Below are positions 1 through 64,000 of a stretch of 64,000 bases of DNA, one piece after another. The stretch's first letter is position 1. Every line of letters starts with the position of its first letter. The stretch lies in NCBI RefSeq assembly GCF_035989285.1, contig NZ_CP108513.1:8928001-8992000 (forward strand). Reading direction: 5' to 3'. The notes under the pieces were generated by a model, which saw nothing but the letters and a program-made list of their open reading frames with translations, made no database searches and had not been told where the DNA came from. The DNA comes from Streptomyces sp. NBC_01235. Its GTDB lineage: Bacteria; Actinomycetota; Actinomycetes; Streptomycetales; Streptomycetaceae. Both the position numbers and the translations under genes were made by a program.

Positions 1-2
1 CG

Positions 3-362
3 GACGCCGTGGCCGACTCCTCGGCCGCGCTCGACCTCCCGGCCGTCGTCCGCCTCAAGGACGTCCATCTGCGCGGCCTGGTCCGGCTGCTGCGGGACGA
101 TCCTCATGTGCAGTCCTTCGCGGAGCGGGAGCTGGACGGGCTGCTGTGCGCGGCCGGGGACGACCTGCTCGCCGTGCTGCGGACCTACCTGGCCACCGGC
201 CGCAACAAGTCCCGCACCGCCCAGCTCCATCACGTCTCCCGGCCCGCACTGTACCGCCGGCTGGAGGCGATAGAGGGCCGGCTGGGCGTGGATCTCGACG
301 ACTTCGAACAGGCCGCATCGGTGCACATCGCGCTCCTCGCGCACGACGCGCAACGGGGCTGA
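3..362 (+). CDS. PucR-family regulator, C-terminal end (5' cut by window)
   Basis: Only the last 119 codons are visible; the frame is open through the left edge, so the start lies outside. The end of the protein carries a PucR-type C-terminal helix-turn-helix: a helix with LRTYLATGRNKSRTA, then a recognition-helix region around SRPALYRRLEAIEGRLG. In this family that domain (HTH_30) binds DNA and often controls purine or pyrimidine catabolic genes. The gene lies 179 nt upstream of, and in line with, beta-ureidopropionase, dihydropyrimidinase and an NCS1 permease, so local control of pyrimidine degradation is the natural inference. The effector domain cannot be judged because it is outside the window. 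Confidence 0.85.
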   Translation, partial: DAVADSSAALDLPAVVRLKDVHLRGLVRLLRDDPHVQSFAERELDGLLCAAGDDLLAVLRTYLATGRNKSRTAQLHHVSRPALYRRLEAIEGRLGVDLDDFEQAASVHIALLAHDAQRG

Positions 363-541
363 CCGCGCGCCGGGCAACAACCTCGAAACATGCAACGACC
401 AGGGAAAACGGTGGTGAAACATGGGCCCGGGAAGACGTGACACGGTGGCACGCCGGACGCCCGCAGGCGTGACACCGTGCAACTCAAAGCGGGCTCGGCG
501 GCTTCCTAGGCTCCTCGTACACCGAGCGACCGGAGGTCCCG

Positions 542-1384
542 ATGAGCAGAGTGATCCGTGCCGCCGTCTTCCAGACGGCCTGGACCGGCGACAAGGAATC
601 GATGATCCAGGTACACGAGCAGGCGGTGCGCGACGCGGCCGCGCAGGGTGCTCAGGTCCTGTGTTTCCAGGAGCTGTTCTACGGACCGTACTTCTGCCAG
701 GTCCAGGACCCGCAGTTCTACGAGTACGCCGAGCAGATCCCCGACGGCCCGATCGTCAAGCGTTTCCAGGCGCTGGCCAGGGAACACGGCATCGTCCTGG
801 TGCTGCCGATGTACGAGGAGGAGCAGCCGGGCGTCCTCTACAACACCGCCGCCGTGATCGACGCGGACGGTTCGTACCTCGGCAAGTACCGCAAGCACCA
901 CATCCCGCAGGTCAACGGTTTCTGGGAGAAGTTCTACTTCCGCCCGGGGAACGTGGGCTGGCCGGTCTTCGAGACGGCGGTCGGCAAGATCGGCGTCTAC
1001 ATCTGCTACGACCGCCACTTCCCGGAAGGCTGGCGCGCGCTGGGGCTGGAGGGCGCCGAGATCGTCTTCAACCCGTCGGCGACCTCACGTGGCCTGTCCG
1101 CGTACCTGTGGCAGCTGGAGCAGCCGGCGGCGGCCGTCGCCAACGAGTACTTCGTAGGCGCGATCAACCGGGTCGGCGTCGAGGAACTCGGCGACAACGA
1201 CTTCTACGGGACCTCGTACTTCGTGGACCCGGAGGCCCAGTTCGTCGGCGAGGTGGCGAGCGACAAGGAGACCGAACTCGTCGTCCGCGACCTCGACATG
1301 GCCAAGCTGCGCGAGGTCCGCGACCGCTGGCAGTTCTACCGGGACCGCCGTCCCGACGCATACCCCCCGCTCACCGCTCCGTAG
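542..1384 (+). CDS. Beta-ureidopropionase / N-carbamoyl amidohydrolase (nitrilase superfamily)
   Basis: A 280-aa nitrilase-superfamily enzyme. The catalytic triad is readable: Glu44 in FQELFYGPYF, Lys118 in GKYRKHHIP and Cys155 in VYICYDRHFPE. The family hydrolyses N-carbamoyl-beta-alanine (or related N-carbamoyl amines) to the amine, CO2 and ammonia. This is the last step of reductive pyrimidine breakdown. The ATG at 542 is preceded by GGAGG with good spacing. Dihydropyrimidinase starts 94 nt downstream, and its product is the substrate of this enzyme, which favours beta-ureidopropionase over N-carbamoylputrescine amidase. The protein is full length and cytoplasmic. N-carbamoyl-D-amino acid hydrolase remains a weaker alternative. 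Confidence 0.88.
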   Translation: MSRVIRAAVFQTAWTGDKESMIQVHEQAVRDAAAQGAQVLCFQELFYGPYFCQVQDPQFYEYAEQIPDGPIVKRFQALAREHGIVLVLPMYEEEQPGVLYNTAAVIDADGSYLGKYRKHHIPQVNGFWEKFYFRPGNVGWPVFETAVGKIGVYICYDRHFPEGWRALGLEGAEIVFNPSATSRGLSAYLWQLEQPAAAVANEYFVGAINRVGVEELGDNDFYGTSYFVDPEAQFVGEVASDKETELVVRDLDMAKLREVRDRWQFYRDRRPDAYPPLTAP

Positions 1385-1478
1385 CCGGCCGCGGCCGCCG
1401 CCGGTCCGGTGCACGGGGGCCGGACCGGCGGTACCGACCGACCCGCACACCAGTGTTGAGCACGGCAGGAGAGGGAGT

Positions 1479-2882
1479 ATGAGCAGCCGAACCGTCATCC
1501 GGGGTGGCCTCGTCATCACCGCGTCCGACGAGATCCACGCCGACGTCCTGATCGAGGACGGCCGTATCGCCGCACTCGCCGCCTCCGGCACCCCGGCCGC
1601 CGAGGCCTGGACCGCCGAGCGGGTTGTCGACGCCACCGGGAAGTACGTGATCCCGGGTGGGGTCGACGCCCACACCCACATGGAGCTGCCGTTCGGCGGC
1701 ACCTCCGCCTCCGACACCTTCGAAACCGGAACCCGGGCGGCCGCCTGGGGCGGTACGACGACCATCGTCGACTTCGCCGTGCAGAGCGTCGGGCACGGCC
1801 TGCGCGAGGGCCTGGACGCCTGGCACGCGAAGGCGGAGGGCAACTGCGCGATCGACTACGCCTTCCACATGATCGTCTCCGACGTGAACCAGGACACGCT
1901 CAAGGAGATGGACCTGCTGGTGGAGGAGGGCGTCACGTCCTTCAAGCAGTTCATGGCCTACCCCGGCGTCTTCTACAGCGACGACGGCCAGATCCTGCGC
2001 GCCATGCAGCGCTCCGCCGAGAACGGCGGACTGATCATGATGCACGCGGAAAACGGTATCGCCATCGACGTCCTGGTCGAGCAGGCGCTGGCGCGCGGCG
2101 AGACGGATCCGAGGTATCACGGCGAGGTCCGCAAGGCACTGCTGGAGGCCGAGGCCACCCACCGCGCCATCAAGCTCGCGCAGGTCGCGGGCGCTCCGCT
2201 GTACGTGGTGCACGTATCGGCGATGGAAGCGGTCGCGGAACTCGCCAGGGCACGCGACGAGGGGCTGAACGTCTTCGGCGAGACCTGCCCGCAGTACCTG
2301 TTCCTGTCGACGGACAATCTTGCCGAGCCCGACTTCGAGGGCTCGAAGTACGTGTGCAGCACCCCGCTGCGGCCGAAGGAGCACCAGGCCAAGCTGTGGC
2401 AGGGCCTCAGGACCAACGACCTCCAGGTCGTCTCCACCGATCACTGCCCCTTCTGCTTCGTGGGCCAGAAGGAGCTCGGCCGGGGCGACTTCTCGAAGAT
2501 CCCCAACGGTCTGCCGGGCGTCGAGAACCGCATGGACCTGCTCCACCAGGCCGTCGTCGACGGCCACATCAGCCGCCGCCGCTGGATCGAGATCGCCTGC
2601 GCCACCCCGGCCCGGATGTTCGGCATGTACCCGAAGAAGGGCACCATCGCCCCGGGTGCCGACGCCGATGTCGTCATCTACGACCCGCACGCCGAGCAGA
2701 CCGTCTCCGCCGAGACCCACCACATGAACGTCGACTACTCCGCGTACGAGGGCAAGCGCCTCACCGGCCGCGTCGAGACGGTCCTGTCGCGGGGCGAACT
2801 CGTCATCGACCAGCGGAAGTTTGCGGGGCGTGCCGGCCACGGCCTGTACACGCCCCGCTCAACTTGCCAGTACCTCCAATGA
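1479..2882 (+). CDS. hydA: Dihydropyrimidinase (D-hydantoinase)
   Basis: A 467-aa cyclic amidohydrolase. It shows the binuclear-metal ligands of the family: His65 and His67 in DAHTHMELPF, the lysine to be carboxylated near residue 156 in TSFKQFMAYPG, histidines in MMHAENG and HVSAM, and Asp321 in STDHCPF. It opens 5,6-dihydrouracil or dihydrothymine to N-carbamoyl-beta-amino acids and often also acts on hydantoins. The start has AGGAGAGGG just upstream. It sits between beta-ureidopropionase and an LLM oxidoreductase in the same direction, consistent with one catabolic operon. Length and motifs are normal for the family. Confidence 0.93.
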   Translation: MSSRTVIRGGLVITASDEIHADVLIEDGRIAALAASGTPAAEAWTAERVVDATGKYVIPGGVDAHTHMELPFGGTSASDTFETGTRAAAWGGTTTIVDFAVQSVGHGLREGLDAWHAKAEGNCAIDYAFHMIVSDVNQDTLKEMDLLVEEGVTSFKQFMAYPGVFYSDDGQILRAMQRSAENGGLIMMHAENGIAIDVLVEQALARGETDPRYHGEVRKALLEAEATHRAIKLAQVAGAPLYVVHVSAMEAVAELARARDEGLNVFGETCPQYLFLSTDNLAEPDFEGSKYVCSTPLRPKEHQAKLWQGLRTNDLQVVSTDHCPFCFVGQKELGRGDFSKIPNGLPGVENRMDLLHQAVVDGHISRRRWIEIACATPARMFGMYPKKGTIAPGADADVVIYDPHAEQTVSAETHHMNVDYSAYEGKRLTGRVETVLSRGELVIDQRKFAGRAGHGLYTPRSTCQYLQ

Positions 2883-3022
2883 GGTGCCGCCGCAGCAACT
2901 GGGAGCAGCACACGTGACTCCGCCCCCTCGATGAGGGAGCTTCCAATCCGAAGATTGCGGTCCAGCCCGAACCGGCCCTTTACGGGGCGAAAGAACGCTA
3001 CCAGACCAGTGCAAGGAGACCG

Positions 3023-4042
3023 ATGGACTTCGGACTTGTCCTCCAGACCGACCCCCCTGCCTCCCGCGTCGTCAGCCTGATGAAGCGTGCCGAGCGCAAC
3101 GGCTTCAGCTACGGCTGGACCTTCGACTCCGCCGTGCTCTGGCAGGAACCGTTCGTGATCTACAGTCAGATCCTGGCGAACACCAGCAGGTTGACGGTCG
3201 GCCCGATGGTGACGAACCCCGGCACCCGCACCTGGGAGGTCACCGCCTCCACCTTCGCCACCCTCAACGACATGTTCGGCAACCGCACGGTGTGCGGCAT
3301 CGGCCGCGGCGACTCCGCGATGCGCGTCGCCGGCCGCGCCCCGAACACCCTCGCCCGGATCAGCGAGGCCATGAAGGTCATCCGTGCGCTCGGCTCCGGC
3401 CAGGAGGCCGACCTCGGCGGTACGGTCGTCAGGTTCCCCTGGATCAAGGAGGACGCCCGACTCCCGGTCTGGATGGCCGCGTACGGCCCCAAGGCGCTGA
3501 AGATGACCGGCGAGGAGGCCGACGGCTTCATCCTCCAGCTGGCCGACCTGTACCTGACCGAGTACATGGTGAAGGCAGTCAAGGACGCGGCCGTCGCCGC
3601 CGGCCGTGACCCGTCCGAGGTGAAGATCTGCGTCGCCGCCCCGGCCTACGTCACCGAGGACGACTCGCCCGAGGCGCTCGCCCACGCCCGCAACCAGTGC
3701 CGGTGGTTCGGCGGGATGGTCGGCAACCACGTCGCCGACCTGGTGTCCAAGTACGGCGAGCACTCCTCCCAGGTCCCCGAGGAACTCACCGACTACATCA
3801 AGGCACGCCAGGGGTACGACTACTCGCACCACGGACGCAGCGACAACCCCGACACCGAGTTCGTGCCCGACGAGATCGTCGACCGGTTCTGCCTCATCGG
3901 ACCCGTCGAGAAGCACATCGAGAAGCTGAACGCCCTGCGCGAGCTGGGCGTCGACCAGTTCGCGGTCTACGACATGCACGACGCGCAGGAGAAGGTCATC
4001 GACGCGTACGGCACGACGGTGATCCCGGCCATGAACGGCTGA
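3023..4042 (+). CDS. LLM-class F420-dependent oxidoreductase (TIGR03842-like)
   Basis: A 339-aa luciferase-like TIM-barrel protein. The start MDFGLVLQTDPPASRVV, the VTNPGTRTWEVTAS strand and GIGRGDSAMRVAGRAP fit the F420-dependent branch of the family. An AAGGAGA site lies just ahead of the ATG. It sits 140 nt after dihydropyrimidinase and 127 nt before an NCS1 permease. No dihydropyrimidine dehydrogenase is visible in the window, so a role in reducing the pyrimidine ring is possible by context but not shown. A flavin-dependent monooxygenase role cannot be excluded from sequence alone. Confidence 0.85.
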   Translation: MDFGLVLQTDPPASRVVSLMKRAERNGFSYGWTFDSAVLWQEPFVIYSQILANTSRLTVGPMVTNPGTRTWEVTASTFATLNDMFGNRTVCGIGRGDSAMRVAGRAPNTLARISEAMKVIRALGSGQEADLGGTVVRFPWIKEDARLPVWMAAYGPKALKMTGEEADGFILQLADLYLTEYMVKAVKDAAVAAGRDPSEVKICVAAPAYVTEDDSPEALAHARNQCRWFGGMVGNHVADLVSKYGEHSSQVPEELTDYIKARQGYDYSHHGRSDNPDTEFVPDEIVDRFCLIGPVEKHIEKLNALRELGVDQFAVYDMHDAQEKVIDAYGTTVIPAMNG

Positions 4043-4089
4043 CTGACCCCTCCCCAGGATCGACTCCCCATCCCCCCACTCCAGTTCTC

Positions 4090-4114
4090 CCCTCCCCGCC
4101 GCCTGGGGGGAGGG
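4090..4114 (+). terminator. Weak hairpin after the LLM oxidoreductase
   Basis: An 8-bp stem (CCCTCCCC pairing with GGGGAGGG) with a 9-nt loop lies 48 nt after the LLM stop codon. There is no T-run. It may only attenuate read-through into the permease gene. Confidence 0.3.
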
Positions 4115-4169
4115 GGCCGGAGACCCGCACGGCCTTTCCGGATCCGCCCCTCGTTTGATTGGCCTGCCC

Positions 4170-5699
<1,530 letters not shown>

Positions 5700-5714
5700 G
5701 CGTGGTGGAAGGGG

Positions 5715-5748
5715 ACGGCCGGAGGAGCAGCTGAGCTCCTCCGGCCGT
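5715..5748. terminator. Bidirectional terminator between permease and lipoprotein genes
   Basis: A perfect 14-bp stem (arms 5715-5728 and 5735-5748, 6-nt loop) followed by TTT lies between two convergent genes, 15 nt from each stop codon. It can serve both strands. Confidence 0.85.
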
Positions 5749-5762
5749 TTCGCGTTCGCGGG

Positions 5763-6440
5763 TCAGCTCTTCGTGCCGCTCCGGCCGTTCTGCAGGGCCG
5801 CCACGGCTTCCTTCGCGGCCTTGATCGCGCCCTTGTTGATCTCGTCGGTGCCGGGCGCCTTCTTCGACTCGAAGTCGCTGCCGTTGTAGTTGACGACCAC
5901 CAGCGCGTTGGACACCCGGGCGATGACGACGCCCTCCCGGGTCTGCTGCTTGTCCTCCGTCGTGAGGTTCACCACGGAGTAGGCCTCGTTCCCGAGCCCC
6001 GGGACCGCCCCGCCGCCGCTCTTCTCCCCGATGCGGTCCTTGTACGAACTCTGTGCCGCCCCGTCCGAATCGGTGATCTCGAACGAGATGTCGAGCCACC
6101 GGTAGTCGTACCCCTTGAGCGCGTTCCAGGAGCAGGTGCGGCGCAGGTCGGCGTCCGTCGACGGGATCTCCTTGCCCGCGGTCTTGGCGCCCGGCACGAG
6201 CGCGGTGACCGTCTTCGCGGCCACGCTGGTGCAGGGGGCGGGCGCGGCGGCGTACGTCTTGGACACGGCTGTGGAGGAGGGGCTCGACGCCTTCTCGGAC
6301 TGGGTCTTCTGTGTGTCCTTGGCCGCGGTGTCCTGTGTTTCGGTGAGCGGGCCGGACGTGAGCGCCCAGCCCGCGCAGGCCAGCACGGCCACCGGGGACA
6401 GGCGCGCGGTGAGGGCGAGCGGCAGTGGGAGAGAGCGCAC
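5763..6440 (-). CDS. Putative secreted lipoprotein, DUF3558-like
   Basis: About 225 aa from the GTG at 6440. The N-terminus MRSLPLPLALTARLSP is followed by a hydrophobic stretch ending VAVLACAG, which reads as a signal peptide with a possible lipobox cysteine. A Ser/Thr/Lys-rich linker follows, and then a globular domain with two spaced cysteines (APCTSV and RRTCSWN) as in DUF3558-type mycobacterial and actinobacterial lipoproteins. An earlier ATG at 6506 in the same frame would bury the signal peptide, so I prefer 6440. It is convergent with the permease. No enzymatic role can be assigned. Confidence 0.65.
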   Translation of the reverse strand: MRSLPLPLALTARLSPVAVLACAGWALTSGPLTETQDTAAKDTQKTQSEKASSPSSTAVSKTYAAAPAPCTSVAAKTVTALVPGAKTAGKEIPSTDADLRRTCSWNALKGYDYRWLDISFEITDSDGAAQSSYKDRIGEKSGGGAVPGLGNEAYSVVNLTTEDKQQTREGVVIARVSNALVVVNYNGSDFESKKAPGTDEINKGAIKAAKEAVAALQNGRSGTKS

Positions 6441-6704
6441 GGCGCACTTTCGTGGGGGATGGTGCGGACGACGGTCCGCGATGCGGACGGGGGACGCCAG
6501 TGTCACACGACTCCCTGTGGGGAGGAAGCGAAAACTCGCTCCGTGGCGGTGCGGTGACGAAGGGGCCCGGCCCTACTGGGACATCACGGTGCTTCATGGG
6601 GCATAGGGGCGGGACGGGCGCACGGGGTCGAGTGATCGCCACCCGGCGCGGTGGGGGCGTGCGTACGATCGCGAGACCGGCCGTCGTGAGTTGAGGAGCC
6701 CTGC

Positions 6705-8531
6705 GTGTTCACCACCCGACCCACCCTCCAGGGCACGTTCGGCATGGTGTCCTCCACGCACTGGCTGGCCTCCCAGTCGGCGATGGCCGTCCTGGAGGAC
6801 GGTGGCAACGCCTACGACGCCGCGGTGGCCGGCGCCTTCGTCCTGCACGTCGTCGAACCGCACCTCAACGGTCCCGCCGGTGAGGTGCCCATCCTGCTCG
6901 CCCCGGCGGACGGCGAGGTGCGGGTGCTGTGCGGGCAGGGGGTGGCGCCGGCGGGCGCGACGGTCGCGCACTACCGGGGGCTGGGCCTGGAGCTCGTACC
7001 CGGCACCGGACCGCTCGCCGCCGCCGTGCCCGGCGCGTTCGACGCCTGGATGCTCCTGCTGCGCGACCACGGCACCAAGTCCCTTGCCGACGTGCTGAAG
7101 TACGCCATCGGGTACGCCGAGCACGGGCACGCGCCCGTGGAGAACGTCGGCGCGACCGTGGCGACCGTACGGGAACTGTTCGAGACGGAATGGACCTCCT
7201 CGGCGGAGGTGTACCTGCCGGGCGGGAAGCCGCCGCGGACCGGCGAGCTGCTGCGCAACCCCGCCCTCGCGGCCACCTGGAAGCGACTGCTCGCCGAGAC
7301 CGCCGGGGCGGGCGATAGGGAGGCGCGGATCGAGGCCGCGCGGGAGGTGTGGCGGACCGGGTTCGTCGCCGAGGCGCTGGTCCGGCAGGCCTCCCGGCCC
7401 ACCCTGGACACCAGCGGCGAGCGCCACACCGGCACGCTCGCGGACGCCGACCTCGCCGGCTGGTCCGCGACCTACGAGGCGCCGGCGACCTACGAGTGGA
7501 ACGGCTGGACGGTGTGCAAGGCCGGCCCCTGGAGCCAGGGCCCGGCCTTCCTCCAGCAGCTCGCCCTGCTTCCGCCCGAGCTGCCCGCGTACGGCTCCGC
7601 CGACTACGTCCATCTGCTGATCGAGGGCTGCAAGCTCGCCATGGCCGACCGCGAGGCCTGGTACGGCGACGCGGCCGAGGTCCCGCTCGGCGAGCTGCTC
7701 GACGCCGGCTACAACGCGGACCGGCGAGGGCTGATCGGCGACAAGGCGTCGTACGAGCTGCGGCCCGGCAGCCCCGGTGGGCGCACTCCGCGGCTGAGCG
7801 CGCACGCGTACGTGGTCGCGAGCGACGACCCCGTTTTCAACCCGATGGGCGCGGGTGAGCCGACGGTCGCCAAGGGACCGGCCTCGCCGGTGCCCGGGGA
7901 GCCGGAGGTGACCGGAGACGGGCTCACCCGGGGCGACACCTGTCATCTCGACGTCGTCGACCGCTGGGGCAACATGGTCGCGGCCACGCCCAGCGGCGGC
8001 TGGCTGCAGTCCAACCCGGTCGTGCCCGAGCTGGGCTTCCCGCTCGGCAGCCGGTTGCAGATGACCTGGCTGGAGGAGGACCTGCCGAACTCGCTGACGC
8101 CCGGCCGCCGCCCGCGCACCACCCTCACCCCCTCGATCGCGCTGCGCGACGGAGTGCCGGTGCTGGCGTTCGGCACACCCGGGGGCGACCAGCAGGACCA
8201 GTGGCAGCTGCACTTCTTCCTGGCCGTCGCCCTGCGCGCGCGGGTGCGCGGCGGCCTCGACCTCCAAGGTGCGATCGACGCCCCGAACTGGCACAACGAC
8301 GCCTTCCCCGGTTCCTTCTACCCGCGCGGCATGCGGCCGGGCAGCGTCACCATGGAGTCCCGCACCCCGGCGGAGGTGGTGGAGGAGCTGCGGCGGCGCG
8401 GCCATGACGTCACCGTCGGCGACCCGTGGTCCGAGGGGCGGCTGTGCGCGGTGGCCCGCGACCCGGCGACCGGGATCCTCTCGGCGGCCGCGAACCCGCG
8501 CGGGATGCAGGGGTACGCGGTGGGCCGCTGA
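6705..8531 (+). CDS. Gamma-glutamyltransferase-family Ntn hydrolase
   Basis: A 608-aa member of the gamma-glutamyltranspeptidase / glutaryl-7-ACA acylase family. The heavy-chain start MVSSTHWLASQSAMAVLEDGG with GNAYDAAVAGAF is typical. The maturation and catalytic point reads GDTCHLDVVDRWGN, where family members have TTH: the nucleophilic Thr is kept and the second Thr is Cys. The late PNWHNDAFPGSFYPRG and GYAVGR segments are also family-like. No signal peptide is seen, so a cytoplasmic enzyme is likely, unlike classical exported GGT. The GTG start has GAGGAG 7 nt upstream. The substrate is unknown. Confidence 0.88.
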   Translation: MFTTRPTLQGTFGMVSSTHWLASQSAMAVLEDGGNAYDAAVAGAFVLHVVEPHLNGPAGEVPILLAPADGEVRVLCGQGVAPAGATVAHYRGLGLELVPGTGPLAAAVPGAFDAWMLLLRDHGTKSLADVLKYAIGYAEHGHAPVENVGATVATVRELFETEWTSSAEVYLPGGKPPRTGELLRNPALAATWKRLLAETAGAGDREARIEAAREVWRTGFVAEALVRQASRPTLDTSGERHTGTLADADLAGWSATYEAPATYEWNGWTVCKAGPWSQGPAFLQQLALLPPELPAYGSADYVHLLIEGCKLAMADREAWYGDAAEVPLGELLDAGYNADRRGLIGDKASYELRPGSPGGRTPRLSAHAYVVASDDPVFNPMGAGEPTVAKGPASPVPGEPEVTGDGLTRGDTCHLDVVDRWGNMVAATPSGGWLQSNPVVPELGFPLGSRLQMTWLEEDLPNSLTPGRRPRTTLTPSIALRDGVPVLAFGTPGGDQQDQWQLHFFLAVALRARVRGGLDLQGAIDAPNWHNDAFPGSFYPRGMRPGSVTMESRTPAEVVEELRRRGHDVTVGDPWSEGRLCAVARDPATGILSAAANPRGMQGYAVGR

Positions 8532-8616
8532 CCGCACGCCCGGTTCTTCATCCCGATTCCATCCGGTGTGCACCGGCGGGGTGGGGATTGTCAGTGGGGC
8601 GTGCTCTCATGGAGGC

Positions 8617-9480
8617 ATGATCGAAGACACGGAAACCATCGACGAGTTTCTCGCCCGCCACTCGGCCGACGTGGAGGAGGCGGTCCGCAAGGCCGCCGCG
8701 GCCGAGATCATGCCCCGCTTCCGCCAGCTCGCCGCGCACGAGGTCGACCAGAAGAACGGCCCGCACGACCTGGTGACGGACGCCGACCGCAATGCCGAAC
8801 TGTTCCTCACGGAGGTCCTCGGCGCCCTCCTGCCCGGCTCGGTGGTCGTGGGCGAGGAGGCGGTGCACGCCAACCCGGCGACGTACGAGGCGATACAGGG
8901 CGACGCGCCGGTCTGGATCGTCGACCCCGTCGACGGGACACGGCAGTTCGTGCACGGTGACGACGGCTTCTGCACCCTGGTCGCCCTCGCCCGCCACGGC
9001 GTCCTGCACGCCTCCTGGACGTTCGCTCCGGCCCGCGGCCAGCTGGCCACGGCCGTCCGCGGCGGCGGTGCCTTCCTGGACGGCGAGCGCCTGTTCGCCG
9101 GCCCGCCCGAACCCGGCCGCGATCTGGCGGTGGCCACCTCCCACCCCGACTACACGACCGACGAGCAGAAGCGCGCCCTGCTGGCGCTGTGGACGGACGG
9201 GGTCGCACCGCGCGCGTGCGGATCGGCCGGACTGGAGTATCTGGCCATCGCCCGGGGCGAGCTGGACGCGACGGCCTTCTCCTGGGAGGCGGCCTGGGAC
9301 CACGCGGCCGGACTGCTGCTGGTCGAGGAGGCGGGCGGCGCCCACCTCACCCTCACCGGCGAGCCGTTCCGCATCACGGGCGGCAACTCCCTGCCGTTCA
9401 CGGCGGCCAGGGACACGGCGACGGCCCGCCGGGTGGCGGAACTGCTCTCGGGCGCGGAGTTGCTGACGTGGCCTCGGTGA
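8617..9480 (+). CDS. Inositol-monophosphatase-family phosphatase
   Basis: A 287-aa protein with all the lithium-sensitive phosphatase motifs in order: DLVTDADRNAELF, GEEAV, WIVDPVDGTRQFVHG and, near the C-terminus, AWDHAAGLLLVEEAGG. These supply the metal-binding Glu and Asp residues. Streptomyces members act on inositol phosphate, histidinol phosphate or sugar phosphates, and sequence alone does not choose among them. The ATG at 8617 has GGAGG only one base upstream, too close to be used, so an in-frame GTG at 8581 or leaderless initiation is possible. Confidence 0.85.
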   Translation: MIEDTETIDEFLARHSADVEEAVRKAAAAEIMPRFRQLAAHEVDQKNGPHDLVTDADRNAELFLTEVLGALLPGSVVVGEEAVHANPATYEAIQGDAPVWIVDPVDGTRQFVHGDDGFCTLVALARHGVLHASWTFAPARGQLATAVRGGGAFLDGERLFAGPPEPGRDLAVATSHPDYTTDEQKRALLALWTDGVAPRACGSAGLEYLAIARGELDATAFSWEAAWDHAAGLLLVEEAGGAHLTLTGEPFRITGGNSLPFTAARDTATARRVAELLSGAELLTWPR

Positions 9481-9523
9481 CGTGACGCGATGAAGTGGCG
9501 CGGTGACGCGGCACGGCGGTGGG

Positions 9524-9785
9524 ACGACTCCTGAGCACGGTGGGGCGGCTCCTGTCGCGCGGCCCCCGCGACACGGTGGGCGGCTCCGGTGAAATGACGG
9601 GGCCGGCACCGGCAAGTGGTGGGGGCGGGCCCTGCGGCACGGTGAGGCGGCCCCTGCCCGGTCGGGGTGGCCCCGAAGGGGACCGGGGGAGGGGCGCGGT
9701 ACTCGGACCAGGTCAGGCAACTCCTGAGGGGCGAGGCAGTACCGGACGCTTGCTCCAGCTCCTGACAGGCCGAGCAGCTCCTGGC
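9524..9785 (+). repeat. Degenerate short direct repeats in a non-coding stretch
   Basis: The 485-nt interval between the phosphatase and the FAD oxidoreductase has no convincing gene. It contains about seven loosely spaced copies of a GCRRCTCCTG-like decamer (near 9523, 9546, 9576, 9644, 9716, 9754 and 9773), several preceded by GCACGGTG. This looks like a decayed tandem array. Confidence 0.45.
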
Positions 9786-9965
9786 CCCGAGGCGGATGCC
9801 CGATGCCGAGGGCGGCGGGCCGCTGAAGCGTCGGGGGCCGCCCGGGCGAACGAGGCTCACGGGTGGTTCGAGGACACCGCGCCGCAGGCGTTGTCGTACC
9901 ACCGGCATATCCTGACTCCGGGGGCCGCCGGTCTACGGAGGTCACCGGCTGACGAAGGGGTCGAA

Positions 9966-11387
9966 GTGCCGTCGATGCTCGATGCGGTCGTGGTGGGAGC
10001 GGGGCCCAACGGGCTGACCGCGGCGGTGGAGCTGGCCAGGCGTGGCTTCTCCGTGGCGCTCTTCGAGGCGCGGGACACCGTGGGCGGAGGAGCCCGCACC
10101 GAGGAGCTCACCCTGCCGGGCTTCCGCCACGACCCGTGCTCAGCCGCGCACCCTCTCGGCATCAATTCGCCCGCCTTCCGCGCCCTGCCCCTGGAGCGCT
10201 ACGGCCTCGAGTGGCTGCACGCCGAGCTGCCCATGGCGCACCCCTTCCCGGACGGCAGCGCCGCGGTGCTGTCGAGGTCGGTCGCCGAGACGGCCGCCTC
10301 CTTCGGGCCGCGTGACGCGGGCGCGTACCGCCGCCTGGTCGAACCCTTCCTGCCCAAGTGGGACACCCTGGCCCGCGACTTCATGTCGCTGCCGCTGACC
10401 GCGCTCCCGCGCGACCCGGTCACCCTCGCCCGTTTCGGCCTGGTCGGCCTGCCCCCGTCCACCTGGCTCACCCGCCGCTTCCGCGACGAGGCGGCCAAGA
10501 CCCTCTTCGCCGGCCTCGTCGCCCATGTCATGGCCCCACTGAACGGCTTCGCCACCGGCGCCGTCGGCCTGGTCTTCGCACTCGCCGCGCACGCCCGTGG
10601 CTGGCCGGTGGCCCGTGGCGGCTCCCAGTCCATCTCGGACGCCCTCGCCGCCTACCTCGAGGACCTCGGCGGCAGCATCCACACCGACTACGAGGTCAAG
10701 CGCCTCGACGACCTGCCCCCGGCCCGCGCCTACGTCTTCGACACCTCGCCGACCGCCCTCGCCCGCATCGCCGGCTTCGGCAACCACTACCAGGGCTACC
10801 GGTACGGACCGGGCGTCTTCAAGATCGACTACGCGCTCGACGGCCCGGTCCCGTGGACCGCCAAGGAGGCCCGAGCCGCCGGCACCGTGCAGATCGGCGC
10901 GGACAGCGCGGAGATCGGCGCCGCCCTGCGCGCCCCCTCCCGGGAGGGTCGGGCACCCGACCGGCCCTTCATGATCACGGTGCAGCCCAGCCTCGTCGAC
11001 CCCACCCGCGCCCCGGCCGGCAAGCACGTCTTCTGGGCGTACGGGCACGTCCCCAACGGCTGGACCGGCGACCTCACCGACGCCATGGAACGCCAACTGG
11101 AGCGCTTCGCCCCGGGGTTCCGCGACCGCGTCCTCGCCCGCGCGATCGCGGGCCCTGCCGAACTCGCCGTCCGCAATGCCAACTACGTCGGCGGAGACAT
11201 CGCCTCCGGCGCGACCTCCGGCCTCCAGCTGCTGCTGCGCCCCAAACTGACCGCGTTCCCGTACGCCACACCGCATCCGGCCGTCTTCATCTGCTCCTCG
11301 GCCACCCCGCCCGGCCCGGGCGTGCACGGCATGTCGGGCCACAACGCGGCGAAGGCCGTGTGGCGGAGGCTGCGACAACAGCACTGA
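9966..11387 (+). CDS. FAD-dependent oxidoreductase, phytoene-desaturase-like
   Basis: A 473-aa flavoprotein. The N-terminal Rossmann dinucleotide site reads [20 protein letters not shown], followed by the GG-doublet region [12 protein letters not shown]. The C-terminal FAD segment [19 protein letters not shown] is also recognisable. The protein belongs to the phytoene desaturase/amine oxidase-like group, many of which have no known substrate. The GTG at 9966 has GAAGGGG 5 nt upstream; the frame is open much further 5', but that part has repeat-like composition and no homology-like features. It stands alone, so no pathway is inferred. Confidence 0.85.
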
Positions 11388-11427
11388 CCGGACCGGCCGG
11401 CCGGTGCACGTTGGTATACACACAGGT

Positions 11428-11937
11428 ATGACCACGATCACGCTCGTCCAGGGCGACATCACCCGGCAGAGCGTCGACGCCATCGTCAACGCGGCCAACT
11501 CCTCCCTGCTCGGCGGCGGGGGTGTCGACGGCGCCATCCACCGCCGCGGCGGCCCCGCGATCCTCGCCGACTGCCGCCGCCTGCGCGCCGGCCACTACGG
11601 CAAAGGCCTGCCCACGGGCCGGGCTGTCGCCACGACTGCGGGCGAACTGGACGCACGCTGGGTGATCCACACCGTCGGTCCGCGTTTCACCCACGAAGAG
11701 GACCGGTCGGAGTTGTTGGCTTCCTGCTATCGGGAGTCACTGCGGGTCGCGGATGAGCTGGATGCTCGTAGCGTCGCATTTCCCGCAGTCTCCGCCGGTA
11801 TCTATGGGTGGCCGGTGGAGGACGCCGCCCGCATCGCGGTGGAGACAGTGCGGGTCACGGACACGGCGGTCGAGGAGGTCAGGTTCGTCCTCTTTGACGA
11901 CCGGGCTTACGATGCGTTCGCCGCGCAGCTTCGCTGA
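11428..11937 (+). CDS. Macro-domain O-acetyl-ADP-ribose deacetylase
   Basis: A 169-aa single macro domain. It has the ADP-ribose-binding signatures VDAIVNAANSSLLGGGGVDG near the N-terminus and FPAVSAGIYGWP at about residue 120. Proteins of this YmdB/MacroD type remove the acetyl group from O-acetyl-ADP-ribose or hydrolyse mono-ADP-ribose from targets. The ATG follows TATACACACAGGT, with no good ribosome site, so translation may be leaderless. It is followed by about 600 nt without a gene. Confidence 0.9.
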   Translation: MTTITLVQGDITRQSVDAIVNAANSSLLGGGGVDGAIHRRGGPAILADCRRLRAGHYGKGLPTGRAVATTAGELDARWVIHTVGPRFTHEEDRSELLASCYRESLRVADELDARSVAFPAVSAGIYGWPVEDAARIAVETVRVTDTAVEEVRFVLFDDRAYDAFAAQLR

Positions 11938-12046
11938 CGAAGTCACGGGTCGGGCTTCCCGTTTTGCCTGGGTCCCCCACGTGGTAGCGCCCGGCGTGCC
12001 GGTCGCCCGGTGTCCGGTCCGTGAAAGCCGGACTTCGTCGATGTGT

Positions 12047-12079
12047 TTCCGATGACCTCGCATGTGGAATGCGTGGCTA
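12047..12079 (+). repeat. Copy 1 of a short dispersed sequence
   Basis: The stretch TTTCCGATGAC, then four variable bases, then CATGTG-AATGCGTGG matches 29217-29249 almost base for base. Read as codons it gives MTSHVECVAI here and MTHHVQCVVI there. It lies in a 600-nt gene-free interval (11938-12534) after the macro-domain gene. The copies may be remnants of one mobile or duplicated sequence. Confidence 0.5.
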
Positions 12080-12259
12080 TTCTTGAGCCTGCCGAGAAGT
12101 GCCTCTGACCTGCTGTTTTGTATTCCAGGTGGTCAGTTCGACTTGTTTTCGCTCGCGGAATGCGTCGACTGAGGTTCGCTTGTGCAGAACGGTCTGAGCT
12201 GCAGCTTCAAGAGCTGGCGCGGGTCTTGTGGGCGACGTGGCGATGCGGAATGCGGATTC

Positions 12260-12282
12260 TTGACGCTCGGATGACGCTCGAA
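12260..12282 (+). repeat. TGACGCTC direct repeat with 11-bp period, copy 1
   Basis: Two copies of TGACGCTC start at 12261 and 12272, one helical turn apart. The same pair with the same 11-bp period occurs at 29119 and 29130. This could be a protein-binding site or part of a decayed element. Confidence 0.45.
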
Positions 12283-12490
12283 TATCGGAAGTCTCAAACT
12301 TCGCGGACGTCTCCGGCGCGGGCCGCGCGGACCGGGGCCGTCGGCGTGGGCAAGGATTCCGGTTCGGGGTCCGACCGCACCGCGCCAGCGGCGGCGCGTG
12401 CTGCTACCTCGTCGCACGCACCTTGGAATCGAGAGCACGGCCCGGCCGAGCCACAAAGGACGGCGCCGTGGTCCTGGTCTTGAAACGGCT

Positions 12491-12526
12491 GGTATCACCT
12501 CGCCGCCTAGATACCAGTCCGGTATC
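12491..12526 (+). promoter_or_regulatory. Operator/promoter of the toxin-antitoxin operon
   Basis: Three half-sites lie here: GGTATC at 12491, GATACC at 12510 and GGTATC at 12521. The last two form a perfect inverted repeat, GATACC-AGTCC-GGTATC. The TATCAT at 12523-12528 sits 6 nt before the antitoxin ATG, the position expected of a -10 box for a leaderless transcript. RHH antitoxin binding here would block the promoter directly. Confidence 0.65.
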
Positions 12527-12534
12527 ATCGCTGT

Positions 12535-12729
12535 ATGGCGATGACACTCCGACTCCCCGACGATCTTGACGCGAAGCTCACCGAGCGGGCTCGTCGGGAG
12601 GGTCGCAGCAAACAGGAACTTGCCATTGAGGCCATCCGTGACGCCCAGAATCGGGCCGAGCTGAAGGTCGATGACGTCCTGGCCGAGCTCATGGACAGCG
12701 ATGCGGAGATCCTGGACTACCTGAAGTGA
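12535..12729 (+). CDS. Ribbon-helix-helix antitoxin
   Basis: A 64-aa protein with an N-terminal ribbon-helix-helix fold: the strand MAMTLRLPDDL, then helices LDAKLTERARREGRSKQE and LAIEAIRDAQ. The acidic, disordered-looking tail (VLAELMDSDAEILDYLK) is the usual toxin-binding part. It overlaps the Doc toxin start by 4 nt, the standard antitoxin-first arrangement. It is expected to repress its own promoter through the palindrome immediately upstream and to neutralise Doc. Residue 3 is also Met, so the true start could be 6 nt later. Confidence 0.85.
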   Translation: MAMTLRLPDDLDAKLTERARREGRSKQELAIEAIRDAQNRAELKVDDVLAELMDSDAEILDYLK

Positions 12730-13118
12730 CCGACGTGCGCTACATCCAGATCGACGAGATCCTGGCCATCGCCCGCGCGGTCAACGGTACCGAGCACAGC
12801 GTGCGTGACATGGGACTTTTGGTGTCAGCGATCGAACGGCCCCGGACGAACGTGTTCGGAGCAGAGCTGTATCCCACGCTGCACGAGAAGGCGGCGGCAC
12901 TGCTGCACTCCGGTGCCCGCAATCACGCGCTGATCGACGGCAACAAGCGCACCGCCTGGCTTGCCATGCGTGTCTTCCTGCGGTTCAACGGCGTCAGCGC
13001 CAGTACCGTCCCGCCGCCCGTCCCCATTGCCGGCCCGTTCGTCGAGGAAGTCGCGCAGGACAGCGTCGATGTACCGGCCATGGCCAAGCGCCTGGCGGCC
13101 TGGTTCCCCGTTTCCTGA
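12726..13118 (+). CDS. doc: Doc-type toxin (Fic/death-on-curing family)
   Basis: A 130-aa Fic-fold protein of the Doc branch. The active-site loop reads HALIDGNKRTAW, matching the Doc form H-x-x-x-D-G-N-K-R. Doc proteins phosphorylate elongation factor Tu with inverted Fic chemistry and stop translation. The start YIQIDEILAIARAV is also Doc-like. The GTG start overlaps the antitoxin stop. It is complete, with all catalytic residues present, so it should be active unless neutralised. It sits alone in an accessory stretch, consistent with horizontal gain. Confidence 0.9.
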   Translation: MTDVRYIQIDEILAIARAVNGTEHSVRDMGLLVSAIERPRTNVFGAELYPTLHEKAAALLHSGARNHALIDGNKRTAWLAMRVFLRFNGVSASTVPPPVPIAGPFVEEVAQDSVDVPAMAKRLAAWFPVS

Positions 13119-13268
13119 CGTTCCACGTCGTGAGGTACGGGGCGGAACGAGGTTCCGTGAGCGGTGCCGGCTCCTGGCAGTCCGCCGGGCGTGCTGGTCC
13201 CGTCCTGTGGGGGCGTCCGTTCAGCGGATTGATGCGCATGGCGGCGCATATGCATCCACCGGCTGTTC

Positions 13269-14159
13269 CTACAGCGGCGGCCCGTCGCGGTCAGCTGAGA
13301 GGGAGGAGGCCGGCAGGTCCTGGTCGGCGGCCCAGGAGGCCAGGATGCGTAGCCGCTCGTGGGTGGGGGAGCCGGGTTCGGCGGTCCAGACGGTCAGGTG
13401 CTGGTCGGGGTCGGTGTTGGCGGTGAGGGTGTCCCAGTCCAGGACGAGTTCGCCGACGACCGGGTGGTTGAGGGTCTTCGTGCCCACGGTGCGGGCGGCG
13501 ACGTGGTGATCGCCCCACCAGCGGGCGAACTGCTTGTCGCGCAGGGACAGTTCACCGACCAGCTCGATCAGACGGGGGTCCTCGGGATACTTGGCGGCCT
13601 CCATGCGCAGTTGGGCGACGGCGATGTGCGCGGAGGTCTCCCAGTCGGCGTACAGGGTGCGCATGGCGGGATCGGTGAAGATGATCCGCGGGTAGTTGCG
13701 GTGCTTTTCCGGGATCTGGGAGAAGTCGGTGACCAGGGCGGCGGCCAACGCGTTCCAGGCCAGGATGTCCCCGCGCCGCCCCTGCACGACGGCCGGGGTG
13801 GCGGTGAGGTCGTCCAGGACCCGCTGCAGCTGCGGCTGGACCTTCTGCCGACTACGGCGCCGGGTGCGGGTGGTGGTCTTGCCCGCGAGTTGGAAGAGGT
13901 AACCGCGCTCGTCGTCGTCCAGGTGGAGTACGCGGGCGAGGACGTCCAGCACGGGCGCCGATGCCTGCATGCGGCCCTGTTCGAGGCGGGTGTAGTAGTC
14001 GGTGCTGATGCTGGCGAGCTGGGCGACCTCCTCGCGGCGCAGCCCGGCCACCCGGCGGGGCTTGCCGGTCTCGGGCAGTCCGACCGTGCGCGGGCTCAGC
14101 TCGGAACGGCGCTTCTTGAGGAATTCTCCCAGCTCATTGAGGGGGACGTTGGCGGTCAT
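13269..14159 (-). CDS. XRE-type regulator with MmyB-like ligand domain
   Basis: A 296-aa regulator. The N-terminal helix-turn-helix spans about residues 8-75 (LGEFLKKRRSELSPRTVGL, REEVAQLASISTDYYTRLEQ, VLDVLARVLHLDDDERGYL). A MmyB-type ligand-binding domain follows (QRVLDDLTATPAVVQGRRGD, ILAWNALAAAL, NYPRIIFTDPAMRTLYADWE). Proteins of this class usually control a divergent oxidoreductase gene. Here a zinc alcohol dehydrogenase starts 182 nt away on the other strand. The ATG at 14159 is chosen to begin MTANVPLNELG; 14171 is an alternative. Fatty-acid-like ligands are known for some MmyB domains. Confidence 0.88.
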   Translation of the reverse strand: MTANVPLNELGEFLKKRRSELSPRTVGLPETGKPRRVAGLRREEVAQLASISTDYYTRLEQGRMQASAPVLDVLARVLHLDDDERGYLFQLAGKTTTRTRRRSRQKVQPQLQRVLDDLTATPAVVQGRRGDILAWNALAAALVTDFSQIPEKHRNYPRIIFTDPAMRTLYADWETSAHIAVAQLRMEAAKYPEDPRLIELVGELSLRDKQFARWWGDHHVAARTVGTKTLNHPVVGELVLDWDTLTANTDPDQHLTVWTAEPGSPTHERLRILASWAADQDLPASSLSADRDGPPL

Positions 14160-14341
14160 GCTTCCCAGCATGACACCGAATCCACCCGGGAAAGGGGGGA
14201 GAAATTCCTCCCAGGATGTTCCCCTCCCGGGATGAATTTCTCCGCTTTTCGTGCTTGCCCTCGCGTGTGAGGCTCGATATCGAGCAGCCGATCCCGACCC
14301 CGGCTGCGCGCTCACCGATCCTCGCACCGAAGGAAGCCCCC
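14160..14341. promoter_or_regulatory. Divergent promoter region, regulator / alcohol dehydrogenase
   Basis: These 182 nt separate two divergent genes and must hold both promoters. An imperfect inverted pair of GGGGAGAAATTCCTCCC-type sequence at about 14195-14235 (AAATTCCTCCC ... CCCCTCCCGGGATGAATTT) is a plausible binding site for the MmyB-type regulator. Confidence 0.45.
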
Positions 14342-15358
14342 ATGCGCGGAGCAGTCATCTACGCCCCCGGCGACGTGCGCTTCGAGAACCTCGACGACCC
14401 GAAGATCATCAACCCGACCGACGCGATCATTCGCACGGTCGCCACCTGTGTGTGCGGCTCGGACCTGTGGCCCTACCGCGGCGCGGAACCCATCGGCGAC
14501 CCGCACCCGATGGGGCACGAATACGTCGGCATCGTCGAGGAGGTCGGCAGCGAGGTCGCCGACGTCAAGCCGGGCCAGTTCGTGGTCGGCTCCTTCGCCA
14601 CCTCGGACAACACCTGCGCCAACTGCCGCAACGGCTGGCAGTCCAACTGCCTGCGCCGCGAGTTCATGAGCACCTGCCAGGCCGACTACGTCCGCATCCC
14701 CAACGCCCACGGCACCCTCGTCGCCACCGACGAGCACCCGGACGCCGAGTTCGTGCCGAGCCTGCTCGCCGTCTCGGACGTGATGGGCACCGGCTGGTAC
14801 GCCGCCCTCGCCGCCAAGGTGAAGCCCGGCTCGACGGCTGTGGTCGTCGGCGACGGAGCGGTCGGCCTGTGCGGCGTGATCGCCGCCAAGGAACTGGGCG
14901 CCGAGCGGATCATCGCGATGAGCCGCCACGAGTCCCGGCAGAAGCTCGCCCTGGAGTTCGGCGCCACCGACATCGTCAGCGAGCGCGGCGACGAAGGCAT
15001 CGCCCGCGTCAAGGACCTCACCGGCGGCATCGGCGCGGACTCCGTGCTGGAGTGCGTGGGCACCGCCGAGTCGATGCGGCAGGCTCTTCACTGCGCCCGG
15101 CCCGGTGGCAACGTCGGCTTCGTCGGCGTCCCGCACGAGGTGGCGGTCGACGGCCAGGAGCTGTTCTTCTCCCACGTCGGCCTGCGCGGCGGCCCCGCCC
15201 CGGTCCGCCGTTACCTGCCCGATCTGATCGACCGGGTCCTGTCCGGCCGGATCAACCCGGGCAGGGTCTTCGATCTCACCCTGCCCCTGGAGCAGGTCGC
15301 CGAGGGCTACAAGGCGATGGACGAGCGCCGCGCCATCAAGGCACTCCTCAAGCCCTGA
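14342..15358 (+). CDS. Zinc-dependent alcohol dehydrogenase (MDR family)
   Basis: A 338-aa medium-chain dehydrogenase. The catalytic-zinc segment is CVCGSDLWPYRG with GHEYVGIVEEVG. The structural-zinc loop NTCANCRNGWQSNC keeps three cysteines rather than the classical four. The cofactor fold begins at STAVVVGDGAVGLCGVIAAK. AAGGAAG lies ahead of the ATG. It oxidises or reduces alcohols, aldehydes or ketones with NAD(P); the substrate is not predictable. The divergent MmyB-type regulator likely controls it. A broken hydrolase gene and a short-chain dehydrogenase follow on the same strand. Confidence 0.9.
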   Translation: MRGAVIYAPGDVRFENLDDPKIINPTDAIIRTVATCVCGSDLWPYRGAEPIGDPHPMGHEYVGIVEEVGSEVADVKPGQFVVGSFATSDNTCANCRNGWQSNCLRREFMSTCQADYVRIPNAHGTLVATDEHPDAEFVPSLLAVSDVMGTGWYAALAAKVKPGSTAVVVGDGAVGLCGVIAAKELGAERIIAMSRHESRQKLALEFGATDIVSERGDEGIARVKDLTGGIGADSVLECVGTAESMRQALHCARPGGNVGFVGVPHEVAVDGQELFFSHVGLRGGPAPVRRYLPDLIDRVLSGRINPGRVFDLTLPLEQVAEGYKAMDERRAIKALLKP

Positions 15359-15411
15359 CCCTCAGCGCGTGACCGACTGCCCCTGTCGAGCGCCACAGAT
15401 GAGACCAGGAA

Positions 15412-15715
15412 ATGTCTGCAACAGACAACTACATCTTCGACCTGGACGAGAACGCCACCCGCAAGCCGGTGTCGTACGAGAACAGGTACGGGATCACCAT
15501 CTCCGCGGACCTCTACCAGCCGAAGGACTTCGACGCCTCCCAGGAACACCCCGCGATCATCGTCGGCGCACCGTACGGCGGCGTGATACGAGCTCGCGGA
15601 TGTACCGAAGGAGTTCCACGCCGTCCCGAACGCCGGCCACGTCGATCTGTACGACAAGACGGACCTGATCCCGTTCGACAAGCTGGAGGAGTTCTTCAGC
15701 AAGAACCTGGCCTGA
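15412..15715 (+). pseudogene. Alpha/beta hydrolase remnant with central deletion
   Basis: The first 57 codons encode a normal hydrolase start (ENRYGITISADLYQPKDF, then HPAIIVGAPYGGV). At about 15588 the sequence jumps, in another frame, to a hydrolase C-terminus reading ELADVPKEFHAVPNAGHVDL, KTDLIPFDKLEEFFSKNLA and stop at 15713. About two thirds of the protein, including the nucleophile region, is missing. The catalytic-His motif GHVDLY survives. This is a deletion pseudogene of a dienelactone-hydrolase-like or DltE-neighbour hydrolase. Confidence 0.85.
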
Positions 15716-15877
15716 TCGCACGCCGTCCACCGCGTACGGCCGCACCGGACGACGCGGGGCGCACATCGTCACCGGCTCTCAGCCCCCTGCCCCGCACCCA
15801 CACCGTCGGGCCGTGTCACGGGCAGCGCTGATGCGGGCGGGCGCCCACCCCACCTCACCGAAGGAAGGACGAACCCC

Positions 15878-16543
15878 ATGACGACCTTCGCGCTCATCGG
15901 CGCCGGCCCTGGTCTCGGGCTGGCCACAGCCCGCCGCTTCGGAAGCGCCGGCCACACCGTCGCCCTCGTCGCCCGCAGCGCCGAGCGCGTGGAGGAGATG
16001 ACCGCCGAGCTGGCCCGCGACGGCATCCGGGCTCGCGGTTTCACCGCCGACGTCCTCGACATCGAGTCACTGGACGCGGCCCTGTACGCGGCTGCGGCCG
16101 ATCTGGGCCCCGTCGAGATCCTGCAGTACAGCCCCGTGCCCCGCGCCGACTTCATGAAGCCGGTCCTCGACAGCAGCGCCGACGATCTCGACGCCCCGCT
16201 CGCCTTCTCCGTCAAGGGCTCCGTCACCGCCGTGAACGCCGTCCTGCCCGGCATGCGTGCCCTCGGCCGCGGCACCGTGCTGTTCGTCAACGGCTCCAGC
16301 GCCGTACGCCCCAACCCGAAGGTCGCCGGCACCTCGATCGCCTTCGCCGCAGAGAGCGCCTACGCCCGCATGCTGCACGACACGCTCGCCGGGGAGAACA
16401 TTCACGCCGCGCAGCTGATCATCCCCGGGGCCATCCGGCCCGACGCCGAGCACAGCAGCCCCGATGTGCTGGCACAGCGGCTGTACGACATCCACCAGCA
16501 GCGCGACGGATTCCGCCACTACGCCGAGCCCCTGCCCGACTAG
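15878..16543 (+). CDS. Short-chain dehydrogenase-like protein with atypical active site
   Basis: A 221-aa Rossmann protein. The cofactor loop ALIGAGPGLGLATARRFG and VALVARSAERVEEM are SDR-like, and the serine of the active site may be in FVNGSSAVRP. Where SDRs have YxxxK, this protein reads SIAFAAESAYARM, with no Lys in register, so classical catalysis is doubtful. The start has AGGAAGGACG upstream. It lies between the hydrolase remnant and a lipoprotein gene, all in one direction. It may be a redox-inactive or binding protein, or it may use a different residue. Confidence 0.8.
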   Translation: MTTFALIGAGPGLGLATARRFGSAGHTVALVARSAERVEEMTAELARDGIRARGFTADVLDIESLDAALYAAAADLGPVEILQYSPVPRADFMKPVLDSSADDLDAPLAFSVKGSVTAVNAVLPGMRALGRGTVLFVNGSSAVRPNPKVAGTSIAFAAESAYARMLHDTLAGENIHAAQLIIPGAIRPDAEHSSPDVLAQRLYDIHQQRDGFRHYAEPLPD

Positions 16544-16559
16544 CCACTGGACGACGCCC

Positions 16560-17078
16560 ATGAACCCGGCCGCCCTCCGTGTCCTCGCCCGTGCCATCAC
16601 GGCCACCGCTCTCGTGCTGACCGGGGCGGCCTGCACCGACACCTCCCCAGCCTCCCCGTCCGGGACCACCACCGAGCAGCAGACGCCGACATCCGAGGCA
16701 CACACCGCACCATCCGACAGGAACACCGCCATGGACATCCGGGTCACCCTCGACGGCCGCCCCGTCGACGCCACCTTGAACGACAGCCCTGCCGCCCGTG
16801 ACTTCGCCGAGCTGCTCCCGCTCACTGTGGACCTGAAGGACTTCCACCAGACGGAGCGGATCGCCGACCTGCCGCGCAGGCTGACCACCTACGGCGCTCC
16901 CGAGCCGCGCGCGCCGAAGGCCGGCGACCTGACCTACTACGCCCCCTGGGGCAACCTGGCCCTCTTCTACCGCGACGGCGACTCCGCCAACGCCGACCTG
17001 CTGATCCTCGGCAGCATGGACGCCGATGCCGACAGGCTTGCCGGGGCCGAGCGCATCACCATCGAAGCCGCGCCCTGA
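16560..17078 (+). CDS. Lipoprotein with cyclophilin-like fold domain
   Basis: 172 aa. The start LARAITATALVLTGAACTD is a signal peptide with a lipobox (TGAAC), so the mature protein should be lipid-anchored outside the membrane. After a Ser/Thr-rich linker the domain begins DIRVTLDGRPVDATLNDSPA and contains YAPWGNLALFYRDG, matching the small cyclophilin-like fold (DUF4872/Cyclophil_like type) seen in many bacterial flavin- or steroid-linked loci. The gene begins 16 nt after the SDR-like gene, so co-transcription is likely. A hairpin terminator follows at 17123. No enzymatic activity is known for this fold. Confidence 0.8.
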   Translation: MNPAALRVLARAITATALVLTGAACTDTSPASPSGTTTEQQTPTSEAHTAPSDRNTAMDIRVTLDGRPVDATLNDSPAARDFAELLPLTVDLKDFHQTERIADLPRRLTTYGAPEPRAPKAGDLTYYAPWGNLALFYRDGDSANADLLILGSMDADADRLAGAERITIEAAP

Positions 17079-17122
17079 CCCACCCCACCGCGCGCCCGTC
17101 ACGGAGAGCGCCCGAAAGAAGG

Positions 17123-17144
17123 GGGGAGGCGATCCTCCCCTTTT
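17123..17144 (+). terminator. Terminator after the cyclophilin-like lipoprotein gene
   Basis: GGGGAGG pairs with CCTCCCC around a CGAT loop, directly followed by TTTT. This is a typical intrinsic terminator 45 nt after the stop codon. Confidence 0.75.
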
Positions 17145-17258
17145 CGGCTGGTTCGGTGCATGGAACCGTGAAGGACGTGGCCGCGCCGTCCGCAGTCCGC
17201 CCGACTGCCCCAGCGTCGCCTGATCCGCCGATTTTCCACTCAAGGAGAGACCACACGC

Positions 17259-18515
17259 ATGCCCTCCGCGTCCGGGACCACACCCGGCAAGCTTCCCCTC
17301 GTCGTCTGGGTGCTCGCCGCCGGCACGTTCCTGATGGGGACCACCGAGTTCGTCGTCGCCGGCCTGCTGCCGGAGCTGGCCGGTGACCTCGGAGTCGGCG
17401 TCTCCCGCGCCGGCCTGCTGATCACCGCCTTCGCCATCGGCATGATCATCGGCGCGCCGACGATGGCCATGGCGACCCTGCGCCTGCCTCAGCGCCAGAC
17501 GCTGATCCTGGCCCTGTCCGTGTTCTGCCTCGGACACCTCGTCGCCCCCCTCAGCACGTCCTTCACGGTCGTGCTCCTCGCCCGCGTCGTCACGGCCCTG
17601 GCCACCGGAGCGTTCTGGTCCGTCGGATTCGTCGTCGCCACCAGCGCCGCGGGCCCGCACAACGCCACGCGCGCGACGGGCGTCATGATCGGCGGCCTGA
17701 CCCTGGCCAACGTCGTCGGCGTGCCGATCGGCTCCTTCGCCGGCCAGTTCACCGGCTGGCGCGGCCCCTTCTGGGCCCTGGCCGTCCTCTCCGGGCTTGC
17801 CGCCGTGTTCATCGGGCGCTTCATCCCGGCCCAGGGGCGGCGCGTCGAGGTGTCACTCCGGGCCGAGGTCCGGGCTCTGCGTCAGGGCCGACTGTGGCTG
17901 GCGCTCGGCGCCGCGATGCTGATCATGGGCGGTGTCCTGGCGACGTACACCTATGTCACGCCGCTGCTGACCGACCGCGCGGGTATCCCCGCAGGTGCCG
18001 TACCGCTCGTCCTCATCGCCTTCGGTATCGGCGCCCTGGGCGGTACCACCACGGGAGGCCGCCTGGGCGACCGGCGTCCGATGGTCACCACCATCACGGC
18101 CGCCGCGGCCACCGCCCTGGTCCTGCTCCTGATGATCCCGCTGTCCGGCAACCCGGTGACGGCCACCCTGCTCGTCTTCCTCATGGGCCTGACCGGCTTC
18201 ACGGTCAACCCGGTGGTCACCGCCCTTGCCATGCGCTTCGCGGGCGATGCCCCCACCCTCGCCTCGGCGCTGACCACCTCTGCCTTCAACACCGGTATCG
18301 CCGCGGGCTCGGTGATCGCCGGTACGGCCCTGGACTCCTCCCTCGGCCTGACCGGCCCGCCCCTGGTCGGCACCGTCATCGCCGCCCTCACACTGCTGCC
18401 TCTGATCGCCCTCGCCGTCCACGGCACTTCCCGCACGGGCCGGATCGTGGCCCGAAACAGCGCTCCCACGCACACGCGGCACGACGAACCCGCGCAGGTG
18501 TCGTCGCAGTCCTGA
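17259..18515 (+). CDS. MFS efflux transporter, Cmx/CmlR-like
   Basis: A 418-aa transporter with about 12 membrane helices. The first helix region (LAAGTFLMGTTEFVVAGLLP), the loop RVVTALATGAFWSVGF and GVPIGSFAGQFTGWRGPFW place it with the DHA1 group that includes actinobacterial chloramphenicol exporters and AraJ-like sugar exporters. GGAGAG lies upstream of the ATG. It could export drugs, but its substrate is unknown. It sits in a string of oxidoreductase genes and gene remnants, and no neighbouring regulator of the TetR type was seen. Confidence 0.88.
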   Translation: MPSASGTTPGKLPLVVWVLAAGTFLMGTTEFVVAGLLPELAGDLGVGVSRAGLLITAFAIGMIIGAPTMAMATLRLPQRQTLILALSVFCLGHLVAPLSTSFTVVLLARVVTALATGAFWSVGFVVATSAAGPHNATRATGVMIGGLTLANVVGVPIGSFAGQFTGWRGPFWALAVLSGLAAVFIGRFIPAQGRRVEVSLRAEVRALRQGRLWLALGAAMLIMGGVLATYTYVTPLLTDRAGIPAGAVPLVLIAFGIGALGGTTTGGRLGDRRPMVTTITAAAATALVLLLMIPLSGNPVTATLLVFLMGLTGFTVNPVVTALAMRFAGDAPTLASALTTSAFNTGIAAGSVIAGTALDSSLGLTGPPLVGTVIAALTLLPLIALAVHGTSRTGRIVARNSAPTHTRHDEPAQVSSQS

Positions 18516-18584
18516 CTCACGCCCGGATCCGCGTACAGCCGATACGAACCCGACGACGTACCAGCATGCGAGAGGAATCTGCAC

Positions 18585-18945
18585 ATGACTGTGAACACCG
18601 CGGACTTCACCGGCAAGGTGGCCTTCGTGACCGGAGCCGGCTCCGGCATCGGCCGCACCACCGCCGTCGCCTTCGCCCGCGAGGGTGCCCGCGTCGCCCT
18701 CGCCGACCTGTCCGGGGACGGCCTGCGGGAGAGCCCACGGCTCATCGAGAAAGCGGGCGGGCAGGCCCTGGCCCTCACCTGCGACGTCACCAGCGAAGAC
18801 GACGTGAAGTCCGCCCTGGAAGACACTGTTCAGGAATTCGGGCGCCTGGACGTCTCCTTCAACAACGCCGGCGTCGAGCAGCCGGTCAAGCCGGCCGTGG
18901 ACATCCGAAGGACGAGTGGGACCGCGTCATCGGGGCGGTAGCCCA
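18585..18945 (+). pseudogene. Short-chain dehydrogenase remnant (frameshift, truncated)
   Basis: The first 106 codons encode an intact SDR start: KVAFVTGAGSGIGRTTAVAF, then ALTCDVTSEDDVKSAL and RLDVSFNNAGVEQPVK. A one-base loss near 18905 moves the expected PKDEWDRVIG into another frame. The homology then ends at about 18945, before the catalytic Ser, Tyr and Lys. It cannot be functional. Confidence 0.85.
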
Positions 18946-19337
18946 GTCCCATCGATTTCGCAACCCGGGCTCACACGGGACGTCACGGTGTCCCGGGGGA
19001 GGGCCGTGTCGGCGACCTGCTCGGAGCGGACGATCAGTCCGCCACGCGCGACGACGCGGTGAGCGACGTGGACGCACCCACAAGATGGGAGGCGACGCGG
19101 CTCCGTCCTGTTTCGCCCCGCGCAAGTGCCCCCGATGACGTCGGCTACTCGCTCCTGACGGAGCGTAAAGGGGGAGGAAAGTCTCCCTGCCGCGAGCGTT
19201 GCCGGTGGTGCAAGACTTCCCGCGAGACCAGCCCCCTGTCGAGGCGAGCGGTCACCCGATGCCCGTGGTGGCGACGATCCCGCCTGCTGTCCCTCTGTCG
19301 TGCACGACGGATCCGTCCGTGATGCGAAGGCGTACGT
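18946..19337. other. Gene-free interval after the SDR remnant
   Basis: No gene or recognisable fragment was found in these 390 nt. It probably holds scrambled debris of the truncated SDR and the promoter of the molybdenum hydroxylase operon, whose ATG at 19338 has GCGAAGG ahead of it. Confidence 0.5.
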
Positions 19338-19988
19338 ATGTCTGCTGAACTCCCTGAATTCGACGTTCCTCCCCCCACCGGAGCCGGCGAGCCCTCCCCG
19401 GCGCCCACTCGGCGCACGTTCATCGCCGCCGGCACCGCGGTCGGCGGTGCCGTGGTCGCGGGCGGTGTGATCGGCGGGACGATCCTCGCCGACGCGCAGG
19501 AGGTGAGCGCTGTGGAGGCGCCGCTCTCCAGTCGTGTCTCCCTGACGGTCAACGGCACCCGCCGGACCGTGACGGTCGACAACCGCACCTCTCTGCTGGA
19601 CCTGCTCCGTGAGCACCTCGGCCTCACAGGCTCGAAGAAGGGCTGCAACGCCGGGGCCTGCGGTGCGTGCACGGTCCTGGTCGACGGACAGCGGCACAAC
19701 GCCTGCCTCACGCTCGCGGTGCGGCTGGAGGGCGCGAAGGTCACCACGATCGAGGGCCTGGCCGACGGCGATCAACTGCATCCTCTGCAGCAGGCGTTCA
19801 TCGACCAGGACGCGTTCCAGTGCGGCTACTGCACCCCCGGCCAGATCGTGTCCGGCGTCGGCTGCATCCAGGAGGGTCACACCGGTTCGCCGGAGGAGAT
19901 CCGCGAGTGGATGAGCGGCAACATCTGCCGCTGCGGCTGCTACGTCAAGATCGTGCGCGCGGTCGAGCGGACCGCGGGCCGGAAGTAA
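19338..19988 (+). CDS. Molybdenum hydroxylase [2Fe-2S] subunit with Tat signal (PaoA/YagT-like)
   Basis: 216 aa. The N-terminus carries a twin-arginine signal, TRRTFIAAGTAVGGAVVAGG. The plant-type [2Fe-2S] loop GCNAGACGACTVLVDG comes first, and the second cluster is formed by QCGYCTPGQI and NICRCGCYVK. The small electron-transfer subunit matches the E. coli PaoA aldehyde oxidoreductase type. The Tat signal implies folded export with its partners, which lack signals and would travel as a complex. It is first in a four-gene set with the FAD subunit, the molybdopterin subunit and XdhC. Confidence 0.93.
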   Translation: MSAELPEFDVPPPTGAGEPSPAPTRRTFIAAGTAVGGAVVAGGVIGGTILADAQEVSAVEAPLSSRVSLTVNGTRRTVTVDNRTSLLDLLREHLGLTGSKKGCNAGACGACTVLVDGQRHNACLTLAVRLEGAKVTTIEGLADGDQLHPLQQAFIDQDAFQCGYCTPGQIVSGVGCIQEGHTGSPEEIREWMSGNICRCGCYVKIVRAVERTAGRK

Positions 19989-20000
19989 GGAGCGGCAACC

Positions 20001-20981
20001 GTGCATCCCTTCTCCTACACACGCGTCTCCGACACCCGTGAAGCCCTCAAGGCCGGTCGCCGCGGCGGGCGTTACATCGCCGGGGGCACCACCCTGGTCG
20101 ACCTCATGCGTGAGACCGTCGAACGCCCCGAGACCCTTGTCGACATCACCGGCCTGCCGCTGAGCGCGATCACCGTCACCGAGCGCGGGGGCTTGCGCAT
20201 CGGCGCCCTGGTGACCATGTCCGAGGCCGCCGCCCACACCAAGGTGCGCACCCTGTACCCCGTCGTCTCCGAGGCGCTGGAGCTGAGTGCCTCGGCGCAG
20301 CTGCGGAACATGGCGACCATCGGCGGCAACATCATGCAGCGCACCCGGTGCACGTACTTCCGGGATGTGACGGCCGACTGCAACAAGCGGGAGCCCGGCT
20401 CCGGTTGTGCCGCGCTGCACGGCTTCAACCGTACCCACGCCATCCTCGGGACCTCCGATGCCTGCGTGGCCACGCACCCGTCCGACGCGGCCGTGGCGTT
20501 CGCCGCCCTGGAGGCCCGAGTGCACCTACTGGGCCCGGACGGGGCACGCCAAGTCCCCTTCGCCGACTTCCTGTTGCGGCCCGGCAGCACGCCACAGCGC
20601 GAACAGGCCCTGCGCAAAGGTGAGTTGATTACGGCGGTCGAGATTCCCGCTCTTCCGCGCCCGCTCAGGTCCGGCTATCTGAAGGTGCGTGACCGGCAGT
20701 CGTACGAGTTCGCCCTGGCGTCAGCAGCCGTCGCGCTGCACGTACGCGGCGGGGTGATCCGCGAGGCCAAGGTCGCCGCCGGGGGAGTGGGCACCGTGCC
20801 GTGGAAGCTGCCCGCCGTCGAACAGCACCTCGTCGGTCAACGCCCCTCGCGGGCCCTGTGGTCGGCCGCTGCCGCGAAGGCGGCGGACGGCGCCCGTCCC
20901 CTCCGGCACAACCGGTTCAAGGTCGAGCTGCTCAAGCGCACTGTCGAACGCCAGCTGCGCGTCGTAGGAGGTACCAGGTGA
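20001..20981 (+). CDS. Molybdenum hydroxylase FAD subunit (PaoB/YagS-like)
   Basis: 326 aa. The FAD-binding loop is GGRYIAGGTTLVDLMRE, followed by NMATIGGNIMQRTRCTYF. The cysteines in RTRCTYF, DCNKREPGSGC and SDACVATHPSD match the extra [4Fe-4S] insertion that marks the PaoB/YagS type rather than ordinary xanthine dehydrogenase. It begins 12 nt after the [2Fe-2S] subunit, and its stop overlaps the GTG of the molybdopterin subunit. It passes electrons from the molybdenum site to an external acceptor. Confidence 0.93.
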   Translation: MHPFSYTRVSDTREALKAGRRGGRYIAGGTTLVDLMRETVERPETLVDITGLPLSAITVTERGGLRIGALVTMSEAAAHTKVRTLYPVVSEALELSASAQLRNMATIGGNIMQRTRCTYFRDVTADCNKREPGSGCAALHGFNRTHAILGTSDACVATHPSDAAVAFAALEARVHLLGPDGARQVPFADFLLRPGSTPQREQALRKGELITAVEIPALPRPLRSGYLKVRDRQSYEFALASAAVALHVRGGVIREAKVAAGGVGTVPWKLPAVEQHLVGQRPSRALWSAAAAKAADGARPLRHNRFKVELLKRTVERQLRVVGGTR

Positions 20982-23173
20982 GCCCCCAGCCGCAGGCAGC
21001 CGTGGGTGCGCCGCTGTCCCGGGTGGACGGCCGGCTCAAGGTCACGGGCAAGGCGTTGTACGCCGCCGAGCACGATGTCGACGGGATCGTGCACGCCGTG
21101 ATCGTCGACGCGAGCATCGGCCGCGGCCGCATCACGTCGATCGACACCGGCGCCGCCGAAGCCCTCCCGGGCGTACTGAAGGTGATCCACTACCGCAACG
21201 CACCGAAGCTGCCGTACCGCGACAACTCGGGGTCGAACAACCCGCCAGGCCGACGGCTTCGCGTCTTCCAGGATGACCGCGTCCTCTTCCACGGCCAGCC
21301 GGTCGCCGTCGTGGTGGCCACCAGCCTGGAGGCCGCCCAGCACGGTGCAAGCCTGGTCAAGGTCGGTTACGACGCCGAGCAGCCCTCGACCGACTTCGCC
21401 GAGGCCGAGCCGGACGAGCCGACCCGATACGCGCGCGGCGACGCCGAAGCGGCCCTGCGCTCGGCGGCCGTACGACTGGACCTGACCTACCGCACGGCGC
21501 GCAACCACCACAACCCGATGGAGCCGCACGCCACCATCGCCCGCTGGGACGGCGGCAAGCTCACCGTGTGGGACAAGACTCAGTGGGTGGTGGGCACGCA
21601 GACCGAACTCGCGGCGGTGTTCGGCCTGGACATGGACGCGGTGCGCGTCATCTCGCCGTTCGTCGGGGGCGGTTTCGGCACGGCGCTGCGCTGCTGGCCG
21701 CACGTGGTCGTCGCCGCGCTGGCCGCCCGCGAGACGAAGCGTCCGGTCAAGCTGGTCCTGAGCCGCAAGCAGATGTATCTCGGTACCGGTTTCCGGCCCT
21801 CGTACGAGTACCGCCTGCGCCTCGGCAGCGACCGGCGCGGCCGGCTGTCCGCCGCGGTGCACGAGTTGGACGCGGAGACGTCGTCGTACGAGACGTTCAC
21901 CGAGTCCATCCTGGCGGCCGGGCAGATGCTCTACAGCATGCCCAACGTGACCCAGGCGTACCGGACGGTGCCGCTGGATCTGCCTACGCCGCTGTACATG
22001 CGCGGCCCCGGCTTCCAGACGGCCTCCTTCGTCATCGAGTCGGCCATGGACGAACTCGCCCACGAACTCGGCGTCGACCCGATCGAGCTGCGCCGGCGCA
22101 ACGAGCCGTCGGAGGACGAGTCGTCGGGGCTGCCGTTCTCCACGCGCCGGCTGCGCGAGTGCTACACCGTCGGCGCCCGCGAGTTCGGCTGGCAACTTCG
22201 CGCCCCCGAGCCCCGCTCCACGCGCGAGGGCGACTGGCTGATCGGCAGGGGCATGGCCGCCGGCGTCTACGACACCGCGCGCATGCCCGCCCGGGCCCGG
22301 GCCCGTCTGGACGCCGACGGCACCGCGCTGGTCGAGGCCGCCGCCACCGACATGGGCCCGGGTACGTACACCTCGCAGACCCAGGTCGCGGCCGACGCCC
22401 TCGGGCTGACCGTGCGCACGGTCACCTTCCGGCTGGGAGACTCCCTCTACCCGCCGACCCCACCGCACGGCGGCTCGATGACCATGGCCAGCGTCGGCTC
22501 CGCCACCCTCGACGCCTGCAACAAGGTCCGCCGTCAGGCGATCCGGCTGGCCGTCGAGGACCGCGAGTCACCGCTGTACGGGGTGGCCGCCGACGATGTC
22601 GTGGTACGCAACGGCCGACTGCACGTGAAGAACAATCCGGCCCGCGGTGAGACTTACCGGCGGCTGCTGGCCCGCAACGACCGCACCCACCTGGAAGCGG
22701 ACGGCTCCTTCGCGCCGCCGACGGGCCCGGAGCGGCACTCCTTCTACGGCTACAACGCCACCTTCGCGGAAGTGGCCGTCGACGCGGCCCTGGGTCTGGT
22801 GCGGGTGCGGCGTGTGCTGGGCGTGTACGACGCGGGACGCATCATCAGTCCCAAGCTCGCCGACAGCCAGGCCCTGGGCGGCATGGTGGGGGGTATCGGC
22901 ACGGCCCTGCTGGAACACACGGTCACCGACCACCGCGACGGGCGGATCGTCAACGCCAACCTCGCCGACTACCTCGTGCCCGTCAACGCCGACGTTCCCG
23001 ACCTCAAGGCGATCTACCTGGACGGTGAGGACCGCGAGGCGGACCCGCTCGGCGTCAAGGGACTCGGAGAGCTCGTGATGATCGGGGTGGCGCCCGCCAT
23101 TGCCAACGCGGTCTTCAACGCCACCGGCCGCCGCATCCGTGAACTGCCCATCACTGCAGAGGCGTTGCTCTGA
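20978..23173 (+). CDS. Molybdenum hydroxylase molybdopterin-binding subunit (PaoC/YagR-like)
   Basis: 731 aa from a GTG that overlaps the preceding stop, with TAGGAGG at good spacing. The protein begins RVDGRLKVTGKALYAAEH and contains the cofactor-binding GGGFGTALRCWPHV and the GPGFQTASFVIESAMDELA segment. The C-terminal GVKGLGELVMIGVAPAIANA includes the Glu expected to start catalysis. It probably oxidises aldehydes (aromatic or aliphatic) to acids; xanthine is less likely given the PaoB-type partner. XdhC follows 156 nt downstream to mature the cofactor. Confidence 0.93.
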   Translation: MSPQPQAAVGAPLSRVDGRLKVTGKALYAAEHDVDGIVHAVIVDASIGRGRITSIDTGAAEALPGVLKVIHYRNAPKLPYRDNSGSNNPPGRRLRVFQDDRVLFHGQPVAVVVATSLEAAQHGASLVKVGYDAEQPSTDFAEAEPDEPTRYARGDAEAALRSAAVRLDLTYRTARNHHNPMEPHATIARWDGGKLTVWDKTQWVVGTQTELAAVFGLDMDAVRVISPFVGGGFGTALRCWPHVVVAALAARETKRPVKLVLSRKQMYLGTGFRPSYEYRLRLGSDRRGRLSAAVHELDAETSSYETFTESILAAGQMLYSMPNVTQAYRTVPLDLPTPLYMRGPGFQTASFVIESAMDELAHELGVDPIELRRRNEPSEDESSGLPFSTRRLRECYTVGAREFGWQLRAPEPRSTREGDWLIGRGMAAGVYDTARMPARARARLDADGTALVEAAATDMGPGTYTSQTQVAADALGLTVRTVTFRLGDSLYPPTPPHGGSMTMASVGSATLDACNKVRRQAIRLAVEDRESPLYGVAADDVVVRNGRLHVKNNPARGETYRRLLARNDRTHLEADGSFAPPTGPERHSFYGYNATFAEVAVDAALGLVRVRRVLGVYDAGRIISPKLADSQALGGMVGGIGTALLEHTVTDHRDGRIVNANLADYLVPVNADVPDLKAIYLDGEDREADPLGVKGLGELVMIGVAPAIANAVFNATGRRIRELPITAEALL

Positions 23174-23329
23174 TCACATGAACTTCCGCCCGGCGGGGTG
23201 CACACCGCTCGTCCGGCAGCCTGCCCCCGTCCGGCTGCCGGACTTCCCAGGGCCGCCGCCTGACGTTTCCCCGCGTCGTGGCGGCGGCCCGCTCACCTTC
23301 CGATCCTGGTCCCGCCGTGGAGAACTGCC

Positions 23330-24460
23330 ATGCTGAACATCGCGGACACACTGCACCGCTGGTGCCGCGAGGCACGCCCCTTCGCCCTGGCCACCATCGT
23401 CGGCGTGCACGGCAGCGCCCCTCTGCCGGTCGGCACGTCGGTCGCGGTGGACGAGAACGGCGACGCCGTCGGCAGCATCTCCGGCGGCTGTGTCGAGGGC
23501 GCGGTCTACGAGCTGTGCCGACAGGTGCTCCGCGACCGGGGCGCTCCGCAGCGCGCCTGGTTCGGCTACTCCGACGACGACGCCTTCGCCGTCGGCCTGA
23601 CCTGCGGCGGCGAACTCGACGTCTTCGTCCAGTGCGTCGATCCCGCAGCCCGGCCGCACCTGTCCACGGCCCTCTCCGAGATCAACCGAGGACGACCGGT
23701 CGCCGTGGCGCAGGTCGTGGACGGCCCGGAGCCCCTCCTCGGCTCCACGCTGAGCGTGCTCGGCGGTGACCATGCCGCCTACGGGAGCGTGGACGACGGC
23801 CCGGCGAACCGGGCGGTGGCCGACCGGACCAGGGCCCTGCTACGGGCCGGTCGCACCGCCCGCATCGACATCGGCGGGGAGGGAGGCGGATGCCCCGAAC
23901 GGCTGTCCGTCCTCGTCCACGTCCATCGGTCCCGGCCGCGTCTGCTGGTCTTCGGCGCCGTCGACTTCGCCGCAGCCCTCAGCCAAGCCGGCCGCTTCCT
24001 CGGCTACCACGTCACCGTGTGCGACGCCCGCCCCGTCTTCGCCACCCCCGCCCGCTTCCCGTACGCGGACGAAGTGGTCGTCGACTGGCCCCACCGCTAC
24101 CTGGAACGCACCGAGGTGGACGAGCGCACCGCTGTATGCGTCCTCACGCACGACGCCAAGTTCGACGTCCCCCTGCTGCGCCTGGCGCTCGACCTGCCCG
24201 TCGCCTACGTGGGGGCCATGGGCTCCCGGCGCACCCACGAGGCGCGACTGCGGCTCCTGCGCGAGGAGGGGGTCACCGAAGACGGGTTGGCCCGGCTGCG
24301 TTCCCCGATCGGCCTCGACCTCGGAGCCCGCACGCCCGAGGAGACGGCCGTCTCCATCACCGCGGAGATCATCGCCCAGGTCCACCAGGGCACGGGCCGA
24401 CCTCTGACGCGGATGAGCGGCCCGATCCACCGGCTGCCGAGGTCGACGAGCTGCCCATAG
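23330..24460 (+). CDS. XdhC/CoxI-family molybdenum cofactor chaperone
   Basis: 376 aa. The N-terminal XdhC domain reads ATIVGVHGSAPLPVGTSVAV with SISGGCVEGAVYE and LTCGGELDVFV; the cysteines bind the cofactor. A C-terminal Rossmann domain follows (PRLLVFGAVDFAAAL ... AYVGAMGSRRTHEARL ... RLRSPIGLDLGARTPEETA). The family sulfurates and inserts molybdopterin cofactor into one partner hydroxylase, equivalent to PaoD. Its place directly after the three subunits supports that. The last few residues (after MSGPIHRLPR) resemble the usual family end. Confidence 0.92.
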   Translation: MLNIADTLHRWCREARPFALATIVGVHGSAPLPVGTSVAVDENGDAVGSISGGCVEGAVYELCRQVLRDRGAPQRAWFGYSDDDAFAVGLTCGGELDVFVQCVDPAARPHLSTALSEINRGRPVAVAQVVDGPEPLLGSTLSVLGGDHAAYGSVDDGPANRAVADRTRALLRAGRTARIDIGGEGGGCPERLSVLVHVHRSRPRLLVFGAVDFAAALSQAGRFLGYHVTVCDARPVFATPARFPYADEVVVDWPHRYLERTEVDERTAVCVLTHDAKFDVPLLRLALDLPVAYVGAMGSRRTHEARLRLLREEGVTEDGLARLRSPIGLDLGARTPEETAVSITAEIIAQVHQGTGRPLTRMSGPIHRLPRSTSCP

Positions 24461-24492
24461 GCACAATCCGTCCGGCAAGCACCAGGTGCCGC

Positions 24493-24753
24493 TCAGCGGT
24501 AGTCGCTGAGCATGGCCAGGACTTCGTCGTAGGTACCGTTCGCCGCCGCGTCGCGAAAGAACCTGGCACGCTCACCCACGATCTCCCTGGCGTCGGGCTT
24601 CTCTCGCAAAAGGTCCACGGTCTCGGTGAGGTAGTCCTCCAGCGGCACGGACCTCTCGTCGTCGTGCCGGCCCAGGAGGGTGGTCCGCATGCCCGGCGGG
24701 ATCACCTCGATCACCTGGACGCCCCTGCCTGCGAGCTGCACGCGCAGGCGACT
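24493..24753 (-). pseudogene. Short-chain dehydrogenase C-terminal remnant
   Basis: About 85 codons encode only the end of an SDR (LAGRGVQVIEVIPPGMRTTL, DERSVPLEDYLTETVDLL, GTYDEVLAMLSDYR). The cofactor-binding and catalytic parts are missing, and homology stops upstream of about 24753. It matches the C-terminus of the DltE-like SDR group. It is unrelated to the remnant at 18585, which keeps the opposite end. Confidence 0.75.
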
Positions 24754-24810
24754 CTGACCTGGTTCTTTCCCTCACTCGCTCAGGCTCAGTGCCCCTGCCG
24801 CACCACCCGG

Positions 24811-24930
24811 GGTACGGGCACCCCGCTCGCACTGATCGTGCCCAGCCCCTCGGCGCGGGAGATGCTGCGGATCATCGGCGTCGCTCGGGTTGTCGACGCC
24901 TTCCCGTCGCTGGACGCCGTCCCCCACTGC
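24811..24930 (+). pseudogene. STAS-domain (anti-sigma antagonist) C-terminal remnant
   Basis: Forty codons read TPLALIVPSPSAREMLRIIG and then VARVVDAFPSLDAV, the usual end of an anti-sigma-factor antagonist STAS domain. No start, no phosphorylatable-Ser segment and no upstream homology are present. It faces the SDR remnant tail to tail. Confidence 0.55.
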
Positions 24931-24968
24931 CGGGGTGGAGTGTGGAGGCGTCCCACCCCGGCCGGGTC

Positions 24969-26237
24969 TCATCGGATGTGCTTCGCCGGCTTGGTGGCGG
25001 TGTTGAGCAGGTACTCCAGGGGGCCGCGGCGGAAGTAGCGGGACCAGACGGCGGCGAACAGGATCGCACCGAGGACGAACATGGTCACCGGCGCCCATGA
25101 CTGCTGGGTGCCCGTTCCGCCGGCCAGGGGCAACGCGGACTGCACGAGGAAGTGGCCGACGTAGGCGGTCAGCGACATGGTGCCCACGGCGACGACCGGT
25201 TTCGCCAGGCGGCGCAGTCGCGGGAGGCGGTCCATCGCCGCCGTCGCACCCACGATCACGAGGATCGCGACTCCGACGCTGCCGATGATGTCGAACGTGG
25301 TGCCGCTGTGCGGCCCGGCCGTCAGGAGCGACGACGCCGGCATATCGGGGAACGAACCGCTGTCGAGAGTTACGGACCCGCTGTCGAGGGGCAGTGACCC
25401 GGAGCTGCCGGACGACGGCCCGTCTTCGGCCGTGCTCCGCAACGCGTCCTTGCCGGCGAGCAGCAGGGACATGCCGTACGCGGCCGCGGTGAGGGCGGCG
25501 CCGAGGGCGGCCAGGCGCCACTGGACGGCGGTCGCGGACAGGTCGAGGCGGGCCAGCGCCATGCCGGCGACCACGAACGGAATCCAGGTGATCGTCGGGT
25601 AGAAGCCGGTGAGCAGCAGATCGAGCACCCCCACGTCGCTGAGCCGGTGGAGCGGGTCGTAGGCGTTGATGCTCTGCTGGACCGACTCGGTCAGCAGCGA
25701 GTTCAGGGCGAACGCCAGCTGGGGTGTGACCAGGGCGAGGGCGGTCGCGATGATCGCGAGTGTTCTGGCCGACAGTCGCACCAGGGGCAGGGCGAGAAGG
25801 AAGTAGACGCCGTAGAAGCCGAGGATGATCACTCCGCCGTACTCCATGGCCATCGCGGTGCCCAGCGCCAGCAGGATCACGGCGCGGATCGCGATGCGAG
25901 CCTTGGCCTGGCGGCCGGCCAGTCCGGTCTTCGGCTCGCGGCGGCCGGCGATCAGCATCAGTGAGAACCCGGCGAGGGTGGCGAACAGGACCGACGAGTG
26001 ACCGTCCGCCATGTACCGGACCCAGCCGGCGACGCCGTCCGTGGCCGACAGCGGGGGACCGATGTGCACCACGTACATGCCGAACACCGCCAGCGCGCGG
26101 GCCAGGTCCACTCCGACGAGGCGGCCCATCGAAGGACCGGGCGAGGCCGACACGGCGGATTCGGGGGAGGTGCGGGACTGCGGAGGCGAGTTCTCCTGCG
26201 GAGCCGGCGTCTCCCGCGGCGGTTGTGTCTGTGTCAT
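24969..26237 (-). CDS. DUF418 / acyltransferase-like membrane protein, copy 1
   Basis: 422 aa. A Pro/Ser-rich tail of about 35 residues leads into MGRLVGVDLARALAVFGMYV, the start of the DUF418/HGSNAT-like fold. Some ten membrane segments follow, with the conserved GRREPKTGLAGRQAKARIAI loop, TWIPFVVAGMALARLDL and TMSLTAYVGHFLVQS near the end. The 398-aa protein at 27670 is a clear paralogue. An inserted Ser/Gly/Asp-rich loop (EDGPSSGSSGSLPLDSGS) is specific to this copy. Its function is unknown; members may move acyl groups across the membrane. A perfect inverted repeat lies 60 nt upstream. Confidence 0.85.
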   Translation of the reverse strand: MTQTQPPRETPAPQENSPPQSRTSPESAVSASPGPSMGRLVGVDLARALAVFGMYVVHIGPPLSATDGVAGWVRYMADGHSSVLFATLAGFSLMLIAGRREPKTGLAGRQAKARIAIRAVILLALGTAMAMEYGGVIILGFYGVYFLLALPLVRLSARTLAIIATALALVTPQLAFALNSLLTESVQQSINAYDPLHRLSDVGVLDLLLTGFYPTITWIPFVVAGMALARLDLSATAVQWRLAALGAALTAAAYGMSLLLAGKDALRSTAEDGPSSGSSGSLPLDSGSVTLDSGSFPDMPASSLLTAGPHSGTTFDIIGSVGVAILVIVGATAAMDRLPRLRRLAKPVVAVGTMSLTAYVGHFLVQSALPLAGGTGTQQSWAPVTMFVLGAILFAAVWSRYFRRGPLEYLLNTATKPAKHIR

Positions 26238-26296
26238 ACGGAGAATCTCGTGTCGACGTCAGGGGGGCGACCATCCGTCAGGCTTCGGTGACGGCC

Positions 26297-26332
26297 CCGC
26301 CGGTCGGCGGGTATCGCCCTGCCGACCGGCGG
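26297..26332. promoter_or_regulatory. Inverted repeat upstream of DUF418 copy 1
   Basis: Perfect 12-bp arms (CCGCCGGTCGGC / GCCGACCGGCGG) surround a 12-nt spacer containing GGGTATCGCCCT. The same core recurs upstream of the second DUF418 gene at 27584, so this is a likely operator, perhaps once served by the decayed two-component regulator between the two genes. Confidence 0.6.
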
Positions 26333-26448
26333 AGTCTCGTCCCGACAGGTCCGATGCGACCGGACGGCTGATTCTCCAGCCACTTGGCGGGGGTGGACCC
26401 GACGGCCGCCGGATGGGCACTGGTCGGCCGGGCTTCCAGGCTGGAGGC

Positions 26449-26664
26449 ATGACACACCATGCGCGACACCAGGAGACCGGCGCTTCCCTCCCGTCATCGG
26501 CCGACGTGCCGGGCCGTGACGCCGTCCCTGACAGGGGCGAGTTCTTGGAGTTCCTCGGCCTGACGCTGACGGCGGGCGCCTTCGTCCTGTTCGTCGTGCG
26601 GCCTGAGGCATCCGAAGCGTTGGTGCACGCCCTCGTCACGGGGGCAGCCTCATTCGGCCACTGA
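26449..26664 (+). CDS. Small hypothetical membrane protein
   Basis: 71 aa with one hydrophobic segment (FLGLTLTAGAFVLFVV). The region upstream and the first codons (MTHHAR) resemble those of the second DUF418 gene (MAQHAD), including CTCCAGCCAC and a shared CCAG block before the ATG. It may therefore be a promoter duplication that captured a short frame. Its stop coincides with the point where the kinase remnant begins on the other strand. Expression is uncertain; I do not recognise the family. Confidence 0.4.
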   Translation: MTHHARHQETGASLPSSADVPGRDAVPDRGEFLEFLGLTLTAGAFVLFVVRPEASEALVHALVTGAASFGH

Positions 26665-27479
26665 GCCGACAGATGGCCCTCGCCTCGGCCCTGGTCGTGC
26701 ATCTCACGGGCCAGCTGGGCGCGTTCGCGGTCGAGCACGGCCTGGGCATGCAGGGCCCGCTCGTGCTCCCTGACCTCCTCGATCTCCGCCAGCCGCCGTG
26801 CCAAGTCCCGGTGCGCCTGGAGGAGTTACCCGAAAAGGACCGGGGTGACAGCGGTGGCCAGGCTGTACACGAAGTCGATCAGCGTCATGGTCCGGCCGGC
26901 CTCGGCGAAACCGGACAGGGGCCATGGAACGCTGCTCGCCACGGCGGTCAGGGCGACGCACCCCGAGAGGAGAGGACGGCTGCGGGAGCGTTCGGCCAGG
27001 GTGAACAGCGCCACGAGCGGGGCGAGGGCGACCTCTTGCGTCAGTGCGATGGGCAGGGTGAGCAGGAAGACGCCGAGCGGGAACCTGCGCCGGAAGACCA
27101 ACGCGGCACAGCCGAGCGTGGCCAGCGCGACGCCGAGGCGCGTGTGGTCCCACATGGTCAGCCATACGTCCTCGGCTGCCACCGCCACCAGGACGATGTC
27201 GACGACCGGAGCAGGAACCCGCTCCCACAGGGCGCGTGCCCGGCTCATCGCCACCACCGGGGAGTCCGGCATCCGCAGTTCGCGCAGGACGGTCAGCCCG
27301 TCGACGTCCGGCATCCGGATGTCCAGCAGCACCACGTCGGGCCGCACCCGGCGGACGGTGTCCACGGCGTCGCCGCCGCTCGCGGTCGCGACGACCTCGA
27401 TGTCGTCGGACGCGCCCAGAACGAGCCCGAAGCCCGACCGCACCAAAGCCTTGTCGTCCACCACCACTGCCCGGATCAC
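26665..27479 (-). pseudogene. Collapsed two-component system: response regulator fused to broken kinase
   Basis: The first 72 or so residues are a NarL-type receiver (MIRAVVVDDKALVRSGFG, with the phospho-acceptor in VVLLDIRMPDVDG). The frame then runs directly into the start of a sensor kinase (MSRARALWERVPAPVVDIVL) with four membrane segments. A frameshift near 26828 interrupts it. The frame that follows encodes ARRLAEIEEVREHERA and the H-box QLAREMHD, where homology stops. The receiver's second half, the DNA-binding domain and the kinase ATPase domain are all missing. Confidence 0.85.
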
Positions 27480-27583
27480 GTGCTCTCCGCCTCACCTTCG
27501 TCCCTACCGCCCGGCTCATACCGCCCCGACCCCAAAGCCCCGGAGCGTCCCTGCAGCGTTTCGGACGGCAGCTCCAGCCACCC

Positions 27584-27611
27584 GGCGGGGTATCGCCCTC
27601 CAGTCGGCAGG
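27584..27611. promoter_or_regulatory. Candidate operator upstream of DUF418 copy 2
   Basis: GGCGGGGTATCGCCCTCC followed by AGTCGGCAGG matches the core and right arm of the inverted repeat at 26297-26332. It sits 59 nt before the DUF418 copy 2 start and 105 nt from the divergent receiver remnant. Confidence 0.5.
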
Positions 27612-27669
27612 GGCACGGCAGCCTTCTGCCGGATACTCCGCGGCTCGCCCGGTCTCCAGTCTCAGAGCC

Positions 27670-28866
27670 ATGGCACAGCACGCAGACTCCCCGCCGGCCG
27701 ACGCACCATCACCTGAACATGAGCGCGGTGAGCCCACGCGGGGCGCGCCCGGCGTGGGCCGGCTGGTCGGACTGGACCTGGCCCGGGGCCTGGCCGTCTT
27801 CGGCATGTACGCGGTCCATGTGGGCCCCGCCCCGGGCCAGGACGGTGTCGTCGGCTTCCTGATGGAGCTGGCGCAAGGCCGCTCCTCCGCCCTGTTCGCC
27901 GTCCTGGCCGGCTTCGCGGTGGCCCTCATCACCGGGCGCCGCACACCGAAGACCGGGCTGGCCGGCCGCCAGGCCGCCGCCAAGGTCGTCATCCGGGCCG
28001 TGATCCTGATGGCCCTGGGCACCGCCCTGACCTTGACCGGCACCCCGGTCGTGCCGATCCTCGCCTTCTACGGACTGTTCTTCCTGCTCGTGCTGCCGCT
28101 GTACCGGCTGGGCGCCAAGCCGCTGGCGCTGATCGCGGTGGGCTGGGCCCTGGTGGGCCCGCAGCTGCTGTACGCTCTGAAGCCGGTGTTCGGCGGCCGT
28201 GTATTTCTCTCCTACGGCCAGGCCGACGGCCCCGTCTCACTGTTCTTCACGGGCGGCTATCCGGCCCTGACCTGGGTCCCGTTCGTCATCGCCGGTATGG
28301 CTGTCGCCCGCTGCGACCTGGCCGCCACGGCTGTCCGGATACGCCTCGCCCTCACCGGCGTCGCCCTCGCCGTCACCGGCTACGGCGGTTCCTGGCTGGC
28401 GGTGCGTCTCGTGCCCGGTGCCGCCGAAGCCGTTGGGAAAGCCGAAGAGGGATCGGGCATGTCGTCCGTATCGCCCGACAGCATCGGCATCTTCGGCGAC
28501 AGCCCGGCCGGAATGCTGGCAGCCGCCCCGCACAGCGAGGCGACCCTGTCCATCGTGGGCGCCACCGGTGTGGCGATCCTGGTGGTCACCGCGTGCCTGG
28601 CCGCCATGGACGCCTTCCCCCGGCTGCGCCGCCTGGCGGGGCCCGTCATCGCGGTCGGCTCGATGTCACTGACCGCGTACGTCTGCCACATCGTCGCCAT
28701 CTGGCTCCTGGACACCGAGGAACTGACCGTCCCGCCCCTGTACATCCTGCTCGGTTTCATCGCGTCCGTCACCGTCCTGGCCACCCTCTGGTCCCGCTTC
28801 GTCCAGCGGGGGCCGCTCGAATGGCTCATGGGCAGGGCGACCGGACTGGCCCGGCAGATTCGATAG
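27670..28866 (+). CDS. DUF418 / acyltransferase-like membrane protein, copy 2
   Basis: 398 aa, paralogous to the protein at 24969. Shared stretches include VGRLVGLDLARGLAVFGMYA, RRTPKTGLAGRQAAAKVVI, LTWVPFVIAGMAVARCDL, VGSMSLTAYVCHIVAIW and RGPLEWLMGRATGLARQIR. About ten membrane helices are predicted by eye. The ATG at 27670 is the first that gives a hydrophilic tail of normal length; the frame is open further upstream through the intergenic region and the remnant. It is divergent from the collapsed two-component genes, the arrangement expected if that system once regulated it. Confidence 0.85.
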   Translation: MAQHADSPPADAPSPEHERGEPTRGAPGVGRLVGLDLARGLAVFGMYAVHVGPAPGQDGVVGFLMELAQGRSSALFAVLAGFAVALITGRRTPKTGLAGRQAAAKVVIRAVILMALGTALTLTGTPVVPILAFYGLFFLLVLPLYRLGAKPLALIAVGWALVGPQLLYALKPVFGGRVFLSYGQADGPVSLFFTGGYPALTWVPFVIAGMAVARCDLAATAVRIRLALTGVALAVTGYGGSWLAVRLVPGAAEAVGKAEEGSGMSSVSPDSIGIFGDSPAGMLAAAPHSEATLSIVGATGVAILVVTACLAAMDAFPRLRRLAGPVIAVGSMSLTAYVCHIVAIWLLDTEELTVPPLYILLGFIASVTVLATLWSRFVQRGPLEWLMGRATGLARQIR

Positions 28867-29117
28867 GACGCATCGGCAGCCGGAGCCGGAACTTCTCCCG
28901 GTACAGCGCGAGGTCCTCGGCGACTGCGCCCGAGATGTCGCTCGGCGTGGGTGCGGCGGGCTGTGGGCTGGAGGGCATGACTCCATCAGGGCGGTGTGAG
29001 AAGCGGTGCGGGCCGTGATGTTCGAGCCCGCGTCCAGAGTGAGCGGGAGCGGGCTCGCGCAGGTGAGCTGGTCGCGGCGGCCTCTTCCGCTCGAAGAGGA
29101 GGGAGGGGCTGTTCGCC
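28867..29117. other. Gene-free interval
   Basis: No supported gene. A minus-strand frame starting near 28980 (MPSSPQPAAPTPSDISGAV, EDLALYREKFRLRLP) reads like a protein tail but has no ribosome site and no recognised family. Confidence 0.4.
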
Positions 29118-29140
29118 ATGACGCTCATTTGACGCTCTGG
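29118..29140 (+). repeat. TGACGCTC direct repeat with 11-bp period, copy 2
   Basis: TGACGCTC at 29119 and 29130, with the same spacing as the pair at 12261/12272. It precedes the ABC transporter remnant by about 100 nt. Confidence 0.45.
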
Positions 29141-29216
29141 GCGCCCGCACCCGGGACAGAGAGTCGATAATCCGTCTCTGACCTGGGCTTTTCTGTGACT
29201 TGTCCAGGCCGACATC

Positions 29217-29249
29217 TTTCCGATGACGCATCATGTGCAATGCGTGGTC
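29217..29249 (+). repeat. Copy 2 of a short dispersed sequence
   Basis: Matches 12047-12079 (TTTCCGATGAC-N4-CATGTG-AATGCGTGG). Here it abuts the point at which a truncated ABC transporter reading frame begins, so the element may mark the breakpoint that truncated that gene. Confidence 0.5.
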
Positions 29250-29507
29250 ATCGATGAGGCCACCGCTCACCTCGACAACACCTCTGAGGCCGCCGTCCAG
29301 GAGGCGCTCACCGGGGCGCCGGAAGGCAGGACCGCGGTCGTGATCGCCCACCGGCTGTCCACCGTGCGGGCAGCCGACCTGATCCTGGTGGTCGAGACCG
29401 GCCGGATCATCGCACGCGGCACACACGAGGAGTTGCCGGAGGCCAGGGGGACGCTGTGCCGATCTGCGGCGCACGCGGCTCGGGCCGGAGGCCGGCGAGG
29501 CGGCTGA
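29223..29507 (+). pseudogene. ABC transporter ATPase C-terminal remnant
   Basis: The frame joins directly into the Walker B/D-loop of an exporter-type ABC ATPase (VVIDEATAHLDNTSEAAVQE) and continues through the H-loop (VIAHRLSTVRAADLILVV) to GRIIARGTHEEL. Walker A, the signature motif and the membrane domain are missing. The ATG at 29223 belongs to the repeat element, not to the ABC family. Confidence 0.85.
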
Positions 29508-29542
29508 AATCGTGGAAGCGGCGAGCGACAGGGCGTAGCGGA

Positions 29543-29587
29543 GAGGCGGGGCCGGTGAGCCGTGGAGTGGCTCACCGGCCCCGCCTC
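29543..29587 (-). terminator. Terminator of the MMPL transporter gene
   Basis: A perfect 19-bp stem (29543-29561 with 29569-29587, 7-nt loop) lies 17 nt beyond the transporter stop codon on the minus strand. Confidence 0.8.
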
Positions 29588-29604
29588 ATTCCGTCGCGGT
29601 GGAC

Positions 29605-31845
29605 TCAGTCCGTGAGGTGGGGCTGGGGGGCGCGCCGCCGGCTCGGCCGGTCCGCCCCGGCGGCCCCCGACAGGTTCTTGCCCTCGACGTCCATGTTCGG
29701 CAGCAGCCGGTCGAGCCACCTGGGCATCCACCAGGCCTTGTCTCCCAACAGGGCGAACAGCGCCGGTACCAGGGTCATCCGCACGACGAAGGCGTCGAAG
29801 AGAACGGCGATGGCCAGGCCGAAGCCGATCATCTGGATGAAGTCGTTGTCCTCCACGATGAATCCGGAGAACACACTCATCATGATCAGCGCGGCCGCAC
29901 CGACCACCCGGCCGCCGTACTGGTAGCCGGTCACCACCGCCTCGCGTGTCGAGGCCCCGTAGGCGTAGGCCTCGTGCATGCGCGTCACCAGGAACACCTC
30001 GTAGTCCATGGCGAGACCGAAGACCACGCCGATCATGAAGATCGGCATGGTGCTCATCACCGGCCCGGGCTGGTCGACACCGAAGACCTCGGACAGCCAG
30101 CCCCACTGGAACACCGCGACGACCGCGCCGAGGGCCGCCGTCACCGAGAGCAGAAAGCCCAGGGCCGCCTTGAGAGGCACGAGGATCGAGCGGAACGCCA
30201 GCATCAGAAGGAGGAACGCCAACCCGACCACCACGGCCAGATACGGCAGCAGCGCCTTGTCGAGCGTCTGGGAGAAGTCGAGGAACATCGCCGTCTGGCC
30301 GGCCACGAGCACCGCGGCACCTGTCTTGCCCTCGATACCGTCGGCGAGTCGGCGCAAGTCCCTGACCAGCGTCTCGGTCTTCGTGTCACTCGGGCCGGTG
30401 GCCGGAACGACGTTGAGGATGGCGGTGTTGCCCGCCTTGTTGAAGGACGGCGGGCTCACGGAGACGATGCCCTTCTGTGCCGCCACGTCCGAACGCACGG
30501 TGGCTGCCGTGGACTTGGCGTCCCGGCCCTCGACGACGACCGTCAGCGGCCCGTTGAAACCGGGGCCGAAGGACTCCGTGAGCATGTCGTACGCCTTGCG
30601 CTGAGTGGTGTGCGGCGCCATCGTGCCCTCCGAGGGGAGGCCCAGCTGCAGACTGGCGGCGGGTACGGCGGCCGTGCCGAGGCCGACCACGCCGATGATC
30701 AGCACGGTGACGGGGCGGCGCAGCACGAATCCCGCCCAGCGGGTGCCGAGGTTCGGCTTCTGCCGGCCGGCCTGCTTGGCGGCCTTGCGCTGCTGGCGGG
30801 CCGACAGCGGCTTGCCGTACTGCGCGGCGCGGTCCCTGCGGCGCAGTACCTTGACGGGCGCGAACCCGAGCAGCGCGGGCACGAGCGTGAGCGCGACGAT
30901 CACGGCCACCGCGACGGTGCCGGCTCCGGCAAGCCCCATCTTGGTGAGCATGGGGACATTGACGACGGCCAGTCCGCCGAGGGCGACGAAGACCGTGAGA
31001 CCGGCGAACACCACCGCCGAGCCCGCCGTGCCGACGGCTCGTCCCGCGGCCTCGGTGCGCTCGCGGCCCTCGTCGATCTCGGAGCGGTAGCGAGAGATGA
31101 TGAACAGCGCGTAGTCGATGCCGACCGCCAGACCCAGCATGAGTGCCAGCGTCGACGTCGTGGACGACAGCCCCAGGGTGCTCCCCAGGGCGACGATGCC
31201 GCAGATGCCGACGGCGACACCGATGAACGCGGTGAGCAGCGGCATGCCGGCGGCCACCAGGGAACCGAAGGTGATCAGCAGCACGATGGCGGAGACCAGG
31301 ATGCCGATGGCCTCACCGGAGCCCATCGAACCCTCCGGCGGCAGGGCGTCTCCGCTCATCTCGACGACGAGGCCAACGGCCCGCCCGTCCCGTGCCGTGT
31401 CGAGCAGCGCGTCATGGGCCTGTTGGCTGATCTGGGTGGGGCCCACTTCGTAGGCGACGGACCCGTAGGCGGTGGTGCCGTCCTTGCTGACGGCCTGACC
31501 GGTGAACGGGTCGACGACCTGATCGACCTGCGGCGATTTGGCGAGATCGGCGAAGAGCGCCTTGACCTCGGCCTTCCTGGCCGGGTCGGTGATCTTCGCA
31601 CCGCCGGGCGCCCGCACGACGATGCGGGCTTCGGCGCCGTCGGCGCTGAACTCCGGGAACCTCTCCCGCAGCAGGTCGTATGTCTTCTGCGTCTCCGTAC
31701 CCGGCATCGTGAACGTGTCGGCGGGCAGCGGAGGGGCGGAGGCCGCGGCGACGCCCGCACCGATGAGGACGACGAGCCACAGCAGCAGTGTGGTGCCTCG
31801 TCGACGGAAGGAGAAGCGCCCCAGTTTGTAGAGGAATGTGGCCAC
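29605..31845 (-). CDS. MMPL-family RND transporter
   Basis: A 746-aa exporter with the duplicated RND layout: one N-terminal helix, a large external loop, five or six helices including GLAVGIDYALFIISRYR, and the same again ending GVVFGLAMDYEVFLVTRMHE. The two acidic transmembrane motifs for proton coupling are present. The family exports lipids, siderophores and antibiotics. It is 87 nt downstream of a small regulator-like gene (31933), on the same strand, so the two are likely co-transcribed. It is a possible exporter for the nearby NRPS product, but the ABC exporter at 38.3 kb is an equal candidate. Confidence 0.92.
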   Translation of the reverse strand: MATFLYKLGRFSFRRRGTTLLLWLVVLIGAGVAAASAPPLPADTFTMPGTETQKTYDLLRERFPEFSADGAEARIVVRAPGGAKITDPARKAEVKALFADLAKSPQVDQVVDPFTGQAVSKDGTTAYGSVAYEVGPTQISQQAHDALLDTARDGRAVGLVVEMSGDALPPEGSMGSGEAIGILVSAIVLLITFGSLVAAGMPLLTAFIGVAVGICGIVALGSTLGLSSTTSTLALMLGLAVGIDYALFIISRYRSEIDEGRERTEAAGRAVGTAGSAVVFAGLTVFVALGGLAVVNVPMLTKMGLAGAGTVAVAVIVALTLVPALLGFAPVKVLRRRDRAAQYGKPLSARQQRKAAKQAGRQKPNLGTRWAGFVLRRPVTVLIIGVVGLGTAAVPAASLQLGLPSEGTMAPHTTQRKAYDMLTESFGPGFNGPLTVVVEGRDAKSTAATVRSDVAAQKGIVSVSPPSFNKAGNTAILNVVPATGPSDTKTETLVRDLRRLADGIEGKTGAAVLVAGQTAMFLDFSQTLDKALLPYLAVVVGLAFLLLMLAFRSILVPLKAALGFLLSVTAALGAVVAVFQWGWLSEVFGVDQPGPVMSTMPIFMIGVVFGLAMDYEVFLVTRMHEAYAYGASTREAVVTGYQYGGRVVGAAALIMMSVFSGFIVEDNDFIQMIGFGLAIAVLFDAFVVRMTLVPALFALLGDKAWWMPRWLDRLLPNMDVEGKNLSGAAGADRPSRRRAPQPHLTD

Positions 31846-31932
31846 GGTGGTCGTGCTCCTAACGAACGAGCGGATGGTCGGGACCGAGTTGGGGACCCGG
31901 GGGAGTGGCGACGACCGTGCGGCCGACGGTCG

Positions 31933-32517
31933 TCATGAGGGCGGCTGGGTCGGGGCCGGGCGATCGTCGTCGCTCGGGAGGGGGCAGCCGTTGACGGTCT
32001 GGAAGAGTTCGTCGAGCGCGGCCGTGTGCGCGGTGAGAGCCTCGGCGTCGAGCGAGGCCGCGTCGTGTCGTGCAAGAACGGTCCGCAGGGTCGGCAGGCC
32101 GCCGTCGGTGGGTATGTACAGGGCGCGTGCCGCGGGGTCCTGGGTCGCGGTGGGGAACACGGCGGCGGCGGCCTTGACGCTGCTCACGTCCGGGAACTGA
32201 AGGCGGATGTGTCCTCCGAGAACGGGACCGCCGGCACGCTCGACGTCGCCGGCGCCGGACGGGGAGTCCTGCCCGGCCACCGCTGTCACGTCGAACCGGG
32301 GCTCCAGTCCGTGCAGACGCACGGTGACCGTGGCGGATGCCAGAAGATGGCTGACCTGGTCCATGGCCTCGGACAGCACATTGAGCAGGGTGAGTCGTAC
32401 GGCCGGCTCCATGGTCGCGGTCAGCCGGTCGGCCAGAGCGAGGCTGTCCGCTCCGCCTGCCTCTGCCGTGACCATCAGCTCGTGCCGGAGGTGGTCGACG
32501 AACGGCGTGAGATCCAT
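31933..32517 (-). CDS. Small regulator-like protein, paralogue A (precedes MMPL exporter)
   Basis: 194 aa. The first 75 residues (MDLTPFVDHLRHELMVTAEA ... AVRLTLLNVLSEAMDQVSHL ... VTVRLHGLEPRFDV) align by eye with the N-termini of the proteins at 35918 and 36724. Unlike those it lacks a recognisable ribbon-helix-helix at the C-terminus; its tail is unrelated. I do not know the domain's function. The start at 32517 is chosen because it matches the paralogues and because the conserved upstream motif then sits at the same 29-nt distance. It probably forms an operon with the MMPL transporter. Confidence 0.7.
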   Translation of the reverse strand: MDLTPFVDHLRHELMVTAEAGGADSLALADRLTATMEPAVRLTLLNVLSEAMDQVSHLLASATVTVRLHGLEPRFDVTAVAGQDSPSGAGDVERAGGPVLGGHIRLQFPDVSSVKAAAAVFPTATQDPAARALYIPTDGGLPTLRTVLARHDAASLDAEALTAHTAALDELFQTVNGCPLPSDDDRPAPTQPPS

Positions 32518-32546
32518 GACGCCATTATGGCGCAGGAGTGGTGCCA
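32518..32546 (-). promoter_or_regulatory. Conserved start-region motif, copy A
   Basis: On the minus strand the order is TGGCACCA (32546-32539), 14 nt, then AATGGCGTC abutting the ATG. The + strand also shows CGCCAT-T-ATGGCG as a perfect inverted repeat (32520-32532). The first base of the box is 29 nt from the start codon, as at the other two paralogues. Another TGGCGCCA lies at 32674. Confidence 0.6.
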
Positions 32547-32805
32547 TGTGTGGGCGGTGTTGTGGTTTGTCAACCGAGTTGGCCAAAAGCGGGCTGTCGT
32601 TCCGAGGGTTCCGATGGCTTCACAATGCCTCTGTCGCAAGGTCGTTGAGCCCGATGGCGTGGGCGGTTCAGGTTGGCGCCATGGTGAGGCGGTGTGGCGC
32701 AGTGGTGGGACGGTTCTGTCCGAAAGGGGCCGGTGATGAGGGCCGGCGCGGCGTCAATGCGGGGTGGGGTGCCCTGTCGGCGCCACGTCGGCTTCTGATG
32801 CCCCG

Positions 32806-33711
32806 TCAGGCCACGGTCCCGTCGAACTCGTCCGGCACGACCATTGTGCCGATCCCTTCATCCGTGAAGACCTCCAGCAGGATCGAGTGCTGGACCCGGC
32901 CGTCGATGATCCGGGCCGTGGTCACGCCGCCTCGTACGGCGTGCAGGCAGCCCTCCATCTTCGGCACCATGCCGGAGCGCAGCTCCGGCAGCAGCTTCTC
33001 CAGTTGCGAAGCCGTCAGACGGCTGATCACCTCGTCGGAGTTCGGCCAGTCCTCGTACAGGCCCTCCACGTCCGTGAGCACCATCAGCGTCTCCGCGCCC
33101 AGCGCGGCGGCGAGCGCTGCGGCCGCGGTGTCGGCGTTGACGTTGTAAACGTGATGGTCGTCCTGGCTGCGGGCGATCGAGGAGACGACCGGGATCCGGC
33201 CGTCGGCCAGCAGCGCCTCGATCGCACCGGTGTCGATGTCGGTGATCTCCCCGACCCGCCCGATGTCGACCGGCTCACCGTCGATCTCCGGCTGATGCCG
33301 GGTGGCGGTGATGGTGTGCGCGTCCTCCCCCGTCAGACCCACGGCCAGCGGACCGTGCTGGTTGAGCAGCCCGACCAGCTCACGCTGCACCTGCCCGGCC
33401 AGCACCATCCGTACGACATCCATCGCGTCCTCGGTGGTCACCCGCAGCCCGGCCTTGAACTCATTGGCGATGCCATGCCTGTCGAGTGCCGCACTGATCT
33501 GCGGGCCGCCGCCGTGCACCACCACCGGCTTCAGCCCGGCATGGTGCAGGAACACCACATCCTGCGCGAACGCGGCCTTCAGCTCCTCGTCCACCATGGC
33601 ATTGCCACCGAACTTGATCACAACCGTCCTGCCGTTGTGCCGCACCAGCCACGGCAACGCCTCGACGAGGATCTGCGCCTTGGACAATGCTCTCGCCGCC
33701 GCGGTGGGCAC
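32806..33711 (-). CDS. argB: Acetylglutamate kinase
   Basis: 301 aa, full length. It has the amino-acid kinase motifs [56 protein letters not shown] and [17 protein letters not shown]. It phosphorylates N-acetyl-L-glutamate, the committed step to ornithine and arginine. The GTG start has GAAGGAG at good spacing. None of argC, argJ or argD is next to it, so this is not the usual arg operon; it may be a second copy. Its position beside an NRPS cluster predicted to use an ornithine-derived residue suggests it raises ornithine supply. Confidence 0.93.
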
Positions 33712-33988
33712 GGTTGGCTCCTTCGGTGAAATGGCCGGCTGTTTCGGCAGCTGTTCCGTGTTTCTTCCAGAATTCCCGCGTCTGTTCCCGGTGCGTATTC
33801 GGCGAAGTGATGCCAGTCACTTGCGCCTGGGGACGGCGTCCCGCGTGGTGGTGTGGGCGATCACCGTGCGGGTGTGCGCGGGCGGGTGCCCGGGGCGCGC
33901 ATCCAGTGAGGGCCCCGCTCCCTGCGCACAAGGCAGGCCATCGTGCAATCACCCTGGTGAACGGCCAGTTCGATCCTGGAGGTGCCTG

Positions 33989-34198
33989 ATGGTCTTGTCC
34001 CAGTCCGACCCACCACGCCCGCAGGTCTTCCCCAGTCGGCCGCCCTCGAACGACTGGTCACCGCCGCGCTCGGCGAGAGGCACGACGAATGGAATCGCTT
34101 TCCCACGCCGCCGCCTTTCCGAAGCCGGCATGACGGCCGTCTACGCCGACGACACCACCCCTGTACTTTCCAACACCCCGAACACTACGGATGATTGA
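33989..34198 (+). CDS. Possible small protein of unknown function
   Basis: 69 aa with GGAGG 6 nt ahead of the ATG, and a hairpin 24 nt after the stop. The sequence (MVLSQSDPPRPQVFPSRPPS ... GMTAVYADDTTPVLSN) has no domain I recognise and ordinary composition. It is divergent from argB. The ribosome site and terminator are the only support; it could be a non-coding transcript. Confidence 0.35.
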   Translation: MVLSQSDPPRPQVFPSRPPSNDWSPPRSARGTTNGIAFPRRRLSEAGMTAVYADDTTPVLSNTPNTTDD

Positions 34199-34221
34199 TT
34201 GCCTGCACCATCACAGGGGGC

Positions 34222-34245
34222 GTGACCCGCCTGGGTGCGGGTCAC
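34222..34245 (+). terminator. Hairpin after the small frame at 33989
   Basis: GTGACCCGC pairs with GCGGGTCAC around a 6-nt loop. No T-run follows. It could end a plus-strand transcript or attenuate one running toward argB. Confidence 0.4.
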
Positions 34246-34302
34246 TCGCAATTCGGGGGGTATTACCTGCGGGCTGAGTTGTCCACCGGGTACCGGTCGA
34301 GC

Positions 34303-34318
34303 GTCCCGTCGACAGGAC
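34303..34318. promoter_or_regulatory. Cluster palindrome GTCCCGTCGACAGGAC
   Basis: One of four 16-bp palindromes in non-coding DNA between the cluster genes (others at 43972, 46825 and 46943). It lies between the argB and LmbU-like gene regions. Which transcript it serves is unclear: argB starts about 590 nt away on the minus strand. Confidence 0.65.
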
Positions 34319-34449
34319 AGTGATTCGGCGGTATGCCCCGGACCGGGAAAGGCAGAATCCTGCCACGCATCTGCCGATGATCCCGGACCCGAAACGGACG
34401 CCGAAGCGGCGGCTGATCAGTTCGGAGCCCGATTGTCGGGGCATATGAA

Positions 34450-34502
34450 CGGGCCATCCGGGACCCGCCCACGCGATGGTGGGGTGCGGGTCCCGGATGG
34501 CC
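34450..34502 (-). terminator. Terminator of the LmbU-like gene
   Basis: A perfect 18-bp stem (34450-34467 with 34485-34502) with a 17-nt loop, 60 nt beyond the stop codon of the LmbU-like gene. Confidence 0.75.
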
Positions 34503-34561
34503 CGTCGGCCGTGGCGTCAGGGTCCGAAAGGGCGCGGTGTCACCGTCGTCGGCAGGGCGGC

Positions 34562-35245
34562 TCAGGCGCTGATGCCGGCCTTCTCCTGCGTCTCCTTGAG
34601 CGCGCGTTCCGCAGCGTTGTCGAGCGTCGCGAGCACCCAATCCTCGAAGTCGATGCCCGACTGTTCCGCCGCCTTGTGCCACCACTGCAGCCGATTGCCG
34701 GGCACCGCGAGCTTTCGAGTGGGCTCGGCCGATTCCCCGTCGGCCGTGCCGTTCTCCCAGGCCATGCGGATGGCACCGCGCAACTGCTTCGTCGTCCACT
34801 TCATCTGTTCGGCGCGGTCGAGCCACCGATCTTGTTCCTCGGTGGGTAATGAGGCGAGTTCGGCGTGGTGCTGGAAGCTCAGTGCGGGGCGCCTGCGGTC
34901 CATCTCGAAGCGCCGTGAGACCCATGCGTAGTTGCGCAGGGTCTGGTATTGCAGCCCTGCCGCCCGGATACCGCGCTGATAGCGGTCGCCGTAGTGGTCC
35001 TTGCCGTAGACGAGCCAGTCGCCCAGCCACCAGGAGGAGGAACTGAGGATTCCGGACAGCTGGCGTCCGGCCCGTTCCCAGTCGTCGAAGGTCAAGCCGC
35101 CGGGTATCTGCAGGCCCACCTTGGTCGTCAGTACCTGGCTGCGTGCCACATCGGCGTTGAGTCTCAGGTGCCTTGCTGCCGTGTCCGGCTTCTTGCGGAA
35201 CTGCACGACCGTAGAGCCGTCGAGGCCGCTGGCCTGATTGGTCAT
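34562..35245 (-). CDS. LmbU-family cluster regulator
   Basis: 227 aa. The central block reads QIPGGLTFDDWERAGRQLSG, SSSWWLGDWLVYGKDHYGDR and AAGLQYQTLRNYAWVSRRFE, the signature of the LmbU family (LmbU of lincomycin, NovE of novobiocin and relatives in peptide clusters). These are DNA-binding activators of their own clusters with a helix-turn-helix in this block. The C-terminal third (MKWTTKQLRGAIRMAWENG) is also typical. GGAG lies 6 nt before the ATG. It is the only pathway-specific regulator seen near the NRPS genes. It is a candidate to bind the 16-bp palindrome, although the known LmbU site is different. Confidence 0.85.
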   Translation of the reverse strand: MTNQASGLDGSTVVQFRKKPDTAARHLRLNADVARSQVLTTKVGLQIPGGLTFDDWERAGRQLSGILSSSSWWLGDWLVYGKDHYGDRYQRGIRAAGLQYQTLRNYAWVSRRFEMDRRRPALSFQHHAELASLPTEEQDRWLDRAEQMKWTTKQLRGAIRMAWENGTADGESAEPTRKLAVPGNRLQWWHKAAEQSGIDFEDWVLATLDNAAERALKETQEKAGISA

Positions 35246-35917
35246 CGTGTCTCCATGTGAACGTACATCGAGCGGACGAGGACATCGCTAGCCGCTCCTG
35301 GAAAAGGGCGAAACACCATGTCTCGGGGAGTCATGTCCATGGGACGGCGCCATGACCGGCCACGTCGCGTGCGGGTGATGCGCCGGTCGTCGGCCCGACT
35401 GCTCCCAGTCGGCCGCACCGGGCCACCCCAGCCCTCAGCCCGAATCGGTTCGCCGCTGTCGGCGGTCGGAACCCGCGCCCTACGGAATGTCCGTCGGCGC
35501 AGCGCTGAGCGCCCCCGGCCGACATTGGAAGAGATACGTTCGACAGCTCGCCCCGTTCGCCTCGACCACTAGTCCCCCTAGTCATGGCAGATGTCGCCGT
35601 CGAAGTGGTGGATAGATCCGGCTGCTTCGAACGGCGTTTCCTAGTAGAACCCTAGTTTGCTTCCTGGTTCAAGGAGGTGGCGCCAATGGGTGCCAATTTT
35701 CGCCATCCAGTGCCGCCATTTTCTGCCAGCCCGGAGCGAATCTGCGGGATGCTTTATTCCGCAACTTTGGAGGGAGTGAAGGGTTACAGCCGACTGCGTG
35801 ACGGGGTTGTCCGGTCATCGGTCGGAAAGGGCCTGCGGGGCGGTAATCAGATAGAAATGCCCTCAATCGGCGCCACGGGCCCGACGCCTGGATATTCCGG
35901 GTAATGGGTGAAACGGT
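35246..35917. other. Gene-free interval upstream of the LmbU-like gene
   Basis: About 670 nt with lower GC than the surroundings. It contains TGGCGCCA at 35678 directly after a strong AAGGAGG, then TGGGTGCCA and two GCCAT-type partial copies up to 35720. A 72-codon frame from the ATG at 35686 has the ribosome site but codon use unlike the neighbours. I treat the interval as regulatory DNA with a possible small RNA or leader. Confidence 0.4.
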
Positions 35918-36445
35918 CTAGGTGGCCCAGCCCGTGTAGTGGTCCGCCTGCCGCTCGGGGCCGCGGGTGCGCTCGTCGTACTCGAGCACCGCGGACACAG
36001 CCCGGACCAGCCAGGCGTTCACCGACAGTCCGTCCCGGCCGGCGGCCTCCTCGATACGGGTCTTGAGGTGTTCCGGAGGCCGGAAGTTGATGCGGGACGT
36101 CGTGCGGTCGTCGCTGTTGGCCGTGCCCGGGGCAGTGGGCGCCGGGGGCGGCAACGGGAGCCGGCGGGGATGCTCGAACCCCGAATCCGCGGCCGAGCCG
36201 GCCGGCGGTGGTGTGACGACGAAATGGGGGTCGAGCCCCCTGAGTCGGATCTCGACCGCGCCGGGAGCGAGTTCCCGGGTGATCTCGTCCGTGGCAGCCG
36301 ACAGCGCTTCGAGCATGACCAGCCGCACGGCGGAGGAGAGCGGAGTGACGAGACGCTCGGCGGCCTCACGGGCCCTGTCGTCGCCCACATCGGCCGCGAC
36401 CAGGAGTTTCTGGCGCAATCCCTCGACATACCGTGTGAGTTCCAC
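35918..36445 (-). CDS. Ribbon-helix-helix (HicB-like) protein, paralogue B
   Basis: 175 aa from the GTG at 36445. It shares the N-terminal domain of this local family (VELTRYVEGLRQKLLVAADV ... SAVRLVMLEALSAATDEITR ... EIRLRGLDPHFVVTPP). It ends with a ribbon-helix-helix of HicB/Arc type (RINFRPPEHLKTRIEEAAGR, DGLSVNAWLVRAVSAVL). It is probably a DNA-binding dimer. It is divergent from paralogue C, and both start regions carry the conserved TGGCGCCA motif at the same distance, which suggests auto- or cross-regulation. No toxin partner is adjacent. Confidence 0.8.
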   Translation of the reverse strand: MELTRYVEGLRQKLLVAADVGDDRAREAAERLVTPLSSAVRLVMLEALSAATDEITRELAPGAVEIRLRGLDPHFVVTPPPAGSAADSGFEHPRRLPLPPPAPTAPGTANSDDRTTSRINFRPPEHLKTRIEEAAGRDGLSVNAWLVRAVSAVLEYDERTRGPERQADHYTGWAT

Positions 36446-36474
36446 GGCGCCATCCTCACACTGCGGTGGCGCCA
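36446..36474 (-). promoter_or_regulatory. Conserved start-region motif, copy B
   Basis: On the minus strand TGGCGCCA (36474-36467) is followed after 13 nt by GATGGCGCC abutting the GTG start. The distance from box to start is 29 nt, identical to copies A and C. Confidence 0.6.
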
Positions 36475-36694
36475 TGCGCAAGCGACGCCTCCCGCCGCGA
36501 CCTGCGTGACGTGGATCGAGCGGCTCCGGGCAGGGGCGTTGCCGGTCCCCGCCGTGCGGGTGCCAGTCGGCTGATCCTTCCTGGTCGTGGAACGCGCCAC
36601 TATGGCGCAACCATCGGAGAAACGTTTTGTTGGAAGGGGTGATGCAGGTGTCCATCTCCCTTGCCATTGCCTTCAGTTGATGGTTGCTTGTGCT

Positions 36695-36723
36695 TGGCGC
36701 CATGGATGTGCCACGATGGCGTT
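36695..36723 (+). promoter_or_regulatory. Conserved start-region motif, copy C
   Basis: TGGCGCCA at 36695-36702, then GATGGCGTT abutting the ATG at 36724. The box-to-start distance is again 29 nt. No ribosome site fits between, so translation may be leaderless and the motif may span the promoter. Confidence 0.6.
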
Positions 36724-37233
36724 ATGAACCTGACGCCCCACGTAGGCAGCCTCCGTCGCGAGTCCCTCGCGGCGGCAGAGGCCGTCGGCATGGAGGTCCT
36801 CGGGCCCGCGGAGCGCCTGGTGGTGCCACTTGAGGCGTCGGTCCGGCTCACGCGGCTCAGCGCGTTGTCGGCCGCCGCCGACGAGATCGCCAGGGACGTC
36901 GTTCCGGGCGCGGTCGACATCCGGCTGCGTGGCCGCGATCCGGGCTTGGCGGTGCTGGTGCCGCCGACCGAAGCGGAGGTCGGACCGCTGTTCGACTCCT
37001 TCGACTCCGGTGCCGAACCACCGGCCGACGACGGCCAGGACGCCCCGGCACGCATCAACTTCCGCCCGCCCGGGCCGCTCAAGCCCCGGATGGAGGAAAC
37101 CGCAGGCGGCGAAGGGCTCTCGGCCAACGCATGGCTCGTCCGGGCCGCCACCAGCACGCTCGACAGCGGCGCCCGCCGCACCGCCCGGCGCGCACCGTCC
37201 GAGCAGCAGAACCACATCGGCTGGGCGCGGTAG
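36724..37233 (+). CDS. Ribbon-helix-helix (HicB-like) protein, paralogue C (precedes DUF4097/ABC genes)
   Basis: 169 aa with the family N-terminal domain (MNLTPHVGSLRRESLAAAEA ... DIRLRGRDPGLAVLVPP). It has a C-terminal ribbon-helix-helix (ARINFRPPGPLKPRMEETAG, SANAWLVRAATSTL). The DUF4097 gene begins 39 nt downstream, followed by an ABC exporter, so it probably regulates that operon. In other Streptomyces the RHH-DUF4097-ABC order is common, from general knowledge. It ends NHIGWAR; paralogue B ends HYTGWAT, a shared tail that supports common descent. Confidence 0.82.
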   Translation: MNLTPHVGSLRRESLAAAEAVGMEVLGPAERLVVPLEASVRLTRLSALSAAADEIARDVVPGAVDIRLRGRDPGLAVLVPPTEAEVGPLFDSFDSGAEPPADDGQDAPARINFRPPGPLKPRMEETAGGEGLSANAWLVRAATSTLDSGARRTARRAPSEQQNHIGWAR

Positions 37234-37272
37234 CCGCCGCGCGTCCCCACCGACTCACCATGGAGGTCCGGC

Positions 37273-38124
37273 ATGGCCACGTTCGACACCCCGGAACCGA
37301 TCTCGGCCCGCATCGCTGTCACCACGGGCGAGGTCCTGATCACCGCGAGCAAGCGTCTCGACACAGTGGTCGAGGTGCGCCCCAGCAACCCCTCCAAAGC
37401 GGCCGACGTCCGGGCCGCCGAGCAGGTCGAGGTCGACTGCAGCCGCGGCAAGCTCGTGGTCAAGGGACCGTCCCTGGGCGGCAGTTCCGGCCCCCCTCCG
37501 CACGGCGGCTCCATCGACGTGACGATCGAAGTGCCGGCGGGCTCGACCGTGCGCGGCAGCGTGGCCTGGGGTGTCCTGCGCAGCCAGGGCGTGCTCGGCG
37601 AGTGCCGCCTTGAGGTCGCCGAGGGCGACGTACGCCTCGACCGGACCGGTCCGGTGCATCTGTCCACGTCCCGCGGCGAGATCACCGTGACCCGCGTGGA
37701 AGGAGACGCCAAGATCGGCAACGGATCGGGAGCGATCCACGTCGATGAGATCGACGGCACCGCGACCATCTCCAACGACAGGGGGGAGGTCCGGATCGGA
37801 GAGATCACCGGCAGTCTGCGTCTGACCGGGACGCACGCCGACTTCCGCGTGGACCGCCCTCACGCCAGCGTCGAGGTCAAGACGATCCACGGCGCCGTCC
37901 GGATCGCCGAGGTCTCCCGCGGCTCGGTCGAGATCACGGCCTCCTCCGCACAGATCGACGTGGGCATCTGCGCGGGCACCGCCGCCAAGCTCGACGTCAA
38001 GACCGTGTCCGGCACCGTACACAACCAACTGCAGGGCGCGGACGGTCCGGCGAACAGCGATCAGATCGTCGAGGTGCGCGCCCGCACCCTCGACGGCGAC
38101 ATCGTCATCCGGCGCGCCCCATGA
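37273..38124 (+). CDS. DUF4097 beta-strand-repeat protein
   Basis: 283 aa of regularly repeated short beta strands, for example RGEITVTRVEGDAKIGNGSG, HVDEIDGTATISNDRGEV and GSVEITASSAQIDVG. These are typical of DUF4097 adhesin-like beta-helix proteins. There is no signal peptide or membrane segment, so a cytoplasmic role is likely despite the adhesin-like label. GGAGG lies 6 nt before the ATG. It sits between the RHH regulator and the ABC exporter genes; members in this setting may sense or scaffold the exporter. The biochemical function is unknown. Confidence 0.85.
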   Translation: MATFDTPEPISARIAVTTGEVLITASKRLDTVVEVRPSNPSKAADVRAAEQVEVDCSRGKLVVKGPSLGGSSGPPPHGGSIDVTIEVPAGSTVRGSVAWGVLRSQGVLGECRLEVAEGDVRLDRTGPVHLSTSRGEITVTRVEGDAKIGNGSGAIHVDEIDGTATISNDRGEVRIGEITGSLRLTGTHADFRVDRPHASVEVKTIHGAVRIAEVSRGSVEITASSAQIDVGICAGTAAKLDVKTVSGTVHNQLQGADGPANSDQIVEVRARTLDGDIVIRRAP

Positions 38125-38314
38125 GCGAGGCGGCCGACGCAGAGTCCTTCCGCACCACGCCGGAACGAGCCACGGCTGCCCACGGGCGGGGCAACCACAC
38201 GGCCCACCGGCGCCCGACCGCGGCCCGGAAACCGTACATCCCCCGGCGGTTTCCGGGCCGCACCTCCAGCCGTACGGCCGGCCGAGGGCCGGGTCCGAAG
38301 ACGAGGGAACATCT

Positions 38315-39247
38315 ATGACTACGCGCGACGAGGTCGTCCTCGATGTCGAGGGCCTGCGCATGCGCTACGGCTCGACGCAGGTCCTGCAGGACGTCAACCT
38401 GCGGGTGCACCACGGCGAAGTGGTGTGCCTGCTCGGGCCGAACGGGGCGGGAAAGACCACGACCCTGGAGATCCTGGAGGGGTTCCGCATGCGGTCGGCC
38501 GGCCGCATCGAGGTGCTCGGCACCGATCCGGCCCACGCCGACGAGCGCTGGCGGGCACGGGTGGGCGTCGTCCTGCAATCCTGGCGCGACCACGGCCGCT
38601 GGCGGGTGCGCGAACTCCTCGGTCACCTCGGCCGGTACTACGCCCCCTACTCCACCGACCGCGTACGACGGCCCTGGGACCCCGACGAACTCGTCGCGGC
38701 CGTCGGACTGACCGCCCACGCCGACAAGAAGGTGCGGATGCTCTCCGGCGGACAGCGCCGCCGCCTGGACGTGGCGGTCGGACTCGTGGGCCGCCCGGAA
38801 CTGCTCTTCCTCGACGAGCCCACCGCGGGCCTCGACCCCGTCGCCCGACGCGAGTTCCACGACCTGGTGGAGAGCCTCGCGGTCCAGCAGGACACCACGA
38901 TCGTGCTCACCACCCACGATCTGTACGAGGCCGAGAAGCTCTCCGACAGGATCATGATTTTGGACGGCGGCCGCATCATCGCGGACGGTACCGCGGACGA
39001 ACTGGCCCACCGCATCGCCGGCGAAGACGAGGTCCGCTGGACCCACGACGGCCGCCACCACCGGCACTCGACCTCCGAATCGACCAAGTTCGTCCACGAG
39101 TTGTTCCAGCGCCACGGCGAGGAGATAGCGGACCTGGAGGTCCGCCGCGCCTCGCTGGAGGACACCTATCTCTCCCTGGTACGGCAGGCGGAGTCCGGGC
39201 AGGACAAGGCCGCGCCGGTGAACGAGTCGCGTGAGGTGCGCCGATGA
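38315..39247 (+). CDS. ABC transporter ATP-binding protein (DrrA/NatA type)
   Basis: 310 aa. Walker A is GPNGAGKTTTLEILEG, the signature LSGGQRRRLDVAVGLVG, Walker B ELLFLDEPTAGLDP and the switch His in VLTTHDLYEAEKLSD. A C-terminal extension (EVRWTHDGRHHRHSTSESTK) is typical of drug and antibiotic exporters of the DrrA type. Its stop overlaps the permease ATG. It follows DUF4097 by 190 nt. It powers the ABC-2 permease encoded next. The substrate is unknown; self-resistance to the NRPS product is plausible by position. Confidence 0.92.
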   Translation: MTTRDEVVLDVEGLRMRYGSTQVLQDVNLRVHHGEVVCLLGPNGAGKTTTLEILEGFRMRSAGRIEVLGTDPAHADERWRARVGVVLQSWRDHGRWRVRELLGHLGRYYAPYSTDRVRRPWDPDELVAAVGLTAHADKKVRMLSGGQRRRLDVAVGLVGRPELLFLDEPTAGLDPVARREFHDLVESLAVQQDTTIVLTTHDLYEAEKLSDRIMILDGGRIIADGTADELAHRIAGEDEVRWTHDGRHHRHSTSESTKFVHELFQRHGEEIADLEVRRASLEDTYLSLVRQAESGQDKAAPVNESREVRR

Positions 39248-40092
39248 ACCCGACCACGACAGCGCTGCGCGCGGGCTGGTCCCGCGGACTGATCGAGCTG
39301 CGGCAGTCGCTGACCAACGCGGGCGACCTCCTCAATCACTTCCTGTGGCCCGTGCTGATGCTGATCGTCACCTACTTCGTGCGGGACGTGTCCTTCGGGG
39401 ACACCGGGTTCGAGCTGGGCACGCTCGTCCTGCCGAGCATCCTCGGCATGAACTCCGCGATGGCGATGGTCACGATGAGCCAATTGCTCACCGCAGAGCG
39501 GGAGGACGGCACCCTGCTGCGGGCCAAGGCGACGCCGAACGGCATGGTCGGCTATTTCACCGGCAAGATCGTCTTCGTGTCGTTCGGCCTGATCGTCGAC
39601 CTCGCCATCTTCCTGATCCCCGGTCTGCTCATCGTCCCCGGACTCTCCGTGGGCAGCGCGGACGCCTGGCTGACCCTGGTCTGGGTGCTGGCGCTGGGGC
39701 TGGTCGCGACTCTGCCGATCGGCGCCGTACTCGGATCCGTCTTCACCAGCACCCGCAGCCAGGGGATCATCATGCTGCCGATGATGGCGATGATCGCCAC
39801 GTCCGGCATCTTCTACCCCGTCACGTCGATGCCTGACTGGGCGCAGTGGTTCGCCCAGGTCTTCCCCGTCTACTGGCTCGGGCTCGGCATGCGGTCCGCC
39901 CTGCTGCCGGACAGCGCGGTCACCGTCGAGATCGGCGACTCCTGGCGCCATCTGGAGACCATCGGTGTCCTCGGCGCCTGGGCCGTCCTCGGCCTGGTAC
40001 TCGCCCCGATCGTGCTGCGCCGCATGGCCCGCCGAGAGTCGGGCTCCACGGTCGCCGAGCGCCGCGAGAAGGCCCTGCAGCGCGTCGGCTGA
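39244..40092 (+). CDS. ABC-2 type permease
   Basis: 282 aa with six hydrophobic segments. Sections MNSAMAMVTMSQLLTAERED and GTLLRAKATPNGMVGYFTGK are typical of the DrrB/ABC-2 family. The MPDWAQWFAQVFPVYWLGLG segment before the last helices is conserved in bacterial antibiotic exporters. It is translationally coupled to the ATPase gene through a 4-nt overlap. A very strong hairpin follows 20 nt after the stop. Confidence 0.9.
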   Translation: MNPTTTALRAGWSRGLIELRQSLTNAGDLLNHFLWPVLMLIVTYFVRDVSFGDTGFELGTLVLPSILGMNSAMAMVTMSQLLTAEREDGTLLRAKATPNGMVGYFTGKIVFVSFGLIVDLAIFLIPGLLIVPGLSVGSADAWLTLVWVLALGLVATLPIGAVLGSVFTSTRSQGIIMLPMMAMIATSGIFYPVTSMPDWAQWFAQVFPVYWLGLGMRSALLPDSAVTVEIGDSWRHLETIGVLGAWAVLGLVLAPIVLRRMARRESGSTVAERREKALQRVG

Positions 40093-40112
40093 GCGCGCGC
40101 GAAGGTGACTCC

Positions 40113-40180
40113 CGCACCCCCCAACCCCACTCAGGCCTGTCCCGGCACCGGGACAGGCCTGAGTGGGGTTGGGGGGTGCG
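40113..40180. terminator. Perfect 33-bp inverted repeat, bidirectional terminator
   Basis: Arms 40113-40145 and 40148-40180 are perfectly complementary over 33 bp with a 2-nt gap, so the tip cannot pair fully. It lies between the exporter operon and the convergent methyltransferase operon and should stop transcription from both sides. The perfect match over this length is unusual. Confidence 0.8.
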
Positions 40181-40315
40181 CGTCAGTGATCCGGCCGACG
40201 ATGGCGGCCCCACGCATCAGGAATGCCCGGCCTGTTCCGGCCGGACAGCTCGTTCGTGCCGGTGACGGCCTGGGCCTGAGCCGGGCGGTCGCTCACCTCG
40301 GTCGTCGAGCCGGCA

Positions 40316-40347
40316 GCCGGTGAGAGCGCCCCGGCGCTCTCACCGGC
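40316..40347 (-). terminator. Hairpin overlapping the methyltransferase stop codon
   Basis: A perfect 15-bp stem (40316-40330 with 40333-40347), which includes the stop codon at 40340-40342. It ends the P450/methyltransferase transcript. Confidence 0.7.
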
Positions 40348-41428
40348 TCCCGGGATTCTCGCTCGGCGTTCCCTCCAGGACGTGATAGTCCGGCATCCCC
40401 TCGCCGACCGGAACGGCGACCGTGGCGGTGAGGGTGAAGCCGCTCGCGGCGAGCAGCTGCGCGTACTCGTCGCGGGTGCGCTCGCGACCGCCCGCGAACA
40501 CGAGGTTGTTGAGGTCGGTGAGACCGTACGCGCTCGACTCGGCCGGGGTGAGCACCGCAGGCATCAGCGTCTCCACCAGAAGCAGCCGGGCGGCCGGCGC
40601 CATCGCGGCACGGCACCTGCGCAGCAGGGCGGACGCATCCTCGTCGTCCAGGTCACGCACGATGTTGTTGAGCAGATAGGCGTCCGCGCCCAAGGGCACG
40701 GATTCGCCGAGAACGCCCGCGACCGTCTCGCAACGCTCGGCGACCCCCGCCGCCTTCAGCGTGGCCACCGTCGTGTCGAGCGCCTCCGGAAGGTCCTGCA
40801 GCACGGCCCGAGCCCCGGGCACGGCGGTCAGCAGCGCTGCGATCAGGGTGCCGTCGTCCCCGCCGAGGTCGGCGATCGTGCCGAACACGGAGAAGTCGTA
40901 CACCGCGGCGGCGTGGGCGGCGAACTCACCGACGCCCGCGGCCTTTCCGGCCCGCAGCGCCGCTGCGGGGCCGGGGCGCCGCAGCAGCGATTCGTGCGCG
41001 GTCAGCCCGTCGACGGGGTCACGGAAGACCGAGCCGGTGCGCACGACCTGCGGCAGCGCTCCCCAGGCCCGCCACAGCTCGGGTGCCACGGACAGCCTGA
41101 TCTCGTCGGCCACCGACCCCTCGGTGCTCGATGCCAACAACCGACCGGAGTCGGTGAGTTCGAAGCGCTCCATGTCGAGCTGGGTCACCACACCAAGGCC
41201 CGCGAGCGCGCGCAGCAGCCTGCGCAGCGCGGCGGGATCGGTGCCCGTGCGTCCGGCCAGCTCGCCGTAGGCGTGTGGGCCGTCGGCCAGTTCCTCGGCC
41301 ACGCCCAGGTCCACGGCCGCGTACAGGATCTGCGTCGGCACGAAGCCGAGGATCATCTGCCGGAGCTCGTTCGCCGGGTCGGTCGCCGCCACGGCGGTCG
41401 TCTCCTCCTCGCTCGGTCCGCCGGTCAT
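40340..41428 (-). CDS. SAM-dependent O-methyltransferase (Methyltransf_2 family)
   Basis: 362 aa. An N-terminal winged-helix dimerisation domain (LGVAEELADGPHAYGELAGR, LRRLLRALAGLGVVTQ) is followed by the SAM domain, starting IADLGGDDGTLIAALLTAVPG with the acidic loop VLQDLPEAL. Family members O-methylate phenols or hydroxyls on polyketides and modified amino acids. The usual catalytic His region reads YLLNNIVRDLDDEDA, where many members have H(I/V)LHDW; the His is replaced by Asn, so the catalytic base may differ. The ATG overlaps the upstream P450 stop (ATGA), so they are coupled. It probably acts on a hydroxyl made by one of the P450s. Confidence 0.85.
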   Translation of the reverse strand: MTGGPSEEETTAVAATDPANELRQMILGFVPTQILYAAVDLGVAEELADGPHAYGELAGRTGTDPAALRRLLRALAGLGVVTQLDMERFELTDSGRLLASSTEGSVADEIRLSVAPELWRAWGALPQVVRTGSVFRDPVDGLTAHESLLRRPGPAAALRAGKAAGVGEFAAHAAAVYDFSVFGTIADLGGDDGTLIAALLTAVPGARAVLQDLPEALDTTVATLKAAGVAERCETVAGVLGESVPLGADAYLLNNIVRDLDDEDASALLRRCRAAMAPAARLLLVETLMPAVLTPAESSAYGLTDLNNLVFAGGRERTRDEYAQLLAASGFTLTATVAVPVGEGMPDYHVLEGTPSENPGSR

Positions 41429-42618
41429 GAGGTACGCAGGGGGAGGGAGTTGATGCCGATCATGTCCGGCGTGGGGAAGAACGTCGGCGGGTTGTCGGGG
41501 TCCGTTCGCAGCACCGGGAAGCGGTCCATCAGGGCGTTCAGTGCCACTCGGGCCTCGAGCCGGGCCAGGCCGGCACCGAGGCAGAAGTGGATGCCACGGC
41601 CGAACCCGAAGTGCGGATTGGGATCGCGTGCCGGGTCGTAGACATCCGGCTCGGGGAACCGGGAGGGGTCGCGGTTGGCGGCGGCCAGCCACATCATGAC
41701 GATCTGGTCCTTCGGGATACGCGTCCCCGCGATGTCGACGTCGGTGGTGGTGCCCCGGGCGAGGGCGGCCGAGGGAGAGAGCGTGCGCAGGGCCTCCTCG
41801 ATCGCGCCCGGTACCAGGGCCCGGTTCGCGCGCACCCGGGCGAACTGCTCGGGGTTGGCGTCCAGGCACAGCACCGTGTTGCCGAGCGTCATCGTGGTGG
41901 TGATGTGTCCGGTGACCAGCAGAATGTTGGCCACGTTGACGATCTCGGTGTCCGTCAGCCGTTCGCCGTCGACCTCGGCCTGGGCCAGGTGGCTGAGCAG
42001 GTCCTCGCGTGGCCGGGCCCGGCGCTCGGCGAGGTGCCCGGCCATGTAGTCCCGCAGGGGTCGCAGGCGCTCGGTGGCGTCCTGGACGCTCTGCACACCC
42101 TGCTCGCTGTCGTCGAGGAACGAGAAGCCGCTGAAGCTCTCGATCACATCGTCGGCCCACTTGCGGAACAACTCGCGATCGTCCGCGGGAACACCGAGCA
42201 GCTCGGCGATGACGATGACCGGCAGCGGATAGGCGAGGGCGGAGGCGAGCTCGATCTCGGATTCGCCCTCGAGCTGGTCGAGCAGCCCGTGGGTGATGTC
42301 GACGACCTGCGACTCCATCGCCGCGACCAGCCGCGGCGTGAAGGCGCCGCTGACGAGGCTGCGAAACTTGCGATGCAGAGGCGGATCCATCTGGGACATG
42401 TCCCCCTCGATGAGGGATTGGTCGACGCCGACGGGCATCAGCCGCGTCAGGTCGGAGGAGAACGTTGTGTGGTCACCGAGAATCTCGAGGCACTCGGCGT
42501 GACCGTAGACGTTCCACACGCCTTGCGCCTCGTCGAACTGGACGGGGGAGTCGGGACGTTCTCCACGCAACCAGGGGTGTTCCGGATGGATGTCCCACTG
42601 GTGGACGACCGTTGTCAT
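41425..42618 (-). CDS. Cytochrome P450 B
   Basis: 397 aa. The heme-ligand loop FGFGRGIHFCLGAGLAR, K-helix EEALR and I-helix NILLVTGHITTTM are visible. In the I-helix the usual A/G-G-x-x-T reads TGHITT. It resembles P450 A (42653) in layout and start (WDIHPEHPWLRGERPD versus WDLHPEHFWLRGEIPE). Both belong to the CYP107-like type used in peptide and macrolide tailoring. AAGGAG lies before the ATG at 42618; a longer start at 42687 is not supported. It lies between a paralogous P450 and a methyltransferase in one operon. It needs external ferredoxin; none is encoded nearby. Confidence 0.92.
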   Translation of the reverse strand: MTTVVHQWDIHPEHPWLRGERPDSPVQFDEAQGVWNVYGHAECLEILGDHTTFSSDLTRLMPVGVDQSLIEGDMSQMDPPLHRKFRSLVSGAFTPRLVAAMESQVVDITHGLLDQLEGESEIELASALAYPLPVIVIAELLGVPADDRELFRKWADDVIESFSGFSFLDDSEQGVQSVQDATERLRPLRDYMAGHLAERRARPREDLLSHLAQAEVDGERLTDTEIVNVANILLVTGHITTTMTLGNTVLCLDANPEQFARVRANRALVPGAIEEALRTLSPSAALARGTTTDVDIAGTRIPKDQIVMMWLAAANRDPSRFPEPDVYDPARDPNPHFGFGRGIHFCLGAGLARLEARVALNALMDRFPVLRTDPDNPPTFFPTPDMIGINSLPLRTS

Positions 42619-42652
42619 GGTGTTTCTCCTTGGTGCCGTGACAGGGGCGGGT

Positions 42653-43846
42653 TCAACCGGCGAGGACCGGTAGGGTCTCGACGCCATCGACGTCGATCAC
42701 CTGCAGGAACGTGGGCGGGGCGGCCGGGTCGGGGCGCAGGTCGGGGAACCGGTCCAGGAGGACCTCCACGGCGGCCTTGGCCTCCATCCGGGCCAGCTGC
42801 CGGCCGATGCAGAAGTGGACGCCGCGGCCCAGTCCGAGGTGTGCGTTGGGCGTGCGGTCGGCGACGAAGGTGTTCGGGTCGTGGAACTGGCGCTCGTCGC
42901 GGTTGGCGGAGCCGGTCCACACGATGAGCAACTGGTCCTTGGGGATCGTTGTGCCGCCTATTTCCACGTCGGTGTTGGTGGCCCGCCCCACTCCGCAGAT
43001 GGGACTCAGGAAGCGAAGGGATTCCTCGATCGCGGAAGGCAGGAGGGACCTGTCCGCTCGGACCTTGGCGCCCTCTTCCGGAAAGGCATCCAGACACAGC
43101 ATGGTGTTGCCGATCAGCATGGCGGTGGTGAGGTGCCCATTGACCATCATCCGGTTGCAGATGTTGGATATCTGGCTGTCCGTCAGGCGCTCGCCGTCGA
43201 TTTCGGCATCGAGGAGCTCGCTGACGAGGTCGCCGCGCGGCTTCTTTCTGCGCTCGACCGCCATGTCCTTCCAGTAGTCACGCATCTCCCAGAGCAGTTC
43301 GAGTTCCTTCTCCAGCTGCTCCTTTCCCTCCAACTGCTCCTCCGGGGACTTCAGTTCCTCACCTCCTTGGAGCATCTTGTCCATCCACCCGCGCAGCACG
43401 ACGCGGTCGCTCGGCGGGACGCCCATCAGATCCGCGATCACGATGAGCGGCAGCGGTGCGGCGAAGTCCTTCATGAGATCGAAGGACGGCTTGCCGTCCA
43501 GTTGGTCCAGGAGCTCGTGGATGATGCCGTGCACCTGTGACTCGAGGCGTCCCAGCAGGGCGGGCTTGAAGGCGTGGTCGACCAGGCCGCGCAGCTTGCG
43601 GTGCTTCGGCGGGTCGGTGTGGCCGAAGTCGCCGTCGACGAGGGCCTCGTCCACCTGGATGGGCTCCAGCCGCATCATGTCGCTGGAGAAGACCTTCGTG
43701 TTACTGAGGGCCTCGGCGCACTCGGGGTAGCCGTAGATGTTCCACATCTTCAGCTCTTCGTTATAGGAAACGAGATTCTCGGGGATTTCCCCGCGAAGCC
43801 AGAAATGCTCCGGATGCAAATCCCAATGGTCGACAGGTGAAGCCAC
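42653..43846 (-). CDS. Cytochrome P450 A
   Basis: 397 aa. Heme loop LGLGRGVHFCIGRQLARMEA, ExxR in EESLRFLSP, and I-helix NRMMVNGHLTTAM, where the conserved Gly-x-x-Thr reads NGHLTT. The same substitution of His after the Gly occurs in P450 B, so the pair likely descend from one duplication and may act on related or carrier-bound substrates. An insertion of charged residues (EELKSPEEQLEGKEQLEKEL) before the I-helix region is specific to this copy. It is the first gene after the palindrome at 43972. Confidence 0.92.
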   Translation of the reverse strand: MASPVDHWDLHPEHFWLRGEIPENLVSYNEELKMWNIYGYPECAEALSNTKVFSSDMMRLEPIQVDEALVDGDFGHTDPPKHRKLRGLVDHAFKPALLGRLESQVHGIIHELLDQLDGKPSFDLMKDFAAPLPLIVIADLMGVPPSDRVVLRGWMDKMLQGGEELKSPEEQLEGKEQLEKELELLWEMRDYWKDMAVERRKKPRGDLVSELLDAEIDGERLTDSQISNICNRMMVNGHLTTAMLIGNTMLCLDAFPEEGAKVRADRSLLPSAIEESLRFLSPICGVGRATNTDVEIGGTTIPKDQLLIVWTGSANRDERQFHDPNTFVADRTPNAHLGLGRGVHFCIGRQLARMEAKAAVEVLLDRFPDLRPDPAAPPTFLQVIDVDGVETLPVLAG

Positions 43847-43971
43847 AGGGCGGGTCCTTCCGTGAGGTATGGATACGTCCGGGCTCGCATTCGCCGGGAA
43901 GGTCCGGCGGGCTCGCCCAGTCTCAATCGGGCCTTCCCGCTACGCTCTTGGGCCGGAAGGCAGTCGGTATC

Positions 43972-43987
43972 GTCTTGTCGACGGGAC
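43972..43987. promoter_or_regulatory. Cluster palindrome GTCTTGTCGACGGGAC
   Basis: Lies in the 154-nt gap between the type II thioesterase and the first P450, 126 nt upstream of the P450 start. It suggests the P450-P450-methyltransferase genes have their own regulated promoter. Confidence 0.7.
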
Positions 43988-44000
43988 GGGGAAAGATGAG

Positions 44001-44720
44001 TCAGTGACCACGGGCGGACTCTGCCGCGATCACGTTCAGTACCTCCTGGCCGAGATCGACCAGGTACATGTGACCACCTGGGAACTCCACGAAGCTGAAT
44101 TCACTGGTGGTCGCGTCCCGCCAACCTTGAGCCTCTTCCGCGGTGACCAACGTGTCGGAGCTGCCCCGAATCGAGCAGATCGGCACCGACACCGGTTCAT
44201 CGGTGCTCGGGATATAGTTCTCGTGCATCTCGCAGTCGGCCCGCAGCATGGGGAGAATCAGTTCACGCAGATCTGGGTGGTCGAGTGCCTCGTGCCGGAA
44301 TCCCGCGAACTCCTCGACCCGGAGGAGGAATTCCTCCTCCGGAAGTCCTGTCGCCCGCCTCTCCCGCTGGGTCCACGGCCCCGGCGAGCCACTGACGACC
44401 AGCCGCTCGACGTGCACATCGCGCGTGCTCAGCAGATGCGCCAGCTCGTACGCGAGCACCGCGCCCAGGCTGTGCCCGAACAGCACGGTCCGCGCCCCTT
44501 CGCCGAGGTCCGCGACAATGTCGTCGATCGAGTTCTTGGCCGCTTCGACGACGTTCCGGTACGGCGTCTCAAGGATCCGCCGCTCCCTGCCGGGCAGTTC
44601 GACCGGGACCACGCGCCACCGGTCGCCGGCCAGTTCCCTCCACGGATGGAAGAACGAAGGGCCCGCCCCTGCGAACGGCACGCACAGCAGCGCGGTCTCG
44701 CCCCGGTCTTCCACAGACAT
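44001..44720 (-). CDS. Type II thioesterase, copy 1
   Basis: 239 aa, alpha/beta hydrolase of the GrsT/RifR type. The nucleophile is in FGHSLGAVLAYELA, the acidic residue likely in SIRGSSDTLV and the His in FPGGHMYLVD. The start MSVEDRGETALLCVPFAGAG is typical. GGGAAG lies upstream of the ATG at 44720. Such enzymes free stalled or wrong acyl groups from carrier domains. Next to a free A and PCP it may also release the finished amino acid from the carrier protein. Confidence 0.9.
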   Translation of the reverse strand: MSVEDRGETALLCVPFAGAGPSFFHPWRELAGDRWRVVPVELPGRERRILETPYRNVVEAAKNSIDDIVADLGEGARTVLFGHSLGAVLAYELAHLLSTRDVHVERLVVSGSPGPWTQRERRATGLPEEEFLLRVEEFAGFRHEALDHPDLRELILPMLRADCEMHENYIPSTDEPVSVPICSIRGSSDTLVTAEEAQGWRDATTSEFSFVEFPGGHMYLVDLGQEVLNVIAAESARGH

Positions 44721-44786
44721 ACCGGCTTCCCTCACCCCGACCAACCCCAATCATCAATTCGATAGTTCGTTGAAGCACGCCTGGAA

Positions 44787-45038
44787 CTACTGGCTCACCG
44801 TGCCCAGGGATTCGATGTACGCAGAAATCGACGCCACCGTCGGATTGAGGAACATCTGATCGATCGGGACCTCGACGCCCAGCTCGTCGATGAAGGCACC
44901 CTGAATCCTGGCCATGATCACGGACTGGCCGCCCAGAGCGAAGAAGTCGTCGTCGGCCAAGATGTCATCGCGCTGGAGTTCTCGGCACCAGATGGTGCGC
45001 ACGCTGTCGGCAATCATCACAGTCCTCTCGGTTGTCAT
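44787..45038 (-). CDS. Free peptidyl carrier protein
   Basis: An 83-aa single carrier domain with the phosphopantetheine serine in [17 protein letters not shown]. The helix II/III part (GAFIDELGVEVPIDQMFLN) is typical. It starts 14 nt after the free adenylation protein's stop and is followed by a type II thioesterase. The trio is the standard unit for holding one amino acid as a thioester while tailoring enzymes act on it. Confidence 0.9.
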   Translation of the reverse strand: MTTERTVMIADSVRTIWCRELQRDDILADDDFFALGGQSVIMARIQGAFIDELGVEVPIDQMFLNPTVASISAYIESLGTVSQ

Positions 45039-45051
45039 CAAGGTCCGCCGA

Positions 45052-46638
45052 CTATGCCGTCGCGCCGCTGCCGGTGTATACATTCCGGCACGCGTCGACC
45101 AGCGCAGCGCGGTCCACTTTTCCGTGCGGGCTCAACGGAATCTGCGGGATGTTGATGAATTTGGTCGGAACCATGTTCCGCGGCAGCGTCCCGAGGAGGC
45201 GGGTGCGCACGTCGTTCTCGGTGAGATCGTCCCTCTCCGGGACGATGAACGCGATCAGCTCGGCCTCACCGGAATCGTCGTACGTGATCACCACGGCGGC
45301 CTCCCGGACCCCGGCCAGCCTGCCGAGCGCGCGTTCCACGTCGGCGGGATCGATCCGCATGCCCCGCACCTTCACCTGCGCGTCCATCCTGCCCACCACG
45401 ACGAGGTCCCCGCCCGGCGTCACATAGCCGCGGTCGCCCGTGCGGTACAACCTGCGCGACTCACCGTCGACCACGACCGTGGTGAACCGCTCGGATTCGG
45501 GACCGGTGCCGTTGAGGTAGCCCGCGCCGACGCTGGTCCCGGAGATGCAGATCTCGCCGGACTCCCCGGCCCCGACTCCACGCATCCGCTCGTCGAGGAT
45601 GTGGAGGTCGGTGTTGTGGGCGGGCTTGCCGACCGGTGGGTTGTCGTGTTCGCCCCTCCAGTACTCGGCGAGGTCGTACGACGACGCCACATCCGTGCAC
45701 TCGGCGACGCCGTACTGGTGCAGGAGGGTGCACGTATTGGCCTCGCGCCGCGCCCAGTCCGCGATCCGCTGGACCTTCAGCGGTTCCCCGCCGAAGAGCA
45801 CGTAGTCGAGCCGGGCGAGCGTGTCACCTCCACGTGCGGTCTCCCAGTCCACCAGCAGGTACAGCGTGCTGGAGGCGCAGTGCACCGTGCGTACATCGTG
45901 CTCGGCCAGCATGCGGAAGGCCATCGCGGCGTCGAAGTTCCGGCTCGCCATCAGGTTCTGGGTGGCTCCGCAGAACAACGGCATCATCAGGCTGCGCTGG
46001 GAGAGATCGAACCCGAACGCGCTGACGACCAGGTTGTTCGACCCGCGGTGCAGGCCGTACTCGAGCTTCAGCCAGTTCAACAGGTTGAACCAGCCCTCGT
46101 GCCGCACCGCGGTCACCTTCGGCGTGCCGGTCGACCCGGACGTGAAGACCGCGTAGCACACGTCGTCCCCGGTGACCAGGACGTCGGGGTCGGTCGCCGG
46201 CAGACCCGCAAGGTCGTCGGAGGACTGCTCCAGGTCGATGACCTCGACGGCCGCCGACTCGACCAGCCCGGCCGTCGCAGGGGAGGCCACGATCAGGGCG
46301 AGATCGGGCATCTGGCCCAGCAGCAACTGGAGTCTCGCCGCGGGGTAGGACGGGTCGAGCGGTACGTAGGCCGCGCCTGCCTTCAATGTGCCCAGGATGG
46401 CGACGAGCAGGTCGATCGAGTAGTCGAGGCAGACGCCGAGTCTCGCACCCCGGCCGTGCCCACGCGCGGCGAGGAAGTGCGCGAACCGGTTGGCCTTCGC
46501 GTTGAGTTCTGCGTACGTCACCCGTTGCCCGGCGCAGAAGACGGCAACGGCGTCGGGAGTGGCTTCCGCGTGGGCCTCGAACTGCTTGTGGACGACGGGC
46601 GCCGAGGGCAGGGCGACCCGCTTTCCCTGAAGGATCAT
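45052..46638 (-). CDS. Free adenylation protein (amino-acid activating)
   Basis: 528 aa, a single A domain. Core motifs: A2 LGTLKAGAAYVPLDPSYP, A3 [18 protein letters not shown]5 LHQYGVAECTD (atypical for YGPTE), A7/A8 YRTGDRGYVTPG and GRMDAQVKVRGMRIDPADVE, A10 PHGKVDRAAL. The pocket residues I read are D, L, R, C, L, G, Q, D, V and K. I know no match for that code, so the substrate is unassigned. It should load the carrier encoded next. It could instead, or also, serve the defective second module of the large NRPS at 47204. It starts from the same 565-nt intergenic region as the divergent NRPS gene. Confidence 0.9.
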   Translation of the reverse strand: MILQGKRVALPSAPVVHKQFEAHAEATPDAVAVFCAGQRVTYAELNAKANRFAHFLAARGHGRGARLGVCLDYSIDLLVAILGTLKAGAAYVPLDPSYPAARLQLLLGQMPDLALIVASPATAGLVESAAVEVIDLEQSSDDLAGLPATDPDVLVTGDDVCYAVFTSGSTGTPKVTAVRHEGWFNLLNWLKLEYGLHRGSNNLVVSAFGFDLSQRSLMMPLFCGATQNLMASRNFDAAMAFRMLAEHDVRTVHCASSTLYLLVDWETARGGDTLARLDYVLFGGEPLKVQRIADWARREANTCTLLHQYGVAECTDVASSYDLAEYWRGEHDNPPVGKPAHNTDLHILDERMRGVGAGESGEICISGTSVGAGYLNGTGPESERFTTVVVDGESRRLYRTGDRGYVTPGGDLVVVGRMDAQVKVRGMRIDPADVERALGRLAGVREAAVVITYDDSGEAELIAFIVPERDDLTENDVRTRLLGTLPRNMVPTKFINIPQIPLSPHGKVDRAALVDACRNVYTGSGATA

Positions 46639-46824
46639 CAACTGACTCCGATATGAGAGGTGTCCGGTGAGGCGTAACCAATCAAGGACCGCTCCGACAG
46701 GTTCTGCGGGAAGGCCATCACCGTCTTCCGCATGGGAATTGTCTGGGCCGGGCGAATCCATGACCGTCACGGAGTGATACGGAAAGGGAAATCGGGGGCT
46801 CGGCGCCGCTCGCCGTTCGGTGTT

Positions 46825-46840
46825 GTCCTGTCGACAGGAC
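46825..46840. promoter_or_regulatory. Cluster palindrome GTCCTGTCGACAGGAC (perfect)
   Basis: A perfect 16-bp palindrome, 187 nt upstream of the free adenylation gene. It is the most symmetric of the four copies and gives the consensus. Confidence 0.75.
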
Positions 46841-46942
46841 ACTCGGCATCCGCAGCCGGCCCGGAATGCTGTCGCCACCGTAGGATCCCGACCGCCGGCG
46901 CCACAAGGGCGGTGTCCACCTCGCCACAGGGGCCTGCGCGTG

Positions 46943-46958
46943 GTCCTGTCGACGGGAC
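46943..46958. promoter_or_regulatory. Cluster palindrome GTCCTGTCGACGGGAC
   Basis: One mismatch from the perfect copy, 118 bp away from it (start to start), and 246 nt before the NRPS start at 47204. Confidence 0.72.
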
Positions 46959-47203
46959 AGAACTCCCCTTCGGCGCACCGGAATCGGTCCGGGACCGTAT
47001 TCGCTTGACCATGCAGCACCCAGACGCCAGGATATTGATCGTCCGCAGATTCGGATATTCGTTCCGAATTACCGATCGGAGATAATCGGTCGGCTGTAAT
47101 GGACCTCAAGAGCGATGGATTATTCCGTTCTCGGATCGATGCCGTGGAATGCATCGCCGGATGATTCGCTTTTCCCTCCCGATCCGCCTGTTCGCGTGGA
47201 GTG

Positions 47204-50200
47204 ATGGACGTGCCTCACCCGATGGAGCAAGACCGGTCGCCGATGGCGGCCGACGGTGCTGTCCCGCATCCGGCCGACGTCACGATCACCGCGTTGTTCG
47301 AACGGCAGTCGAGGGCGACCCCCGAGGCGATCGCCGTAGTGTGCGACGACCAGACGCTGACCTACGGTCAACTCGCCGAGTGGTCCGACCGCTTCGCGGC
47401 CGGTCTCATCGATCGAGGAGTCGGCCCCGAGGCCGCCGTGGCAGTCGCGCTGCCGCGCTCGGCCGAGCTCGTCGCGGTACTGCTCGGCGTGCTCAAGGCC
47501 GGCGCCGCCTACCTTCCGATGGACCCGGACTACCCGGCCGAACGCATGGAGTTCATGCTCCGCGACGTACGGCCGACGCTGCGGATCGGTACCGATCGCG
47601 CGCCCGGCGAGCCCTATGGCCCCTGCCCTGTCGTGACACCCGCCGAGATCACGGTCGGCGGCGGCATGCCGGGCACCCACCGGGCCCCCCGTCCCGAGCA
47701 ACTCGCCTACGTCATCTACACGTCCGGTTCGACCGGGACCCCCAAGGGCATCGGCATCACCCACCGGGACGTCGTGGACCTCGCGTCGGACAGCCGGTTC
47801 GCAGGCGGGGCCCACACGTGCGTGCTGCTGCACTCGCCGCTCGCCTTCGACGCCTCGGTCTACGAGTTGTGGGTCCCGCTGCTGACCGGTGGCCGGGTCG
47901 TGGTCGACACCTCGGAGGACCTCACCCCCGGTGTCCTCGCCGACCTCGTCTCCCGCAACGGCGTGACGGCGGTCTGGCTGACGAGCGCGCTGTTCAACGT
48001 CCTGGTCGAGGACGACCCCCACTGCCTGGCCGGGCTGCGGGAGGTCTGGGCCGGCGGCGACCGGGTGCTGGCACCCGTCGTCCGGCGGGCCATGCAGGCG
48101 TGCCCGGACACCCGGTTCGTCAACGGCTACGGGCCGACCGAGACCACGGTGTTCGCAACCAGCCACCGGGTGGAGCGCGCACAGGATCTCGGTGCGGAGG
48201 TACCGATCGGACGTGCCCTGGACACCATGCGGGCCCATGTCCTCGACGAGCGGCTGTGCCCCGTACGCCCGGGCACACCCGGCGAGCTGTACGTCGCCGG
48301 CGGCGGACTGGCCCGCGGCTACCTGAACCGGTCGGCACAGACGGCCGCGCGGTTCGTCGCCTGCCCGTTCGGAACCCCCGGGGAACGGATGTACCGCACC
48401 GGTGACCTGGTGACCGCCACCGAGGACGGCGAGCTGACCTACCAGGGCCGGGCCGATCACCAGGTGAAGGTGCGCGGCTTCCGCATCGAACCCGGCGAAG
48501 TCGAGGCCGCGCTGCTCTCGCACCCCGAGGTGGCGCACGCCGCGGTGGTCGCTCGCCAGGACGACGGCCCCGGCGGCAAACAGCTGGTCGGGTATGTCGT
48601 ACCGGCGGCCGGCGACCGTGCGACGAGCGAGCGGCACAGCGCCGAGGGCGTGCCGACCTCCGACGTACTCGCCCGGGAACTGCGGACCTTCCTCGGCACA
48701 CGGCTGCCCGAGTACATGGTGCCCGCCGCCTTCGTCCTGCTCGACGGATTGCCGCTGACCCCCAACGGCAAACTGGACCGGGCGGCGCTCCCCGCGCCGG
48801 AGTTCGTCTCGACCGCATACCGCTCGCCCGCCACGGACGGCGAGCGGATCCTCGCGGCGGTGTTCTCCGAGGTGCTGGGACGGGAACGGGTCGGCGTCGA
48901 CGACGACTTCTTCTCCCTCGGCGGCGACAGCATCCAGTCGATCCAGGTGGTGTCCCGCAGCAGGGCGCGCGGCCTGTCCGTCAGCTCGCAGGAGATCTTC
49001 CGACGCCGGACCGTCGCGGCCATCGCCGCGGCCGCCGCCGAGGCTCCGACGGACGAACCGCCCGTCCTCGCCGAACCCGAAGGCGGCGGCGTGGGACGGA
49101 TGCCCCTGATGCCGGTCGCCCACTGGCTCCGTGAGCGTGGGCCGGGCTTCGACCGGCTGCTGCAGGCGGTGGTACTGGAACTCCCGCCGGGTATCGACCG
49201 CACCGGCCTGTCGGCCGTCCTCACGGCGGTCGTCGACCGTCACGACCTGCTGCGTGCCCGGCTGCTGCCCGACGGACTGCTCGTCGGGGAGCCCGGCTCC
49301 GTGGACGTCGACCCTCTCGTCCGGCGAGTCGCCCACGAAGGGCCATGGACCGGAGAGTCCTGGCACAGGCTGCTGACCGGCGAACTCGACGCCGCCGCAG
49401 GGAGACTGGACCCGTCCACGGGTGTGGTCGCGCAGTGCGTGTGGTTCGATCCGCCGTCCGGCTCCGGACGACTGCTGCTCGCCCTGCACCATCTCGTGGT
49501 CGACGGCGTCTCCTGGCGGATCCTGATGCCCGATCTCGCGGCCGCGTGGCACCAGGTCCGCGACGGGCGCACCCCCGAACTGCCGCCCGTCGGGACCTCC
49601 GTACGGTGCTGGGCCCACGCCCTGGCCGACGAGGCGTCGAGCGACGCCCGGCGCGCCGAGCTCGAGACGTGGCGGTCGATCGTCGACGGCCCCGACCCGG
49701 TCCTGGGGACCCGGCGCCTCGACCCGGTCGCCGACGTGCGGAGCACGGTCGAGAAGGTCCGCGTCCAGCTGCCGCAATCGGTCACCCAGGCGCTGCTGAC
49801 CGCCGTACCGGACGCCTACCGGGGCGGAGTCAACGACGGCCTGCTGGCCGCTCTCGCCGTGGCCGTCGCCCGCTGGCGCCGCGACAGGGGCGTCACCGAA
49901 CCCTCGACACTGCTCCGCCTGGAGGGCCACGGCCGGGAGGAGGAGGCCATCTTGGGGGCCGACCTGTCCCGCACCGTCGGCTGGTTCACCAGCGTCTTCC
50001 CGGTGCGGCTCGACACCGCGGGCATCGACCTCGACGAGGCGTTCGCGGCCGGCCCAGCCGCGGGAGCCCTGCTCAAGGCGGTGAAGGAACAGCTCCTGGC
50101 CGTACCGGACCGGGGCCTGGGCTACGGCCTGCTGCGCCACCTCGACCCCCGAGGCGCCGAGGCACTGGGTACCTCGTCCCTCGGGCAGATAGGGTTCAAC

Positions 50201-53200
50201 TATCTGGGCCGCTTCTCCGCCACCGACATGCCGCAACATCTGCGCGGTCTCGGCTGGACGCTGACGTCCGACATCGCGGAGTGCACGGAACTCGCCGAAC
50301 TCGACGCAGGCCATGACCCGGCCATGCCGGCCCTGTGCGAGCTGGACATCAACGCCATGGTCACCGACACCCCGGAAGGCCCCAGGATCGGCGCGGTGTT
50401 CGCCGCCCCCAAGGGCGTGCTGTCCGCCGGGGAGGTGCGCGAGCTGGCCGACCTGTGGTGCACCGCGCTCACCGCCCTGGCCCGGCATGCCACCTCGCCG
50501 GACGCCGGCGGCCTGACCCCGTCCGACGTGCCGCTGGTCACCGTCGGACAGCCGGAGATCGAGGCGTGGGAGGGCCGCTACCAGGGGCTCACCGACATCT
50601 GGCCGCTGACCGCCTTGCAGTCCGGACTGCTGCACCACTCATCGTTGGCCGACAACGACGCCGACACCTACCAGGTCCAGCTGGTGTTCGACTTCGAGGG
50701 CCCGGTGGACGCGGTGCGGATGCGTGCCGCGGGCCAGGCCCTGCTGAGGCGGCACGCCGCCCTGCGCACAGCGTTTGTACCGAACGCCGCGGGTGACCTG
50801 GTGCAGCTCGTCGTGGACGGCGTTGAACTGCCCTGGCGGGAGCGCACGGTGGCCGCCGACTCGTTCGAGCGTTTCCTCACCGAGGACCGCACCGAGCCGT
50901 TCGACCCGGCGACGCCGCCGCTGCTGCGCCTGACCTTGGTCCGCGTCGACGACGCGCACACCCGGCTCGTCCTCACCGCCCACCACGTCCTGTTCGACGG
51001 CTGGTCCGAACCTCTCCTGCTGCACGACCTGATCCGGCTCTATGCCGGCGCCCCCGCGTCGCTGCTCGCCGCACGCTCCTTCAAGGACTTCCTCGCCTGG
51101 CTGGACCGACAGGACCACGACCGCTCGGTGCGCGCACACACCGAGGCACTGGCGGGCCTCGCCGGACCGACCCTTGTCGCGCCCGCCGGAACCGGCACGT
51201 CCGCGACCGGCTTCGGTGTCCGCGACATCGCGCTGACCACCGACGAGGCACAGGCCCTCGTCCGGCGCGCGGCCGAACTGGGCAGCACTCCCAGCAACCT
51301 GGTCCAGGCCGCGTGGGCGGCGGTGCTCGCGGAGATCACCGGCAGCACCGACGTGGTGTTCGGCACCACGGTCTCCGGACGTCCGCCGGCCCTGCCCGGC
51401 GTGGACTCCGTCGTCGGACTGTGCATCAATACGCTTCCGGTACGGGTGCGTTGCCGTCCGAGGAGCACGCCGACGCAACTCGTCGCCGATCTCCAGGCGA
51501 CCCACGCAGACCTGCTGGAGCACCACCACACCGGCCTGATCGACATCCACGCCGCCACCGGGTTCGACACCCTCTTCGACACCCTGGTCGTCTACCAGTC
51601 GTATCCCTTCGACAACACCGCCATCGCCGAGGCGAGCGCGGCTGCCGGACTCCCCGCGCCCGGGTTCCGGTCCCTCGCCGGATCGCACTACCCGCTCGTC
51701 GTGATGGCAGAGCAGGACCCCCTTCCGCGGCTGCGTCTGCAATACAAGAACGGCCTCCTCGACCGGGACACCGTGGAGCGGATCGCCGACCTCCTGCTGC
51801 GCATGCTGCGAGCGTTCGTGGCCGACCCCGGCACCGCCGTGGGCACGGTCGCCGCCGGCCGGCCCCAGGCACGGACCACCGGCGGCGCCGGCACCCCACT
51901 GCCCGGCCCGCTCCTCGCCGCCCGCGTCGCACAGAACGCCGCCGCCGCGCTCGTCGTCGATGACGTGCCGACGACGCTCGGCGAGATCGCGTCGGACGCC
52001 GAGCGGCTCGCCCGTACCTGCCGGCAGAACGGGCTGGGTCCGGGATCGGTCGTGGCGGTCAGCTGCGCCCACCCGGTGGATCAGCTGACGGGTCTGCTGG
52101 CTGTGCTCGGCATCGGCGGCTGCTTCGTCGAGCTCGATCCGAAGGACCCCCTCGCCTGGTCGGAGGCGGTGGCTCGGGAGGCCCGCCCGGACGCGGCCGT
52201 CGTGGACGAGTCGGCGCCGGGACGGCCATGGGGTGACCTGCCCCGCATCCTCGTCGGGTCCGGCGGCCCTCACACGGTCGACGGCCCCGCGGACGCGCCG
52301 GGTGACCTCCGGCCCGACCAGCCGGCCTGCCTCGACTTCGTACCGTCCGCCACGGCGACCCCGTACGGTCTGCTCCTCACCCAGGCCGGACTGGCCGCCG
52401 GCGCGGCACGGTTCGCCGGCACCGGGGACGAGCCGCTGATGGCGGGGCCCGATACGCGCGCCACCGAACTGCTGCTCGCGCTCTGCGGCGGCCGCCGAGT
52501 CGAGATCCGCAAGGGATCGCCCCCGCTGTCCGCGGTTCCCACCGCCGGGAACGAGGCCCGTCTGCTCAGCCCGTCCCTGGCGGCGGTCGCACCCGGAGGC
52601 GCGGGCGAGCTGTACGTGGCCGGGGAGTTCGCGCACGGCATTCCCGGGCGGCCCGGGGCCACCGCGCAGCGGTTCGTCGCAGACCCGCACGGCGCTCCCG
52701 GCAGCCGTCTGTACCGCACCGGAGTCCGGCTCCGGCACACCGCCGGGCCGGTTCCCGCGGACTTCGGCGGGCACGACGCGCGGACCGAACCGGAGGCGGT
52801 GCGGACGGTGCTCCTGGCTCACCCGCACGTGGCACAGGCTGCGGTCGTCACGGCCGCGCAGGGCCTCGTCGCGTATGTGGTCGCCGCCGAGCCGCAGACC
52901 GTCGCCGCCGACGCGCTGCGGGCCCATGTCGCCCAGCGTCTGCCGGCCCGCATGGTCCCCGCCGCGCTGGTTGCCCTGGACGCCCTGCCGACAACCGCCG
53001 ACGGACGGCTCGACCTCCGGCGGCTGCCCGACCCGCCGGGCACCAGCCGCCGTGCGGCACGCACCGGCCACGAGGAAGCGCTGTGCCGGCTGTTCGCGGA
53101 CGTCCTCGGACGGCAGGAGGTGGGCATCGACGACGACTTCTTCGCGCTCGGCGGCAACTCCCTGCTCGCCACCCGTCTGATCAGCCGCATCCGCGATGAC

Positions 53201-53323
53201 CTCGGCACGGAGATCGCCATCGGGGCCATGTTCCGGCACCGGACCATCGCCGAGCTCGTCGCCCGCTGGGACGAGAACACCACCAGGAGCGGCCCTCGGC
53301 TGCGCAGACGGAGCAAGGAGTGA
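47204..53323 (+). CDS. NRPS: A-PCP-E-C-A*-PCP
   Basis: 2039 aa. A1 about 25-525 (A3 [17 protein letters not shown]5 NGYGPTET; A10 NGKLDRAAL), PCP1 with Ser near 576 ([11 protein letters not shown]), epimerisation 630-1070 (HHLVVDG near 762; GHGREEE), condensation 1125-1540 (HHVLFDGWS near 1260), A* 1566-1942, PCP2 with Ser near 1985 ([11 protein letters not shown]). The A1 pocket reads D, A, Y, W, W, G, G, V, F, K, close to valine-type codes as I recall them, so a D-branched residue is likely. A* lacks the A3 to A6 cores and the A8 hinge and cannot activate anything. No starter C domain precedes A1, so this protein probably begins the chain. A GTG at 47201 is an alternative start. Confidence 0.93.
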
Positions 53324-53397
53324 CCCCGTATGGCCCGTACGTCCCGACCCGATCCGGAACCGCGCAGGACGACCGCAGCAGGGCGAGAGGTGTGCGC

Positions 53398-54177
53398 ATG
53401 AGCGTTCAGACATCGGAACTCGTCGCCGAGACGCCGTACATCTGGCGGGCCCGGCGGCCGGAGAGCACCCAACGGCTGATCTGCCTGCCGCACGCCGGCG
53501 CGGGAGCCGCGGCCTACGCCGACTGGATCCCGCTGCTGCCGCCGGAGATCGAACTCGTCGCCGTGCAGCTGCCCGGCAGGCAGAACCGTATCGCCGAGGA
53601 ACCGTTCACCGCGGTCGGCCCGCTCGTCAGCACGCTCACGCACGCCCTGCGCCCGGTCCTCGACCGCCCGTACGCGATCTTCGGCCACTCCTGCGGCGCA
53701 GCCCTCGCGTTCGAGCTCGCCAAGGCGCTCCGGGCGCGCGGTCGGCGCGGCCCGGACCAGCTCTTCCTGTCCGCCCAGCCCGCCCCCGGCTTCACCGGTG
53801 TACGGCCGTTGAGCGACCTGCCCGACGACGAGTTCCGCGCCGAGATGACGGCGCTCGGCGGCATTGACCGCGAGATCCTCGAGGACCCGTTCGTACTCGA
53901 CTCCCTGCTGCCCGCCCTGCGCACCGACTTCGCCCTCTGGGAAGGGCACCGCACCGCTCCCTCGGAACCCCTCGACTGCCCCCTCACCGTGCTGTGCGGC
54001 GACGACGACCCGCGCACGCCCCCGGACTCCGTCGCCGGGTGGCAGGCGCACACCAACGCCGAGTTCTACGCCCGGTTCTACCCGGGTGGCCACTTCTACT
54101 TCCTGGAGTCCGGCGCGGCCGACGTCGTGTCGTTCCTGTCCCGGAAGATGCTGACGACCAAGGGGAGGGCCGCATGA
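53398..54177 (+). CDS. Type II thioesterase, copy 2
   Basis: 259 aa. Nucleophile region FGHSCGAALAFELAKAL, acidic residue in VLCGDDDPRTP and His in YPGGHFYFLE; start RLICLPHAGAGAAAYADW. The Cys after the nucleophile replaces the common Leu or Met. GAGAGG lies 7 nt before the ATG. The stop overlaps the ATG of the A-KR-PCP gene. It probably edits misprimed carriers on the plus-strand NRPSs; the cluster thus has one type II thioesterase per arm. Confidence 0.9.
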   Translation: MSVQTSELVAETPYIWRARRPESTQRLICLPHAGAGAAAYADWIPLLPPEIELVAVQLPGRQNRIAEEPFTAVGPLVSTLTHALRPVLDRPYAIFGHSCGAALAFELAKALRARGRRGPDQLFLSAQPAPGFTGVRPLSDLPDDEFRAEMTALGGIDREILEDPFVLDSLLPALRTDFALWEGHRTAPSEPLDCPLTVLCGDDDPRTPPDSVAGWQAHTNAEFYARFYPGGHFYFLESGAADVVSFLSRKMLTTKGRAA

Positions 54178-57100
54178 GCCCTGCCGACCCCTTGGGACAG
54201 GAAACCCTGGACCGCATCGCCGAGGCGGCCCTGCGGGTTCCCGGAGTCGGCGACGCCGCGGCCGTGGTCCGCAGGAGCGTGCGGGCCGCCGGGCGGGCCG
54301 CCCCGACCGACACCGCCGTCGGTACCCCTCAGGCACCGGCCGAGGACGCCACCGGCCGTCCGCCCGCCGAGCTCTATGGCGGTGACCTGCGTATACCCGA
54401 CGGCGCCCCGGACACCCTGCAACAGGCTCTGCGCGATGCGGCCGAACTGGCGCCGGACAAGGGCACCGTCTTCATACGGCGGGGCCGCAAGGACGAACTC
54501 CAGACCTACCCGGAGCTGCTGGCCGAGGCCCAGCGCGTGCTCGCCGGGCTGCGTGCCGCCGGACTGCGCCCGGGCGACGCAGCGCTGTTCCAGTTCGATG
54601 ACAACCGGGCCTATCTCACCGCCTTCTGGGCCTGTGTGCTCGGCGGGTTCGTGCCGACACCGGTGGCGGTTGCTCCCACGTACCGCGCCGCGAACGACAC
54701 CAACCGGCGGCTGCACAACGTCTGGCACCTGCTGGACCGGCCGCCGCTGCTCACCGACGACGCCACCGCGCCCGCCCTCGCCGACGTGCGGGACCTGTGG
54801 GCCGAGCCGGAGGTGCGGATCCTCACCCTGGGCGAGCTGCTGGCCTGCCCGCCCGACACCGACTGGTATCCGGCGAACCCCGACTCGCCGGTGCTGAATC
54901 TGCTCACCTCCGGCAGCACCGGCGTGCCCAAGTGCGTGCAGCACACCAACTCCACCGTCGTCTCCAGGTCCCTGGCCTACGCGCAGGCAAGCGGAATGGG
55001 CAGCGACGAGGTCAGCCTCCTGTGGATGCCCTTCGACCACGTCACCGTCGTCCACTGCAACATCCGGGACGTCTTCCTGCGGTGTCTGCATGTCAACGCC
55101 AAGATCGAGCACTTCCTCGCCGACCCGCTGCTGTGGCTGGACTGGGCCGACCGGTACCGCGCGACCAACACCTGGGCGCCGAACTTCGCCTTCGCGATGG
55201 TCAACGACCACGCCGAGGAGATCCGCACCAAGCGTTCATGGGACCTGTCCCGGTTCCGCACCCTCCTCAACGGTGGTGAACCGGTCGTCGCCACGACCAG
55301 CCACCGGTTCCTGGAACTTCTCGCGCCGCACGGGCTGCCCGCCGACGCGATGGTCCCGGCCTGGGGCATGGCGGAGACCTGCTCCGGTGTCACCTACGGC
55401 CTCCAGCGCCTGGACGACCGCACGGCCGGCACCGTCGCCGTCGACCCCGCCTCGCTCGGCGGCACGGTCCGCGAGGTGGACCCCGGCGATCCCGGGGCCG
55501 TGGTGATCTCCACCGTCGGCACCCCGCTCCCGGGCGTGCGGATCCGCGTGATGGACGACTCCGGGGCGGCGGTCCCGGAAGGCCGCCTGGGCGAGCTGTG
55601 CATCCGCGGCCGCACGATGATGACCGGCTACTACAACAACGCCGAGGCCAACGCCACGTCGTTCGACGACGACGGCTGGTTCCACACCGGCGACCTCGCG
55701 TTCGTCCGTGATGGCGACTTGGTGATCGCCGGACGCAAGAAGGACCAGATCGTGGTGCGCGGCATCAACTACCTCGCGCACGAGATCGAGAACGTCGTCG
55801 AGCAGGTGGACGGGGTCCGGGTCACCTTCAGCGCGGCGACCGGAGTACGCGAGCCCGGCGAGGGGTCCGACCGGCTGGCGATCTTCTTCGTCCCGCGCAG
55901 CTGGGACGACGGAGCCATCACCCGGACCGTCGACGCGATCAGGGCCGTCCTGGTGCGCGAGGTCGGACTCGCCCCCGATCTGGTCGTCCCGGTGACCGAG
56001 ACCGAGTTCCCGAAGACCGGCAGCGGCAAGGTGCAGCGCGCCGCTCTCACCGCCGAGCTGCGCGCGGGCACCTTCGCGGACCGGGCCATCGGGGCCGGGG
56101 CCGACGAACGGCCCGACAGTCGACTGGTCAGACGCCAGTGGACAGAACTTCCCGCTCCCGGATCCGGGAGCGGGAAAGCCGGGGCCCGGCTCGTCCTGGC
56201 CGAGGACGACGAACTCGTATCCCTCGGCCTCGACGGACCGGTGATCGCCGTACACCACGGCGATCGGCTGCACGTGGAAGCGGCGGAGCGCTACCGCGCC
56301 GACGCACGCGACCGCGCGCAGCTGACCCGGTTGCTGAAGGACGTGACCGATCGGCACGGACCGATCGGCACGGTCGTGTACGGCCGGACCCTGTCCCGCA
56401 CGGACGAGGACCCCGCCGCGCGGCTGGCCGCGGCCACCGCCGAACTGACCGCCCTCCTCGGCGCGCTCGCCGACGCCACGGATGGTGACAGCCCCTTGGT
56501 GCTCGTGCTCACCTCGGGGTCCGTGCATGTGCGGTCCGGCGACCGGATCGACCTGGGCACCTGCGCCCTGCCCGGACTGATCCGCACCGCGGTGAGCGAA
56601 CTGCCCTCCCTGACGATCCGTCAACTCGACCTGCCCTCGGACCGCACCGCCTGGGCGGACGCCGTACGGACCGAACTCGTGGACCGTACGCACCGGGGCG
56701 TCGTCGCCGCCCGGCAGAACCGGCGGTGGCAGCCGCGCCTGAGCCCGGTCCCCGACGACGAGACCGGCGTGCCACCCGTGACCCCGGGCGGTACGTACCT
56801 GGTGACGGGCGGGCTCGGCGGCATCGCCCACGACCTCGCCGGCTACCTGGTCGCCACCTACGGAGTGCGCCTGCTGGTCGTCGGCCGGTCTCCCGCGATC
56901 GGTGAGGCGGGCGAACGGCTGGCCGAGCTGCGCGCCCTGGGCGACGTCCTGCACGAGCAGCTCGACGTCGCCGACGCCGAGGCCGTCGAGGCCGGCGTGG
57001 CGCGTGCCGAGGCGCACTGGGGCCGCCCCCTCGATGGGGTGCTGCACCTGGCCGGAGCCGACCCGACCGACCAGTGGGCCGACCTCGAACGGCACACGCT

Positions 57101-57977
57101 CGTCAACGAGTCCGCCGAGACGTTCGCCCGGCAATACCGCCCCAAGGTGAGCGGCTCGCTCGCTCTCGCCCAGGTGCTGGAGCGCCGGCCGGAGGCGTCC
57201 CTCGTCCTCTTCGGCTCCGTCAACGGGGAGTTCGGGGGGCACTCCTTCGGCGCCTACGCCACCGCCAACAGCTTCCTCACCGGATTCGCCGACCACTGGC
57301 ACCACGAGCGGCGGCGAGTGGTGCACTGCCTGTCCTGGAGCATGTGGACCGAAATCGGCATGAACCGCGGCAGCTCCACCGCCCCGGCCCGCAGTCGCGG
57401 CTTCAGCGCCGTCGACCCCGCCGACGGACTGCGGCTGTTCCTCGCCGGTATCGCCCGCTCCGACCACCACCTGATCGTCGGCCTCGACCTGGCGCACCCC
57501 GCCATCGTCGACGAGCTCGTGCCGGACCACCTGCGGGCCGGTGAGATCGTCGTCGCCCACACCGCCGACGGCGCCGCGCCCGAGGCCGTACGGGAGGCCG
57601 TCCAGGCAGCCGCAGGCGACTGCCCCGTGCCGGTGCGCACGGTCGAGGTCGAGCACATCCCGCGCGGGCGGGACGGTGGCGTCGACGCCACCACGCTGCT
57701 GCAGATGACCGCATCCGACCGCAGGCGCCGGCCCTCGACGCCACCGGCGACGCCATTGGAGCAGCAGCTCGCTCTCCTGTGGGCCGAAGCCCTGGACCGC
57801 CCGGGGATCGGCCGGGACGACTCGTTCTTCGACCTCGGCGGGAACTCGCTGAAGGCGACCCGGCTGCTCGCCCTGGTCGACGACCGGGTCGGGGTCCGGC
57901 TCGGCACCCAGGAACTCTTCGAGAACCCGACCGTGGCCGAATTGGCGGCGGTGGTCGCGGACCGCGGCGCGGACTGA
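54174..57977 (+). CDS. A-KR-PCP hydroxy-acid loading protein
   Basis: 1267 aa. An acyl-adenylate domain (about 70-620; TSGSTGVPKCVQHTN near 245, then WMPFDHVTVVHCNIRDVFL, GWFHTGDLAF and GRKKDQIVVRGINYLAHEIE) of the type that activates carboxylic or alpha-keto acids rather than amino acids: the region that usually holds the FD-x-S of amino-acid A domains reads FDHVT. A ketoreductase follows (NADPH site YLVTGGLGGIAHDLAGYL near 870; FGSVNGEFGG and AYATANSF with the Tyr near 1028), then a PCP with Ser near 1223 (LGGNSLKATRL). The simplest reading is activation of an alpha-keto acid, reduction to an alpha-hydroxy acid on the protein, and ester formation by a partner C domain. Coupled by ATGA to the thioesterase. 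Confidence 0.88.
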   Translation: MSPADPLGQETLDRIAEAALRVPGVGDAAAVVRRSVRAAGRAAPTDTAVGTPQAPAEDATGRPPAELYGGDLRIPDGAPDTLQQALRDAAELAPDKGTVFIRRGRKDELQTYPELLAEAQRVLAGLRAAGLRPGDAALFQFDDNRAYLTAFWACVLGGFVPTPVAVAPTYRAANDTNRRLHNVWHLLDRPPLLTDDATAPALADVRDLWAEPEVRILTLGELLACPPDTDWYPANPDSPVLNLLTSGSTGVPKCVQHTNSTVVSRSLAYAQASGMGSDEVSLLWMPFDHVTVVHCNIRDVFLRCLHVNAKIEHFLADPLLWLDWADRYRATNTWAPNFAFAMVNDHAEEIRTKRSWDLSRFRTLLNGGEPVVATTSHRFLELLAPHGLPADAMVPAWGMAETCSGVTYGLQRLDDRTAGTVAVDPASLGGTVREVDPGDPGAVVISTVGTPLPGVRIRVMDDSGAAVPEGRLGELCIRGRTMMTGYYNNAEANATSFDDDGWFHTGDLAFVRDGDLVIAGRKKDQIVVRGINYLAHEIENVVEQVDGVRVTFSAATGVREPGEGSDRLAIFFVPRSWDDGAITRTVDAIRAVLVREVGLAPDLVVPVTETEFPKTGSGKVQRAALTAELRAGTFADRAIGAGADERPDSRLVRRQWTELPAPGSGSGKAGARLVLAEDDELVSLGLDGPVIAVHHGDRLHVEAAERYRADARDRAQLTRLLKDVTDRHGPIGTVVYGRTLSRTDEDPAARLAAATAELTALLGALADATDGDSPLVLVLTSGSVHVRSGDRIDLGTCALPGLIRTAVSELPSLTIRQLDLPSDRTAWADAVRTELVDRTHRGVVAARQNRRWQPRLSPVPDDETGVPPVTPGGTYLVTGGLGGIAHDLAGYLVATYGVRLLVVGRSPAIGEAGERLAELRALGDVLHEQLDVADAEAVEAGVARAEAHWGRPLDGVLHLAGADPTDQWADLERHTLVNESAETFARQYRPKVSGSLALAQVLERRPEASLVLFGSVNGEFGGHSFGAYATANSFLTGFADHWHHERRRVVHCLSWSMWTEIGMNRGSSTAPARSRGFSAVDPADGLRLFLAGIARSDHHLIVGLDLAHPAIVDELVPDHLRAGEIVVAHTADGAAPEAVREAVQAAAGDCPVPVRTVEVEHIPRGRDGGVDATTLLQMTASDRRRRPSTPPATPLEQQLALLWAEALDRPGIGRDDSFFDLGGNSLKATRLLALVDDRVGVRLGTQELFENPTVAELAAVVADRGAD

Positions 57978-58061
57978 CCCACCGGCCCGGCCCACGAGCC
58001 CAGGTCCGTCCGCCGTGACCGGCCCCGTCTCCCAGAACATCGAGCGAGGAGCGAACGCACC

Positions 58062-61000
58062 ATGATTCCCCTGTCCTACGCACAACGGCGACTTTGGTTC
58101 ATCGACCGGTTCGAAGGACCGTCGGCGACGTACAACATCCCGTTCGTGCTGCGTCTGCACGGGGCACTCGACACTGGTGCGCTCGCCTCGGCGGTGCGGG
58201 ACGTGGTGGTCAGGCACGAGAGCCTGCGCACCCTGTTCGTCGAGGAGACGGACGGCATGCCCGGCCAGTGGATCATGCCCTCGGACGAGATGCGCCTGCC
58301 CGTCCCGGTCGTCGACGCGGAACCCGGCGATGTGCCCGAACTGCTGGCCGATGCGGCGGCGCACACCTTCGACCTGGCGACGGAGATCCCGCTGCGGGCC
58401 ACGCTGCTGCGCTGCGGATCCGAGGACCACGTCCTCGTCCTGGTGGTCCACCACGCCGCCGCCGACGGTGAGTCGATGGGACCGCTGGCCCGGGACCTCG
58501 CCGCGGCGTACACGGCCCGGGTCCGCTGCACGGAACCGGAGTGGGACGAACTGCCCGTCCAATACGGCGACTACACGCTGTGGCAGCGTGAACTCCTCGG
58601 CGACGCCGATGACCCCTCCAGCGTGCTCGCCACCCAACTCCGCTACTGGCGGGCCGAACTGGCCGACGCTCCCCAGCAGACCCGACTGCCCACCGACCAC
58701 CCGCGTCCCGCCCGAGCCACCCACCACGGCGACGCCGTCGAGTTCACCGTCACCCCCGAGCTGACGGCCGCCGTCACGGAACTGGCGCAGCAGCGCGGCC
58801 TGACCGTGTCGATGACGATGCAGGCCGCGCTGGCCGTGCTGCTGCACCAGCTCGGCGCCGGGGACGACATCACCCTCGGCTCCACCATCGCCGGACGCAC
58901 CGAAGAGGAACTGACGGACCTGGTCGGCTTCTTCGTCAACACGTGGGTGCTGCGCACGGACCTGTCCGGCAATCCACCGCTGGAGCAGGTGCTGGACCAG
59001 GTGCGCGACAAGGCCATCGGCGCCTACGAAAACCAGGCCGTGCCCTTCGAACGGCTGGTGGAGGCTCTCAGCCCCGAGCGGTCCACCGCCTACCACCCCT
59101 TCTTCCAGGTCATGTTCAGCTGGCAGACCGAGGCCCGGGTCGACATCGAACTGCCCGGGGCGACCGCACACCTGGAGGCCGTGCCGACCGGAACCGCCAA
59201 GTTCGACCTGGAGTTCAACCTCACCGCCACCGACGGCGGCATACGCTGCACCCTGGAATACGCGACCGACCTGTTCGAGCGATCCACCGTCGAACGGATG
59301 GGCAACCGTTTCATCCGTGTCCTGGAGCGGCTCGTCGCCGGCCCCGCCACCCGCGTCGGCGACGTCGACGTCCTCGTACCGGCCGAGCACGCACTCCTCG
59401 ACCGGTACGCCGGTACCTCCGCGCCGACCCCCGCTGTCACCGTGCCCGGCCTCGTCGAGCGGCAGGTCGCCGCATCCCCGGAAGCGCTCGCCGTGGTCTT
59501 CGGCACCGAGGAACTGACCTACCGGGAACTCGACGCCCGCGCCGATCGCGTCGCCCATGCGCTCGCCCGGCACGGCGCAGCCCCCGAGACCCTGGTCGGC
59601 CTGGCGCTGCCCCGGTCTGCCGACCTGGTCGTGGCCCTGCTCGGCATCCTCAAGTCCGGCGCCGCCTACGTCCCGATCGACCCGCGCTATCCCAGCGCCC
59701 GCCTGGACCTCATCCTCTCCCGGGCCAGACCCTGCCTCGTACTGACCGACCGGGCCACCGCGGCCGTACTCCCGGACGACGGCACACCCCGCCTGTACCT
59801 CGGCGACATCGACCTGTCGGACGGCCCCGGCGGCGCGCCCGACGTCGCGCCCCGGCCGGACAACCTCGCCTACGTCATGTACACCTCGGGCTCCACGGGC
59901 ACCCCGAAGGGTGTCGCCCTCACACACCACGGCATCGTCAACGGCGTCACCCGGCTGGCACCCGCCGTCGGCCTCGGCCCGGGGGCACGGATGCTCGCCG
60001 GCACGTCGATCAACTTCGACGTGTCCGTGTTCGAGACCATCACCACGCTGAGCACCGGCGGCACCGTCGAGATCGTCCGCGACGTCCTCGCTCTCGGCGA
60101 ACGGGGAGGCTGGTCCGGCAGCGTCATCAGCACGGTGCCGTCCGTCTTCAGCGAACTGATCGACGACATCGCCGGGAAGACGACAGTGGACACCCTCGTC
60201 TTCGCCGGTGAGGCACTGCCCACCTCGCTCGTGCGACGGGTGCGGGACGCCTTCCCCGGGGTGCGGGTCATCAACGCCTACGGGCAGAGCGAGAGTTTCT
60301 ACGCCTCTGTCTGCGACGTCACCGAACCGGCCGTACCGAGCGTCTCCGGCAGCGCCCCGGTCGGTGCGCCGCTGGCCAACATGCGTGCCTACGTCCTCGG
60401 CCCGGGGCTCCTCCCCGTGCCGCCGGGCGTGGTCGGCGAGCTGTACGTGGCCGGCGCGGTGGGCCGCGGCTATCTCGGCCAAGCCCCGCTGACCGCGGAG
60501 CGGTTCGTCGCCGACCCGTTCGGTCCGGCCGGTGAGCGCATGTACCGTACCGGCGACATCGCCCGCTGGAACGCCGCCGGACAACTGGAGTTCGTCGGCC
60601 GCGACGACCACCAGATGAAGCTGCGCGGCTTCCGCATCGAGGCCGGTGAGGTGGAGGCCGTACTGACCTCCCACCCTGCGGTCGAGCAGGCGGTGGTCGG
60701 CATTCACGGGCGCACGGGCAGCCGGCAGCTGGTGGCCCACGTGGTGGCGACGGGAGCGAGCGGCGGCACCGTTGAGAGTCTCGGCGACCTGGCCGTCGAC
60801 CTGACCGCCGGCGTGTCCGCCGCCGAGCTTCGCCGCTACGCCGCCGAACGGCTGCCGGAGTTCATGGTGCCGTCCGCCTTCGTGATGCTGGACCGCATGC
60901 CGCTCGCACCGAACGGCAAGCTGGACCGCTCCGCGCTCCCCGCCCCCGAGATCTCCGTGGAGACATACCGGGCGCCGCGTGCCGCTCACGAACACACCCT

Positions 61001-64000
61001 TGCCGACGTGTTCGCCGACGTGCTCGGCCTGGAGCGGGTCGGCGTCGACGACGACTTCTTCGCGGTCGGCGGTGACAGTATCCGTTCGATCCAGGTGGTT
61101 TCCCGGGCTCGCGCTCTCGGGATCGAGATCAAGCCTCGTGATGTCTTCGAGCGTCGGACGGTGGCTGGTCTGGCGGAGCTGGTGGAGGGCCGGGTGGGGG
61201 CCGGGGGTCCGTCCGGGCTGGTTGAGCTGGACGGTGGTGGTGTGGGCCGGATGCCGTTGGTGCCGATCGCTCGGTATCTGCTGGAGCAGGGTCCGGGGAG
61301 TGACCGTTTTCCGATGAGTGCGGTGCTCGACTTGCCGTCGGGTATCGACGAGGCGGGTCTGGTGGCGACGTTGGGTGCGGTGCTGGACCGTCATGATGTG
61401 CTGCGGTCGCGATTGGCCGGCGAGGAGCTGGAGGTGTTGCCGGCGGGGTCGGTCGATGTCCGTGCGTTGTTGCGTGTCGCGGATGGACAGGCTGATGTGC
61501 AGCGGGAGTTGGATGCCGCGGTGGGTCGGCTGGATCCGGCGGCGGGTGTGATGGCGCAGTTCGTGTGGCTGGTGCCGGGCCGTCTGGTCGTCGTGTTGCA
61601 CCACCTGGTGGTGGATGGTGTGTCGTGGCGGATCCTGCTGCCGGACTTGGCCCAGGCCTGGAGCCGGGTGAGGGAGGGCACGAAGCCGGAGCTTGCTCCG
61701 GTGGCGACCTCGGTGCGGCGCTGGGCGCATGCTCTGGCCGACCAGGCGGTGTCGGCCGAGAGGATCGCTGAACTGCCGTACTGGCAGGGGGTGGTGGAGG
61801 GTCCGGATCCGTTGTTGGGGGCTCGTGCGTTGGATCCGGCTGTGGATGTGCAGGCGGCGGTGGACAGTGTGTGGGTGCGGTTGCCGGTGGCGGTGACGGA
61901 GGCTCTGCTCACGGCGGTGCCGGCGGCTTTCCGTGGTGGGGTGAATGACGGGCTGCTGGCGGGGTTGGCGTTGGCGGTGGCTCGGTGGCGGCGTGAGCGG
62001 GGTGTGGTGGAGTCTTCGACGCTGCTGCGGCTGGAGGGGCATGGGCGTGAGGAGGAGGCTGTAGCGGGTGCTGATCTGTCCCGCACGGTGGGCTGGTTCA
62101 CCACGATGTTCCCGGTTCGTCTGGACATCGCGGGTGCGGATCTGGACGAGGCGTTCACGGGTGGTCCGGCGGCGGGTGCGGTGGTGAAGGCGGTGAAGGA
62201 GCAGCTGCTCGCCATACCCGACAAGGGCCTGGGGTACGGCCTGCTGCGCTACCTCAACGAGGAGACCGGACCGGTCCTCGCGGCCGGCTCCACCGGACAG
62301 ATCTCCTTCAACTACCTGGGCCGCTACTCCTCGGCGGACATGCCCGAGGATTTGCGCAGCCTCGGCTGGAACCGCAGCCCCGGGACCGCCGAACTGATCC
62401 CGGAGCTGAACGCCGACATGCCCGCGTCGGCCGTGATCGATGTGAATGCCTTGGTCGAGGAGGTCGACGGGGAGCCGCGGTTGAGTGCGCGGTTCGCGTT
62501 TCCGACGGGCGTGCTGACCGGAGCGGAGGTGCGGGAGCTGGCCGATGGCTGGTGCGCGGCGCTGGAGGCGCTGGCCCGGCATGTCGCCGGGCCCCGTGCG
62601 GGTGGGCTGACGCCTTCGGATGTGCCGCTGGTGTCGGTGGGTCAGGGTGAGTTGGCGGCGTGGGAGCGGACGTATCCGAATCTCACGGATGTGTGGCCGC
62701 TGGCTCCGTTGCAGTCGGGTCTGCTGTTCCATGCGTTGATGGCGGATGCGTCGTTCGACGCGTACCACATGCAGATGGTGTATCACCTGTCCGGTGCGGT
62801 GGATCCGCGGCGGATGCGGGCGGCCGGGCAGGCCTTGCTGGACCGGTATGCCTCGCTGCGTACCGCGTTCGTCGCGGATGCCACCGGCGCGCATGTCCAG
62901 CTCGTGGTCGACGGGGTCGAACTGCCGTGGCAGGACATGGACTTCACGGCGATGGGGGAGCAGGAGCAGCAGGCGGCGCTCGATCGTTTCCTGGCCGAGG
63001 ACCGTGCGGCTCACTTCGATCCGGCCCGGCCTCCGTTGCTGCGGCTGGCGCTGATCGCCCTGGGTCAGGAGCGGTATGAGCTGGTTCTGACCACGCATCA
63101 TGTGCTGTTCGACGGCTGGTCCATGCCGCTGCTGTTGCAGGATCTGCTGCGTCTGTACGGCTCGGGCGGTGACGTCTTCGCCCTGCCGCCGGTGCGTGGC
63201 TATCGCGACTTCCTGGCCTGGCTGAAGGCTCAGGATCCCGCCGCGTCCGCTGATGCCTGGGCCCGGGAACTCGACGGTCTCGACGAACCCACACTGCTCG
63301 CCCCCGACGCCGAGGCGGAACAGGACGCGGAGGTGGGACAGGTGGACGTGTCGCTGACCGCCGACCTCTCTCGTGCCCTGGCCCGGCGTGCCGCCGAACT
63401 CGGCATCACCCTCAGCACCCTGGTGCAGGGCACCTGGGCCGTCGTGCTGGGCACCCTCACCGGGCGCCAGGACGTCGTCTTCGGAGCCACCGTCTCCGGA
63501 CGGCCGCCCGCGGTCGCCGACGTCGACTCGATGGTGGGCCTGTTCATCAACACCCTGCCCGTACGGGTCCAGTTGTCGCCGTCGGAATCATTGCGCCGGG
63601 TGCTGACCGGGCTGCAGGAGCGGCAGGCCGCCCTGCTCGACCATCACCACCACGGACTGGCCGACATCCAGCAGTCCACCGGACTGCCCGCCCTGTTCGA
63701 CACAGCCGTCGTCTTCGAGTCCTACCCCGTGGACCGTGTGGGCCTGACCGAGGCGCACTCGGCGGCCGGCGTGACCGTCACCGGTATCCGGCCCTACACG
63801 GGCAGCCACTATCCGCTGGTGGTCACCGCCGACGCCGACCCGCACCTTCGGCTGGCCCTCCAGTACCAGCACCATGTGTTCGACGCCGAGACGGTGACCG
63901 CCATCGCCGCCCGCTACCGGCGCGTGCTGGAACAACTCGCAGCCGACCCCGACCTGTCGGCCGGGCGTGTGGACGTCCTCGGCCCCGCCGAGCGGCAGCG
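58062..64000 (+). CDS. NRPS: C-A-PCP-E-C... (3' cut by window)
   Basis: Open from the ATG at 58062 through the right edge, 1979 codons visible. C1 1-430 ([22 protein letters not shown] near 130), A 460-955 ([17 protein letters not shown] near 607; [18 protein letters not shown]), PCP Ser near 1005 ([10 protein letters not shown]), E 1060-1510 (HHLVVDG near 1180), C2 from about 1540 (HHVLFDGWS near 1680), cut. The pocket residues read D, V, F, S, V, A, A, Y, A, K, like codes I recall for piperazate; with the E domain this gives a D residue. AGGAG lies upstream of the ATG. Codon use in the E and early C2 part is unlike the rest. Confidence 0.93.

Follow-up and report, generated by a model that had tools for sequence, protein, structure and literature searches.

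An 18-bp palindrome as the candidate operator of LmbU-family regulators in a piperazate NRPS cluster

Four 16-bp palindromes are scattered over an NRPS cluster in the window (the whole stretch of DNA that was analysed, 64,000 nucleotides), and the locus raises the question of which protein reads them and which genes they control. The preliminary description saw in them the marks of a cluster regulon under a dimeric regulator, a proposal that our analyses support, and left the binder open. We regard the palindromes as probable operators for the LmbU-family regulators that the cluster itself encodes, through which a regulon would be activated (probability roughly 0.9); most likely they are real docking sites for the adjoining LmbU-type protein, and this protein seems to switch on both a peptide-antibiotic-type cluster and the supply of its building blocks.

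As had been described, all four palindromes are non-coding and lie upstream of genes, the positions being in agreement with the calls of a codon-usage gene caller (Table 1). The variants exist as well, but they carry one or two mismatches, not one to three. At up to three mismatches, 0.85 sites are expected by chance in the window, and at least four sites occurred in 1 of 100 shuffles. The 46825 and 46943 sites occupy the gap between the adenylation-domain gene (start 46638, minus strand) and the first NRPS gene (start 47204, plus strand), while the 43972 site, the weakest of the four, stands 125 bp upstream of the first P450 gene of its operon (start 43846, minus strand). The 34303 site is located 591 bp upstream of argB (start 33711, minus strand) and 243 bp beyond the LmbU1 stop codon; its counterpart in S. 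lanatus stands 162 bp upstream of argB. The LmbU-like protein had been regarded as the only regulator of the cluster, but a second LmbU gene (LmbU2) was detected, as were HicB-like genes on both cluster flanks (Pfam; DNA similarity), of which the right-hand copy scored just above the cut-off of Pfam HicB and the left-hand copy had no match. Genes for Lys_Orn_oxgnase (ornithine N-hydroxylase) and FMN_bind_2 (piperazate synthase) identify a piperazate NRPS cluster, and the piperazate synthase-like product holds M-FKLSQ-E, in keeping with the residues (KLSQ, M and E) that are diagnostic of these enzymes according to the accessible text of PMC10888640. An ORF from 58062 onward is covered over most of its length by condensation, AMP-binding, PCP and thioesterase domains.

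Table 1. Putative operators, regulator genes and proposed targets (window positions unless prefixed by C1; the ends of the operons at 40340..43846 and 44001..46638 follow the codon-usage gene caller)
Feature	Position	Strand	Basis
Putative operator, argB side, CGTCCCGTCGACAGGACA	34302..34319 (16-bp match 34303-34318)	.	1 mismatch; PWM 28.5
Putative operator, P450 operon, CGTCTTGTCGACGGGACG	43971..43988 (16-bp match 43972-43987)	.	2 mismatches; PWM 17.9
Putative operator, A-domain/NRPS divergent gap, TGTCCTGTCGACAGGACA	46824..46841 (46825-46840)	.	perfect palindrome, 0 mismatches; PWM 31.6
Putative operator, A-domain/NRPS divergent gap, GGTCCTGTCGACGGGACA	46942..46959 (46943-46958)	.	1 mismatch; PWM 23.7
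LmbU1, LmbU family transcriptional regulator, proposed binder	34562..35245	-	NCBIfam NF038070, 233.4 bits, cut-off 125
LmbU2, second LmbU	C1:9012615-9013244		NF038070, 226.7 bits, cut-off 125
argB, acetylglutamate kinase, proposed target (ornithine supply)	32806..33711	-	TIGR00761 247 bits, cut-off 151
P450, P450, O-methyltransferase operon, proposed target	40340..43846	-	Pfam p450 twice + Methyltransf_2
Thioesterase, PCP, free-standing adenylation domain operon, proposed target	44001..46638	-	Pfam
NRPS, thioesterase, A-KR-PCP NRPS operon, proposed target, extends right of window	47204..57977	+	Pfam

A genome-wide search at three mismatches had been suggested, but at that threshold the motif is not rare (54 places vs 70 for the reversed control), and a tighter one is thus required. 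At one mismatch or fewer, GTCCTGTCGACAGGAC occurs at 4 places in the 11.09-Mb genome, three of them in the window and the fourth at C1:9013980, 22 kb beyond the right end of the window and upstream of the piperazate synthase-like gene beside LmbU2. These four places share one 52-kb interval with the only two LmbU genes of the genome. The 18-bp form of the motif found 7 places, 5 of which are in the cluster (reversed control 1 and 3), and missed the 46943 site because the outermost base of the latter is G. The cluster regulon proposed earlier is supported but reaches beyond the window, with further candidate sites at C1:9009505 and C1:9013980. A partner of the former at C1:9009377 (3 mismatches, 128 bp away) was dropped at a PWM score of 2.1. 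Autoregulation of LmbU1 via 35330 was likewise rejected (PWM score -2.2); in 14 other loci, a LmbU start does have a site no more than 450 bp away.

The motif tracks LmbU genes closely enough that the binder is hardly open. Among the LmbU loci of named genomes, 43 of 78 contained it at one mismatch or fewer (permuted palindromes: mean 0.1, maximum 15), and in the same-genus comparison such a place was present in 19 of 40 genomes with LmbU vs 7 of 159 others (Fisher p=2.3e-10; 19/46 vs 7/153 if six weak matches are counted as LmbU). The exact motif was found in 8 genomes of that comparison, all 8 with LmbU, and of the 7 sites in genomes that lack LmbU, 4 fall in coding DNA. Sites scoring at least 8 by PWM were detected in 115 of 126 LmbU stretches (permuted: mean 0.9, maximum 4), with the reservations that most of the tested loci had also served to train the PWM, that the two locus sets are partly the same, and that one gene pair (ktzT/ktzI) accounts for many of the targets, so that the counts are not all independent. 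No site at this score was detected in the other 11 stretches (L027, L053, L073, L076, L086, L097, L103, L118, L119, L132 and L146), and locus L154 has an exact motif place with no LmbU within the stretch examined. Only 7 of 185 sites are coding and 4 of these are within LmbU genes (L121, L122, L125 and L137), where we read the bases as codons of a conserved SRRRD stretch; with these left out, the search that covered 48 stretches gave 53 sites in 37 of them. A degenerate pattern was too permissive for a genome-wide test (mean 1.39 per LmbU-less genome, n=153, vs 3.97 with LmbU, n=39), and the main test therefore rests on the threshold of one mismatch.

The sites in LmbU loci have an 18-bp consensus, YGTCYNGYC|GRCNRGACR, with no spacer. 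The conserved site extends over 18 bp and not over the 16 bp first proposed; just outside the pattern, one further base pair is conserved as well (T 73%, C 26%). Both GTCC/GGAC arms accompany 135 of 730 intergenic copies of YGYCGRCR vs 5 of 3853 coding copies. The core site of lincomycin LmbU was published as CGCCGGCG (accessible parts of PMC6510168 and PMC10763038), and this is still given as the LmbU motif in the consulted portion of a review of November 2025 (PMC12945683). It is absent from the centres of the window's sites, whose cores are of the TGTCGACA type; across LmbU loci, the two forms are joined by the consensus YGYCGRCR and have the same arms. The more distant LmbU loci carry GTCC-CGCCGGCG-GGAC, meaning that the published core centres the same palindrome there, contrary to the earlier remark that relatives of LmbU bind other sites. 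For the extended lmbA motif in the literature, TCGCCGGCGA, GTC/GAC arms flank 4 of 5 intergenic copies and none of the 38 coding ones. Judged from these sequences, the operator is probably the 18-bp palindrome and the published 8-mer its core. The CGCCGGCG 8-mer is too common for target prediction: the 126 LmbU stretches hold 654 distinct copies, of which 24 have both arms. In the literature searched, only the middle 8 to 10 letters of the LmbU site are described, and none of the four 16-mers looked for stood in a paper listed by a text search, in which a paper with one would have come first; the regulator family and the core were known before, while the full operator and the regulon are new. 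The HTH helix YQTLRNYAWVSRRF is invariant or nearly so among 25 relatives, and no recognition code tying the core form to LmbU residues was found in a tree judged by eye. From its spacing, the RR of this helix would correspond to R101-R102 of LmbU, of which R101 is the arginine needed for binding.

The window's sites stand at promoters of a cluster that itself encodes LmbU. Among the best promoter candidates, the distance between the -10 element and the site centre is 41-68 bp in 18 of 22 cases (about 1 in shuffles, maximum 3), and most of the sites directly precede the -35 element, as those of an activator would. This does not apply to every site in the window, where the candidates score modestly (5.2-7.5) and their -10 elements, 64, 77 and 123 bp away from the centre, are in part poorly placed; at low promoter scores there was no excess over shuffles (118 vs 111). 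Lincomycin LmbU, the only member for which dimer formation and DNA binding are published, is described in the accessible parts of PMC6510168 and PMC12945683 as a homodimeric activator that binds DNA with the CGCCGGCG core. We consider it unlikely, though worth weighing, that LmbU binds the operators but chiefly represses or acts both ways in the cluster. Of three reporter targets outside the lincomycin cluster, two are repressed by lincomycin LmbU and one is activated (PMC10763038, accessible part), and the right-hand site is so close to the piperazate synthase-like gene, 31 bp from its start codon, that a protein sitting there could obstruct the polymerase. Against repression, the published LmbU activates lmbA and lmbW (PMC12945683, in the portion consulted), actinomycin D is reported absent from the acnO mutant in the text available, and the sites are typically upstream of -35.

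It is much less probable that the HicB-like proteins of the flanks bind the palindromes. Such genes occur twice in the cluster, three target genes of other loci are HicB-like by our reading, and ribbon-helix-helix proteins do bind palindromes; however, HicB-like relatives were found in 26 of 126 LmbU stretches vs 115 with a site. We give equally little credence to a regulator encoded elsewhere, with LmbU merely travelling with such clusters. The evidence is indeed one of association, and the places in LmbU-less genomes noted above would be compatible with such a regulator, but those genomes show no excess of sites, and the palindrome, with the core reported to be bound by LmbU, is found again next to LmbU genes in 28 target-gene families and in several genera. 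That the palindromes are terminator hairpins or chance products can practically be dismissed: a perfect palindrome is able to fold in RNA and high-GC DNA produces GTCCCGCCGGCGGGAC-type sequences by chance too, but convergent gaps, which make up 13% of intergenic length, hold only 1 of the 125 non-redundant sites that have a gene on either side, and permuted palindromes are far rarer.

Altogether, we propose that a dimer of LmbU1 or LmbU2 would read the spacer-less palindrome and, once bound, activate transcription starting just downstream. In the window, we infer a regulon that may comprise argB, the P450/O-methyltransferase operon, the A-PCP-TE operon and the divergent NRPS operon; right of it, the divergent P450 promoters and the piperazate synthase-like gene would be included. 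Ornithine supply, piperazate formation, assembly and tailoring would then be switched on jointly. What the computation itself shows is the sites, how specific they are, their association with LmbU genes, their 18-bp extent and their position on the promoter side. The 18-letter site is found beside LmbU genes of many actinobacteria, and a full-length operator would make LmbU regulons predictable from sequence, suggest a mechanism in which a dimer sits on the palindrome upstream of -35, explain the presence of arginine-pathway genes in piperazate clusters, and point to the local lmbU gene as a lever for silent clusters. We lean, with some reserve, towards a wider view in which a single conserved 18-bp operator (YGTCYNGYCGRCNRGACR) serves the LmbU family and is recognised by a ParB/Noc chromosome-partition-type domain, a large branch serves as a piperazate switch coupling argB, argJ or argCJBD, ktzT/ktzI and NRPS genes, and the regulons of LmbU clusters, silent ones included, are readable from DNA.

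Among known systems, lincomycin LmbU of S. lincolnensis belongs to the same family (NF038070) and has a palindromic site at the promoters of its own cluster, the core of which would be the centre of the operator proposed here. That site was published as 8 bp (10 bp extended), whereas the present one covers 18 bp with a TGTCGACA core and, unlike in lincomycin, serves a piperazate NRPS cluster with two LmbU genes. In the himastatin (HmtC/HmtD) and lunaemycin (Lun17/Lun18) clusters, a piperazate synthase gene stands beside a LmbU gene, as on the right flank here, and dedicated L-ornithine synthesis genes are listed for lunaemycin; the descriptions examined, covering part of PMC9866976, mention no operator for either. 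Actinomycin AcnO, termed LmbU-like, and aurantimycin ArtB, termed a novel regulator class by its paper, are positive regulators by gene inactivation, and no operator appears in the descriptions examined (parts of PMC6521150 and PMC5031334). In the published accounts available, production is lost in LmbU-type mutants. At locus L067, a LmbU gene with two putative operators upstream adjoins MbtH and A-domain genes in the artA-artB-artC order of the aurantimycin cluster, and this gene order suggests that ArtB is LmbU-like.

The palindromic sites are real: all four lie where the preliminary description had placed them, at window positions 34303, 43972, 46825 and 46943, with 1, 2, 0 and 1 mismatches to the reference 16-mer GTCCTGTCGACAGGAC, respectively. 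With up to three mismatches allowed, 0.85 sites were expected in the window by chance, and four or more appeared in one of 100 shuffles. Across the genome, the same threshold did not single the motif out, as 54 places were found against 70 for a reversed control, and the signal thus resides in the near-perfect sites. At most one mismatch was found at four places in the 11.09-Mb genome, namely three in the window and C1:9013980-9013995 (contig coordinates), 22 kb to its right, in the same stretch as a two-mismatch site, C1:9009505. The motif in an 18-bp form occurred at seven places genome-wide, five of them in this cluster. The position weight matrix (PWM) for this form gave the scores in the table, the next-best score in 120 kb being 5.3 at a coding position.

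Genes and predicted LmbU operators; numbering beyond 64,000 continues to the right of the window
Feature	Position	Strand	Remark
argB	32806-33711	-	
Predicted operator	34303		PWM 28.5
LmbU1	34562-35245	-	
HicB-like, DUF4097, ABC transporter genes	after LmbU1, to 40092		
O-methyltransferase, two P450s	40340-43846	-	
Predicted operator	43972		PWM 17.9
TE, PCP, adenylation domain	44001-46638	-	
Predicted operator	46825		PWM 31.6
Predicted operator	46943		PWM 23.7
NRPS, TE, A-KR-PCP genes	47204-57977	+	
4971-aa ORF	58062-72977		last 4325 residues searched: NRPS with thioesterase
Ornithine N-hydroxylase-like	72990-74315		
MbtH	74312-74536		
P450	74551-75753		
Second HicB-DUF4097-ABC block	75802-79241		
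Ferredoxin, P450	79659-81180	-	
Predicted operator	81505 (C1:9009505)		PWM 29.2; between divergent P450 and PCP-P450 starts
PCP, P450, TE	81673-83971	+	
LmbU2	84615-85244	+	
Piperazate synthase-like	85304-85948	-	
Predicted operator	85980 (C1:9013980)		PWM 26.7; piperazate synthase-like gene
IS110 transposase	86755-87912	-	

The gene map covers the window and 56 kb to its right, with genes called by codon usage. The piperazate synthase-like product bears the M-FKLSQ-E residues, described as diagnostic of piperazate synthases in the available text of PMC10888640. On these residues and the gene content, the locus is a piperazate NRPS cluster. Its product may be a depsipeptide, judging from the module that contains a KR domain. 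HicB-like/DUF4097/ABC-transporter blocks flank the NRPS genes on both sides (window 35918-40092 and C1:9003802-9007241; their DNA is 74% identical over 1.4 kb and 83% identical over 1.9 kb), and HicB-like relatives occurred in 26 of 126 LmbU stretches (DNA around LmbU genes). Two perfect, terminator-like inverted repeats were seen, one of 33 bp, with a loop of 2 nt, where the ABC transporter genes adjoin the O-methyltransferase gene (window 40113-40180), and one of 20 bp directly past the LmbU1 stop (window 34449-34505), distinct from operator 34303. argB lies 591 bp downstream of the latter operator here and 162 bp downstream in S. lanatus, the gap to the argB start (window 33711-34302) being about 430 bp longer than in that relative. 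LmbU1 has one TTA codon (133) and LmbU2 none; as TTA needs the rare bldA tRNA, only LmbU1 would depend on it.

The two LmbU genes of this genome both reside within the cluster stretch. Among 78 LmbU loci from named genomes (431 pattern matches, 382 relatives, best 80 retained), the window motif was found in 43 with at most one mismatch and in 66 with at most two, while the averages for 200 permuted palindromes on the same loci were 0.1 (maximum 15) and 1.3 (maximum 48). In 199 same-genus genomes, 26 had a place with at most one mismatch and 46 an LmbU match, 40 of them strong. Such places occurred in 19/40 strong-LmbU genomes vs 7/159 others (p=2.3e-10), in 19/46 vs 7/153 when the six weak matches were counted as LmbU (p=5.7e-9), and in 18/39 vs 7/159 when the own genome was left out (p=8.5e-10). 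The exact motif was found in eight genomes, all with LmbU; four of the seven places in LmbU-less genomes were coding. One 20-kb stretch, L154, carries two operators (L154:9931 and L154:13716, one exact) and no LmbU gene, and the LmbU match of that genome sits on another contig. Paired operators whose starts are separated by 24 bp were seen in L038, L044, L067, L077, L098, L109, L138 and L143, loci with a second, more distant LmbU gene type.

In 48 stretches around strong LmbU matches of same-genus genomes (L099-L146), GTCCBGYCGRCVGGAC occurred at 57 sites in 38 stretches (permuted mean 0.2, maximum 11), and at 53 sites in 37 stretches after setting aside four inside LmbU genes. These four (L121:9927, L122:9929, L125:9867 and L137:9962), where by our own reading a conserved SRRRD stretch is encoded, are probably a coincidence. 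When the core YGYCGRCR alone was fixed in the 126 LmbU stretches to reduce circularity, both GTCC/GGAC arms flanked 135/730 intergenic vs 5/3853 coding copies. GTC and GAC arms likewise flanked 4/5 intergenic vs 0/38 coding copies of TCGCCGGCGA, the published extended motif of lmbA. In a non-redundant set of 129 intergenic sites, the position immediately flanking the 16-mer was T (73%) or C (26%), opposite A or G, with almost no conservation further outward; the predicted operator is thus 18 bp long. The PWM, trained on most of the loci on which it was tested, found an intergenic site scoring at least 8 in 115/126 stretches, against a mean of 0.9 (maximum 4) for 15 column permutations. Some contigs occur in both the named and the unnamed locus set, and related clusters have targets in common.

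Of 185 sites in 139 stretches, 178 were intergenic; some of these stretches are redundant, and 12 had been picked on grounds other than LmbU. Intergenic DNA makes up 18% of the 126 LmbU stretches. Non-redundant sites flanked by a gene on each side numbered 125, of which 82 lay in divergent, 42 in tandem and one in convergent gaps, which comprise 45%, 41% and 13% of intergenic length, respectively. Genes within 450 bp of sites fell into 28 groups, named by Pfam of 20 representatives (two without a match): piperazate synthase-like (41 loci), ornithine hydroxylase-like (34), LmbU itself (14), NRPS-type (12), thioesterase (7), MbtH (5), argB (3), P450 (3), argJ (1) and others. L067 (S. parvulus) has, in this order, argC-argJ-argB-argD-lmbU, a ktzT-like gene, an operator and a ktzI-like gene, the names of the ktzT-like and ktzI-like genes following our own reading and the target-gene grouping.

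Sigma-70-like promoters were scored in 155 non-redundant regions downstream of sites. At a low cut there was no excess of candidates (118 vs 111 in shuffles), and at a score of at least 8 there were 22 vs 7.3. With a range of 41-68 bp from the site centre, picked after the data were seen, the -10 element fell within it in 18/22 candidates at score 8 (shuffles 1.05, maximum 3), 24/41 at 7.5 (2.05, maximum 7) and 26/50 at 7 (3.8, maximum 8). Such spacing puts the operator just upstream of -35, the place of an activator, from which LmbU would activate transcription. For the sites in the window, the promoter evidence is weaker (best -10s at 64, 77 and 123 bp, scores 5.2-7.5), and only 31 bp separate the start of the piperazate synthase-like gene from the operator next to it.

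Altogether, the palindromes do mark a cluster regulon as had been claimed, and the most likely binder, a point that the preliminary description left open, is the LmbU pair encoded in the cluster itself, with the palindromes as its predicted operators. We give this reading a probability of roughly 0.88, lowered in view of how the promoter candidates are placed within the window.

The LmbU family, its activator role and the operator core are already known; the full 18-bp operator, the TGTCGACA-core form and a piperazate/arginine regulon were not found in the literature searched. The published site of lincomycin LmbU, CGCCGGCG (available text of PMC6510168 and PMC10763038), is the centre of the palindrome GTCCCGCCGGCGGGAC found at many distant LmbU loci. 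At some targets, LmbU can act as a repressor too (PMC10763038, in part). The activation proposed here agrees with the roles of lincomycin LmbU, which activates lmbA and lmbW (PMC12945683, in part), and of AcnO, as actinomycin D is lost in the acnO mutant (PMC6521150, in part). If gene order is a guide, it agrees as well with the role of ArtB, the aurantimycin activator (PMC5031334, in part).
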